This document shows positions 1 to 64,000 of a DNA stretch of 64,000 nt, piece after piece. The DNA is from Gautieria morchelliformis (taxonomy: Eukaryota > Basidiomycota > Agaricomycetes > Gomphales > Gomphaceae). Location: contig WHVA01000573.1 of the NCBI GenBank assembly GCA_015179125.1, forward strand, positions 1-64,000, written 5' to 3'. Position 1 is the first letter of the stretch. Each line of letters starts with the position of its first letter. The notes below the pieces were generated by a model. The model made no database searches. It was not told the DNA's origin and saw only the letters and a list, made by a program, of their open reading frames with translations. Position numbers and translations under genes: made by a program.

Positions 1-1973
1 CTCCTCTTATGCAATCCTCATGTTCCCATATATAGACAAGCGGCTGAGAGGCTCAGAGCTCAGGGACAGAATGGTGAGATCCGGGCTAGGCTCACGTACA
101 GGGAACACAGGGATCCTAGGAGGTATAATATCCCTACTGCGGATGAGATTGCGGTGGTTCTTCCTGGAAGGCACCATCCCTGAACCTAGGGATATTATTG
201 TCCAGCTCAAAGGTGGACTTTAAAGGGTATCCGATATGAATCCAAACTATGCCTCTCTTCACTATGTCTTGCTCTTTCCCAGGGGAGAGTTGGGGTGGCA
301 ACCTGGTATTCGCTATCGCCAATTACCAGACGGGCGTGAGCGAAGTGGGCGTGTCACCCAAATTCAGTTCCATTCCTATCGTCTCTTCCAGAGAACAGAA
401 GAACCTACAACACTCCTGCGGCTGGCAAATTATTCCAGCAGTACATTGTAGACTCTTGGGCCGCTGCAGAGCAAAGCAGGCTGTGGTGGATCAGGACAAA
501 TCAACACACTCTCCGTGCTGAGATGTATAACCAGATGATGGATGCCTTTCATCGCAATGACAATGACAGAGATCCAAACAACTTGGGCGCAAGATCCATT
601 CTGCCTGCCACATTTCAGGGGGGACACGGGACATGCAGAAAACCTGCAGAACTCTCTGGCCATTTCAAGGAAGCATGGTGTGGCGATCTCTTTATTACCA
701 TGACTGCCAATCCCAACTGGCAGGAGGTATTGGATGCATTGTTGCCTGGACAAACTCCTCAGGACAGGCCTGACCTGGTGTCGCGGGTGTTCCAGCTCAA
801 AAAGAAATACCTCATTGACTTGATCGTCAAGGAAAAGATTTTTGGGGAAACCGTCGCTCGCGTCCACACCATTGAATTCCAGAAAAGGGGACTCCCACAC
901 ATGCATATCTTATCTGGTTTGAAGAGATTCCAAGATCAGACATCCACATGAGGTGGATTCAATGATTTCGGCAGAGTTCCCTGATCCAGAGACTCAATCC
1001 TGTCCTCTACCGGTTGGTCTGTGAGCTGATGACACATGGTCCCTGTGGACAAATGAAACCAAACGCACCCTGCATGGAAAATGGCAAGTGCAAGAAAAAC
1101 TTCCCAAAGCCATTCTGTGAGGAGACCATTGTGAATGTAGATGGATATCCAAAATATCGTCGTCGCAATGATGGAAGGCTTCACAATGTCAGAGGTGACA
1201 TGCTGGACAACAGATGGGTTGTGCCATACTCTCCTCTGCTCTTGCTCAAACTTCGGTGTCACATCAACCTTGAATTCACCTTCAGTGTGAGGTGTGTCAA
1301 GTATATCCACAAGTATCTCTACAAGGGGCATGATCGGACCACGATGGAGTTTGGTGTCAACCATGATGAGATAAAGAAGTACCTGGACGCTCGCTATGTC
1401 AGTGCTCATGAGGCCTGTTGGAGGTTGCTGGAGCGGGAAATCCACACCCAGGTGCCTGCAGTCATGGCACTGCCAGTCCATGAAAAAGCCCAGCAATCAG
1501 TCGTTTTCAATCCTGATGCTGATCCGCTCACCATCATGAACAGGGTTGAGGGGTCAAAGACAGCGCTCATGGCTTACTTTGAGGCCAATGCTGCCTACCC
1601 TCATGCACGCAATGTGCTCTATGTGGATTTTCCTGAGCATTTTACCTGGAAAAAAGAGGAAAGGGTATGGACACCACGTCAAAGGGGATATAGCATTGGA
1701 CGCCTTCACTTTGCAAGCCCAAAATCAGGAGAGAGATTTTATTTGCGCACTCTCCTCACGGTGGTCAAGGGGGCCAGATCCTTTGAGGAGCTTAGGATGG
1801 TGGATGGCATACAATGTGCTACTTACAAGGAGGCCTGTCTTGCCAGGGGACTTCTGGAGGATGATCAGGAGTGGAGGTTGTGTCTCCAGGAAGCCAGTGG
1901 CATAAAAGCAGGCGCTCAGCTCAGACATCTCCTTTGCCACCATCCTTGGTCATTGCATTCCCTCACAACCTGA
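1..1973 (+). pseudogene. Helitron-1 Rep (HUH) region, frame-broken
   Basis: Encodes the replication-initiator half of the Helitron RepHel protein, which nicks and joins single strands during rolling-circle transposition. The HUH metal motif is visible as GLPHMHIL near 888-911. The two-tyrosine motif lies in the segment EIKKYLDARYVSAHEACW near 1367-1420. The reading frame shifts several times: the first 500 bases fall in different frames, and just after the HUH motif (about 912) one T is missing compared with the second Helitron, so translation leaves the Rep frame and resumes in another frame from about 1014. Between 1735 and 1975 the frame shifts again into the helicase part. Comparison with 17012-19383 supports reading these as decay rather than introns. 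Confidence 0.88.
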
Positions 1974-3649
1974 CAGACTATGGGACGCCTTCAAGGAGCA
2001 CATATGTGATGATCTCAGACATCGGCTCCAAGTCAGACACAATATCCAGGAAGCCATGGGATGATCAGGTCTATGATTTTGGCCTCTTTCTCTTGGATAA
2101 ACTCCTTCAGCGTAATGGAATGTCCTTGAGCAGCTTTAAAGATATGCCTCGGGTGGTAGGTGAGTGGGAGGTCCTGATTGGAAACAGGTTCATAGCTGAG
2201 CAGAGGGATTATGACCCTGTTCAAGAGAGGCAGATGGCTGAGGAGGAGGTTCCCAAGCTGAATGAGGGGCAAAGGTCTGTGCATGATCAGATATTACGGT
2301 CGGCACTGGACATAGATGCTCAGGGGAAACCTAATGGACAAATGTTTTTCGTCACTGGCTCAGGGGGCGCTGGGAAATCATTCACATGGAACACCCTAAT
2401 CCACTCCTGTAGAGTGGAGAGTCTCATTGTGCTTGCTGTAGCCTCATCTGCAATGGCTGCACTTATCCTCACTAATGGGACAACATCTCACAGCATGCTT
2501 GGAATTCCAATTCCTGTCCATGAGGGCTCTCTCTCCTCCATCAAAAAGAACTCTGACCAGGCTGATATGCTGAGACTGGCCAGGCTCATCATTTGGGATG
2601 AGGCTGCAATGCAGCATCGCCATGCCATAGAGGCCATTGACAGGACACTGAGGGATTTCCTTGACCAGCCTGCCAGACCCTTTGGTGGCATCACGGTTGC
2701 CTTTGGAGGTGACTTTCAGCAGACCCTCCCAATTGTCCCCAAAGGCTCCAAGGAGGATATCGTGGGAGCTACCCTTCAGAAGTCATATCTGTGGCCAAAG
2801 ATCAAGGTCCTCCATCTGACAGAGAACATGCGGGTGAGAAATGACCCTGACAGAGCCAGGTTTGCAGAATGGCTGCAGAATGTGGGTGAGGGAAAGGATC
2901 TCCCACTAGATCATACGTTCTCACTCCCTCCTCACATGGTTTGTCGCCCTGGAATTGCAGAGCTGATCCAGGAAATATACCCTGGCATTGGCAATGCAAT
3001 CCCTGCCCAGGACAATTATTTTTTAGAGCGGGCCATCCTCTGTCCCAGACATATTGAGGTCAATGAGATCAATTCCATGGTGTTGAGGCAGTTTCCAGGT
3101 GATGCTCAGGTCTTCCACTGTGCAGATTCTGTCAAGGAAACCGACTTTGCAGAGCAGTATCCTGTGGAGTATCTGAATTCCATAGAGATGGGCAGTCTTC
3201 CTCCTGCTCACTTGGAAGTCAAGCCTGGAGTGCCTCTGATGATGTTGCGCAATTTGGATAAGAAGCAAGAACTATGCAATGGGACAAGGTTGCGGTTGGT
3301 GAGGATGAGGAATAGAGTGTTGGAGGTCAGGATCATCTCAGGTCCACGTGCAGGAAATACTGCTTTCATCCCCAGGATCACCATTTCACCATCAGAGGGG
3401 GAATTACCATTTGTGCTGCAGAGGAGACAGTTTCCAGTGCATGTGGCATTTGCAATGACCATCAACAAGTCTCAGGGACAGTCTTTGGGTACGGTTGGGC
3501 TGGACCTGAGATATCCAGTGTTTGGACATGGTCAGTTGTATGTTGGTGTTTCAAGGGGAACAAGCTGGAACAAAGTGAAGGTCTTGCTTGAGGAGGGTTT
3601 GAACACAACCAACATTGTATATAAAGATGTATTACTTAGAGCTCCTTGA
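1871..3649 (+). CDS. Helitron-1 Pif1-like helicase part
   Basis: A 592-residue open frame. The first 130 residues are linker and not a natural start, because in a whole Helitron this part is continuous with Rep; the frame is open only because the break lies upstream. Superfamily 1B helicase motifs are in order: Walker A GSGGAGKS (about 2360-2383), Walker B IIWDEAAM (about 2587-2610), GGDFQQTLPI (about 2707-2736), AMTINKSQGQS (about 3454-3486) and YVGVSRG (about 3539-3559). In Helitrons this 5'-3' helicase unwinds the donor strand for Rep. The stop at 3647-3649 is about 160 bases from the element's 3' end, as usual. Function is inferred from family; the gene as a whole is broken upstream. Confidence 0.85.
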   Translation: MEVVSPGSQWHKSRRSAQTSPLPPSLVIAFPHNLTDYGTPSRSTYVMISDIGSKSDTISRKPWDDQVYDFGLFLLDKLLQRNGMSLSSFKDMPRVVGEWEVLIGNRFIAEQRDYDPVQERQMAEEEVPKLNEGQRSVHDQILRSALDIDAQGKPNGQMFFVTGSGGAGKSFTWNTLIHSCRVESLIVLAVASSAMAALILTNGTTSHSMLGIPIPVHEGSLSSIKKNSDQADMLRLARLIIWDEAAMQHRHAIEAIDRTLRDFLDQPARPFGGITVAFGGDFQQTLPIVPKGSKEDIVGATLQKSYLWPKIKVLHLTENMRVRNDPDRARFAEWLQNVGEGKDLPLDHTFSLPPHMVCRPGIAELIQEIYPGIGNAIPAQDNYFLERAILCPRHIEVNEINSMVLRQFPGDAQVFHCADSVKETDFAEQYPVEYLNSIEMGSLPPAHLEVKPGVPLMMLRNLDKKQELCNGTRLRLVRMRNRVLEVRIISGPRAGNTAFIPRITISPSEGELPFVLQRRQFPVHVAFAMTINKSQGQSLGTVGLDLRYPVFGHGQLYVGVSRGTSWNKVKVLLEEGLNTTNIVYKDVLLRAP

Positions 3650-3783
3650 TTTCTGATATCTACTTGATGCAAATTGATTACTTTGATTTTCCCCAATGCA
3701 CTTGACCTTACTGATATGTTAGACTTACCGATGCATTAGACTTACTGATGTGTTTGACCTTACTGACGCGTTTGACTTGCACC

Positions 3784-3811
3784 CCCGCGCAAAGCGCGGG
3801 TATCCACCTAG
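3784..3811 (+). other. Helitron-1 3' terminus (hairpin plus CTAG)
   Basis: CCCGCGC (3784-3790), loop AAA, GCGCGGG (3794-3800), then TATCCAC and CTAG at 3808-3811, followed by T. This is the canonical Helitron termination structure: a short GC hairpin about 7-12 bases before CTRR, with insertion between A and T. The related element at 22158 ends in almost the same sequence. Confidence 0.92.
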
Positions 3812-4735
3812 TTCCTATAGGTGAAAGCAGCACGGTGGGAGGTTGTGGGCGCGCTGACAAATGCTGACCAATGCTTGGTCATTAGTTTGTCAGCGGAGCG
3901 CGCGAGCCCCACCAGCGGTTTGTGCCACTCTTCCGGCTCCAGCGCTGCGCAGCGTTCTGGAGCGTGCGAGCGGCGCAGCCGCGAGCGGTTTAGGCCGGTC
4001 TGCCGGCTCAGGCGCTCAAAGCAGCGCTGCGCTGGCAGATCGCTGCGCAGCCAGCCGCTTTGCGCACTCCACCACCACCCTCCTCTCCTCTCCTCTCTGC
4101 CCACTACTAGATAGAATAAAAATTGCGTGAGAGTGAATTAATAGATAGCCTATATAGTGTAGTACACAAAAGATCTCTTCCCAGGGAGATCTCTGCAGTG
4201 AACTATTGGGGTTGACCTCTTCAGTGGGGCAGCTTTTTCTCTGCTAAGGAGCCAGGTAGTCATCCCAGGCTGCCTTAGAGGGAGCCACAATTGCATTGCA
4301 GTTCTTTCAGTGTTGACTTGCACTACTGGTGGCTGAAGAAGACATCTCCCCAGGACCAGGACCAGGACCAGGACCTTTTACTGGAATTATTCCAGTTGGA
4401 TAGCCGAAGAAGACTTGGATATTTTCATCAAAAAAATTTCCCATCCCTTCCTTGGTACATATATTTCTCTGTGGTCTGGTGTGAGCCATCTGACATTTTT
4501 TTATTTTATTTTTTTAAATAGAAATTAATAAATTCCCTGACTTTGCCTAACAAACAGACTCCCTGTCCCTTCCTTGGTATGTATGTATTTCTCTGTGGTC
4601 TGGTGTGAGCTGTCTGACATTGATTTAATTAGAAATTAATAAATTCCCCTGACTTTGCCCAAGAAAAATTAACAACAGCAGCATCTGCTTGCAAATGTAA
4701 GTTGAAGTGGGTAGCTTGATTGTTCCTCTACGCTT
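3812..4735. other. Spacer and probable Helitron 5' subterminal region
   Basis: No gene was found. 3880-4060 is GC-rich with short degenerate internal repeats (GCGAGCGGTTT-like). A run of four GGACCA-like units lies at about 4351-4376. A segment of about 110 bases is tandemly duplicated (about 4437-4545 and 4560-4660), both copies containing TTCCTTGGTA and GTCTGGTGTGAGC. The stretch from about 4096 probably belongs to the Helitron whose N-terminal gene starts at 4736, but no certain 5' TC terminus could be fixed. Confidence 0.5.
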
Positions 4736-5417
4736 ATGCCTGCATTTCTCAGGGATCCTTCTACTCCAGAGAGAAATCGTCAGCAGGAGCGTGAAAGGGC
4801 GAGGGAGGAGCAGGAGGGTCGTATGACGTCGCCTACTGATCGGAGAGCGCGCGCCCTTGCTGTGGCAGCTGCCAGAGCTCGGAACCAGCCACCCCCTCCA
4901 CCACCTCCTTTTGCCATCCCTCACCCTCCTCCTAGAAGCAATGTGGCTGATCCTTTTCAACAACCTGCTGCAGAGCCATTACGTCCTCCTGATCCCAGTC
5001 CTGGACAGCAGGTGGCAGCCCTTCGTGCTCAGTTAGCAGCCATCCCAGCAGCACAGCCCTTGAGAAGATACAGGCAGGAGCCGATACAGCCACCTCCTAA
5101 TCTTCCTGTGGTTGGTTCTGCAGGAATTGCACAGTTGCGTGCTCAGGCTGCTGAGCCAGCACAGCCCTTGAGAAGATACAGGCAGGAGCCAATACAGCCA
5201 CCTCCCAATCTTCCTGTGGTTGGTTCTGCAGGAATTGCACAGTTGCGTGCTCAGGCTGCTGAGCAGTCTGCTATATTGCAGCAATTGGGAAGGGGTAGAC
5301 AGGCAGCTAATCCTCCTGTAGTAGGTTCTGCAGGAGTGGCAGCATTGCGTGCTCAGGCCAATGCAATAAGACCAATGCCGCCGCTACTCCCTGCGCTTTT
5401 GCGGCCTCTTCAGCGAC
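4096..5417 (+). mobile_element. Helitron-3, 5' fragment
   Basis: From 4984 the DNA is homologous to 16519 onward in Helitron-2 (shared CCTCCTGATC-CAGTCC, then GGTTCTGCAGGA and repeated QLRAQA-coding units). The homology stops near 5417, where an inverted F-box fragment begins; no Rep or helicase follows. The left boundary is a guess, set at a TC upstream of ACTACTAGATAG in the AT-rich stretch after 4095. A 3' terminus downstream of 6060 was looked for and no convincing hairpin-CTRRT was found. Confidence 0.6.
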
Positions 5418-5623
5418 TCCACACTGCGAGGGTCTCACTTTCGGCGCTCAGGACTACGAGGTCCCTGTGCAGGGTCCATCGCGAAATCCCGTATGGTTAC
5501 CCCATATTCACATGTTCCCAGGTGTGCACAGGAGATCCATGTGCCGCCGAGGGCAGCCGCATGAACGCCAGTCCACGCGTCTTCATCGATGTTTCAATGC
5601 CGCGAGCCAGGACACCACCATGA
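4736..5623 (+). CDS. Chimeric frame: Helitron proline-rich N-terminus plus antisense F-box
   Basis: A 295-residue open frame starting MPAFLRDPSTPERNRQQERE. Residues 1-50 are charged (Arg/Glu-rich). Residues 50-90 are proline-rich with a run of seven prolines. Residues 105-225 contain repeats of a 36-residue unit (PLRRYRQEP...VVGSAGIAQLRAQA). This is the low-complexity leader that precedes Rep in this Helitron family. From about residue 228 (5418) the frame runs antisense through an inverted F-box gene fragment, so the last 67 residues are an accidental tail ending at 5623. It may be transcribed but is unlikely to have a conserved role as a whole. Confidence 0.5.
   Translation: MPAFLRDPSTPERNRQQERERAREEQEGRMTSPTDRRARALAVAAARARNQPPPPPPPFAIPHPPPRSNVADPFQQPAAEPLRPPDPSPGQQVAALRAQLAAIPAAQPLRRYRQEPIQPPPNLPVVGSAGIAQLRAQAAEPAQPLRRYRQEPIQPPPNLPVVGSAGIAQLRAQAAEQSAILQQLGRGRQAANPPVVGSAGVAALRAQANAIRPMPPLLPALLRPLQRLHTARVSLSALRTTRSLCRVHREIPYGYPIFTCSQVCTGDPCAAEGSRMNASPRVFIDVSMPRARTPP
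5053..5268 (+). repeat. 108-bp tandem repeat, two units
   Basis: ACAGCCCTTGAGAAG begins at 5053 and again at 5161. The two 108-bp units differ at only a few bases and encode the 36-residue proline-rich repeat. A diverged partial third unit follows (5312-5360). The length is a multiple of three, so the frame is kept. Confidence 0.85.
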
Positions 5624-6060
5624 AGCTCCCATAGGTGACCCTGAGGACAGTGGAGGAGGTGTTTCTGGCGGAAGTGAAGCTTGAAGGTCGGCCCAGCCTT
5701 GTTTGATAGTTTTGAGTTGAGCAAGTCGTTCAGGGATTGAACGCCGAGAATCCGTGTGTGCATCTTCAACACACCTGCAACAGCAAGCTCCATGCGATAC
5801 TGCAAGATCAACGCATCTCGGATCGTTTCATGAGAAACGCGACAAGTCTGCAAAATGTCAAGTACTTATAAGAAAGCTCCAGGTAGCTTGGACGTAGGAC
5901 AGTCATTACTCGCAAGCAATGTCATATGTCATATGTCCAGCTCATTGAAATGTGTATAAGAATTTCGTTGGGAAGAGCCCGCCGAACTACGTGACGCGCG
6001 GGCCTCAGATTTAGGGGATGACACTGGTAGAACGATGGGTAGTTTCTCCAGGGTTGATCT
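5418..6060 (-). pseudogene. F-box protein gene fragment, inverted copy
   Basis: Reading leftward from 6060, the segment matches 43925-44557 along its whole length with mostly single-base differences. It encodes the F-box motif LPNEILIHI (near 5961-5987) and, after an intron ending in TTTTGCAG, residues typical of basidiomycete F-box proteins (CRVSHETIRDALILQY, then MELAVAGVLKMHTRIL, and later HTWEHVNMG). From 5853 down to 5500 this copy reads through without the indels seen in the copy at 44 kb, so it is the less decayed of the two here. F-box proteins bind Skp1 and recruit targets to SCF ubiquitin ligases. The fragment stops abruptly at both ends: Helitron sequence on one side, unrelated DNA on the other. 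Confidence 0.82.
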
Positions 6061-7592
6061 ATGTGGCATACCATATACAGATATTCAATGATTGGTATCG
6101 CTATGGAGCATTGTATCTGGTTGGGTCATGAGTTCGTTGTCGTTGCATGGTCACGTCTGAGAGTTGGAGTGAATGTGGCTGGTATCGGACTAGCCGAACC
6201 CTTGTTTTTGTTACGGCATGTTCGGCAACCTTCTGCTTTGAACAGCGGAAAAAGGCACCGGCTACCATATAGGGAATCCAATTGGTGGCCTGTGCGCACG
6301 CCCCTTGGCGCCTAATGGTAGTATATAGGGCCCTCAACCCCGTTCAACTTTTCCTTACCACTCTGGCCTTTTGGTGAGTACCCGTAACAAGTTAAGCGAA
6401 GAAGTAAGAGCTAACCGTCGTACAGGCTTAGATCAAGTGTAGTATCTGTTCTTTTTAGTTTAACCACTAAAATGACCGCACCGCGGTCATCATTGGTTAG
6501 CCAATTTTTGCCGCCCTCGTCTCTCGACCTCTGCTTGCACGTGGGGGGACATGATGACCTTGCTATTGCAGTACCGGCTTGTGTCGTCAGGGGATTCTTA
6601 TTCACTTTTCTTTTTTACTGCTTTCGCCTCAACCATTCTTTCAATGGTCTGTTGCGGCTCAGTAAAATCGAAAGTGTTAACCATCTTTCATCGCTGTTTT
6701 TCTTCGGATTCGTCCCACTCTCGGCTGCGCGAGTATTGTGCTTAGAAAATATAAATCCATTAGAAACCAAACAGAAGCTGACATTGTTGTGTGCGCTGCG
6801 TGAGACAGTCTTTTAAAGACTCCGGGAGATCTGTGACGGAACAAGCGCTAGCTCCATGGACGGCTTGTCATCCGGATTGTGCAGACACTGACCTAGAATG
6901 GACAATGGACACCTTGTTCAGGGTCTATGACAACAAGTCACGTGGGTCCTAGCTCGCTCATCACCTGGGACAGGTAAATGATGTTATATTATGGATGGGA
7001 ATGCAGAGGCCCATCTATGGTGTCCAGGAAGGACAAGGTCTGTTTTCATTTTACGAAATGCAAATTTCAAATCGCTAATCGCAAATCAAAAATGACACTT
7101 AGCATTATGTAAAATCAACTAGTTTTGCAAAGCACTGGCCAACTCATGGGCATTGGACTGTTGAAGAACCTATGTGACAGGATCTCAGCCTCAGAATCAG
7201 CACCCTTTTAGCATATCTTTTTTCTGAATAACCTCATGCAGTGATATGGTGATACTATGATGAGTGTTCCAACCGGTCATGCGTCTTTTTCGTTCTCAGC
7301 AGCGCAACTGTTTCATTTGTCAGGATTGATAGCTGGGCTTGAGTCTCAGTTGTGAACGATACTTGGCTCTAAAGCCCAGGTGCCTCGCGCCTTGCACTTT
7401 GCCTGCTGCAGCTTATTTGGGGTGGACTAGGACTGACATTGCCATAGTATTTGGAATGCAGCCTGAAATGGTAAGCAGCGCCTGGGGATAACGCATCAGG
7501 CCCATGCATGGTTGCTCTCCCGATCTGAAAAGTATATTTTCATGTAAGTTTTCATTTATAGTGATTTCACATTCTGCTCACTGACGTTCACT
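6061..7592. other. Intergenic; promoter-like block and possible untranslated exon
   Basis: About 6310-6440 looks like a gene start on the plus strand: a TATATA box (6312-6317), a pyrimidine-rich stretch, and a well-formed intron from GTGAGT at 6373 to ACAG at 6424 with a CTAAC branch site. The following 114-residue frame (6472-6816, MTAPRSSLVSQFLPP) resembles no family I know, has an unremarkable hydrophobic middle and lacks an obvious continuation, so I do not call it a gene. 6820-7592 is ordinary AT-rich sequence before the kinase start codon. Confidence 0.35.
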
Positions 7593-10500
7593 ATGAAGTG
7601 CAACACATGTGGATCTGTCTTCCAGCTTTGTGAAGACATTCAAGGTGCCATGTGTTGTAGATGTACCAAGGTTAACGCCGCAACCCTTCCAGCTGAAAAG
7701 AAAAAAATATGGGTGCAGAGTATAGCTTGCGTGAAATTTATTTGGCTAGTCTGACTCAATACCTGCTTAGGAGATGCCACAGTGCGAGGGCTGTGGTGTT
7801 GTATATGCCCTTTTGCAGGGACTGCTCTGTGGCTTGTGCAAGTTGATTACATGTAAGATGCTTTCTTTTGCTGTCTTGATTCTCTTTACTAAGTTATCAA
7901 ACATCTCCTCAATTAGGTACAGAGCCAAAGGATAATTTGGTGACAGAGTCCAGTGTCACTAGCATGATGGACAGCATGCGTACTCACCAAACACAGGCAT
8001 CTCAGCACCACATAAATCATCCAAGCAAACAACCGCCTAATAAAGGCCTTCAAAATGCCACAGAAGCTGCTAGGTGTAATCAAGCCCAAAAAGTGTTGAG
8101 TCGTCTCAATACCATTTCACTACTTGGAAATCTGTGGGTCTATCCTGCCAATGGTGGTACAGCCAAAGTCGTGAGTTTGATATTTTACATCCTTTGTACT
8201 TTAACCTAAGACACATTCAGATTCAGCATCCAATGTCGAAGTATACAGGCATATCTAGCATTGCAGCTTCAGAAGCGCTCAATGCATTTACGCTGGAGTT
8301 ACTCTCTGCGTACAATGGCTTACAAGGGAATGAAATGCCAGGACATGGTAACCTCTCAGCCTTTATTACCTGGTATGTTAAACAGTTACTATCCTTGCTG
8401 AAGTCACCTGATTAAGTATGTTATATTGTAGTGAAAAACTCTGCTTTTCAGTTCAGAAAGATGCTAGCACTTTAAGTCCACTCAAACCAACCGGTAGCTT
8501 AGCAGATATGCATAGCCAATTGAGTCGGGACAATGAGTTGTCAACTAAGGATGTGAAATCAAATTCTATTACACTGCAAGCATATGTATGGCAGCCCAAG
8601 TCAAGGAAGCAAGGGAGAGAAGGTGTTGTGCATGTAGATCTCTCTGCCTTATTGTATTACTATTCTGATAGGGGCTTTCCGGGATATAGAGTGATGATGG
8701 CACTGACACAGATGATAACAATACCAAGGGAAAGATATTGGAGTACCAACATCAAAACGTCATATTATTGAACGTACTCATGAATCTCATGCGAGTGTGT
8801 CTTCTGTACAGCAAGTAGCTACAGTGTGAAGTAGTAGGATCACTCCCCGCAGTGTTAGCAGCCTGTCCGAATCCTCCCTCGGCTCAGTTCATTCAAACAA
8901 ATCTTTGAATATGGCACCAGCTGCATATGTCAGTGCATATCAACCAGCACTGGCAGGTCCTTCGTTGATACAACCTATGTCAACTCTTCGGTTTGATGCC
9001 TATCCTTTCCGACGCTCTACATGCACTACATGCGAGGACGGCGTTGTAGAATTCAACCACCACTCAGGCATAGAAATTATTTTAGTTGCCAAATGACTGG
9101 CCATGGCACAAGTACCAGGAGAGCCGCCAAGGTGGATATCTAGGTAAGGGACTAGAAAAATATGCATTCCAACTAAGTAATATGCTATAATCCACGATCC
9201 ATGAACTGATATATATTTACTATAGGGTAGAGATAAGGACACTGATGTTGCATTATTCCAAATGAACCCTGGATGGTCTAAGTGGCCCGTATCAGAAGAG
9301 GACAATGAACAGCTTCTTCTTCAAGGGCTAATTGCGTTGACAACTGCAGATTATTTTATGCAGAGCTTTCATTGCCATGCAATCCATTACAGCGTGTACT
9401 TGCCAAGTATGCTAATGCATGTCTCTGTTTGTTTTAAGAATACTAAGTACTAGGGTTCCAGGTTTGCAGTTTAATTCCAAGGGGGCATTCCTCGGTGTAG
9501 TTGAGACAGGAAAGATATCTCCACACCCGGAGGTCGGACCTGATCATCGTACCTTATCAAATTATACTTTCCTTGCCACACCTCTGCTTCCAGGCGACCA
9601 TAGAGACTTACACAAATATTCCGGCTCACTTGTAGTTGGACATAATGGTAACACTGGGATTGATGCTGCAATAGATGCTTTTGCACACCATGTCGTTGTT
9701 GATAGTAGCAGATCGGTGCTAGTCTGCAATCTTCAAGGTATATTGACAATATAACAGAGTATATTAGTTTGTAGTATATATTATGTACAATAATATGAGA
9801 TTATCGTACAATAATATTGCTGCCCAGGGAAATAATCTTTCCCACAGTTATTAGATGCACGTGACTGCCGCGTGTTTAGGACCATATATTCCGAACACGC
9901 TGCTCCATCCTCGCTGCTCTCCTTATGCGTTCTGTCAACTTCCACCAGTGAAAGACCCTTCTTGCCACTGTTGTGCCCCTCATCCTCCTGCAACAACGTA
10001 CTCCTGGCTCTGGAATTCACCCCTCTGGCACCACAACCGCTGAACAGACCGATGACCTGACCCCTGACGACACACTCTCCATCTCAGTCGTCTGCAGTTC
10101 TTTGCCCAAAGTGGTCCCACACCCTGAACAGGGGGGCGAGCGGATAACGCTGGAGTACCTCCGGCAGATGAGTGAGGCCGAGTGCATCTGGAGGTTCAGG
10201 TGAGTATACACTACATGTGAACGCTTGAACAAACTCACAAAAACCACATTAGGTTTACAGTAGGGGTACTTCAGCTCCTTGCAGATCTTTTGCAGCTCCC
10301 GACACCTCTCATCACAGCCGCCGGGAGCCGCACAAGTGCCCTTGAGGCGATCTCACTTCTTTGTGCACGCCTGCGGAGCCCAGAGGACCAGTGGTCCTTA
10401 TCCACAAAGTACCACCGTCCTCAGTCCACTATCTCCCAAATCACCAACGAGGCGGCCTCTTTCATCGATGCCCGGTGAGGATTTCTCCTTGACTGGGACC

Positions 10501-12966
10501 GGCATGGCCTTTTGTCCCCAGAGAAGCTGGGCGAGTACGCCGATGCCCTTTACGATTTCGGAGCACCCTGTCGCAGTGTCTTCGGCTTCATCGATTGCAT
10601 GATCTGGCAGACGTGCCGGCCAGGGATATATCAGGAGCTTGCCTACACCGGTTACAAGAAATGTCATGGCATGAAGTTTCAGGGGGTTGTCGTCCCCAAC
10701 GGGTTGATTGCCCATCTAGCTGGCCCATACAGGGCCCCACAGAACGATGCTGGAGTCCTGAAGGAAAGCTCACTGCTCCAGCATCTCGAGCGGTATGCGA
10801 TTCAGCCTGGGTCACGGGAAGGGGATGCACCCAGGGATTGTTATTTCCAGGTGTACAGTGATTCAGCTTATGGGGTGAGCCCCTTTATCGTGAGTCCCTA
10901 TTCCACCGTGAATGCGCTTACCCCAGAACAATGCGCATGGAACACGGCAATGGGTGGGGTACGGATATCCGTGGAGCACAGCTTCGGCCTCATTTTCAAG
11001 ATTGTCCGTTCCTCCATGCCTTTTGGAAGCACAAGGTATGGGGGAATGCATGTGGCAGCATGTACCACGTTGGTGTTCTCCTCACAAACGCGCATTCGTG
11101 CTTGGAGCCGAATCAGACTTCTCTTCGTTATTCATGTCCTCCCCCTTTCCTCCACAATACTTCCATGAATAGTCATGTTCTCTAGCAGTTTATGCATGTA
11201 TGCCACCCCTGTCCCTGTTTGTAGAGCCAACAAACAATTTTTAGGTCTTTTTTTTTTTTTTTTTAAGAAAACCTTTTTTTTGTCAAGAAAAAATTATTTT
11301 GTCAAATTTGTCAAGAAAACAAATTTTTGGGCCAAGAAAACAATACTTTGCAAGTGAGACATCTCAAACTAATTAAGGAGCCCCTGCCACAAGATATCCA
11401 GGAGCGCTGTGCTTGTCCTCTCCTGCTGGTCATTCGCACGACGTATCTCCTCAAGGAGAGCCTGGCGTGCCTTCCTCTCCTCCTCAAGTTGCGCCTCACG
11501 CATCTTGCGTGCCTCTGCACGTGCTTCCTCCAGGAGCTCGACCAGTTGTGTAGTTTCAGTCCTCCGCCTCCCTCCCACACAGGAACGTTTCCGTCCGAAG
11601 CTCTCACGCGTATCTGTCCCAGATATGCTCGCCAATTGACTCCCATCATTCTCCTTCTCAGAAATCCCAACCGATGGAGATGGGGAGCATCCTCGCTTCT
11701 GCCTATGTCGCTGGCATCTCACCATGGCGTCTCGCATAGTCTCTCCCACATCCTTCACCGTGTTCTGAGCCTATTGATTAGATAGTAGTAGCCAATAAAT
11801 ATCATGAACAAAGCCCTTCACTCACCTGTTTTTCGCGCTCCTTCTCCTCCTCCCTGGTCCCTTTCGCCTCCAACTTGAGATGCTGCACGGCATCCAGCTT
11901 CCCTGAGAGCTAGGCGAACAGGGCTGGATCGCACTCCCACTCTTTACCAAGAGCAGACCAGGGAGTCTTCTTTTTTCCCCCCTACTCTCTTCTAGTCAGC
12001 GCGCAAACATAAAATAATTACGCTAGGACGCACCTCCACCCAAGCGAGCAGGGATGCCACCTTGTTCTTGAGTGTGTCTGGCTCACGGTTCAGGCAAGAC
12101 CCACTCTCTTGCACGCGCCTGGCCACTTCTTTCCAATGTTCACCCAGCTTTGCCCGTGGTGCCATGTACGGGTTGACCTCGATCACAGCATGGAGGAGTT
12201 GGTCGAGGTCACGCAAAGAAAAGGCTTCACACGCATTGCATGAAGATATGGGTTGTGACCCTAGCACACCTGATGCATCCAACCTGGTGTTCGATGACTC
12301 GTCAGGTGTGCGAGGGGGTGCAGTGACCGAGGTAACCAGGGAGAGGGCAACAGCCGGTGGATGGGGCGCATTAGTAGAGTTAGAGAAAAGGGCGGGACTG
12401 AGCCTTTCCTCAATCCCACCTGCTTGTGATGCAATCGGAGTGCTAGGGGTGTTATAAAAGACAGCGGGCGGGATTGGCTGCATACTCACATGCGATGCAG
12501 TGGTGGGCTGGAATGGACTGACGCGTGGGTGTGGGCTGGAGTGGATGCGACATTGCTAATATTTTCTCACGCACCTGTAGGATAGGATTAGCAATTCGGC
12601 GTACTCCGCAACTAATGTATATTACAAACTAATATTGTCTAACATACCACACATATATTTACTAATTTCTCTTGCAGGGTTTCTCATAAAAGAGGACTTT
12701 CTATTATTTGATCCTCAAGTGTGGAGGTGCGTAATCTGCCTGGTTAAGAATCTAACATATTAATAAGCTCTGAGAGGATTAGTACTGCAGATGGTGTGGA
12801 GACTACAGCCGTCTCTTTGAGTGCTACCGATGCAATCGAGCAGTTTATTTCCGAGCATGTCTGCAATCCCATTTGTTTGGCATTGCAACTGGGTCCGGCT
12901 TCCAGCTTATCTACTACGGCATTAGCACCCACCAAACGAACAGGCCCCCTGCAACATGGCTTCTGA
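7593..12966 (+). CDS. Alpha-type protein kinase with N-terminal zinc ribbons (multi-exon)
   Basis: Atypical MHCK/EF2-kinase-family Ser/Thr kinase of a type common in Agaricomycetes. Exons by eye: 7593-7712, 7771-7852, 7917-8170, 8221-8372, 8432 to about 8770, an uncertain part 8770-9260, about 9261-9406, 9462-9737, 12678-12726, 12768-12966; phases agree at every junction I could check. The N-terminus has two CxxC-type zinc ribbons (MKCNTCGSVF...CCRC and CEGCGVVYALLQGLLCGLC). The middle is Ser-rich linker. The C-terminal kinase half shows YTFLATPLLP, DAFAHHVVVD and LVCNLQG, then after a 2.94-kb intron FLLFDPQVW, and finally EHVCNPICLALQL, the zinc-binding C-terminal signature. An in-frame TGA near 8827 and the unresolved 8770-9260 region mean it may be a recent pseudogene or have a missed intron. 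The glycine-rich loop was not identified. Confidence 0.72.
9973..11185 (+). pseudogene. DDE (DDE_Tnp_4) transposase, PIF/Harbinger-like
   Basis: Exon 1 ends at 10199 (LTLEYLRQMSEAECIWRFR), the intron is 10200-10252, and exon 2 continues FTVGVLQLLADLLQLP in phase. The catalytic core is recognisable: first Asp in VFGFIDCMIW, second in APQNDAGVLKES, Glu in VRISVEHSFG, with SDSAYG replacing the usual GDPAYG. It has at least two lesions. A TGA at 10476-10478 stands where the family usually has Trp (AR-W-FLLDWD). A frameshift near 11005 moves the C-terminus (HKVWGNACGSMYHVGVLL) to another frame, which ends at 11185. Reading the TGA region as an intron puts the rest out of frame. The start is uncertain; 9973 is the earliest codon in frame without a stop. 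Confidence 0.82.
11369..12489 (-). pseudogene. Myb/SANT-like DNA-binding protein of the transposon
   Basis: Accessory gene convergent with the transposase. Three exons: 12489 to about 12030 (FSLRDLDQLLHAVIEVNPYM, then HWKEVARRV and LKNKVASLLAWVE), about 11970-11828 (TPWSALGKEWECDPALFA, LSGKLDAVQHL) and about 11772-11369, ending in a coiled coil (ELLEEARAEARKMREAQLEE). The first part resembles the trihelix/SANT fold used by Harbinger partner proteins to bind terminal repeats and carry the transposase to the nucleus. A TAG (plus strand 11910-11912) interrupts the second exon between Ala and Leu, so the gene looks disabled, matching the damaged transposase. Exon borders are by eye. Confidence 0.65.
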
Positions 12967-14193
12967 CTAGTACACATATTGTAGTATTCTGGAGTCTCCA
13001 TTACTTGTATTTTCCTTTTAATGAGTGGTGATCATAGGCAGCAAACCGAAATAAATATATATATATAGATATATATGTGTAATGCCGGCATGATACCAAA
13101 TTTTATACCATATCAAGCTGGATACAAGAGTATTAACATTTCTTGAAATACTAACCAAGCGTTGTCCATGGTCAGTATCGTATTCAGAGAGAGAAATACT
13201 ATGTTTGCCCAAGCCACATACTTCACATCTACAAAACAAATGAGATCCTCACCACCGAGCTCCTGCTTTAGCTTTCTCACCAGTCCAACATCAACACTTT
13301 GAAGGCAATTCATACCACCACAAGGCAGTAGAACTCGACCAATCTATGGTGATTCTAATATGATGTAGTGATTGTTATATTATGGAGGGGAAATGTCAAG
13401 CTCCATCCTAGTGCATTCCACTCATACTTGCGCATAGGCAAGTTACCCACCCGAGATCTATTACATGCGCATGCGTTATCACATGCACGCGCATCTAGCT
13501 GGCCCCTTTAACCCTGAGCTTGGTTCCAGGGCTGCTCAAGGCACAGATCCGAGATGGAGCACGGGAGGCGCTCCATCGTTCCTGAAAATATGTAGTTGCT
13601 CTACAATAGTATAGAAAGCTCCACAGTTTAAGGCACTCATGCCTGATGGACAGATAGCTACATACTCCAGCACCGGTGCATATATCATGCACCTGCGGCA
13701 TCTGTTCGCTCCACAAGCGTCTTTCATACCTACCCTAGTATAGCTTTGTTCCAAAGTACTTAAGTAGCTAGGAAACATGTATAGAATCTCAGGCAGTAAG
13801 AAACTCCAAATGTGCTGTTGTAGCTGGCTGTTTTGAAGCCACAGTTCTTATCATTTTGGCCCCAGACTCGCTTCAGCCCTTAACTGGTGCTTGAAGTTAT
13901 TTCTCCGTAGTTCCCTTTACCCCCCATCGTATACGTATGCAGCAGATCCCACACCATGGTTTACAACGGTGATGATTTACAAGTAAGGTTAAGCTGGGGA
14001 ATCCCAGAGGGTTCCCACACAAGAACTATACAGTGGGTCTGTGAGGACCCACTGGCACTATCTAAGCAACCGAGTATTATCTATTCCCTGGCAGCAATAC
14101 AGGTGAATATGCATATTTACACTGAAGGATGAAGGATCCTCAATAGCATGCTCAACACCAAGCATGCCAACACATGGAACCTGGCACTGCAGG
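12967..14193. other. Intergenic, no gene recognised
   Basis: Ordinary sequence with a TA-rich microsatellite around 13050-13080. A 66-residue minus-strand frame at 13113-13313 (LVRKLKQELGGEDLICFVDV) is mildly protein-like but lacks homology I can name or a convincing continuation. Confidence 0.4.
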
Positions 14194-14528
14194 CATATAA
14201 AAGTTTTCTTGTCTGAAAAACTGTTCAAAAAACTGTAAAGATATTCCAAATATTTTTCGTGCTTTTTATGTAAAAAAAACTATGATAAAATTTTGTGTTT
14301 TTATTAGAATTTGTTGAGCAAGAAAATTGTAAAAAAGTTCAAAGTTTTTTTCAGGGTTTTTTATGGGTTTCTTTGTGTTTTCACAAAGAAACTTATAAAA
14401 AGACATAAAAAAACGCTGCAAAAATTAAAAAAATTTACAATTTTCTTGTTCAACAAATTCTACTAAAAAAAATTGGAATATCTTGACAGTTTTTTGAACA
14501 GTTTTTCAGACCAGAAAATTTTTATATG
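14194..14528. repeat. Foldback (palindromic) element, 335 bp
   Basis: The left end CATATAAAAGTTTTCTTG and the reverse complement of the right end match with few differences, and the pairing continues across nearly the whole element to a central perfect hairpin: GTTTCTTTGTG (14367-14377), loop TTTT, CACAAAGAAAC (14382-14392). The sequence is very AT-rich and non-coding. It is a foldback/MITE-like element; no clear target duplication is visible. Confidence 0.85.
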
Positions 14529-14540
14529 TCTCCAGTGTGG

Positions 14541-15012
14541 GGAGACAACTCCAGGCCCTACAACACAAAATTGCACTTGCTTTAAGTATAACAAAAATAA
14601 ATAATTAAATAAGTATCATAACTTAGATGAATTAACGAAAATAAACAATTAAATTTGTATGATAACTGAGTACTGAAATAACAATTAAATCTAAATAATT
14701 ATATATTTTTGTAAAAGAGAATTTAAAAATCAAAAATTTATCTTTGAAAATGGGTGATTACTAATTTAAATTAGAATCTGCTTTAATTATTTTAATGATT
14801 ATTTAGGGCATTAATTCACCCTTTATATTTCTAGTCTGAACAAAATACAGAATTAATGTTTTAAACTTAACGGTTTTACTATTAATAGACCTGGGGAGAC
14901 AACTCCAGGCCCTACAAAACAAATTCGCAACTGCAAAGCAAGTGTGAACAGCAGCCCCACAACCCATAGCGGGGCCATCATCCTGCACAAGGGCCCCTTT
15001 GCCATAATGCAC
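14541..15012 (+). repeat. Duplicated repeat fragment flanking AT-rich DNA
   Basis: GGGGAGACAACTCCAGGCCC occurs at about 14541 and again at about 14893, each followed by CTACAA-ACAAA-TTGCA-TTGC. Between the copies lie about 300 bases of very AT-rich DNA (14584-14885) with no feature. The second copy continues to 15012 and matches, inverted, 57377-57500. In one frame it reads LQALQNKFATAKQ, a heptad-like segment seen also at 57.4 kb. Confidence 0.7.
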
Positions 15013-15557
15013 AGCACTGGGGCTGGTGGCCCACCACCACCTCCCAGCCAGTGCTGGGCCTCATAGCCCAGATGGCCAGCCCACCCAGCCCATCGTTCAT
15101 GAGCCCAAGTGAGCCACTGGCATTGATTGATGATGTGCCTGATGGCTTTTACTCAGATGACTCAGATCTGAGAAACTACAATACAGGTCACACCCAGCAC
15201 ATCTCCAAGAAAAGACATGCCCGTGGTCATGATGTGCTCATGACTTAAGACCCCATCAGTGACATATGCAAACACGTCACCAGCAAGTACATTGCCAGGC
15301 ACCAAGCCATATGGTTGACAACCCAGCATTGGCACAGGCACTTGACACCGTCCAGGCAGAATACATTGCAGACGAGCAGGAGAGGCAGGATGAATGATCC
15401 TTCCACCAGCACCATCAATGTCCTTGCCCCCGTTGGCAATGACAGTTCCCAACCCTCTCACAGGGGAAGGGGAGCTTAGCCCTCTCTGGGACCTGCTGTT
15501 CTCTGTGATGGGCCACCTGCCACATCCCATGGGCAAAAGAACCCAGGAATGCACTGA
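15013..15557 (+). other. Probable continuation of the dispersed repeat; no intact gene
   Basis: GC-rich DNA with short open frames only (e.g. 15051-15248, SPPSPSFMSPSEPLALIDDV). Proline/serine-rich and acidic composition in the frame that continues from the repeat suggests remnants of an element protein, but there are many stops and no recognisable domain. Confidence 0.35.
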
Positions 15558-16488
15558 GTCGTTCGACATCTGAGCCAGGCCGCCATTCAAGCCACTTGAA
15601 AAGAACGAGCCATACCCAGACAATACATGCTAAACGCTCTACACAGACAGATACAGGGAGTCGTAGAGCAACAAACAGGAGCCGAAATACTTCTGAGATG
15701 GGTGCCAGGGCATGAAGGGGTGGAAGGGAGCGAGAGAGCCGACGAGGAGGCGAAAAGAGCAGCAGAAGGACAAAATAGCGGCGTGCGGTACATACCAATC
15801 GAGTATCGGGGGAAACTACCAGAGGTCCAAAGGCACAATGCGAAGCTAAAGTGGGAAGCGAGGGAAAAATTTGCTAAGTCCCCCAGAGCAGTTTATGCGC
15901 ACGAGATTGACCCCACGATGCCGTCGGCAGCATTCTCAAAGATCACAGGAAATATGCCGCGCAAACAAGCGAGCCTGCTGGTACAACTGAGAACAGGGCA
16001 TATCGCGCTGAACAAACACTTGCACAAGATAGGGAAGGCAGCATGGCCCCTATGCTCAGTGTGCAAGAGCGCTCCAGAGACGGTACACCACTTCTTGTTC
16101 CGCTGCCCAGCCTACAAAGAGCAGAGAGGGAGGCTGGAGAGAAAACTAAAGAGAGGAGCCAAGTCGGTCAAGACATTATTGGGAGGACACAAGGTGATGG
16201 AACATTTATTCAGGTACATACACGATACCAAGCGATTCGAAGGGCAATACGGAGACATCTCGACACAGCCAGGGAAAGCGAGAACAGGCGAAAGACAGGA
16301 AAACAGAGACACTAGGCACGAGACGCAAACCATACACCCCACCCACATAGGCACGGACACACTTGGGGCTACACCCAAAGAGTTCAAGCAGAGAAAGAGG
16401 TCGAAAGGAGGGAAGGAACGGTCACAAGAAGGAACTTGTATATTTCGTCTTACATAGGGTACGGCCCCAAAAGATGTTAAATTGGATG

Positions 16489-16518
<30 letters not shown>
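15558..16518 (+). mobile_element. 5'-truncated LINE (Tad-like) with poly-A tail
   Basis: Non-LTR retrotransposon 3' end. From about 15570 it encodes the C-terminal RNase H domain (SQAAIQA; LRWVPGHEGVEGSERADEEA) and then the terminal zinc knuckle CSVCKSAPETVHHFLFRC (C-x2-C-x8-H-x4-C) usual in fungal Tad-clade ORF2. The main open part is 15627-16457; an in-frame TGA lies upstream at about 15600. Endonuclease and reverse transcriptase are absent, as expected for 5' truncation during target-primed reverse transcription. The tail is about 28 A (16491-16518). Immediately after the poly-A the sequence becomes Helitron leader homologous to 4984. Confidence 0.87.
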
Positions 16519-16521
<3 letters not shown>

Positions 16522-16540
16522 TCCTGATCTCAGTCCCAGA

Positions 16541-19383
16541 GTGCAGGTGGCAGCCCTCCTTGCTCAGAGAGCAGCTCTCCCTCGGTTACAGCCTGTGAGA
16601 AGAAATCAGCCAGACCCTGTACAGCTAGCACCTGTAGTAGGTTCTGCATTTATTGCAGACTTGCATGCTCAGGCGGATCAGCAGGCTGCTATATTGCAGC
16701 AATTGGATAGACGTAGACGGGGGGCTAATCCTCCTGTTGTGGGTTCTGCAGGAGTGGCAGCATTGCAGGCCCAGGCTAATGCAATCAGGCAAGAGGAAGA
16801 TGCAATCCTCAGACCTCCATTGGTACCACCTCCCAATCATCAGCCACTCCCTGCACCTCCTCGGCCACTCCCTGCACCTCCTCAGCCACTCCCTGCACCT
16901 CAGCTGCCTCCTCCACTCCCCATACCTCGGCAGCGTCCTCAGCAACCTCAGCACGGTGCTCAGTGACCTCCTCCTATTCCACTAGGTCGCTCTCAAATAA
17001 TTGAGGCAGATGTGCAGCCTCATGATCTGGGTCCCATGGAAGTGGCCTGTCCTAAATGTAGAGCATTGCACTGGTTTGCAGAGCGTCTGCAAAGCTCTAC
17101 AAATGCGGAGGACCGTTTTGGTGATTGCTGTATAAAAGGAAAGGTGCAGCTTCCAAAGCTGCCAGTGCCCCCTCAGCCTTTGAGATGGCTCTTAGAAGGC
17201 CAAGACCCTGAGGCAAAAGAGTTTCGCCAGAATATCAGGCAGTATAATGCTGCGTTTGCATTCACTTCCTTGGGGGCCAACTTTGATAAAGATTTGCTTC
17301 GGGCAGGTCATGGTCCATATGTCCTCAAGCTACAGGGTGAACTGTATCATCTTCATGGCTCTCTCCTCCCAGATCATGAACCGGATACAACATATGCCCA
17401 GCTTTACATATATGATCCAGCATTGGCTTTGGCAAAGAGGAAGATGTGTAACCCAGGTCTGTCTCCAACTGTCATGGGAGACTTGCAGGAAATGCACCTG
17501 GTCTGCAATCCTCATGTCGCCATATATAAACAAGCAGCTGAGAGGCTCAGAGATCAGGGACAGAATGGTGAGATCCAGGCGAGGCTCACATACAGGGAAC
17601 ACAGGGATCCTAGGAGGTATAATATCCCTACTGCAGATGAGATTGCAGTAGTTCTTCCTGGAGATGGCATTGACCCTGAACCTAGGGATATTATTGTCCA
17701 GCTCAAAGGTGGACCTTTCGAAAGGGTATCTGATATGAATCCAAACTATGCCTCTCTTCACTATGTCTTGCTCTTTCCCAGAGCAGAGTTGGGATGGAAA
17801 CCAAGTATTCCTTATCATGACCCAGAGGGTGCTTGGGAGGCCAACCCAAACAGACGGGGCAGGTCACCCAAATTCAGTACCATTCATTTTGTCTCTTCCA
17901 GAGGAGAGATGAACCTACAACACTCCTGCGTGCTGGCAAGTTATTGCAGCAGTATTTAGACTGTTGGGCCACTGCAGAGCAAAGCAGGCTGAGGTGGATC
18001 AGGACAAATAAACACACTCTGCGTGCTGAGGTGTATAACCAGATGGTGGATGCGTTTAATCGCAATGACAATGACAGAGATGCAAACAGCTTGGGCACAA
18101 AATCCATTCTGCCTGCCACATTTCAAGGAGGGACACGGGACATGCAGCAAAACCTGCAGAACTCTCTGGCCATTTCAAGGAAGTTTGGTGTAGCCAATCT
18201 CTTTATTACAATGACTGCCAATCCCAACTGGCAGGAGATATTGGATGCATTGTTACCTGGACAATCACCTCAGGACAGACCTGACTTGGTGTCACGGGTG
18301 TTCCATCTCAAAAAGAAATACCTCATTGACTTGATCATCAAGGAAAAGATTTTTGGGGAAACTGTCGCTCGCGTCCACACCATTGAATTCCAGAAAAGGG
18401 GACTCCCACACATGCATATTCTTATCTGGTTTGCAAGAGATTCCAAGATCAGGCATCCACATGAGGTGGATTCTATGATTTCAGCAGAGTTCCCTGATCA
18501 AGAGACACATCCCATCCTCTACCGCTTGGTCTGTGACCTGATGACACATGGTCCCTGTGGAGAAATGAATCGAGACGCACCCTGCATGGCAAATGGCAAG
18601 TGCAACAAAAACTTCCCAAAGCCCTTCTGTGAGGAAACCAGTCTGAATGAGGATGGATATCCAAAATATTGTCATCGCAATGATGGAAGGCAGCACAATG
18701 TCAGGGGCAACACGCTGGACAACAGATGGGTTGTTCCATACTCTGCTCTGCTCTTGCTCAAACTCCTGTGTCACATCAACGCTGAACTCACCATCAATGT
18801 GAGGTGTACCAAGTATATCCACAAGTATCTCTACAAGGGCCATGATCGGACCATGATGGAGTTGGGTCTCAGCAAGGATGAAATTAAGCAGTACCTGGAT
18901 GCTCGCTATGTCAGTGCTCATGAGGCCTGTTGGAGGTTGCTGGAGCGGGAAATCCACACCCAGGTGCCTGCAGTCATGGCACTGCAAGTACATGAAAAGG
19001 ACCACCACACAATCATCTTTGATCCCAATGAGCCTGTGGGCAACATCCTCATTAGGGCTGAGGCGAAAAAGACACCACTCATGGCTTACTTTGAGGCCAA
19101 TGATATGTACCCTGAAGCACGTGATCTGCTCTATGTGGATTTTCCTGAGCATTGTACCTGGCACTCACAGGAAAAGGTATGGACACCACGCCAAGGAGGT
19201 TATAGCAACGGTCGCCTTCACTTTGCAAGCCCTAAATCAGGAGAGAGATTTTTTGTGCACACTCTCCTCACAGTGGTCAAGGGGGATCCTTTGAGGAGCT
19301 TAGGTCAGTGGATGGCATACAATATGCTACTTACAAGGAGGTCTGTCATGCAAGGGGACTTCTGGATGATGATCAGGAGCTGA
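16541..19383 (+). pseudogene. Helitron-2 leader, N-terminal domain and Rep, frame-broken
   Basis: Three overlapping frames together cover the Rep half. 16541-16966 is the proline-rich leader (VVGSAGVAALQAQANAIRQ). 17012-17959 has a cysteine pair (VACPKCRALHWFAERLQ) and the N-terminal region. 17833-19383 (516 residues) is the Rep domain: HUH motif GLPHMHILIWF (about 18400-18432), CNKNFPKPFCEET, and the two-tyrosine motif EIKQYLDARYVSAHEACW (about 18879-18932). The Rep stretch is less damaged than in Helitron-1. A stop at 16964 separates leader and N-terminal domain, a shift near 17850-17900 precedes Rep, and Rep ends with a shift after 19290. Confidence 0.87.
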
Positions 19384-19439
19384 GGTTGTGTCTCCAGGAA
19401 GCCAGTGCCATGAAAACAGGTGCTCAGCTCAGACATCTC

Positions 19440-21994
19440 TTTGCCACCATCCTTGGCCATTGCAATCCATCCTAGCCTGGCAGACTATGGGATGGCTTCA
19501 AGGAGCACATATGTGATGATCTCAGACATCAGCTCCAAATCAGACACCATATGCGGGATCCACAGGATTATCAGGTTTATGATTTCAGCCTCTTTCTCTT
19601 GGATAAAATCCTCCAGTAGGGTGGAATGTCCTTGAGCTTTGATGATATGCCTCGGGTGGCAGGCGAGTGGGAGGCCCTCATTGGAAACAGGTTCATAGCT
19701 GAGCAGAGGGACTATGACCCTGTTGAAGAGAGGGAAAAGGCTGATGAGGAGGTTCCCAAGCTGAATGTGGGGCAAAGGTCTGCACATAATCAGATATTAC
19801 GGTCGGCACTGACCAAAGATGCTCGGGGCAAACCTGACGGACAAATGTTTTTTGTCACTGGCTCAGGTGGTGCAGGGAAATCGTTCATGTGGAACACTCT
19901 GATCCACTCCTGTAGAGTGGAGAGCCTCATTGTGATTGCAGTAGCCTCATCTGCAATGGCTGCACTTATCCTCACTAAGGGTACAACCTCTCATAAGATA
20001 GTGGCAGTATAAACTGCGCACCCTCTAAGCGCCCATTAGTCATCTTAGGGTTAGGGTTTAGGCGGCGAAAATAACCCGGGGAGAATTTTCAAATTTCGGT
20101 AGGACATCCTGGTAGCTATATATTACTTTGGGGCCTAATCTAAGTCCATTATTGACTTTGGTAGTACTCTATACCCATGAAACTTTACTTTCCTGTAATG
20201 TCTGTTGGCTACAAGGGGTTATAAGTATTATCTAGATTGATGTTAGTGTGGCAGGTTTGATTATTGAGGTATGTAGATTTTTGTTTCAACCAACAGACTT
20301 TGTGTAAATAGTTCATTGCCTATATTTTTCTGTTTTCTTTCTGTAACTTGCTGTTGCAGTTTTAATTTTTGGTATATAAAATTCACAACACAAGTATACT
20401 ATTTTGGATGCACAAACGAGGCTTTAGTGTGCCAATCAGGACCTCCCTTGCTACGCTCGGATCCACCAATTTAATTTTGGTATTTTTCTTATTACTCATG
20501 TATACAAAAGCTTGAGCCGCATCGGAGTCTGAAGCGTCGGAGTGGGGATATATCCTTGTCACTGTGTCCCACGAAAAAAGCATTCAAGCTCCGCTGTTTG
20601 CTTATGTAATGCGGCGAAAATCGCCGGGACAGAAAATCGAACTTGGGTTTCCTGGACAGGGAATCATGTTTTATGAATTTTGAAATGAAAAAGTGAAAAA
20701 ACATGCAATAGAAATTTTTATAAGCTTGATTTCAACAAAATAGCACCATAGAGTTGTTGAATAGTGTCTTATGAACAAACGTATGGTCTTACTTTTTTGA
20801 TATTTTGAGTGTCTACAATAGGGAAAATGTTCTGGTGAGATGGCTTAGATGGGCGCTAAGGGTGCACAGTCTATACTGCCGCTATCTTAGCATGCTTGGA
20901 ATTCCCATTCCTGTCCATGAGCGCTCTCTCTCCTCCATCAGAAAGAACTCTGACAAGGCTGACATGCTGAGAAAGGCCGGTCTCCTCATCTGGGATGAGG
21001 CTGCAATGCAGCATCGCCATGCCATAGAGGCCATTGACAGGACACTGAGAGATTTCCTTGACCAGCCTGACCGACCCTTTGGTGGCATCACAGTTGCATT
21101 TGGAGGTGACTTTCAGCAGACTCTCCCAATTGTCCCTAAAGGCTCCAAGGAGGATATCGTGGGAGCTACCCTTCAGAAGTCATATCTGTGGCCAAAGATC
21201 AAGGTCGTCCATCTGACAGAGAACATGCGGGTGAGAAATGACCCTGACAGAGCCAGATTTGCAGAATGGCTGCAGAATGTGGGCCAGGGAAAGGATCTCC
21301 CACTGGATCATATCCTCTCACTCCCTCAACACATGGTTTGCGGCCCTGGAATTGAAGATCTGATCCAGGAAATATACCCTGGCATTGGCAATCCAGTCCC
21401 TGCCCGGGATGATTACTTTTTGGAGCGGGCCATCCTCTGTGCCAGAAACATTGAGGTCAATGAGATCAACTCCATGGTGTTTAGGGAGTTTCCAGGTGAT
21501 GCTCAGGTCTTGCACTGTGCAAATTCCATAGAGATGGACAGTCTTCCTCCTGCTCGCTTGGAAGTCAAGCCTGGAGTGCCTCTGATGCTGTTGCACAATT
21601 TGGATCAGAGGCAAGGACTATGCAATGGACAAGGCTGCGGTTGGTGAGGATGAACATTAGAGTGTTGGAGGTCAGGATCATCTCTGGTCCATGTGCAGGA
21701 AATATTGCTTTCATCCCCAGGATCATCATTAAGCCATCAGAGGGAGAATTGCCATTTGTGCTGCAAAGGAGGCAGTTTCCAGTGCGTTTGGCATTTGCAA
21801 TGACTATCAACAAGTCCCAGGGACAGTCTTTGGGTACGGTTGGGCTGGACCTGAGATATCCAGTGTTTGGACATGGTCAATTGTATGTTGGTGTATCAAG
21901 GGGGACCAACTGGAACAGGGTTAAGGTCTTGCTTGAGGAGGGTGTGCAAACCAAAAATATTGTATATGAAGATGTATTACTTAGAGCTCCTTGA
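19440..21994 (+). pseudogene. Helitron-2 Pif1-like helicase, split by a MITE
   Basis: The first piece (19626-19995) reaches Walker A GSGGAGKS and the stretch ending ILTKGTTSH. A 892-bp MITE then interrupts. The second piece (20888-21994) resumes at MLGIPIPVHERSLSSI and shows LLIWDEAAM, GGDFQQTLPI, AMTINKSQGQS and YVGVSRG. A small deletion near 21625 (one base missing against Helitron-1 in GGACAAGG) shifts the last third to another frame, and the segment matching about 3130-3165 of Helitron-1 (VKETDFAEQYPVEY) is missing. Compared with Helitron-1 the protein is otherwise closely similar. Confidence 0.88.
19996..20887. mobile_element. Tc1/mariner-type MITE, 892 bp, TA duplication
   Basis: The left end AGATAGTGGCAGTATAAACT and the reverse complement of the right end AGATAGCGGCAGTATAGACT continue as imperfect inverted repeats for about 40 bases (CTG-GCACCC...GCGCCCAT). 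TA is duplicated on each side (19994-19995 and 20888-20889); removing the insert restores the helicase sequence seen in Helitron-1 (CTCA-AGCATGC). No transposase is encoded. It contains TTAGGGTTAGGGTTTAGG at about 20045-20062, resembling fungal telomere repeats. Confidence 0.9.
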
Positions 21995-22129
21995 ACTGTA
22001 ACATTCACTTCCCTGATACAATTTACTTAGTATTTACTTAGTATACTTTTTCTTGATGCAAGTTTTTATTGTCTCAATGCCTGTGAATTTACTGATGTGT
22101 TTGACCTTACCAATGCATTTGACCTAAAC

Positions 22130-22158
22130 CCCAGTGCTTTGCGCGGGTACCCACCTAG
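22130..22158 (+). other. Helitron-2 3' terminus (degenerate hairpin plus CTAG)
   Basis: CCCAGTGC...GCGCGGG pairs imperfectly, followed by TACCCAC and CTAG (22155-22158), then T. Helitron-1 has the perfect version. Confidence 0.85.
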
Positions 22159-23624
22159 TAAGATTGTAATAAGAGAATAAAGGAATGTCTTGCAACTGCA
22201 TAACACCGGAAACAGTCAAGAATGACCTGCTGAGCAATCATCGGGCACCGCAGTTTGTGACTCCAACATTCTTAACAGCAACTTCCCACACCCACAGGGC
22301 TTGAGCCGGGTAGGCCTGAGCCCGACCAGGGCCTGGGCTCAGGGCCAGGCTTGGAATTTGACGAGCCCGAGCTCCTCCAGGCCGAGCCCAAGCCCGGGCT
22401 TTTGAGTCATGAAGCCCGAACCCTGATCTTCTTGTTATTATTAATCGCCATGGATCGTGCCGCTAGGATCCATATAGCAATTAATTAAATTTCGAAATCC
22501 GGGGTGGCGTTGTGGGTGATCATGAGGAAGGAGCCTAACGGTACTAGCCAACGTCTTATGTTTGAAAGCAGGTGCCTTCTATGTCGGATTTGCAGATACT
22601 CCAGCGGATGTCTGGTTTGGCCCCCTTTTTTTAAATTCTCACCCGCCGCCTTACAAAAAAAATTCCATAAACATTGTTCCATGTATAAGTAGGTTGACAT
22701 CGTGTGCTTCCCGTTGGCCCCCACAGGATTATGTCGAGTACCTGTGCCACATCGATCCAGCAGCGCATCCATGATAAGGAGGCTAAGGATTTGGCAACCA
22801 AGCAGCACCTCTGGTGGGTCGGGTCGGGCTGCACGGACCTGTCTTTCTGACTACATACAAGCCGGGACAATCGGTGCATACCCACCCCATTGCATCCATG
22901 CCCCGAGTCGTATTGCTGTAGCGCATTAGTTTGGCCGATCTACGAAGGTACTTATGCATGAGAAGGGAATGGCATATAGGGGGACCTGCGAGTGAATCTT
23001 AAGCAAAGGCGTGTCCGATCGGGCAGAGTATTGTAATAGGACTTTACAGATATGCGGCAAGACGAGGGGGATGAAGGTAGAGAGCAATTATACTCATGTG
23101 CGCGTGGCGCCGGAACGATACTGAGCGCAGCAGATGGACAGACGTGGTGTTGGTGCGACCATTTTGCCTGAAGCTGCAGTTCAAACAGTGGTGCTGTTGA
23201 AACCAATCGATAGCCATAGGGCGGGAAATGGTATAGCAGACGGTGACTCACGATCTGGATACTAGTAATTGAATGGCGGGAACCAGTTCCCTATTAAGTA
23301 TGTAGTACACAGCATGACGGGGTTACAATTATAACTTGTCAGTCGAGTTGGCGCGGAGGGACCAGATGTGACTGAACAAAAGTGGTCTGGTCTGGATAAC
23401 GTTCTTAATATAATGGGTTGTGACACAGTAAAAATATAAGGGGCAGTAATGTTGATGCTGATCACGTGATCACGAAAGATTGTGCTATGACGGTGGCACT
23501 GTCGAGGATGCAGCGGCGCGCTGTGGACCGTGTATTCTTGCTCGAATCATTTTGAAGCTCGGGTAGCCCCGGTCCCCATTGAACCTTCGTGGAGTTTACT
23601 TAAATTACTTTACATAACTCTTAT
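22159..23624. other. Intergenic, no gene recognised
   Basis: 22290-22420 is a GC-rich stretch built from degenerate GAGCCCGA/AGCCCGGGC words. The remainder has only short frames without family resemblance. 23620-23624 (CTTAT) is the left target duplication of the following Copia element. Confidence 0.5.
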
Positions 23625-23847
23625 TGTGGAACGAAGGAGTAAATATGATCTGATATTCTACATTGATCTCAAGTAGATCGTTCCTTTATATACAAATTAT
23701 AATGTCCATTATATTACCAATCCCTTCGAGCTGCTGTGCCGATGCGATGCCGGCGCACCAGCAACCCGGGGTCGAGAGCGATCTCGAACCTCCGGCTAAA
23801 TGCGTGCCGGCTCTGCCTCGGCAGTGTCATCGTTCCGATTACTAACA
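23625..23847 (-). repeat. Copia-1 3' LTR
   Basis: 223 bp, same sequence as 27909-28131, bounded by TGTTAG and CCACA on the minus strand. The G-rich polypurine tract (GAGGGGGAG) abuts it at 23848-23856. Confidence 0.95.
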
Positions 23848-26800
23848 CTCCCCCTCAGCGAGAAATCCCTTCGGTAAAATCCCAATTTCCCTAATAGATA
23901 CCTATGTTGGTGCATGTCTAATCCCTTTGTAAATATGTCCGCTACGTTCTCCTTCGTCGGTACGTATGTAAGTGATGCCTCGTGAGAGGCCACTTTCTCA
24001 CGGATAAAATGATATGCGACATTGATGTGTTTGGTACGCGCATGATACGTTGCGTCATGCGATAGTGTAATGGCGCCTAGATTGTCTGATCGAAGTGACG
24101 TGGGCTGGGTTTGATCGATTCCAAGTTCCTCGATGAAACGTCTCAGCCAGATTAATTGCTTGGCGCCCTCGGTAAGTGCCATGTATTCGGCCTCCGTGGT
24201 AGATAGCGCGATCGTTCGCTGCTTCTTCGAGCTCCATGCAATGGTTCCTCCTCCTAGCATAGCTACATAGCCACTAATAGATAGTGCGTCGTTTCTATTA
24301 GCATAATCCGAGTCGACAAATATTTCGAGGTCGAGACCAGCGTCTCGTCGGAATGTTATGCCGTCGTCACGTGACCCTTTGAGGTACCTGAGCGCGTGTT
24401 TGATCGCCGTCCAGTGCTCGGGTCCATAAGTAGTAGTGAATTGGCTCAAGTGTTGTACGGTAAAAGCCAAATCAGGTCGCGTGCTGAGTGCTGCATACAT
24501 GAGTGATCCGATCGCTTTGGCATAGGGTACTTCGGCAGTTGGACCTGTTGAGTCCATGGGTGTCGTGAGTTTGATCATTTTATGCAGGGGTGTAGATACC
24601 GAATGAGCCGTTGTCATGTTGAATCGATCGAGTATGATGTCGATGTAATGTCCTTGAGACATGATTAGCGTTCCCTCATCCCTATTCCTCTCAACTCTAA
24701 TTCCCAAGATTTTCTTCATTTCTCCTAAATCTGTTAAAGGGAATTTCCCATGAAGCTCCCCCTTGAGCTTAATCATCCCTCCTTTGGAGTCAGCAAATAG
24801 TCCAAAGTCGTCCACATATACTGATATGACTTCGATTGAGTCCTTATCTTGTCTGATGTAGACGCATTCATCGGCTGTACTTTGATGGAAGCCGAGATCG
24901 AGTAGTAATTTGCGTAAGCGCTGATGCCAAGCTCGTCCCGATTGTTTGAGTCCGTAGAGCGCTCTGTATATTCTTAGAACGCGTCCAGATCCATCATCAA
25001 ATCCGTCGGGCTGGCGCATGTAGATCTCCTCATCTATAGTTGAATTGAGGTAGGCGCCTTTGACATCCATCATTTCGATTTCCCAATCGAGTGTGTTTGC
25101 GATCGCCAATAGAACACGTAGTGAATCGAATTTGACCACGGGTGAAGTTATCTCGTAGTAGTCCATTCCTGGCCTCTGTGTGAATCCTTGAGCCACGACC
25201 CTTGCTTTAGCCTTATCAAATTGTCCATCCGGTTGCGTTTTGACGGCGTATACCCATCGGCAACCGATAGCTATTCGTCCGGGTGGTAGTTCTGTTAATT
25301 CCCATGTTCTTAACGTTTTGTGTTGTTCCATCTCAATTTCCATCGCTTTCTCCCAGATCGGCGCATCATCACGTGATACCGCCGCTCTGTAATTCTCAGG
25401 TTCAGTGACGATTTCTCTCGTTATGTAAACCTGCTCGGTGCGTCCTGAATTATTCAGTTTCCGGTAATCCGGCCTTTGAGTGATACGCGCGCTCCGTCGG
25501 ATCTCTGGAGCTGGCGCTTGTTCAGGTGGATCAGGAACGGGTGTCGTGTGGGGTGATGACGTCTGTGGGGTAGATGTGATCGGGTCCGGCACATGCTCGC
25601 GCGGTGAGTGCTCCCCCTCGAGCGGTGCCGTGTCATCATCGTCGTTGTCTGGGATAGAGTAGAGTCGGTTGTCATTTTCGTCGAATGTGATATTTCTCGA
25701 AATTTGAACATGTTTTGAGGCTTTATTGTAATACCTCCATGCTTTTGCATGTTCTGCTACTCCGACGAAGATGTGTTCTTCTGCCTTTGGATCAAGTTTA
25801 GCTCGTCGTTGATCCGGCACCATAACCCAACAATTTGTCCCGAATTCCTCTAGACGTGCTATGTTCGGCTTCTTGCCGAATAGTGCCTGGAACGGCGTTG
25901 CGTCATCTCCAAGCGCTCGCGTGGGTGATCGGTTTTTGATGTAACACGCGTAAGCCACGGCCTCGGGCCAGAGTATTTTAGGCAGGTTCTTGGCAAATAT
26001 CATTGCCCGTGCGTGCTCGAGTAAGGTTCGGTTGAGTCGTTCAGCGATTCCATTCTGGGCTGGGGAGTATGGAGCTGTAGTCTCCATGATAATGCCATTT
26101 TTGCACAAAATTCCTTGAAATTCTTATTGACATATTCCCCTCCATTATCTGAGCGAAACCTCTTCAGTTTCTGACCTGTTTGGGTCTCGAGGAATGCCTT
26201 GTATGTCTCGAAGTGTTTGAGCGCTTCATCTTTGGCGCTCCCAAAATAGATGACCGTGTACCTGGATTTGATGTCCGTGAAAGAATAAAAATACTTTTCA
26301 CGTGATGGTCCCTCGGTCTGGGCAGGTCCCCATACATCGGATACTGTCAGGTCACCGACCTGTTCTACAGTGTCCTCGGCTCTTTTGGGGAATGGCTCCA
26401 CATGCCGTTTGCCTTGTATGCATGCCTTGCACTGGCTCGGCTCGTTTGACTCGTCGATCTCGAGTCCAGTAACTAGGTCGTTAGATTTCAACAATTTTAT
26501 GGAGTTTATGTTGACGTGCCCTAGTATCCTGTGCCATTTATCCCATGACCGTCCCTTTGCCGCTGCGGCAAAGTCCCGTGCCTCGACTGATCGAGTGACC
26601 CGTGCCTTCATACAGAACAGCCGCCCGCGCTTCTGTCCCTGTGCAAAGGTAACTCCGGCGCGTGATTTGAATTCGACGCCGGTGCCTGAAAAAGTGGCTG
26701 TGTTGCCCTTATCAGTCAGACGCCCTACGCTGATAAGGTTGTTCGGCGCATCCGGTGCATGCTTGACGTCACGTAGTTCGATCGTGTTCGTCTTGGCGCC

Positions 26801-27896
26801 GATCTTGAATTCCATGTATATAGTGCCTCGGCCTTGTGTATGTAGTACCGCGCCGGGTGAAATTCCTTCGATTTCCGATGGTTCCTCGGCATAGCTAGCG
26901 AAATCATTTCGGCTTCGAGCTATATGTGTTGTTGCCGCTGAATCGGCTAGCCAGTCGGATGCGGATATAGCACTGTATGCTACCTCCTTAGATACAAATG
27001 CGAAGTCTTTTTCTTCTGCTTGTTTGACTGTTTCTTTGTTCCCTGATTTGAACCATTTCGGTGCTTGGCCTTCCTTGCCGCCACCTTTCGCCCAACAGTC
27101 CTTCACGTAATGACCCTTCTTGCCGCAATTTCGGCACTTTCCCTTTGTTGCTCCTGAGTCATCTTTCCTAGGTCTGTGACGTTGTTGCGCCTTAAGCGCC
27201 GTCTGCCGTGCCGATCCAGCTTTCCGTGCTCGATCCTCATCGAGGACCCGAGCTATTAATATATCAGCTGTTGTCCCGGCTCCACTGGCGTTTACTGCCG
27301 TAATAAACGCCGACCAAGAATCTGGTAATGACGTCAGCAACGTGTTCGAGAACTCGGTGTCACTGATGTAATGTCCCCGCGCATTCAATTCCTGTTGAAT
27401 GCCGCGGAGCTTGCGTACGTGCTCCTCCATGTTCGCGCCGTCCTCGGCAAGCGTCCGGAAGAAATCTCTTCGGAGATTTACAATCCCCACTGCTCCCTTT
27501 GATTCGAATATTGCTTGTAGACTAGTCCATACAGCAAACGCAGACATCGTCTGATTGATGTAAACTAGTTGTTCATCGGCAACTCTGAGGCAAATTTCTT
27601 TTCTAGCCTTCTTGTCCTTCCTTCTCCAATCGTCGATCTCCTGCTGTTCGGTCGCAGTGACGTTGTCGGCATCTGCCGGTCTCGGTTCCGTCTCCCTGCC
27701 GATAGCCACGTCCCACAGATCTGAGTCATCGAGTATCCACTCGAGCCGCCGGCGCCACGCCGCGTAGTTATCCCCGTTCAAGGGGTCGATCTTGTACGTG
27801 TTGTTGCTACTCGACATCGTCGATCGGTTATTGAGTCGTTGGAGTATAGAGTGTGATTTGGAGTAAGCTAGATGTGTAATAGTTTAGTTATGGTCG

Positions 27897-27908
27897 GGGC
27901 CCATAACC
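27897..27908 (-). other. Copia-1 primer-binding site (half tRNA-iMet type)
   Basis: Directly inside the 5' LTR the minus strand reads GGTTATGGGCCC. This is complementary to the anticodon-arm sequence GGGCCCAUAACC of eukaryotic initiator tRNA-Met, as in Drosophila copia, which primes from an internal tRNA fragment. The second copy has the same site at 50757-50768. Confidence 0.8.
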
Positions 27909-28131
27909 TGTGGAACGAAGGAGTAAATATGATCTGATATTCTACATTGATCTCAAGTAGATCGTTCCTTTATATACAAATTATAATGTCCATTATATTA
28001 CCAATCCCTTCGAGCTGCTGTGCCGATGCGATGCCGGCGCACCAGCAACCCGGGGTCGAGAGCGATCTCGAACCTCCGGCTAAATGCGTGCCGGCTCTGC
28101 CTCGGCAGTGTCATCGTTCCGATTACTAACA
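27909..28131 (-). repeat. Copia-1 5' LTR
   Basis: 223 bp, apparently identical to 23625-23847. The right flank is the target duplication CTTAT (28132-28136). Confidence 0.95.
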
Positions 28132-28208
28132 CTTATAAATGTTCTCATCAGTTATCAGACCAATAGCAACCCATCTCTAACGTCCCACGTCCTTTGGGAG
28201 TCGTCGCC

Positions 28209-30142
28209 ATGTATCGCGTCCCCATGGACAATATCCAGCTCTTGTAAGTCAAGCAAATTATTTGTCTCCCCTCTATTTACAAGACTGCCCAGATTCGGGC
28301 CTATGCTGGTCGGTACGTTCTTCAGCACAATTCTCTATGGAGTAAAACCTGCTTTTTATATACGCTGAAACTCGGAGTACTGATCCTTTGAGTGACAGGT
28401 TGTTGTTGTACAGGTCCGTGTTCCCTTGCAATATTTTATGAGAGTTACAAACAGGCATGGTTTTTGGACAGGCGTTTATCTACTGTCAGACGTATAAGAG
28501 GTCTGCTGTACGATGGTGGTGGTGGTGACGCAACATCTAATGTCATTTTGTCACCAGAGATGCTACTTGGATCAGATACTTTGTAAGCTCTGCCAATTGT
28601 TTACATAGAACGTTAGTCACGCCCCTCTAGATTTTATATCTTGTCATCTGCGAAACTCTGGCCACGGGCTTTGATATCGGTATGATGTACGAGCCCCTTG
28701 TACTAAGATATGGTAGGTCAACGACGTCACGGTGGGAATGCCCAGTTCACCCATTACTCCGTGCTTTCAGCGACCCATCGCGCAACTACCATCCTTCCCA
28801 TTAGTGAGTGGTCTGAACTCCTTCGCGTGCCATGCAGAAAGCTCAATTTTCACCCCGCACTCCAGTGCTTGTGGCTGGTACGTTTTCTCCAATTTCCCAC
28901 AGGGCACACGTCTGAGAAGTGATTCTGTGTTAGATCCCATCATGACGGTAAAAAAATAGAACATCAGAAACGGCTTAGCTGCTAACCTTGGTTTCTAAGG
29001 TATTCATATCCACTCCAGTGCAGCTCTTCGTGGCTTGGCGTATCAAGACGCTCAACGGTTCAAGGCTGCTGCCTGCAATCATCTGTGCCCTGGCACTATC
29101 TGCGCTCGGTATGTCCGCCCACGCATCCGTGCTCAGATGAGCGAATTCATCAATGAACTTGTTGGACTTTTTAATTTTTTAGTTGGAGGTATATCAACTA
29201 CTATTGCAGCTGCTATTTTCCACGAGTTTGCCAAAGTACACCAATACGACGGGGCGGTCATTACATGGCTGGCGTCGTCAGCCGTTGCTGATATCTGTAT
29301 CACGGGTTGCCTCGTATGGTCTTTGGTAAGGCAGCGGTACTAGCAGAGTGGGCTTGTTTTTAGTGAAGCACTGCCTCAACTAGCATAAACGCAGGACGGG
29401 GTATTCAGCGACAGATGATCTCCTGAATAAGCTCATTCGACGTGAGTCTTTCCTTGTAGGGTAAAGTTCCACTCTATACCCATATCCATTCAGTAACGCT
29501 TCAAACTGGCGCAATTACTGCCATCTCAGCCACATTGGATGTGGTACTTTTCTTAGCGGCACCAGTAAGCGCTGTCCGCATGTTGGCAAGGTCCCCTCTG
29601 ACGTCGCGGTATTTCAGGGCACAACCTTGTGGGTAACGTAACAACTCTAGATAATACTAACCATCACAGAAAATCCACAGAAACTTCATCTTCAATTTTT
29701 CGCTCTCCAAGTTGTATACAAACTCGTTGCTGTCAACCCTGAACGCGCGTGCTGGGTGGAACAACCTCGCCGGCGACCAAGTGTATCGCGATAATATCCT
29801 TTTCGGGGACTCCAAGTTCGTATCCTCGGGCTCGGGCGGGAACGTATGTAACCTTTCATCTTTTTTTTTTCTTGTACCTTTTCATAATTTCTCTGAACAG
29901 CACCCCGCTTCCGGTGGCGAACGCAGCAATGTCGTTAGTGCTTCCCTTCCTCTGTTGTTATGTGGCCTGACCAAATCGATGGATGTTATTATCAGTATTC
30001 CGTAGCTGCGCTCGAACTTCGATTTCGGAGCGATAACGGTGTTTCGCGTGACGATGTCAGGCGTGATACGGAATCAGGAATTTCTGTAACGAAGGTGGTG
30101 GAGCGCTTCGAGGAGGAGATACCTCCTGTTACCCGGGACTGA
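28209..30142 (+). CDS. DUF6534-type multi-pass membrane protein (multi-exon)
   Basis: Recognised from Agaricomycete-specific motifs in order. FGPMLVGTFFSTILYGV (about 28298-28348) is the first membrane segment. FYESYKQAWFLDRR follows, then FDIGMMYEPLVLRYG (about 28670-28715), QLFVAWRIKTLNG (about 29021-29059), GGISTTIAAA...WLASSAVADICITGCLVWSL (about 29184-29325), the YSATDDLLNK-like stretch (about 29400), and the highly typical KLYTNSLLSTLNARAGWN (about 29710-29763). About seven membrane helices are expected; the function is unknown in the family. It starts at ATG 28209 or 28224; a first exon of only about 35 bases precedes a GTAAGT intron. The C-terminal exon is probably the acidic tail ending EEEIPPVTRD at 30142. 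At least eight introns are implied and not all borders were settled. The Copia-1 target duplication lies only about 73 bases upstream of the start codon. Confidence 0.82.
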
Positions 30143-31332
30143 CCAATATTTTTGACAAAAACGTATATTCATCTCATATGTATCTACTTACGATAACTCG
30201 GATAGCACTAGACTATAACTTGTAGCCTTTATTGACGAGGTCATCGAGATTCGGCATCATCGTCACTCGAATACTGTCTCCCTTCTTCCCATCGACTGCC
30301 AAGTGACTTTTACTTGTGCAAGGTATTGCGCCTGACAACTCTGGAAATAATACATGCTGGCTACGCTGTCAGACTGCAGCAACACCGACCACTTACTGTA
30401 CGTACATTACACACCGCAGCGGGTGGGATTACATTAGTACCAAGGACCCTGAAAATCCCTTATAGTATACTTCTGCAAGGGGCATGGTGTGTGTTGTGAT
30501 AAACACCATATGGTTGGACTATCTTTTAAGTCCAATATTTATACCTTCTAGACCAAGAGTATATTCAGAACATAATCATTAATTTCTAGAGAACTATCTA
30601 ACAGTCGGCACTCAACTCAATGCCCATATCTACTTCTGCAAGGGGCACGTGGTGTGAATGTCACTGTATCCAGCGAAATAACATTACCTATGATGATATA
30701 CTTCGCTAGCCACAATAGTCAAGCCCATGAGTCTCAGAACTTGTTGACCATCTCCAGCCATGACTCTGCCTGGTGCAGCTCAAACCCCATCCATAGGTGT
30801 CGATACATAACGGAAAAACTTCTGTAGGAATTTATGGAAGGGCATTGGTCTTGATGTGTTGCTAACACAGCAAGCATACTGAGCGAGGGCGAGGACATGC
30901 CACTCCTGTCATTGTCATGGCACCTCCTGAATTAGAGTTTGTGCATGACACAGAATGAATAAACAAATTTAGCACCCCCCCACCTGTGCTCATATAATCC
31001 ACCCCGTCACATGTGGGCAAGGCGTGCAGTACAACCAACACAAATGACGCACACCTCACTGTTGGGTGCATTTATGCTCCTGCACCAAAATCAAGCATAA
31101 TATATTCGATTTGCTGTATGGTGTTTCAATCTCTTCTCACATTGTTCTTGTACCATGCACCCATTTCTCTGATTATTTTCGAAAATTTCCAGTCACTCCT
31201 TACCTCTCCATTTCATCTTGTTATTTCTATTTTCACAAGCGGCTGCACCCAGCGGAGTCTGAAATGACTTCGACGTGCAAGCTCTTGGGTGCTAAAGGGC
31301 CGGGTAGTAGTACATGCACAGTGAGACAGATT
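30143..31332. other. Intergenic, no gene recognised
   Basis: Contains a short direct repeat, TACTTCTGCAAGGGGCA, at about 30468 and 30630. Only short frames without family resemblance on either strand. Confidence 0.45.
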
Positions 31333-31502
31333 TCCCCCTCTCTCAGTGACAACTAAATTCACTGAGAGAGGCAAGTAAATTAGTCTAGTGTTCTTTCGAT
31401 TTATTGACCTAGAAATCCTCTGTAGTGAATTAATTTCTAGGTAGTGTATAATATACTTATAGTGACAACTAAATTCACTGAGAGAGTGAATTAATTTCTA
31501 GT
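31333..31502 (+). repeat. Two Helitron-like 3' ends (hairpin plus CTAGT)
   Basis: A perfect 12-bp inverted repeat CTCTCTCAGTGA / TCACTGAGAGAG (31333-31365) is followed 14 bases later by CTAGT. A second structure, AATTCACT (31472-31479), loop GAGAG, AGTGAATT (31485-31492), is followed by AATTT and CTAG at 31498-31501, then T. Both match the Helitron 3' rule but are AT-rich and unlike the termini at 3811 and 22158. AGTGACAACTAAATTCACTGAGAGAG occurs in both, so one is a duplicate. No matching 5' end was found. Confidence 0.4.
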
Positions 31503-32055
31503 CTATTCTTTTGAGCAAGCAGTCCATACCTACTGCCTATAATTCCTGTCCTCTACACTCACTGTATCTGTGGCCCCACACACAGAGTGACAGACTCCAT
31601 GGCCATCAACACCCTACCCTCCCCCACACCAAAATACAAGCCTTTCTCCATGTAGCTCAAGAGCATCTTACCGGCCCCCTGTCACATGCCATATTCATGT
31701 TTCTGCAGATGGCGCATCACTGCCGCCACAGCTCTGCCACCATTTACTAACCTCACATCATCAATATCCCCTCACTCCCACCCCCAGGCCTATACTTGCT
31801 CTTCCAACATGGGTGGCACTCGTCCCAAGTCCCTTTTGGGACCATTGCACTCATGACTGACTCTTCTCAGGCCATGCCCTCCTGCTCCACCAAGCCAAAA
31901 TCTCATTCCCCACTGTCTACCTTACCATGTGTCTGCTCTAACAAGCGCGTACATCCCCACAAGTCCTGCACAGTCATGACATGCGCTGAGCGGTGCGAGT
32001 CCAGCGCACCCACTTTATTCTACATGTCGCTCACCATTGGCTCACATCCCCTCCT
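31503..32055. other. Probable decayed 5' part of the NLR-like gene
   Basis: Frames here (31511-31750, 31796-32140) show no domain I can name. The position before the NB-ARC remnant suggests lost upstream exons, but a P-loop is not visible. Confidence 0.3.
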
Positions 32056-32797
32056 TCCACCTCAGCAAGACTGCCGAGGACACTCTTCTCTGGCTTTCTG
32101 GACAATGAAAAGGGTGGCTGCTCTTCCTGGACAATGCTGATGACTGAGACATAAACCTTTGAAAGTACTTCCCAGCATGCAAGCATGGAAACATCATTGT
32201 GACAAGTCACAATGTGGAGTGTCGTGTACATGCACCCAGCTCCAACTGTCATGTGTCTAGCATGAATGGTGCTGAAGCTATTCATTTGCTCTTTGTATGC
32301 TCTACAGCCACAGATTCTGCAAAGAATATCACCTGGGAATCTTTTATTACCCAGGAACTTGGCTATTTTCACTATCTTCCCCTCACCATTGTACAAGCAG
32401 GTGCCTATATGTCAAGGGGATATCGCTCAAAGGAATACCTGAAGATGTTCCAGCAGGATCGGGCCCAGCTGGTGAGCAAGCACTCTGTACAGATGATAGG
32501 TAATTACCAGTGGGCAGTTTATGTAGCATGGGAGATTAGCTTAAAAGGCTAAGTCCCAATCAGGAGCATCCCCACACACCAACTGCCATGGGAAAACTTG
32601 CCTCCACCTATCAGACTCAGGGCTAGTGGAAGGATGCTGAAGACCTGAACATTCAAGTCATGGAGGCAAGGACGAGGTTCCTGGGTGAGCAGCATCCTGA
32701 CACACTGACTGCCATGGATAGCCTAGCTGCAACCTATCAGAGTCTGGGCTGGTGGATGCTTGCTAAAGAGCTGGAGGTTCAAGTCATGAAGGCAAGG

Positions 32798-33363
32798 GAG
32801 GATGTTCAGATTGAAAATAATGTACATTCTTCTAGGATATATTAAATATCTTTTAAAATATTAACCATAACTGAATTCATAGTCCACCATTTTGAGCAAT
32901 TTGTAGATTGTGGATATCCTAAATTTTTTTTGAATGTTCTGATATTTAAAAATATGTTTGTATGTGCTGACGCATGGTGTGTGAGATAACAGAGCAGTTT
33001 CAGATAGGATTTGGATGACTATATGTTAGCAGTATATATGAAGCTTGTTAGATGTATGAGGACAGAATGTAGAAGCAAGTATGGACATTAACTCCACTAT
33101 ATTATCATATATTGTTAATAGATCCGATTAGAAGGTATGTTTAAAATAATATGTATGTATAGTACAAAGATATATAGCTATTGATGTTTAGACAATGGGG
33201 TATGCACCGTTTCCTGGGGGAGCTACAGACTATGAGAAAGAAGCTTACGGTTAGGATTGAGCATGCCTTACAGGTTCTGGCAACTGTCTCAATTGTGATA
33301 TATTTTATGAAGTATAGATAGATTAGCTATATATACATGCATATGATAACTATAAACATCTGT
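32798..33363. repeat. 566-bp AT-rich insertion in a TPR unit
   Basis: TPR coding sequence stops after GGCAAGG (32797) and resumes with CAAGGAAGAGG (33364). CAAGG is present on both sides as a likely 5-bp target duplication. The insert is AT-rich, non-coding and without clear terminal repeats; type unknown. Confidence 0.65.
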
Positions 33364-33564
33364 CAAGGAAGAGGGTGCTGGGTGAGGGGCATTCTCAGAC
33401 GCTGGCTGCCATGGGCAACCTTGCCTCTACCTATCAGATTCAGGGCTGGTGGAGGGATGGTGAGGAGCTGGAGGTTCAAATCGTGGAAGCAAGAAAGAGG
33501 GCCCTAGGTGAGGTGCTGACTGCCATAGCCAACCTTGTTGCAACCAATTAGTGTCTAGGCCAGG

Positions 33565-34214
33565 TGTTACTTATCATGATTTCTGGAAGTCAGAACTAGA
33601 AAGGACAGTGGCTTCAACTTATATGTTGCACCCCCAATGAACTATCATCCTAACTATTCCGAGTCGGAAGTCAGAAGGCAGAGGTATCAAAGTAAGTCAA
33701 GGTTGGAAGTTGGGTTGGAAGGCAGAAGGTGGAGAGACACAGACTCCACAAAACTTGCTGTGCTAAGAACAGGAGATAGAGCAAAGGAAATCACATATCG
33801 AAGGCAATTATCTGATTGCAGAATAATGAGCATACATGAGGGGTTTTATACAAAGAGCTGAAGCAACAAGTAATAGGGTAGTACTAAGCACATTCTGATG
33901 CGGGTGGAAGTCAGGTAAGACATATGGGGTAAGTAACTACTCTAGAACAAGAACTACAAAGGGGTTGCAGGGTAGTGTAGAGAACAAGAGGCAAAAGGTC
34001 AAGGGGATGGGAAGCATTATTGAAAATGGAACAGCAGGACTCCTAATGGTTTGGGCCTAGGGTTTTTGCTGTGTTGTGAGTGATGTCTGAAGGGTCCGAA
34101 TAATAGAGTGGACTGGGGAACAGATATAACAAGGGGTGGAGCATCAGGGTTATCGGGATGTCGGGAAGGAAGCAGAACTGAGTATCGGAAAACAGGATTG
34201 ACATGGCCATAACA
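33565..34214 (+). mobile_element. Solo LTR, 650 bp, in the TPR array
   Basis: Starts TGTTAC and ends ATAACA, so it has the TG...CA ends of an LTR, and is flanked by CCAGG (33560-33564) and CCAGT (34215-34219), a diverged 5-bp target duplication. The TPR sequence GGCCAG-TGGAA-GATGCTGAAGAG is restored if it is removed. It contains no coding region. A related sequence lies inverted at 55431-56094. Probably an LTR left after recombination; moderately old. Confidence 0.72.
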
Positions 34215-34674
34215 CCAGTGGAATGATGCTGAAGAGCTGGAGATTCAAGTCATGGAGGCAAGCAAGAGAGTCCTGGGTGAGAAGCATCCTGACACACTGA
34301 CTGTCATGGGAAACCTTGCCTCCATCTATCAGAATCAGGGCCTGTGGAAGGATGCTGAAGAGCTCAAGGTTTGAGCCATAAAGTCAAGGGCAAGGGTCCT
34401 TGGTGAGGAGCATCCCTCCACACTGACCACCATAGCCAACCTTGCTGCAACCTATCTGAGTCTGGGCCGGTGGAAGGATGCTGAAGAGCTGGATGTTCAA
34501 GGCATGGAGGCAAGAAAGAGGGCCCTGGGTGAGGAGCATCCTGACACACTGACTACCATGGGCAACCTTGCCTCCACCTATCAGATGATGCTGAAGAGCT
34601 GGAGGTTCAAGTCATGAAGGCAAGGAAGAGAATCATGGGTGAGGCGCATCCACACTGATTGCCATGAGCAACCT

Positions 34675-35492
34675 TGTTATGAATATCCAAAAATCTATGA
34701 CATCATATTATCACATGCAATTGGTCTCACAATAACTGAATGTACAGTTGTCAACTCCCATTGAGTCCAATGTCTATATCTAGTCCTGTACCCAAATCCA
34801 GCCTTAGAACATAGCAACCCATTCCATCAGTATGCATATGTGCACTCCCGAATCGACAAATGTGCATACATGTACCTCTGAGCCAACAATGAGTGTGCAT
34901 CTACTGTGGAGCACATGAGACCCAATCTTTTACATCATATGTCTATCTCACACCACAGATATACTCCACATGATCGAGGAACTGATTGCACATCCTATTC
35001 ACAATATGCATGTCATTGATCCAGATCAGACCACGAGATGCGTCGAGCTGTCCCTGCATGGGTGCAGTTGTTTTCTTTCTCTTTGATCTCCTGTCCATCC
35101 ATTTCTCTTTGACTAATTCCATTCATTAGTAATGTCCTCGCACACAGTTAGCCCCATCAGTATAGGATTTTCTTGTCCCCTATTTCTTTACTCCATCCCA
35201 TGTACCTCACTTAATCACATGTTAGTTTACTTACATCGTCATATGGACATTTCTACATAGTTAAATACCATACGATGTACGAATGTCTTCGATGGCAATT
35301 CTATAAGTCTTGTCTCATTACTTGGAAACTGCTACAGGCAGTCAATACTCTGTAACAACACATACATCCAGTGTATACGCATACATTCTTATTCTTGACC
35401 TCTATTTGATTCAGCCTCTCTATTGAAGCTTTGAATAACTAGCTATTAGTTACTAGATACATTCCTCACTATTCACAAGAGATTAAGACAAG
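34675..35492. repeat. About 818-bp insertion in a TPR unit
   Basis: The TPR stretch ...GCAACCT stops at 34674 and resumes at AACCTTGCCTCTACCTATT (35494). The insert begins TGTTATGAATATCC, which resembles an LTR start; its right end is near AAGACAAGA. Non-coding. The duplicated AACCT fits a 5-bp target duplication, but the right border does not end in the expected CA, so the type stays open. Confidence 0.55.
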
Positions 35493-35679
35493 AAACCTTG
35501 CCTCTACCTATTGGATTCAGGGCCAGTGGAAGATGCAGAAGAGCTGGAGGTGTGACCTTGCAGCCTGATAAATAATGATTTGCTAGCCCGTACACACATG
35601 GAAAAAAATTTTTTTTTGCTAGTATGATGGATGACACCCCTCCAAATGATTTGATGAAGATTTTCTGACCCTACATAAG

Positions 35680-36744
35680 ATTCTGGCCATCCTTATTTTC
35701 AACATTCAAGTCACCAACACATGTAACTCCAAAAGATGAGTATCCCTTTCCCCAGCTGAGCTTCAGTGAACTCCGGAGGTCATGTGATGCATCTACAGGA
35801 ACCCATGCTGTGTCAATAAATCGCCTGTGGCCCTCAATGCATCGTCTATCTAATTTTATGAGATGAGTCCAGACATTCACACAACATAGTGGTGTGCTCG
35901 CACCTGATTCGGGTCACCCGGGCTCTCAGAATGCAGACCTCTGAGGAAGTGAGGGCGGAAACTCGAAGAGTTGACCTCTTTCAAAACTTTCAGGCGATCT
36001 TCTTGCGGGTCGCCTGTGGGAGTCAATACCTCATCTATCTAATCTTGAGATGAGTCCAAACATCCGCACAACATAGTGGTGTGCTGCGCACCTGATTCGG
36101 GTTACCCAGGCTCTCAGAATGCAGACCTCTGAGGATGTGAGGGCGTAAACTCGAAGGGTTGACCTGTTCCAAAAACAAAACACCACCGGGGAGCAGAAGG
36201 AGAGCGAGAAGAACCTCCCACTGTGTGAGTGTTTGTTCTGTTGTGCGAGACCCTGATTGATACGAAGCCATGCCACGAAACCATCACGCTCACCAACAGA
36301 ACTAGAGGATGGGTCGGGACGCTCAGGTGTCTCAATCAGTGTAATCTTCCTGATTAGATCCCCCGCCGCACATCGAACTGATAGTGAATATTTGACCCTA
36401 TTATAATACAACCGCCCGTGGTATGAGTAGTTTTCTTAGAGTATGGCGATTCAAACTCACTCGCAGAGCTCTTTCAAGTCAGAATGATATTCATTCATTC
36501 GCTGGGATTCAATGGCATCCATGGGATCATGGAAGACGTGCGGTGTCTTTTCAATCGCTCGCCTGATCTTCGCCAGTCGAATGCGAATTGTCAGATGGCA
36601 AAGCAGATCGAGGCTCCTTCCTCCAATTGCCTTCAGTGCCTTTCCGGACAGAGCTCCTGGACCCCAGACGGTGGACGAGGACGACACTGTTAGCAAGGAC
36701 TCTGAGAAAGAGGACGAGTCATCGTCGAGCTGGAAGTGATGCAT
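35680..36744 (-). CDS. Hypothetical multi-exon protein with exon duplication
   Basis: Not recognised. The first exon (36744 to about 36463) encodes MHHFQLDDDSSSFSESLL, a Ser-rich stretch, SGKALKAIGGRSLDLLCHL and HSDLKELCE, followed by donor GTGAGT. The next exon is probably KITLIETPERPDPSSSSVG (36340-36270). Further left, similar exons occur twice: NPSSLRPHILRGLHSES (about 36130) and NSSSFRPHFLRGLHSES (about 35940), each ending NPNQ or DPNQ before a GTGCG donor, and each followed by an exon starting IDEVLTPTGD or IDDALRATGD. This repeat of exon and intron keeps phase, which argues for a real gene. It probably ends near 35780-35680. The cell role is unknown. Confidence 0.45.
35821..36172. repeat. 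189-bp tandem duplication
   Basis: TCGCCTGTGG at 35821 recurs at 36010. The two units match over most of their length, including ACAACATAGTGGTGTGCT and GGCTCTCAGAATGCAGACCT. Each unit holds the end of one exon, a short intron and the start of the next in the minus-strand gene. The length (189) is a multiple of three. Confidence 0.82.
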
Positions 36745-38289
36745 GATCCAAGATTGCTGGACTTATGAGTAAGGATCGGGGAAGGGCAAAGCAAAGGCTG
36801 GCGAGGGCATGTCTGTCTATAATTCTATATTACAACCGAAGCAATGCCGCGTGCAGACGGGCAGTACCGCCTTTCTGAGACTGCAGCGCGTAAGTTCTCA
36901 CAGCCCGTGGAAAATGTACGTCGGCCTTTCATGGTTTAAGCTTTAAGCTGGAACTTGAAGTTGGAACGTTGTAAGGCTTCTAAGCAACTTAAAATGCATC
37001 TCTGATGACCAATCTAGTAAGAATATGTGGAAAGGCAAACAAAAATTAGCACTACCTGCACATAATGATGTGTGTCAGCCGTGAGCCCGAAATAGTCGAC
37101 TTGATCCATGTCAGGCACGAGTGCGCTTGAAATAATCGACATGCTGACAGCATCAAGTCGACTCTTTCGGGCTCATGGCTGACACGGATCATGTTTCCGT
37201 GCCGTGCATGTCTACGGGCTTGCCGTCCGTATGCTCGACGCCGCATGCTAATACGTGCGTGGCGGTTTCTTCCCGTGCGCACTGTACTTTGCTTATGTAT
37301 TGATTATTGCGAGGGGGGGGGGGGGGGGGGGGGCGTTATCCGGCTTTTTGTGGATATTGTCAGCTACTCCCAAATTCATGTCGTGCCCGGTCTATGACTC
37401 TGGTGGCTTCTGAAGGGTGGTAGGTGGTCCTCAATGGGTCACGTACTTAGCGGAAATCCTCAGAAGCCAATCACAGCTCATGGAAGACATAACGTATCAC
37501 GGGGCGAAGCGCTGGATTTCTGCGTGCGGGAACTTGAGGGGAATAGAATATAACCTCATGTTTCCGTACACAAATACTCCATGTACGTACTTGAAGATTC
37601 CCGCACGCGGTAATCTGGCTCTCAGCGGCGAGTAGTCAAATTGCCACGGAGGAGAAATATGAGTGTGATACAACGGGCGGGGTTGAGCGGCGTTCGGCTC
37701 GGCCTCGCGCACAAGATCAGTGGGGCCTAGACTTCAGAGTGCAAACAGAAAGAAAAGAAAAGAGAGAAGGTGGGTGGGAGAAGCAAAAGATGCTACTTTA
37801 AGGTATGGAAGGGGAGAAGGGTGTGGTCTAGGTTTGAACTTTGTCACGCGTTCCTTATGTAAGCTCAACCGGACCTGATGTTGCGATCACGTGGTGCGCG
37901 AAGCCCGAGACCCGAAAAGGGCCCAACAAGTTGTCTTGTCACTTGTCAATCATGCAGATGTAATAACCTTCGCACTTATCAATTGAGGGGGACGTCAATT
38001 TCTAGCCCGCTACCTTGCAAATATAAGTATTTGACTTCGCTCGAAAAAGAAAAGAAAAGAAAAATTGTTTGTTTGGTAATGCACCCTTCGAATTGATCCA
38101 GACAGCCGGCAGCTGCCCATGTTGCTGGATCTTCATTCATCGCGTGCAAATCGAAGATCTATCAGTGCAGACGACATGGTTTCGCACAGTGGAGTGGGTA
38201 CTACCACTTACATAACCGATTAATTAGAAGCAGTTGCAAGCGCGCGACGCGAGTGAGCACAAACCGTGCGTGCGTCCCGACTGCCTACC
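36745..38289. other. Intergenic; hairpin, poly-G tract and short inverted repeat
   Basis: No gene recognised. Contains the long hairpin at 37072-37185, a run of about 21 G at 37313-37333, and an inverted repeat GCGTGCGGGAA / TTCCCGCACGC at about 37531 and 37598. 38040-38062 is GAAAA-rich. The last part probably holds the promoter of the acyltransferase. Confidence 0.45.
37072..37185. repeat. 34-bp inverted repeat (hairpin)
   Basis: The left arm 37072-37105 (GTGTCAGCC...GACTTGAT) pairs with the right arm 37152-37185 with two mismatches over 34 bases. The 46-base loop holds a diverged partial copy (GAAATAATCGAC). It could be the end of a mobile element or a cruciform site; nothing flanking decides. 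Confidence 0.75.
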
Positions 38290-40018
38290 ATGTCTACCTG
38301 GACGCCCACCTCCCCGTCTTGCGCCACTCTCCACCGCGCACTCGGCGACTCCGAGTTCGCTTTCTTCAAAAACTCGAGCACAGGCCTCGGAGACATGTTC
38401 CTGCATCTCGCGCTGCGTGCGCCGCGCGATATCATGCGTCGCGAACGCGTGTGCATCGCTTGGTGTGCCATACGCGTTACACACCCGTTGCTCATGAGCA
38501 GTGTCGCCATCGGCGAGGACGTTATAGCGCCTGCACTATGGTACGTGTCTGGCTCCTAGGATTAGCCTTTTTCATGTATTGCTCCAGTTTTACGCCCCCG
38601 GCGGACGCGCAAGACGCGCTAGCTTCTGCAGACCGTACTCTTCACTACCGCGCCTCCACTAAGCACGGTACAACCCTCTTCAATGCCGTCCTTTAAACAC
38701 GACTGACGCTCTCCCAGAGCTCATATCCGACTACATGAACGGACCACGCACGCTCTCGAACGACTCACTCTCCTACCTCGTTGTATCCCAAATGCCATCG
38801 CAGGGCGATTCGGACGAGTTCGACCTCTTCATGTGTGCGCCCCATTTTATAGGCGACGGAACGTCCCTGCACCAATCCACACATGACCTTATCGTCCTCC
38901 TTGCATCCCAGAAATCGGATGCACAGCTTCTTCACGACCTAGAAGCCCAACTCGAGCGCAAACAGTCCTCATGGGTATGCACTAACCCGTCGCATACCCC
39001 CTGCTGGCTTCGCTGACTTCCCTCTCCCAGCTCTCTGTTCTTCCCCCTTCCCTCGAATCTCGCCTGCGCATGCCCTCCTCTCCATTATTACTTGCCACGC
39101 ACAAAATTGCCTTCCTTCTCAACCAGCAGCACGAGCTCGGTGGCCATATCTTTCCCCGCACACAGCACGCCCCACGCCGCACCCGTCTCGTCGAACACGC
39201 ATTCACCAAGGCAGAAACCCAGGCAATCCTAGCGGTGTGTAAGCGGAATGGGGCCAGTGTGAATAATGCCTTGTTCGCGCTGTCTGCTATTGCATGGACA
39301 CGCATGCGGATGCGTGATGCCGCAGGAGCCGACGAGTTCAAATTACCCACGTATGTCCCTCATTATTTCCCATCACACCCCTCCAATCTAATCCCCCCGC
39401 CCCAGGATGATATACTCTGCAATCAACCTCCGTCCCCACCTCTCCCCACCCTCTCCTACACCCTCCTCCCCCTCCTCCCTATCATACTGGTTCCTCCCCC
39501 TCACCTATTTCACCGTTGTCCTCCCCTCCTTCCTCCCGGCGTCCGCCGCGGCATTCTGGCACCGAGCGCGCCTTGCGAGGATGCAGACGGCCAGAAGCGT
39601 GGGCTCGCCCTTCCTGGCCTCCCGGGCGGCGTTCCTGGCTACCCAACGGGCCGGGGCAAGGCACGTGCCGGACACAGCTACGCACGCGCCGGCCCCTGCC
39701 GCCCCACCCGCGCAGGCCCAGCTCCCGCCGCACGCCCGCCCCGCCACCGCATCCCCCTCCCGCGCGCTCCTCGGTCTCTCCCTCATCGGCAACCTGGACC
39801 ACACCTACACCCGCTCATCATACGATTGCCCGGGCGTGTCGCTACACACCGTAACGACCGCAAGCCGCCAGAAGGAGGGTGGACTGCTCGTTCTGGGGCA
39901 TACCTTCGCGGGACAGCTGTGGCTGCATTTGTGTTGGGACGAAGAGGGATTTGCACGTGGTGTTGTGGAAGGGTGGTGGGGGCTGTTTATTGGTGGTGTT
40001 GCCGAATACACGAGGTAA
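38290..40018 (+). CDS. Condensation-like / alcohol-acyltransferase-type acyltransferase
   Basis: CoA-dependent acyltransferase-fold protein predicted at 506 residues. Exons: 38290-38540, 38588-38667, 38718-38974, 39031-39350, 39406-40018. All four introns have GT-AG ends and the phases close (total 1521 bases with TAA). The catalytic HxxxDG motif is PHFIGDGTSLHQ (about 38848-38883). Supporting family segments are MNGPRTLSNDSLSYLVVSQ just before it and MIYSAINLRPHL (about 39405-39440) in the C-terminal half. Such proteins move an acyl group to an alcohol or amine. A Pro/Ala-rich insert (about residues 365-410) is probably a loop. The start MSTWTPTSPSC is chosen because an upstream in-frame ATG at 38266 adds only eight residues. 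It lies 1.35 kb upstream of the adenylation gene on the same strand; joint action is inferred. Confidence 0.78.
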
Positions 40019-40603
40019 ACTTACCTTGCGCCTTCTAGATGGTGGTGCAGATGAAGATGGCCTAGGTGCGTGGAAATATTTTGTGCGTTTCTCTATCTAG
40101 TAAGTATTAGAAGCGGACTCCCTTAGACTATGAATCATATAGTATTCCCTCAATTCCTCACAGGTCACAGGTTTAAACTTCCATATCGTGCTACATTATT
40201 CTGCCAGGTGATTATCACGTACCAGCCGCGGAAGCGGATCAGTTATTTCATATTTCATTTTAGAACCCTGCAAACTCTATAAATAGACTTTTATAAATAC
40301 ATATCCTTCAACCTTCTTCCAACTGTCCTAGCAGAAGAGCAGCCTGGGACCTCCAAATCTGTGAGATCAGCTCGCTGTTTTTTTTTCTTACCACACGGTT
40401 TTATTCACAGAAGGGTAGTTTATAAGGAATTACATGTACCTGGGCTATTAAGGCACCTTATAAGTATCAGGGACATTAGGGCCATTCACACCTGAAACGA
40501 GCCCCTTCCCGTCCGGTGAAAGTGATGCATCACACGCAGCAGACGCCATCACCAAGACAGTCTCCATCTTGAAAAACCCAGCGGAATGCCAAGATTGTCT
40601 GAA

Positions 40604-41119
40604 TTACCTAACGCTTAATTCGGTGGCACAGTCGTCACATCTCGAGGTTTTCCATGGGGCCTGCACATATCTTCGGTGAAGATTTCCGGCGTGTGACTCG
40701 AAAGTACAAGTACATACGCTTTCCATCCCGCGTCGGTTAACGCGGACGAATGGTGCGTGGAGAGCAGAAATGATGGATGTGGATCTAGAACATTGCACGC
40801 GATGAATGTCTATACAACATAGAACCAAGTGGCAAGTTCCGCCCCGTCAGCCCTGCAGGAACAAATTCAATTCAGACGTTGATACTAGATATAGTGTGTA
40901 CAGTATATACATATTACTTGCTCGCTGTTGATGGACCGGAGCTGCGGCTAACACCTCTCTGCATATGCCGGAATTGCCTATTATACTACCTACGCTAGCT
41001 CTAACAGGGCACGTCAACGCGCCTACCTGACGCGCGTCGTCGCCATCAATGATAACAAAAGCCGGACAAAAGCGAGTCTGGAACTCACTTGCTGTCGAGG
41101 TATCTGACAAGCCGAACAA
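40604..41119 (-). CDS. Possible small hypothetical protein (low confidence)
   Basis: Minus-strand first exon MFGLSDTSTASEFQTRFCP, then AFVIIDGDDARQ, followed by donor GTAGGC at about 41026. A later frame reads YVLVLSSHTPEIFTEDMCRP and stops at about 40618. Between them several short introns would be needed. It sits divergently between the acyltransferase and adenylation genes. No family is recognised and the splice pattern is guesswork; it may not be a gene. Confidence 0.25.
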
Positions 41120-41363
41120 CTGTGGGAATCACCCACAGCTTCCGAGAAAAGATGCTAGTGGTGCCGGCAGGCTTGGCCCTTACATAGCTAGCTGACTTGT
41201 CAGGTCAACACGGGGACCTACTCCGAGAGATGCCCTTCTCAGAGCATGACCACATATAAACATACACACCAGAAAATGACGTTCAGGAATGCCCCCGCTT
41301 CCTTACTTGACGGTCTTTAGCCCACTGGCATAATACCCCCCTCACACATACCCGCTCCCACCA

Positions 41364-43518
41364 ATGTCCCTCGCTTCCCTTTCCCACCTCACTCCCGACG
41401 ATCAGCGCACTTTTCTCAGGAACAGCATCGCCCCTCGTCGATCAGTTCCCTTCCCAGTGGTACACCACGCTTTCGAACATCATGCCCAACTCCAGCCTCA
41501 CGTTGTCGCAGTTGAACATACCCTCTTCGATCACGCTCTCACATACGAGCAACTTGACAAGCAAGCAAATCGTCTAGCGCGCCGTCTCAGAGACCAGGGA
41601 ATCTCTCCTGGCCACAGAGTCTGCATCCTCGCCCGGAGGAGCGTCTACTTCGTAGTTGCCGTCCTCGCAGTCCTCAAGAGCGGCGCCCAGTATGTTCCCA
41701 TCGACGGCGTCACCGTCACAGATTGCACACTCGACCACATCCTGCGCGACTCTGCCCCGAGTGCGGTCCTCGTCATGAACGAGTATGCGCACCGTGTCCC
41801 CAGGTCTGGCTTCCCATGCCTCTGCCTCGAGGATGTCATCCATGCCGATGAGCGCGCCAATGCTGACGCTACCAAGCCCACAGACCTCTCCTCTCCCACC
41901 GACGGCGTCTATGTCATCTACACCTCCGGGACGACAGGCATGCCCAAGGGCGTCGATGTTCGCCATAACGGCGTCAGCAATGGTGGGTGAATCACATGCA
42001 CCACCGAGTTATTCTCGCTTACTTCTTCGCTAATCCCAACCAGTCATTAGCGCCTCCCCGGGAAATGTCGGCATGCGCCCAGGCATGCGGGTCGCCCAGC
42101 TTCTCAACATCGCCTTCGATATGGGCGCCTGGGAGATCCTCGCGTCTCTCTACAACGGCTGCACCCTCTGCCTGCGGGGTAATGCGTCCAAAGAATGGAT
42201 TGCACTCATGAAGTCGGTCGACGTCGTCATCTGCACGCCCTCCATCCTCGCAAGACACGACCCTGCAGATTACCCGGACCTGAAGCATGTCATTGTGGGC
42301 GGCGAAGTGTGTCCCCAAGGTGCGTCCACCACGCGCCATGTGATCTGAGCGCCAAACCAACCCATTCCACTATACCACACAGCGCTCGCCGACAAATGGG
42401 CCGCCCACACCCAATTCAACAACTGCTGCGGCCCCACCGAAATCTCGATTTGCAACACCGTGCAGCCGCACACGCCCGGCGTCCCCGTCAGCATAGGTGT
42501 CCCCATCCCCAACACTACGCTCTACATCCTCGACCCCTCCTCCACACGCGCCCTTCCCATCGGCGAGGTCGGTACCATGTGGGTCGGCGGCATCGGCGTC
42601 AGCAGGGGCTACCTCAACCTGCCGCATATGACGTCCGAGCGCTGGCGTCCCGACCCCTTCCTACCCTCCCTCCCCTGCTCTTCGTCCTCCTCGTCGTCGT
42701 CCTCACCCTCCACTAGCAGCCTAACCCCCATGATGTTCAACACCGGCGACCTCGCCCGCTGGCTCCCCTCCGGCCAAGTCGCACACCACGGCCGCGCCGA
42801 CGACCAGGTCAAAGTCAAGGGCTTCCGCGTCGAGCTCGACGGCGTCGCCTCCGCCATGCGCGCGCACCCACACGTCCAGGACGCCGTCGCGCTGCTCGTG
42901 GCGGGGACGCTGTGGGGGTTCGTAACGCCCAGCAGCGCCGTCCGCGCGGTGGATTTGGATTTAGCAAGCGTGAGGGCGGGCACGTCAAAGATACAGCCGT
43001 ATTATGCCGTGCCGAGTGAATGGGTCGCGATGCAGGAGTTTCCGGCGACGAAGAATGGCAAGGTGGATAAAGGGGCGTTGGGCGCACTGGCTGCGGCGGC
43101 GGCGGCTGCAGATTCAGATTCAGAAACGACGCATATAGACTCGAGTTCACCCGTGCAGCGGCTGAGCGTACATAACAACGGCGTCCCCTTCAGTCACAGC
43201 TTACCAGGAACACCTTCGTCCATAACACAGTCGCCTTCAGTGTATAAGTGGACATTACCTGCTGCTGCGTCGTCCGTTGCAATGAGCATATCTACTGCCC
43301 CCAGCCCTGTCACGTCTGCCCCGAGCCCCGCCACGTCTATCCCCAGTCTCGTCACACCTTCCCATGGGCCCAACCCCGACCCCAGCACGGGCGGGAAAGT
43401 GGCAGCGCCATTACAGGCCGTGCACAACCACCTCGCTTGCCCATCGTTATCGAGCTGGAAACAGTGGACGCTGGGTGTTACAGCGCCGACACCGACACCG
43501 ACACCGACGCGAGTGTAG
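41364..43518 (+). CDS. NRPS-like adenylation (AMP-binding) protein
   Basis: Adenylate-forming enzyme, predicted 676 residues. Exons 41364-41982, 42044-42319, 42383-43518; introns GTGGGT...CAG and GTGCGT...CAG keep phase. Core motifs of NRPS adenylation domains are present: LTYEQLDKQANRLARRL, LKSGAQYVPID, A3 YTSGTTGMPKGV (about 41916-41951), A4-like LLNIAFDMGAWE, A5 NNCCGPTEIS, A7 MFNTGDLARW, A8 DQVKVKGFRVELDG and A10 NGKVDKGAL with its lysine. It activates a carboxylic or amino acid with ATP. No thiolation site (GGxS) or reductase domain follows: the last 130 residues are Ala/Ser/Pro/Thr-rich and end in a PT repeat, so it is a stand-alone A domain. A serine run (about 42680-42715) sits in a loop. 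The substrate cannot be told by eye. Confidence 0.88.
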
Positions 43519-43924
43519 ATGAAACGTGGAGGTGTTCCGGTGACGAAGGACAAGAGGGATGGACACGACGCATAGACAGTGGAATTCTCACCCTTCATAA
43601 ATATTATTATTGATGGCAAACCCAAGGCAGAAGACGCAAGCGAGCAACTACAGTACACAGTAACAATTTATCAGCAGTGATCCTGTTTGAGTTTTGAAGC
43701 TTTGAATCGAGCACAGAAAAGTTGTGGGACTGGCAGTAAGTCGCACGCTTGACATTGCAGAGATGTTAGCTGAGAGCGGTTTGAATATTGGTGGTGGCTG
43801 TTTGAAAAGTGCAGCTCCGGTTGTAACTCCGATCAACTGGTCGAAGCAAGGAATATAAGTATCGGATTATACACGTGAGATTTTCAGTATTCGTACACGG
43901 TGAATCTCCCATGTGCTCTGCGAA
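43519..43924. other. Intergenic, no gene recognised
   Basis: Short non-coding gap after the adenylation gene. Homology to the inverted F-box fragment begins at about 43925. Confidence 0.5.
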
Positions 43925-45662
43925 TACGATCAACCCTGGAGAAACTACCCACCGTTCTACCAGTGTCATCCCCTAAATCTGAGGCCCGCGCGTCACGTAG
44001 TTCGGCGGGCTCTTCCCAACGAAATTCTTATACACATTTTCAATGAGCTGGACATATGACATATTCCATTGCTGGCTGGTAATGGCAGTCCTACTTCCAA
44101 GCTGCCGGTGTGTTCTTACTTGACGTTGTGCAGACATGTCGCGTTTTTCATGAAACGATCCGAGATGCGTTGATCTTGCAGTATCGCATGGAGCTTGCTG
44201 TTGCAGGTGTGTTGAAGATGCATACACGGATTCTCGACGTTCAATTCCTGAACGACTTGCTCAAGCTCAAAACTTATCGAACAAGGCTGGGCCAACCTTC
44301 CACTTCCGCCAGAAACACACCCTACACTGTCCTCGGGGACACCTATGGGAGATTTATGGTGATGTCCTAGCTCGCAGCATTGAAAGATCGACGCGTGGAC
44401 TGGCGTTCATGCGGCTGCCCTCGGCGGCACATGGGTCTCCTGTGTGTGCACACCTGGGAACATGTGAATATGGGGGTAACCATACGGGATTTCGCAATAG
44501 ACCCTGCAAAGGACCTCGTAGTCCCGACCGCCGAAAGTGAGACTCTCGCAGTGTGCGTATCATTAATCTCTTAACTGTGTTTGTTGCCTTATTCCTTATG
44601 TAGGCCTGCTGGACGGTTGCGCGAGTATCCGATCCATTTGCGTGCCATGAGTAGTGGTGGAAACCATCCTAATGCCTCTGATCCCATTCTATCTTGTATC
44701 CCCGTCACCACTCCCTCAATGCTCACCATCCAGGTTATAGGCGACTTCCTCGCCTTCCTTTTTCGCTCTTTCCTAGGCGATTCCAGTGGCGAGCCTTTTA
44801 TTTGGAATTGGAAGACTGGCAGACATTTCAAGCCTTCCGTTTTTCGCTGACAGTGCTTACTATGTTATAGTCCTTAGAATCCATAGACAACGCCAGTACG
44901 AGTTTTTCATTTCTCTCACCGAGACATTTTGTCATAGGGAGGTGCACCCTGGAGCAGCAACCTGAACTTGATGTTTACGACTTTCCCGCCGTTAGTCTCG
45001 AAGGATCTTGAAAACCGCTACTCGTCAGAAGATATCAACTCAAGACGCAGAATTGTTATCTCTGCTGAGTCGATCCGATTCTTCTCCAAAAATCTCCTCG
45101 CTACTCTCTACCACACTTGGCGGTTCCTTTCGCTCTGCGCCATCTTGCCGTGTATTGGCTGTCAGCATGTTATGTGCTCTTCGTACATCACTCCTCGCTT
45201 CTCGGAGAAGTGGAGCCCACCTCGATGCTGAACGACATGTTTGTCCCCTGGGAAAACTGGGGCCCACAAAAGACCAGAATGATGCATACATTGTTTAAGA
45301 CGTATGGGGGAATGTGCTACAGCGCATGGTCAAATGGGACCCGGTGCAACGCAAAGTCGCAGACTGATAGGAATGGATATCGCGCGGCCAGTCCCACTGA
45401 GATGCTTGCGGATCCTCAAACTTTGAACGGCTGATGGATAGGTTCTGTGAAAGGCTGGGGAAGCAGTGGAAGACGTATGTGTCTGAGAAATCAGCGTTTG
45501 AAAGCGACATGTTCTGTAACCAACGCACCGCGCCGCTTGTTAATTGACAGGGCGTGCCGCAATGCGATCAGCGATCGGGAGCTGATAATAATGAAATACA
45601 ATTCACTGCCGGGGCCGACTTGCAAATCAAGCAGAAGCGTCATACACGACGAGTTTCTACCG
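43925..45662 (+). pseudogene. F-box protein gene, decayed
   Basis: A longer copy of the gene whose fragment lies inverted at 5418-6060. The F-box motif LPNEILIHIFNELD lies near 44006-44047. After an intron, CRVFHETIRDALILQYRMEL, TRGLAFMRLPSAAHGSP, HTWEHVNMGVTIRDFAIDP, HLRAMSSGGNHPNA (about 44638) and GEPFIWNWKTG (about 44790) follow in the order usual for this family. DVYDFPAVSLEGS (about 44970) and PWENWGPQKTRMM (about 45247) come later. The parts lie in different frames with shifts near 44270 and 44450 and stops near 45015 and 45434, so it is a pseudogene or strongly misread. F-box proteins choose targets for SCF ubiquitin ligases. Confidence 0.75.
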
Positions 45663-46510
45663 TGAGCTAGTCTTCACCAGCTTAGTATCCCCGTGCTGGA
45701 TGAAGAGACAAAGGTAATGGAAGAAATTGTCGGTAGATGTCTCTCTGCTACAATGTTTCCAAGCAAATTGGAATGCTTGGACAGACGCCAGGTGTACGTG
45801 TGTCGGCATTTAGCAGGGATTCACAGAGGGGTCAGTTGGGGAACGACTGCGCCGTTGTGCTTCCTTCGGTAATTGTGCGATATTTACCATCGTACTCAAG
45901 TCTCTATTGCGCAAATTCTCCGTGCATTCAGGCACGGAAGTCAAGTGTGCCTTTCGGGTCGAGTCGTCAATGAGAACCGTAGTATAAGTAGACATCCGGA
46001 AGAAAGTCGAGTACGCACACTAATTAAGGTCGCACAGGAATTGACCATGCTTCCGCAACGCGGGGATTACAGTAAGACGGATAAGAAGTGTCCCTTCAGG
46101 ACAAATATAAGCAGTTTTATATGGGAATAAAGGTATGCTGTACGGAGCAAGACGGAGTAAGCAGCGGTAAGGTACCATGGATAGCCGAATTGCCAGAGAT
46201 GCTGCCATAGCCTCTGTATACGAGCGGTCATCTGCGGCAAACCGATTTCGAGCACGCAAAATATGGGTGTGGGTGGAAAATCGTTCAAAGGGGAACGCGC
46301 ATGGGTCACACGTGACCGGCCCATGTGACGGCCAGCCGCGGCCAATGCCGCTCAAGTGCGGTATCTTCTGACTTCAATCGTTCATCATACGATCCAGCGA
46401 GGCAATTTACATCAGGCTCTCAAATTTCAATGAATTGGTCGGTATGGGATGCATGCCTTCTACGAGCACCTGATTCTCAAATTTCCTATGGGCCAACTCG
46501 TTGAAAACCC
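45663..46510. other. Intergenic, no gene recognised
   Basis: Only short frames. It separates the F-box pseudogene from the 3' end of the minus-strand zinc-finger gene (tail to tail). Confidence 0.5.
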
Positions 46511-48413
46511 TCATGTTCTCCGCGACGTCTTGCCTTTGCATGAAAAGGCTTTTGTGGCCACGTCATCTATCTCCTTGTCGCTGAGCGGCTTCCAGCACGT
46601 CTGCTCCAGATGTCGCCGAAGATTAGCCTTCCGGGCGTACGTCGTCGCCACACCATATATTTTGCACCCGTAGGGGCACGGCACCTCCAGCTCCTCCGCA
46701 CGGCGAAGGTCAGCCTCGGATTTGATTATCTTCGCACCAGATAGGTCCATCAACCCATTCTTAATGCGCCTGAGCTCACGCCTGAGGTGGGACTTGAAGT
46801 GCCGTTTGCGGTTTATGGAAATATCTGCGCCGCATGTCTTGCCGCATCCACTGTCCAACCGGCACTGGTGTGAGTGCTGTGCCGTCTCCGTATGCTCCCC
46901 ATCGCCGTCGATGTTATTTGCCGACTCGGGGTGCGGGCTTGGAGAGGAAGGTACTGGATCTGACTGCATTGTCAGGGATCCCACCGTCTCCAAACTGGCA
47001 ACATTTGCTGCCGGTGGGGTGGCCGTGGTGGTCCACGCCACCCCCTGGTTGTAATATAAATGTTTTATTTGGATGGTGGGCCTGTAGCATGCGTCAGGGT
47101 GATGTCTGTCTGTCGAACACACGCGAAGCCACGCACATGTTCTGCCCACCATCTGTGTAGTTTCTCCCTCCGCTATCATAGGACGTTCTCTGATATGGTA
47201 GTGCACCGTTGTCACTGTATGGCACATTTCCCGGCGGGAGGTAAAAGCCTGTAATATCTTGATCGCTTGAGAACTATATCAGATATGTACTATTACATTC
47301 ATAAAAAAATATTTGCCTACCCGAGATATTCTATCAAGCCTGAATATGAACTGAAGGCCCGGCCTGTCTGACCACTGGGAGCCGCGTGGCATGGGGTCGG
47401 CTCAAGCTCTTCCACGCCATGCTCAGAAGCATTGTCAGCATAGGCTGCTTGCGGTAGAAAACTGGATCCTGTGTCTGGACCCCTTATAAATATGTCAGAT
47501 ATGCGTTATTACACAAAAAGGTTTGCGCCTACCCGAAGTATTCCGTTGAATCCTCATCAAATGTCCCGTCTGTATGTCCACTGGGGGGAAATTCTTGCCT
47601 CACAAATTGCTGATATTCTGAGCCAGAGCCACTTCCAGAGAGTGGTGCGCCATTCAGAGGTTGGCATGGACCACAGTGATCCATCGGGTGATAATCTCCT
47701 TCCGGCTGCCGGCTTAAGAACAAGATAATGAATTTTCTATTGTCACGTATAACGGCAACGAGCTTACCCGAAAGCATATTCGTCCACACGATAGCCGACA
47801 GGTGAGCTTGTCGAGCCAGTGTGATGAGCCGCGCCGGTGTAGGGTATGTCCTGCCGGACGGAACGGTACTCTGAGCGAGCACTGCTGACCGCTGCGCTGT
47901 TCTGGAGTATCCTGTCGCCGTAAACCTGGTCGATGTTGCCTATTGGCGGTGCGCAATGCTGCCATTCCTGTTGGCCGCTTGAGAAAAGGTGAGTACTGGT
48001 ATAGCGTGCCATAGGATGCTTGTCCCTACCCATAATCTAATATCTGACCAGCCAAGTGTTCCGTCCCTGGTTGACATTCTTCGACTGGTCCACCGGCAAC
48101 ACCTGGTAGAACCTGTGGAACAAACCCGTCTGCCGTCAGAAGCGGCGCATGTCTGTGTGTGAGCCAGTGAGCTTTTCTTCACTCTGACAGAACCTGGCGA
48201 AACATACTGAGAGGGTTGACCGGCGTCATCAGTCCAATCTGGGGGGACCGAGGTGCCTCCAACAAGTTGCGCTAGCTGATACTCTAACAGCCATGCTTGT
48301 GGGTCGACAGGTGCTTCCTGATGCACGTGATCTGCAGGAGCATAATACCGGGGGGCGTATGCGGCCGAGACCTCATCACTGCTATAGTGCGTGTAGCAGG
48401 TGTCGGACGCCAT
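46511..48413 (-). CDS. Zinc-finger protein, probable transcription factor (multi-exon)
   Basis: Starts MASDTCYTHYSSDEVSAAYA at 48413; the first exon ends at about 48208 before donor GTATGT. Later exons carry a Gly/Ser/Tyr-rich, disordered middle: GFVPQVLPGVAGGPVEEC (about 48125-48045), RILQNSAAVSSARSEYRSVR (about 47910-47850), YHPMDHCGPCQPLNG (about 47690-47645) and TGRAFSSYSGLIEYLG (about 47370-47320). The last part (about 47060-46511) has two fingers: CGKTCGADISINRKRHFKSH (C-x3-C-x10-H-x3-H) and CPYGCKIYGV...RRHLEQTC (C-x3-C-x17-H-x4-C), of the kind in basidiomycete C2H2 regulators. About seven exons are implied; one border near 47110-47160 could not be resolved between frames. Its upstream region and start codon are duplicated inverted at 49965-55146. 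Confidence 0.65.
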
Positions 48414-49143
48414 CTGGGATCAGAGTATGTTGCGGTAAGGAGACGAACGCAAGCCCTTTATATGTCTACTTGGAGCATTCCACAAATAGTCAGCCTAATC
48501 CACGATTGCGTTGAGTCCGATACGCTGAGAACGCCGTTATAGAGTTTACAACGTGTCAAAAACGTTGAAGCACGCATCAACGCCACGCTGATCACAGGAC
48601 AAGCGTCATGGGTTAAGCATTTCAAATACAATGGCTGTGCTCTCAATGATACAAATTTGAATAGAGACGATAGGAACAGGGAAAAGGAAAGGAAGTGACG
48701 CACTTGATCCAGTATCCTGGGGAATCAACCATCTTCACATGGAATAGATTGTGGTATGGCTCGGTTCATTGTGACCTCATTAGGCTCGGTTTAAGTCACG
48801 TCCTGGAAAATTAAATATTTGTGTACCAATATCCGCTGCTCAAGGCCTCCTAGTCGGGGACTCAGCAAGTTCGGATCGATCCTGTCGAGTCGCAATAATA
48901 CGGCGTGCCTGACACCCTACCCACGAGGGGTAAACGCTAACTTCTATCCAAGAATATCTAACCATGTTGTGAGCAATCACAGAAGCACGAGAAAATATTC
49001 CGGGTGTACATGAGTGCCAAAGTGCCATCGGGGTTTACAAACGTTTCCTGGCAGTGCCTCTATTTATGGATGTGGAAGGATGGCACTGCTGAGGACAGCT
49101 TCGACCTGTGAAGGTTTGTAAGTAGCACGTGTCTGTTGCATTC
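48405..49143 (+). repeat. Inverted duplication, left arm
   Basis: The reverse complement matches 49965-50534 joined to 55033-55146. Shared marks are AACGTGTCAAAAACGTTGAA, CATTTCAAATACAA-GGCTGTG, AAGTGACGCACTTGATCCA and GGATGGC-CTGC-GAGGACAGC. The arm starts at the first three codons (ATGGCGTCC) of the zinc-finger gene and runs through about 730 bases upstream of it. Identity is moderate (my estimate from aligned stretches is roughly 80 percent), so the duplication is not recent. Confidence 0.82.
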
Positions 49144-49964
49144 CAACGCACCTATTTCGAAATGTTACCGCCAGCGAGCCGGAGCGTGAACCTCTCGGAA
49201 CCCAATACTTTATCATCACTAATCGCCATTCGCCCGGCTCACTTCCAGTGATTATCAGTGAGCTCTGCCGTGCAATTCAGCCACACCCACATTCCCTCGA
49301 TCCTCCGGCCGCCCCGCCCACGGTCGTGACACCGGCATGCTGCTTGCTACTCGGAAACATTCTTACAATTACAGGCCATGGAATGTGTACGGACACAACC
49401 AAACTCACCTTCTGCTTGGCAATTGTCGTTTCGACGATGTTTGCTCCGCATCAGAAGCTTCAAGTTAATTCGGATTGTGGACGTTCCGCTCACTGTACAC
49501 TTCAGTTTTACGAACCCCACCGTTTTGAGACAGAGCAATCGACTTGAACACTCGCTAACCGATGCAGACTCAAGGAATGATAATTTTGCAGATCGGGGAA
49601 TAATTCATAATGGCTAAATCCACGCTCATTACATATACAGAGAATACACGACATCACACTCGCAATCAGAGCCGGGGGTGGGTATAATCACTGGTACCTA
49701 GTAGACTATCAGATGAAGCACAAAAAAGTCCCTCAAGTGATCATCCGAATGCACGGAGCCTCAAACACGTCCTTCGTAGTCGCCTGGAACGCAGCCATCC
49801 CCGTCATTTTCAGCGCGAGGCAATTCACCCTATGCGCGAACTGCACTGCGCGGCCTTCCACGCTCCCGCGCCCATCCTCGTCGGCACCAGGGCTACGCTC
49901 GCGCTCGTCGCACCCCACCCCGCTGTCCAGCATCATATGCCGACACTGCGGCACTCGCTTCCCC
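49144..49964. other. Spacer between the inverted arms
   Basis: The unpaired 821-bp centre of the inverted duplication. A minus-strand frame of 121 residues (50098-49733, containing DSWKDGAAEDSFDLSRLASN) begins inside the right arm and runs into this spacer. The left arm has a shorter relative ending at a stop (WKDGTAEDSFDL). No family is recognised and I do not call it a gene with confidence. Confidence 0.4.
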
Positions 49965-50534
49965 GAATACAACAGACACGTGTTACTTGCAAGCCTTGAC
50001 AGGTCGAAGCTGTCCTCGGCAGCGCCATCCTTCCACGAGTCCGTAAATAGATGCATGCCAGGAAACGTTTTATAATTTAAACCCCGATGCCATGGCACTT
50101 TGGTGCGGCCCTCATCTACACTGGGAGTATTTTCTCGGGCTTCTATGGAATGGTCAACATTTGACTGATCCCTGAGTGCCTGACGCCTTCAAGTTGGGCA
50201 CCGGAAAGTGACTTGCATCAAAATACTGAGTTTGCATAATGACACCAGGATCGGCCTGCGCAATCGATGGAATGGAAAGATGGCGTGATTCTACCGAAGA
50301 GGAGTGGATCAAGTGAGTCACTTCCCTTCCTCTCCTCCGATTCTAACGTATCTATTTGGATTGTTGAGAGCACAGCCGTTGTATTTGAAATCCAACCGCT
50401 TAACCCAGGCTTCTTTTCCTGTGATCTGCTAGGTGTTGGTCCGTGCTTCTCAGACGCATTTGCTGAACAGCTGTGCCTTGGATGCCATCTGGTATCAACG
50501 TTTTGACACGTTGTAGACTCTATAATGCCGTTCT

Positions 50535-50756
50535 TGTTAGTAATCGGGACGATGACACCGCCGAGGCAGAGCCGGCACGCATTTAGCCGGAGGTTCGAGA
50601 TCGCTCTCGACCCCGGGTTGCTGGTGCACCGGCATCGCATCGGCACAGCAGCTTGAAGAGATTGGTAATACAATGGACATCATATTTTGTATATAAGGCA
50701 GAACGATCTTGTACAGATCATATAATATCAGATCATTATATCTCCTTCGTCCCACA
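50535..50756 (+). repeat. Copia-2 5' LTR
   Basis: 222 bp, bounded by TGTTAG and CCCACA. Nearly identical to 54806-55027. Confidence 0.94.
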
Positions 50757-53700
50757 GGTTATGGGCCCCGCGCATAACTAAACTACTACAAATCTAACTA
50801 CGCTCTATACTCCAATAACTCAATACCGATCGACGATGTCGAGTAGCAACAACACGTACAAGATCGACCCCTTGAACGGGGATAATTACGCGGCGTGGCG
50901 CCGGCGGCTCGAGTGGATACTCGATGACTTAGATCTGTGGGACGTGGCTATCGGCAGGGAGACGGAACTGAGACCGGCAGATGCCGACAACGTCACTGCG
51001 ACCGAGCAGCAGGAGATCGACGATTGGAGAAGGAAGGACAAGAAAGCTAGAAAAGAGATTTGCCTCAGAGTTGCCGATGAACAACTAGTTTACATCAATC
51101 AGACGATGTCTGCATTTGCTGTATGGACTAGTCTACAAGCAATATTCGAATCTAAGGGAGCAGTGGGGATTGTAAATCTCCGAAGAGATTTCTTCCGGAC
51201 GCTTGCCGAGGACGGCGCGAACATGGAGGAGCACGTACGCAAGCTCTGCGGCATTCAACAGGAATTGAATGCGCGGGGGCATTACATCAGTGACACCGAG
51301 TTCTCGAACACGTTGCTGACGTCATTACCAGATTCTTGGTCGGCATTTATTACGGCAGTAAACGCCAGTGGAGCCGGGACAACAGCTGATATATTAATAG
51401 CTCGGGTCCTCGATGAGGATCGAGCACGGAAAGCTGGATCGGCACGGCAGACGGCGCTTAAGGCGCAACAACGTCACAGGACCAGGAAAGATGACTCAGG
51501 AGCAACAAAGGGAAAGTGCCGAAATTGCGGCAAGAAGGGTCATTACGTGAAGGACTGTTGGGCGAAAGGTGGCGGCAAGGAGGGCCAAGCACCGAAATGG
51601 TTCAAATCAGGGAACAAAGAAACAGTCAAACAAGCAGAAGAAAAGGACTTCGCATTTGTATCTAAGGAGGTAGCATACAGTGCTATATCCGCATCCGACT
51701 GGTTAGCCGATTCAGCGGCAACAACACACATAGCTAGAAGCCGAAATGATTTCGCTAGCTATGCCGAGGAACCATCTGAAATCGAAGGAATTTCACCTGA
51801 TGCGGTACTACATACACAAGGCCGAGGCACGATCTACATGGAATTCAAGGTCGGCGCCAAGACGAACACGATCGAGCTACGTGACGTCAAAAACGCACCA
51901 GATGCGCCGAACAACCTTATCAGCGTAGGGCGGTTAACTGATAAGGACAACATGGCCACATTTTCAGGCACCGGCGTCGAATTCAAATCACGCGCCGGAG
52001 TTACCTTCGCACAGGGACAGAAGCGTGGGCGGCTATTCTGTATGAAGGCACGGGTCACTCGATCAGTCGAGGCACGGGACTTTGCCGCAGCGGCAAAAGG
52101 ACGGTCATGGGACAAATGGCACGGGATACTAGGACACGTCAATATAAACTCCATAAAATTGTTGAAGTCTAACGATCTAGTCACCGGACTTGAGATCGAC
52201 GAGTCAAACGAGCCGAGCCAGTGCAAGGCATGCATACAAGGCAAGCGGCATGTGGAGCCGTTCCCCAAAAGAGCCGAGGACACTGTAGAACGGTCGGTGA
52301 CCTGACAGTATCCGATGTATGGGGACCTGCCCAGACCGAGGGACCATCGCGTGAGAAATACTTTTATTCTTTCACGGACATCAAATCGAGGTACACCGTA
52401 ATCTATTTTGGGAGCACCAAAGATGAAGCGCTCAAACACTTCGAGACGTACAAGGCATTCCTCGAGACCCAAACAGGTCAGAAACTGAAGAGGTTTCGCT
52501 TGGATAATGGAGGGGAATATGTCAATAAAAATTTCAAGGAATTTTGTGCTAAATATGGTATTATCATGGAGACCACAGCTCCATACTCCCCAGCCCAGAA
52601 TGGAATCGCCGAACGACTCAACCAAACCTTACTTGAGCACGCACGGGCAATGATCTTTGCCAAGAACCTGCCAAAAATACTCTGGCCCGAGGCCGTGGCT
52701 TACGCGTGTTATATCAAAAATTGATCACCCACGCGAGCGCTTGGAGATGACGCAACGCCGTTCCAAGCACTATTCGGCAAGAAGCCGAACATAGCACGTC
52801 TAGAGGAATTCGGGACAAATTGTTGGGTTATGGTGCCGGATCAACGTCGAGCCAAACTTGATCCAAAAGCAGAAGAACATATATTCGTCGGAGTAGCTGA
52901 ACATGCAAAGGCCTGGAGGTACTACAATAAAGCCTCAAAGCACGTTCAAGTATCTAGGAACATTACATTTGACGAAAATGACAACCGACTCTACCCCATC
53001 CCAGATAACGACGATGACGACACGGCACCGCTCGAGGGGGAGCACTCACCGCGCGAGCATGTGCCGGACCCGATCACATCTACCCCACAGACGTCATCAC
53101 CCCAGACAACGCCCGTTCCTGATCCACCTGAACAAGCGCCAGCTCCAGAGATTCGACGGAGAGCGCGTATCACTCAAAGACCGGATTACCGGAAGCTGAA
53201 TAATTCAGGACGCACCGAGCAGGTTTACATAACGAGAGAAATCGTCACTGAACCTGAGAATTACAGAGCGGCGGTATCACGTGATGATGCGCTGATCTGG
53301 GAGAAAGCAATGGAAATTGAGATGGATCAACACAAGACATTAGGAACATGGGAATTAACAGAACTACCACCCGGACGAATAGCTATCGGTTGCCGATGGG
53401 TATACGCTGTCAAAACGCAACCGGATGGACAATTCGATAAGGCTAAAGCAAGGGTTGTGGCTCAAGGATTCACACAGAGGCCAGGAATGGACTACTACGA
53501 GATAACCTCACCCGTGGTCAAATTCGACTCACTACGTGTTCTATTAGCAATCGCAAACACACTCGATTGGGAAATCGAAATGATGGATGTCAAAGGCGCC
53601 TACCTCAATTCAACCATAGATGAGGAGATCTACATGCGCCAGCCCGACGGTTTTGATGATGGATCTGGACGCGTTCTAAGAATATACAGAGCACTCTACG

Positions 53701-54805
53701 GACTCAAACAATCGGGGCGAGCTTGGCATCAGCGCTTACGCAAATTACTACTCAATCTCGGCTTCCATCAAAGTACAGCCGATGAATGCGTCTACATCAG
53801 ACAAGATAAGGACTCAATCGAAGTCATATCAGTATATGTGGACGACTTTGGACTATTTGCTGACTCCAAAGGAGGGATGATTAAGCTCAAGGGGGAGCTT
53901 CATGGAAAATTCCCTTTAACAGATTTAGGAGAAATGAAGAAAATCTTGGGAATTAGAGTTGAGAGGAATAGGGATGAGGGAACACTGATCATGTCACAAG
54001 GGCATTACATCGACATCATACTCGATCGATTCAACATGACAACAGCACATTCCGTATCTACACCTCTGCATAAAATGATCAAACTCACGACACCCATGGA
54101 CTCAACAGGTCCAACTGCCGAAGTACCCTATGCTAAGGCGATCGGATCACTCATGTATGCAGCACTCAGCACGCGACCTGATTTGGCCTTTACCGTACAA
54201 CATCTGAGCCAATTCACTACTACTTACGGAACCGAGCACTGGACGGCGATCAAGCACGCGCTCAGGTACCTCAAGGGGTCACGTGACGACGGCATAATCT
54301 TCCGACGAGACGCTGGTCTTGACCTCGAAATATTTGTCGACTCGGATTATGCTAATAGAAACGACGCACTATCTATTAGTGGCTACGTAGCTGTACTAGG
54401 AGGAGGAACCATTGCATGGAGCTCGAAGAAGCAGCGAACGATCGCGCTATCTACCACGGAGGCCGAATACATGGCACTTACCGAGGGCGCCAAACAATTA
54501 ATCTGGCTGAGGCGTTTTATCGAGGAACTTGGAATCGATCAAACCCAGCCCACGTCACTTCGATCAGACAATCTAGGTGCCATTACACTATCGCATGACG
54601 CAACGTATCATGCGCGTACCAAACACATCAATGTCGCATATCATTTCATCCGTGAGAAAGTGGTCTCTCACGAGGCATCACTTACATACGTACCGACGAA
54701 GGAGAACATAGCGGACATATTTACAAAGGGATTGGATTTATATCAACACAGGTATCTATTAGGGAAATTAGGATTTTGTCGAAGGGACTTCTCGCTGAGG
54801 GGGAG

Positions 54806-55027
54806 TGTTAGTAATCGGGACGATGACACCGCCGAGGCAGAGCCGGCACGCATTTAGCCGGAGGTTCGAGATCGCTCTCGACCCCGGGTTGCTGGTGCAC
54901 CGGCATCGCATCGGCACAGCAGCTCGAAGAGATTGGTAATACAATGGACATCATATTTTGTATATAAGGCAGAACGATCTTGTACAGATCATAGAATATC
55001 AGATCATTATATCTCCTTCGTCCCACA
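54806..55027 (+). repeat. Copia-2 3' LTR
   Basis: 222 bp, preceded by the polypurine tract GAGGGGGAG and followed by the GTTCT target duplication. Confidence 0.94.
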
Positions 55028-55146
55028 GTTCTCAGGGTATCGGACTCAACGCAATCGTGCATTAGGTTAACTATTCGTGGAATGACCCAAGTAGATATAT
55101 GCAGGACATGCGTTCATTTCCCAAACTCTGATTCTAGATGGCGTCC

Positions 55147-55430
55147 CATACTGTCGGAGCTAGTGTCGGTACTTAGTAGGTCTCGTGGCTCCACAGATGG
55201 ATATATCTAATATCCTTTTAAAGAACTGTAAGTAGATCAATTTGTCATAACAAGCCTTTTTAAGATCTCCTTTTTCTGCAACCTTTTTTATGGCATTATT
55301 ATACAGTAAAATCAGGAATTAAATTTCTTACATTATTATCTCTCAGCATAAAAAAATGCATGTTAAAAGCAACCCATGAGAACTACACTCCAAGTCATTG
55401 GAACAACTTTGATAGATGTTCTTAGAATAA
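55147..55430. other. Intergenic gap
   Basis: Non-coding AT-rich stretch between the right arm and the LTR-like repeat. Nothing recognised. Confidence 0.5.
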
Positions 55431-56094
55431 TGTTAAGGCCATGCAGCTCAACCAACTCCACCACCTCTGCCCCACCTCCACGTCACTTCCACACCACCTC
55501 CGACTCTATTCTGCAACATCCACAACCCTCGACCCTCGACCCTTGACTCCCTTTGTTCCTTCTGCACCCCCTTTGGACTCTATTCATCAGCCCTCTGTAA
55601 TTGACCCTTAGCACAGCAGGATGCCAAGTCGGGAACATCAGGAGTCCTGTTTGTTCTGATGTCCATTAGACTTACATTCCCCTTGTTCTTTTGCCTATTG
55701 GTCTTGACTCTACCCTGCACCCCCTTGTAGTTCTCTTGTTCCACATTAGTTAGTTACTCTGTTTGTTATAGATACTTCCGCTTGCACCAGAATTGCTTAC
55801 GCTTGCCTCATTACTTGTTGTTCCAGCTCTTTGCATAAAACCCAGTCATGTATGCTCTCTGTTTCTGCAATGAGATAATTGAGTTCAATAAGTGATTCCC
55901 TCTGCACTGTCTCCTGTTCTCAAGATCTCTGATCTCTGTCTTTCCACCTTCCAAACTTGGGTCTTCTGACTTCTGACATCTGACCTCCGACATTCGACTT
56001 AGCTTGATTCTTGAACCCTTCTCTCCTCCATCTCTTCCAACTTCTGACTTCTATTCTGAAATACTTAGGATGATAGTTCATTGGGGGTGCAACA
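55431..56094 (-). repeat. LTR-like repeat, inverted relative of the solo LTR at 33.6 kb
   Basis: Read on the minus strand, TGTTGCACCCCCAATGAACT matches 33624 onward, and similarity continues through GGGTTTTATGCAAAGAGCTG-AACAACAAGTAAT-type stretches to GGCCTTAACA, the counterpart of the solo LTR's end. It is non-coding and diverged. No target duplication is visible and its outer end is truncated compared with the other copy. Old. Confidence 0.7.
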
Positions 56095-57248
56095 TGTAGT
56101 AAAAGTTCTTCAATAGATTGGACTGGGGATATTAGAGGAAAGCTCGATGATGCTTCCAGGGGAACGGCGGGCGTGATAGACGTTCAGAAAGTAACTCGGT
56201 GGGACTATACTACGTATTGTAGTGTACAAATATCTTGGTAACCTGTGCCACTTATGCTAGAGCGACAGTGAGTGTTACTATGGACTCAGGCTGAGAGGGA
56301 TGCAATGTTGGACAGAGATAGCTGTCTAATTATTCAATGTACATGGATAGTTACTTTATACTACTCGGAACACTAGCTAGTAGGTATTTGTCATAATCCT
56401 ATTCCAAAACACTACTATCAGTTTACTTTACCCCATCCAATCCTTCCCACCTGCGACACGTCGGTGCCACTGATCCTCAGCTCCTCACTAGAACCCACAC
56501 ACGTCTGCATGACACACCACGATGTTTCCATTTCCCTGCCGACTCAACCCTGATCCAGTACCCGCGGATTCGAGACAAATCCCGAGCCCGAGGCGCATTG
56601 ATCCACGGAGGAGCTAGAGGCTGAGCCGCATCTTCATATATCTTCCATATGTCTTTCTTTCCTAAATCAATGTTTCTGATATATATGACTACCTACATCC
56701 CTCCCCATTCGATAGACTAGCATCTTAGCCACCGCTGCCTCCGGACCACCGTACCCCCGAGTCCAGACACTTGAATCGATCCACACGTCCCCCTCCGCTC
56801 TTCGTGCCGCAGAACACCTCATAGATAGATAAATAGTTCAACATGTGTATCCACATTCTCCAGTCAATCAGTACTCATTTATCTTGGGAGTTATTGAACA
56901 CCTCACTGCGCATATACTGTGTAACTGCTGTTCGAGATATACACATACGGTGTATACTCGACCCCTCTATTTTCTACTCTATTCGACTTCTATTCGAAGT
57001 CTGAATTATATTGCTACCTAAGCTCATCGTCAACAAACTCTTAATCTTTCTACAGTATTGAGATTGACTGTGGAGTGTGAAGGGGTGTGTACATGTGAGC
57101 AAACGGCAGAATGGACGGGGATGGATGCCCGGGGTTATGGCCAGGGTGGAGTTGAGTCATGGGGATGCGTCGTACCTAAATATACTATAGAATTGATGGG
57201 GCATATAGAGATGGAGTGGGAAGATGGAGCCAAGTAACGGGGCGAGTA
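56095..57248. other. Intergenic, no gene recognised
   Basis: Non-coding; pyrimidine-rich around 56400-56830. No frames with family resemblance. Confidence 0.45.
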
Positions 57249-57641
57249 TCAGCTAGGAATGAGGAGTGGGGGAAGTGGTGTGTAAGCGCGCAGGTGGGAT
57301 CGGTTCGGGGCTGGTGATTCGTCTCGGGTTTCACAACACAACACACAAGTTGGAGCCACTGTCCTTTTAGATCCGGTGCATGACGGCAAAGGGGCCATTG
57401 TGCAGGATGATGGCCCCACTATGGGTTGTGGGGCTGCTGCTCCCCCTTGCTTTGCAGTTGCGAATTTGTTTTGTAGGGCCTGGAGTTGTTTCCCCAGGTC
57501 TACCACAGATTGGTCAAGTTCTACTGCCTTGTGATAACATACGTGACAAGCCACACATCTTACACTTTTTTGAACTTCCAGCAACTGTTTGCCCAGCAAA
57601 CAGCTGAAGAGTGGTTCCGGCAGTATCTTGGACAAGATCAC
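57249..57641 (-). repeat. Dispersed repeat with gag-like coiled-coil frame
   Basis: Minus-strand frame of 130 residues containing VDLGKQLQALQNKFATAKQ and a C-x2-C-type pair (CVACHVC). The part 57377-57500 matches 14890-15012 inverted, with long identical runs. The heptad pattern and repeat nature suggest a fragment of a retroelement structural protein, but no diagnostic domain is present. Confidence 0.55.
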
Positions 57642-57659
57642 TGTGCTGATGATTAGAAA

Positions 57660-60600
57660 ATTGTCAGAAAACGAATGTGGTACAGCATACTACATTTGAC
57701 TGTGTGCTTGCGATATACCCGCCCAGTCGAACAACGCGATCAAGTAGTTGGTGCAACAAAACCCTGGTGCAGCCTAGTGATACCTCAGTTGATGCTACCT
57801 TAGGCTCAGAGCCCAAGGAAGTAGAAGATGGCGAAGTCATAGACCTCACTGCACCTGTCCTAGCACCGAAGGACGTAGACACCTTCAATCATGTGTTAAC
57901 GAGCATGGACGAAGCAGACAAACAGGATGGGGACAAGTCAGTATCCCCATCCTGCTCTCCCCCGCCTCTTGACAAGGGAAAAGGTTGAGCCAAATCACCT
58001 TTAAGCAACGATGAAGGCTTGGCATCTGACTGGATGTTGTGACAAGTAAAGAACCGCAATGCAGCCCCCCGGCCGAAAGATCGGATAACCGCTATTCCTC
58101 CAAAGGAACAACGTTGAGCACCTGATGACAGTCAGGACTCGGAATACTCGAGCTTGAGTCAAAAGAGCTCAAGGATAAACATCGCTGATGAAACAACAGT
58201 AGCAGTGGGGCTGAATACCCAGCTGCACAGAGCAACCCAGTGAATCGGACACACCAATGTGAGGAAGGAGCAGATAGGCTGTGAGGAAGGAGCAGATAGG
58301 CTGTGAGCTGTCAAACATGGCAGATGGAATTGCCAGCATAGTCACGAGGGCACGCGGACTAGCAAAATAACTCATGGGTCTACAGGCCTCGCTGACCGAG
58401 TCCTGTGTGCATGTGCGCAAGAGCAATACAGAGATTGCCAGCGTGAGAGCAACACTAAAAGCTCTTGAGGACAAGAATGAATGCCGCTACCATTGAGGCT
58501 TGCGCCTCGCGACAGACAGTGGACACGAAAACGCAGCTGAGGAGCAGCATGAGGCACAAAACCGGTGATGAATGCTGCTACCGACCATGCCATCCTGTCC
58601 ATGCAGGATGCATGGTTCAGAAATGAACCGAGGAACAAAGGGGCCTACATGGCACCAGTGCATGATGGCAAAACCATCCAACAGGCAATCCATGAGCAGG
58701 TGGCCTTGGAGATTGACTCTGAAGACACAGCTGCGAGCCTGGAGCTCGAGGTAGAACACTGGCAATGGAAAGAAGTGCAAGCCACCCGTCGCCATACATG
58801 TGCCCTGGAGCTGCGCAAGCAGCGCACCGAAGAGGCGGTGAATCGAGCGCAGACCACCAAGCTGCTGAACGAACAGCAGGAACATGTTGTTCAGGAAGCC
58901 AGACAGGCACATGCCACTCTTTCGAGAAGACTACGGGTCCAGAATGCAGGATTGATGGGGGATACCTGACATTAATCCCCGTGCAGCAGTGAGCAGATAG
59001 ACACTGCTATGCCATGCACAGCTGTGCAGCTGCACGAAAGGTCTGTTGCCTTGACTGAGGGTCAAGGCATTCCGGACAAGATTGAGGGTCCACAGGAGCC
59101 ATATGATGGCATCACATGGATGATCCATGTAGTGCTCACGGATGCCGCAGACATGGACCCAGAAAGGCCTGTTCTCACGATGGCTGGCGTAAAGCTGGTG
59201 CACCCTGAGCCATGTGCCAGAGGTTCGGACCTCGAAGAATTCGAGGGATTCGTGGCCAGCATCTTGAGATGGCTCAAGATGAATTTCCTATTAGGGCCAA
59301 CCATTGTGCAGATGCAGGTAGATTACCTGGGCGCTCGCCTACCAGGTGAAGCCCAAGAATGGTTCATCTGAAACGTCGAGCGTTTCAATTGTCAGGTCCC
59401 TGAATGGACCTTGGAAATGGCAATGCAAGGGTTGCATAAGAGATTCATGCACACCATAACATATCACCGCGCGTTGAATAAGTTCAACACGGCTGTGCAA
59501 GGCACAAAAACCGTTCAGGAGATGCTGAACGAGCTGATGAAATACTCAGCACGGATTATACAGCCGCGCAATGAATACACACTCTGGAGATGGTTTGTAT
59601 CAGGATTGGGTGAGACATTGTGCAATGAAGTCCTAAAAAAGGGCTACAACTCCGAGTCCAGCTCGATCGAGCAGCTCTTTGAAGCTGCCCATATGCGATG
59701 CAACTCGTCCGAGCTCACAACAGTCTGCAGCCAACGAACACAGTCGCGACGTGGAAGACCCATGCCGAAAGGAGTGAGACAAGCAGTGAATGCCGCCGCC
59801 AGCCATCCCGGTCGAACAGGACGTAATGTTCGGGAACGAACCTCAAGAGCAACCAGCTGCCCCAACGGACAGCCGTAAAATGATCCAACAGATCGTTAGG
59901 GATCAGGTCGCCTCAGAGCCTGACTCTGAAACGACGACCGAGAGCTTAGAGCTCGAAGTCGCACACTGGCAGCGTAAAGAAGCCACAGCTGCGCGCCGCC
60001 ACACATGGGCACTCGAGCTACTAGCGAAAAACGCTGAAGAGACAGTGGCCCACAGCCACACCACTCAGCTGCCCGACGAGCAGCTCACGCAAGCCGTACA
60101 AGGCACACGGCAGGCGCGCGCAGCCTACAACAGCAGGCTATGGATCTGCAACGCGGGAATGACTGGGGACACCAGGCACAAAATGCCCCTGGGACCGAGA
60201 GCACATAATGCTCCCGATCCCGAGCCCGATCCGGGCCCGGGGCCCATCAGGGAATATAACAGCCTGTCCCGCACGGCATCACAACCGAGCAAGTGATCCA
60301 TGGCCCCAACGGAAGGCCAGGGAATCCCTGACCATGCCGATGTCGTACCAATGGAGCCGTACGATGGGATCACACGGATTATCCGCGTGGTGTTAGCAGA
60401 CGCCGCGGACACAGACCCAGAGAAGTCTGTGCTAGCGAAAGCCGGCGTAAAATTGGCCCACCCCGAGCCATATGTTGGGGGATCTGACCTCGAAGAGTTT
60501 GAAATCTTCGTGGCAGCCATCCTACGATGGCTAAAAATGAATTGCCTCCTAGGGCCAGCCAGCATTGACATGCAGGTCAGCTATGTGGGCACTTGCCTCA

Positions 60601-63110
60601 CCGGCGAAGCCCAGGAGTGGTTCCTTCGAAACGGGGAACGCTTCGATCGCCAGGTCCGCAGCTGGATGCTGGAAACCGTGATGCAAGGCCTTCAAAAAAG
60701 GTTCCTGCACACACTGACATACCATCACGCATCGAATAAATTCGACGCGGTCATGCAAGGCATGAAAACCGTTCAGGAGATGCTGAACGAGCTCACGAAA
60801 TACGGGGCACGTATGATACAGCCGCCAGACGAGTATACGTTCCGGAGACGGTTCATATCGGCGCTGTGCGAAACGCTGCGCAACGAGGTCCTCAAAAAGG
60901 GCTATAATGCTGAGAGCAGCTCAATAGAGCAACTCTTCGAGATGGCCCGGATGATTGAGGAGGCATCCCGATACAACATGGGGATGCGCCGTGCAGAAAG
61001 CGCAGCAGCAATGGCAAGTGCTGCCCAGCTCACAGGGAGCAAGCCGTTGACACAAACGGGCCTGACCAGGCCCAGCCTGTTCGCAAGAAGCGGAACAGGA
61101 CAACGGCTACCGCCCTCATGCCCAGCACAAGCTGGACGCCCACCTGAAGCTAAACAGCCTCAAGCGTCAGGGTCGTCCCCACGACCTGCCCCACCGACGA
61201 AAATGTCGGGCCAGCCTAACGATAGGCCCAGCGGCAGCCAAAGCAACACCACATGCTTTGAATGCGGCCAACCTGGCCACAAGAAGGCAGAGTGCCCCCG
61301 GCTTATGTCCGGTATAAGGACAGCGGCCGTGAGGCACGACGATGAAGCTGAGGATCCGGAAACGGATCTCGGTCAAAATTCTCTTCAACAAATTGAAGAA
61401 GAGGGGGAGGGTGATCCCCAACCCAACGACACTCTGGACAACGGAGATGCGTCCACTGAAGAATGGGACCCAGAGCCGTCCCAATACTATGAATCGGACG
61501 AGGAGGTGGAAGACACCACCTACAGGTCCAGCGCGATCAGATTCGCACTGGAAGACGAAACTTCCACGAAGGTTATGGCAGCACGCACATCGGTCATGCC
61601 AGACAAGGCGGCCGAGCCGGTGTATCACCACCAAAGCAAACACAGGACGCGGTCAACGTGTCCGCGCCGTACCCTATCGGGGTACTGGGAAATAAACGGC
61701 GTAAAAGCCCACTGCCTGCTAGATAGCGGCAGCGAAGGGGTACTGCTGTCCCCCGAATTCATGCGAGCTACAGGGATGAAGACATTCTCCCTGGAGCAAC
61801 CAATCGCGCTGCAGCTAGCCTGCATAGGCAGCTGTTCCACGATCAACTATGGAACGAACACGACCATCAAGTTTGGTCGTGGGACATATGACAAATATTT
61901 CGACGTAGCAAACGTCGAATATTACGACGCGATCTTAGGGACACTGTTCCTAAGGAGATTCAGCATAACCCTGGACTTCTCGAGCCCAGGGACGATTCGC
62001 AAGGGAAACGAAGTGATCCCCACGGGCAAGGTCTCATTCGACGACGACGAATCGAAGAACGAGGACAAAGGGCCACGGGTGAGCATGATCACCCAGGCGC
62101 CGAAGCCGAACCTGGCTCATTGAAGCCAGGAGGACGAGTCGCGGGACGACTCGTCCTCGAACTCACCCTACAGCCGTAGGGAGAGACGCTCTCACCTAAC
62201 AGTGAAAGCGATGGGAAAGAGGAAAGCGGGCCCGCGCGCCGTGGGACCTAATAGACGCCAACAGCGCCTAATAGCATCTAAGCCAACCACTACCATCATC
62301 CTCACGGATGATGACCTTCCTCGCCTCGGCGAGGAATGGATGGAAAGAATCACTGACCTAGTCAGTGGAATTCCATTAGAACTCCAGCCACTACGGGAGA
62401 TCAACCATGAGATCAACCTCATCTATCCCAACAAGCACATGCGGTATCGACTACCGAAATGCCCTGAACACTTCCGAGAGGAACTGTCGGCTAAGATAGA
62501 ATGATACACCACTGCAAAGTGGTGGATTCCGGCAGTAGCGCAGCAGGCAGTGCCCATGCTGTGTGTGCCGAAGAAGAATGGTATGTTGAGAACCGTCTTC
62601 GATCTGCGCCAGCAGAACGAGAACACGGTGAAGGACGTCACGCCTTTCCCGGATCAAGATATCATACCCAGCGACATGGCTCACTGCCGATATCGAACAA
62701 AACTCGATATGTCAGAAGCATACGAGCAGATCCGGATCCATCCGGATCACGTTGCAAAGACAGCCTTTGCCACGATCCTTGGCACCTTCAGGAGCCAGGT
62801 GATACAGATGGGGGACTGTAACACCCCATAAACATTCCAACAGCTGATGCCAGCCATTTTCCGTGACTGCATAGGTCGCTTCATCCATGTATACATGGAC
62901 GACATCTTCGTATTCTCACTCTCAATCCAAGAGCATGAAGAGCACCTCTACATCGTCTTTGACAGACTGAGGAAGAATCACCTCTTTCTGAGCAAGAAAA
63001 GGTGGACCTCTACTCCATCCGAATGGAGTGTCTCGGCCATATGATCGATGGCCGAGGGGTACATGCCAACGAGGACAAGATGCAATGCATCCGCGAGTGG
63101 CGCAGGCCAC
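57660..63110 (+). mobile_element. Ty3/gypsy-type fossil with two gag-like regions
   Basis: Two successive gag-like regions of one family lie head to tail: about 58560-59700 and about 59780-61300, each with a Gln/Glu-rich helical part followed by a matrix/capsid-like part (LGP...MQV-Y-G--L-GEAQEWF). The second continues with a zinc knuckle CFECGQPGHKKAEC (about 61257-61298), an aspartic protease motif LLDSGSEGVLLS (about 61718-61753) and the start of reverse transcriptase (VPKKNGMLRTVFDLRQQN, then VYMDDIFVF at about 62889-62915). The rest of Pol is missing because another element begins at 63111. Broken in many places, and the first gag region is the more decayed. No LTR pair was identified. 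Confidence 0.82.
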
Positions 63111-63670
63111 TGTAAGGACCCGGCCTTTGGCCGGCTACTTACCGGTAGAACCTTCTTCCGAGCCCGAGCCTTGTGATATTCATGCCCGAGTACATATGAT
63201 ACTTATCCGTGCCCGAGCCCGATCCCGAGCTTGAACTCATATCCGACCTTGATCCCATGCCCGTATCCCCTTAGTTACTGATTCCGCTCCATCACGCATC
63301 ATTCGTATATTACCTCGCCCTGACCTCGGTCTCCTGACCGCGCCCTGACCTCCACTAATCTGTTCGCCCCTGACTTGCACCTCGTCCGTATATAACCCCT
63401 TGTATGCATTCCTACTCCTCAGTCTGAAAATCAACTATCGTGTCCCTTCGATCCCTAGCTAGTTTCTACGCCTCGCCTCTTAAGCTAGAACCTCGCCTCT
63501 TATTCGTTTACCTCCGAAATTGGGACTCGTGCGTAGGGTCGGCGCAGCACATAAGCTGAAGCCAAGTCCCTCTCCGACTTCCCCATCCAAACCTCGCCCT
63601 GTAACCTCGGACCTTGACTCGGGTTTCGTCCCCGACCTCGGTCAACCTTACGACGGATCGTATCGTAACA
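63111..63670 (+). repeat. Probable 5' LTR, 560 bp
   Basis: Begins TGTAAGGACCCGG exactly where reverse transcriptase similarity stops and ends CGTAACA shortly before the Gag start. Rich in CCCGAGCCCGA-like words (63150-63250). The partner LTR would lie beyond the window. Confidence 0.6.
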
Positions 63671-64000
63671 GTATTTTCAGACTGCTTACACCCTACGTAT
63701 CCCTTTTTTTCACGATGTCCATGATAACTCGTTCTCGCACCCTTCGGGGTATCTCAGAACAGCGACGTTTCTCGGAAGCCCCCGATGACTCACCCCCGTC
63801 CCCGGGGATACCCCTCGCAGACCGCGCCGAGCCTAGTAACAAAGGCAAAGGTAGGGCTAACCTCGGTGACCCTTCAGGTGATCCAGGTGATGGCTCTAGA
63901 AGTTCTGACAACGATCGGGACCTCCCCAACCTTCCGCCCGAGGACCTCGGTGACCTCGAGGACAACGAGCTTATGCGTCGAGTGTTCATCAAACTCGCGA
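63111..64000 (+). mobile_element. Second LTR element nested in the gypsy fossil (runs off window)
   Basis: A probable 5' LTR (63111-63670, TG...CA) cuts the reverse transcriptase region of the preceding element. An open frame starts at 63715 (MSMITRSRTLRGISEQRRFS) and is still open at the window end. It is acidic and Asp/Gly/Pro-rich, like Gag N-termini of basidiomycete Ty3/gypsy elements. Only the first part is visible, so whole or broken cannot be judged. Younger than its host element because it is nested in it. Confidence 0.68.

Follow-up and report, generated by a model that had tools for sequence, protein, structure and literature searches.

Passages describing the Pangu group of DNA transposons (PMC4482050) give it 3-bp target duplications of the form ANT, terminal inverted repeats of 11-40 bp that start with AG or GG, two open frames and a mean length of about 3.5 kb, with members known from three basidiomycetes. 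On the second frame, the same source reports no known motif in one passage and lists Pangu with Myb/SANT in another; it gives TWA as the canonical PIF/Harbinger target. The group corresponds to Harbinger2 in Repbase, according to a passage of a further source (PMC12730594). As for the decay of basidiomycete transposons, the relevant passages of Amselem et al. 2015 (PMC4352252) tie C-to-T change at CpG to methylation and deamination, and a TpCpG preference is quoted there for Microbotryum.

The stretch analysed here (the window) comprises 64,000 nucleotides of the Gautieria morchelliformis contig WHVA01000573.1 (positions 1 to 64,000, forward strand). A full-length Pangu-like, PIF/Harbinger-related DNA transposon of 2,885 bp occupies 9756..12640 on the plus strand, with edges common to other copies in the genome, and lies in an intron of an alpha-kinase copy. 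The family resembles the described Pangu elements in its ANT duplications, AG-start repeats, two frames, DDE transposase and length of 2.9 kb. The window copy departs from them in having AAC on both sides instead of ANT, and the second gene here gives a weak Myb/SANT signal. With canonical PIF/Harbinger elements the family has in common DDE_Tnp_4, a Myb/SANT-like second gene and a 3-bp duplication, but not the TWA target: none of the 24 other left flanks is TWA, and that of the window is AAC. Judged from the ANT duplications, the 28-nt repeats starting with AG, the second open frame and the DDE transposase of PHIS type, the element fits the Pangu group of the PIF/Harbinger-related PHIS superfamily.

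Edges, genes and family of the element

The left terminal inverted repeat (9756..9783, plus strand) starts with AGAG, spans 28 nt and is 86% complementary to the right one (12613..12640), which starts with AGAC on the minus strand and was placed by the end alignment of the copies. A perfect AAC duplication flanks the element, at 9753..9755 on the left and 12641..12643 on the right. The right AAC is also present in C371, a second contig carrying the element, and a single AAC stands at the empty sites, which were checked for the window insertion alone. The search for terminal repeats and a 3-bp duplication that the initial annotation had proposed was thus positive. Reading the duplication as TAA/TTA was ruled out, since the edges set by the other copies give ANT. 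The annotation had entered the transposon under 9738-12677, the span of its intron; the transposon does lie inside this interval, but 18 nt at 9738-9755 and 34 nt at 12644-12677 are host intron. The insert is not a chance match, because it has many matches in the genome and its two edges recur as the limits of other copies.

When the whole intron was used as query, the genome gave at least 62 matching stretches, the window included; with 40 of 142 candidates scored, all family counts are lower bounds. We retrieved 38 regions around family matches and lined up their ends to fix the element edges. On the left, 24 of 25 flanks ended in ANT (ATT 11, AAT 9, AGT 3, ACT 1), the window alone having AAC; these flanks are not all independent, as L017, L018 and L026 have one flank in common. 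On the right, ANT stood at the expected place in 24 of 28 flanks, the exceptions being the window and C371 (AAC in both), L017 (altered end) and L040 (alignment one base off). Among the 17 copies with both ends, 15 had identical ANT on the two sides and two had an altered right end (L015 and L017). The AAC of the window is therefore off the ANT rule of all 24 other left flanks, and it is found in the empty kinase copies as well. Since the empty copies have it, AAC was likely there before the insertion; the site is a one-off departure.

The window element differs from 14 of the 16 compared copies by a p-distance of 4.1-5.8%, and from the remaining two by 9.0% and 11.8%. Its distance from the family majority, 3.07%, exceeds that of 12 of 14 other copies; this count covers all rows except L020 and L023, the pair that diverges most.

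The transposase gene that the initial annotation had placed inside the intron gave a firm match to DDE_Tnp_4 (PF13359, E 1.7e-16), a Pfam model not exclusive to Pangu. Its main part spans 10252..11168 on the plus strand, with a putative exon start set from the sequence. The frame is broken by a stop at 10476-10478, absent in all 15 other copies with sequence there (a sixteenth, L022, is gapped), and by a frame-shifting 1-nt deletion near 10996, present in none of the 16 other copies. Of the 16 other copies, 8 have a transposase frame of 317 aa without interruption. In copy L009, the match to PF13359 has E 3.1e-19. The second gene (11369..12555, minus strand) is indeed convergent, but its Myb-like character amounts to a Myb/SANT signal at 11992-12555 (PF13837/PF13873) that is sub-threshold, at 16.5 bits against a cut-off of 27, as it is in all three other copies scanned; a charged, coil-like stretch covers 11369-11770. 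A 4-nt insertion near 12516-12519 shifts the frame of this gene. Neither C371 nor any of the 16 other aligned copies has this insertion (L011 bears a larger deletion here), so it arose after the split from C371. The second frame, on the opposite strand, reaches 211 aa in 7 of the 16 other copies listed, and 208 and 212 aa in two more. Neither transposon gene is intact in the window copy.

Host intron and kinase copy

The donor junction at 9737/9738 reads CAAG/GTATAT and the acceptor junction at 12677/12678 reads TTGCAG/GG. As the initial annotation had stated, the kinase phase is continuous (CAA-G/GG-TTT) across the 2,940-nt intron at 9738-12677, and the alpha-kinase identity of the exons on both sides holds, PF02816 matching the left and the last exon, though weakly. 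The host intron consists of a 5' part of 18 nt (9738..9755, plus strand), whose last three bases are the left AAC and which is identical in the kinase copies C2 and C699, and a 3' part of 34 nt (12644..12677, plus strand) with a TACTAAT motif and the TTGCAG acceptor, identical in C2, C699 and C371. We take TACTAAT to be a branch-point-like motif. According to the two empty copies, C2 and C699, the native intron is 52 nt long, which bears out the proposal that a whole DNA transposon enlarged a short natural intron with splice signals and phase unaltered; the growth to 2,940 nt is about 57-fold. Because its landing place was between the donor and the branch point, the element left signals and phase untouched.

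An alignment of the window with C2 over 2,082 sites has 82 differences, and 34 of 67 CpG positions differ; the 52-nt intron holds no CpG. By arithmetic, a non-CpG rate of about 2.5% should bring about 1.3 changes over 52 nt, with a chance of about 0.28 that none occurs, so the intact splice signals are no sign of use. They need no selection, since chance can preserve them.

The exon left of the intron (9462..9737, plus strand, its putative start set by phase and an AG acceptor) ends in LVCNLQ-G and is about 96-97% identical to C2 and C699; its PF02816 match (E 3.6e-4, 21.1 bits) falls just under the cut-off of 21.3. The next exon (12678..12726, plus strand, putative end by phase) reads G-FLIKEDFLLFDPQVW. 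The last one (12783..12966, plus strand, putative start by phase) contains an HVCNPIC motif and the stop codon, with a weak PF02816 match (E 0.071, 13.6 bits) to C-terminal domain positions 167-185.

Lesions relative to C2 lie upstream, at 8722..9225 (plus strand), where C2 is open for 172 codons (C2 positions 1342-1857). One nucleotide is deleted at 8722/8723 and one is inserted in an A run at 9091-9093, a stop codon stands at 8827-8829, and the donor at 9173 (intron 9173-9225) is lost. The fragment C249 is like C2 at the A-run insertion and the donor; its span excludes the deletion and the stop. At 9728..9730 (plus strand), an Asn codon occupies the Asp position of the DLQG motif, where C2, the distant kinases L053 and L054 and solved alpha-kinases have Asp; this Asn stands in the LVCNLQG that the initial annotation had quoted. 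In alignments with two alpha-kinases of solved structure, 4kuj (E 4e-6) and 3lkm (E 0.011), the C2 Asp falls on the D of DIQG, and it presumably has a catalytic role. The C2 gene model, which is hand-made and runs from within the 172-codon exon to the stop, scores 57.6 bits against PF02816 (cut-off 21.3). The 1-nt indels in the window may be sequencing errors; substitutions account for the premature stop, the altered donor and the Asp-to-Asn exchange. Having neither the open frame nor the DLQG Asp of a functional kinase, the window copy is, as judged by comparison with C2, a pseudogene already upstream of the intron.

C699, which has no insert, is broken too: a stop precedes DLQG, and the last exon has lost 1 nt; thus decay in this gene group is independent of the transposon. 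The initial annotation had suggested that the insertion may lower splicing or create chimeric transcripts. Such an effect is not supported, as the lesions upstream of the intron already make the kinase copy a pseudogene, which probably has no working product whose level could fall. The insertion is probably without effect on a working gene. The family itself is large, with 46 alpha-kinase domain matches in the genome among the matches listed.

Insertion history and alternative explanations

The window flanks were used as genome-search queries to find empty kinase copies. In C2 and C699, the left and right matches were separated by exactly 18 nt of the donor side, and the flanks joined with one AAC aligned to both copies with no gap at the junction and 52 of 52 intron bases identical. 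C371 has the same right junction and holds only the last 728 nt of the element. The flank search of the genome found no upstream kinase exon of C371, and the kinase may have decayed before or after the element came in. An unrooted comparison of the four copies, covering 674-692 aligned nt from the 3' part of the gene, has 12 sites that pair the window and C371 against C2 and C699, versus 2 and 1 for the other pairings; one insertion before the window/C371 split would explain this pattern. In the distant kinase C487 (L054), an intron likewise of 52 nt sits at this position and in this phase without the element, which favours gain over loss and makes the empty state likely ancestral. C781 (L053), also distant, retains the exon end with DLQG and a GTAAGT donor, and no element adjoins it.

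Several features were noted around these copies. C371 (L028 about 4580-4780) has some 200 extra nt in the last exon of this other filled kinase copy. A short high-copy repeat at window 13319-13500 starts within a few bases of where the C2/C699 similarity stops. In genome searches with window 30000-40000, 15500-24500 and 1-7900, made to compare C371 with the window contig (C641) as collinear haplotypes, repeats filled the scored candidates (39 of 5803, 27 of 3194 and 32 of 2102, respectively), so that C2, C699 and C371 may be either paralogs or another haplotype. A long repeat from 1 to about 5420 recurs in at least about 30 other places, mostly at 91-95% identity, and multi-copy repeats at about 16518-19995 and 20882-22160 fall into two identity classes, about 94-96% and 87-91%. 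The roughly 498-bp repeat at about 31060-31557, found in at least 19 other places at 98-99% identity, was probably recently active. An open frame at 15600-16457 contains RWVPGHEGVEGSERADEEAK, which in our judgement resembles a retroelement RNase H.

The account that we favour is, taken as a whole, very probably correct. A two-gene cut-and-paste transposon of the Pangu group would have inserted once at AAC, 18 nt into the 52-nt intron, duplicating AAC; its host would have been one copy of a multi-copy fungal alpha-kinase gene. The segment would later have been duplicated, leaving the element in both the window and C371. The transposon would then have decayed, with many CpG changes that point to cytosine methylation, to the present state of two broken genes. 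With the host copy a pseudogene, the insertion would be a tolerated passenger. The comparison of the four kinase copies, being unrooted, fits one loss as well as one gain, and clean excision is known for PIF/Harbinger elements. The element could thus have stood in the ancestor of all four copies and left C2 and C699 by clean excision, with one target copy remaining. We regard this history as quite unlikely, given that the 52-nt intron of the distant C487 is empty at the same place and that neither C2 nor C699 has a scar. Assembly of transposon reads into a kinase gene is conceivable in a repeat-rich genome, but the target duplication is perfect and C371, a second contig, shares the right junction and carries changes of its own, making an artefact highly improbable.

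Two further readings concern the intron itself. Its donor, acceptor, phase and branch-like motif are all intact and do not differ from those of the empty copies, as they could be if the window kinase works and the 2.9-kb intron is spliced out to yield a functional kinase, perhaps at a lower level. Such signals are expected by chance, however, and the premature stop, the two frameshifts, the lost upstream donor and the Asn in place of the motif Asp make a working kinase very unlikely. It is unlikely, too, that the filled copy is still transcribed and its CpG-decayed intron of 2,940 nt accurately spliced in a gene whose other introns are about 50 nt; if this were true, an old, formerly methylated transposon at an off-rule AAC would provide a natural test of the intron length that the splicing machinery here can tolerate. 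An imperfect repeat, GGTATRTT(A)GACAATAT, seen by eye at the donor and in inverted form close to the right end, could suggest that the transposon made the intron in the manner of an introner, its ends giving the splice sites. The intron is nevertheless present without the element in C2, C699 and C487, and the element, as other copies delimit it, starts 18 nt into the intron and ends 37 nt short of the next exon. The empty sites with their 52-nt intron refute this origin, to which we give practically no credence.

CpG decay and significance

In the window element, C-to-T change affected 39 of 296 CpG positions and 10 of 1,191 elsewhere. The CpG count across the family took 15 of its 17 rows (L009-L027 plus window 9756-12640, leaving out L020 and L023), and CpG-concentrated C-to-T change was found in all 15 copies examined (3.4-18.4% versus 0.2-1.1% elsewhere). 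All four NCG contexts were hit, at 9-15%, the other twelve contexts staying at or below 0.83%; TCG was the lowest of the four (87 of 951). RIP of the TCG type is ruled out, since all four CpG contexts mutate and TCG least. The CpG-confined decay of the family suggests, at the level of sequence, past cytosine methylation followed by deamination. It is like the decay in the passages of Amselem et al. 2015 in that C-to-T change is concentrated at CpG, and differs from the TpCpG preference quoted there for Microbotryum in having no TCG preference (PMC4352252). We also considered whether CpG loss had spread into the kinase copy. Between the window and C2, 21 CpG sites kept in C2 are TpG/CpA in the window and 10 show the reverse, which hints at such a spread; the comparisons of the 3' part with C699 (5 versus 8) and C371 (3 versus 5) do not.

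The insertion is real but of an ordinary, well-documented type, a decayed transposon in the intron of a decayed kinase copy, with the AAC target as its one oddity. In the literature on transposons in fungal introns, surveyed by titles and the starts of abstracts, no title among the papers listed covered this exact case, which is no proof of absence. No large question depends on the insertion. It offers a clean example of a tiny fungal intron enlarged some 57-fold by a transposon, with filled and empty copies in one genome, and it illustrates that intact splice signals can mislead, the surrounding gene being dead. The off-rule AAC target is a small usable fact on Pangu site choice, and the CpG-confined decay is another on how this fungus may silence Pangu elements.
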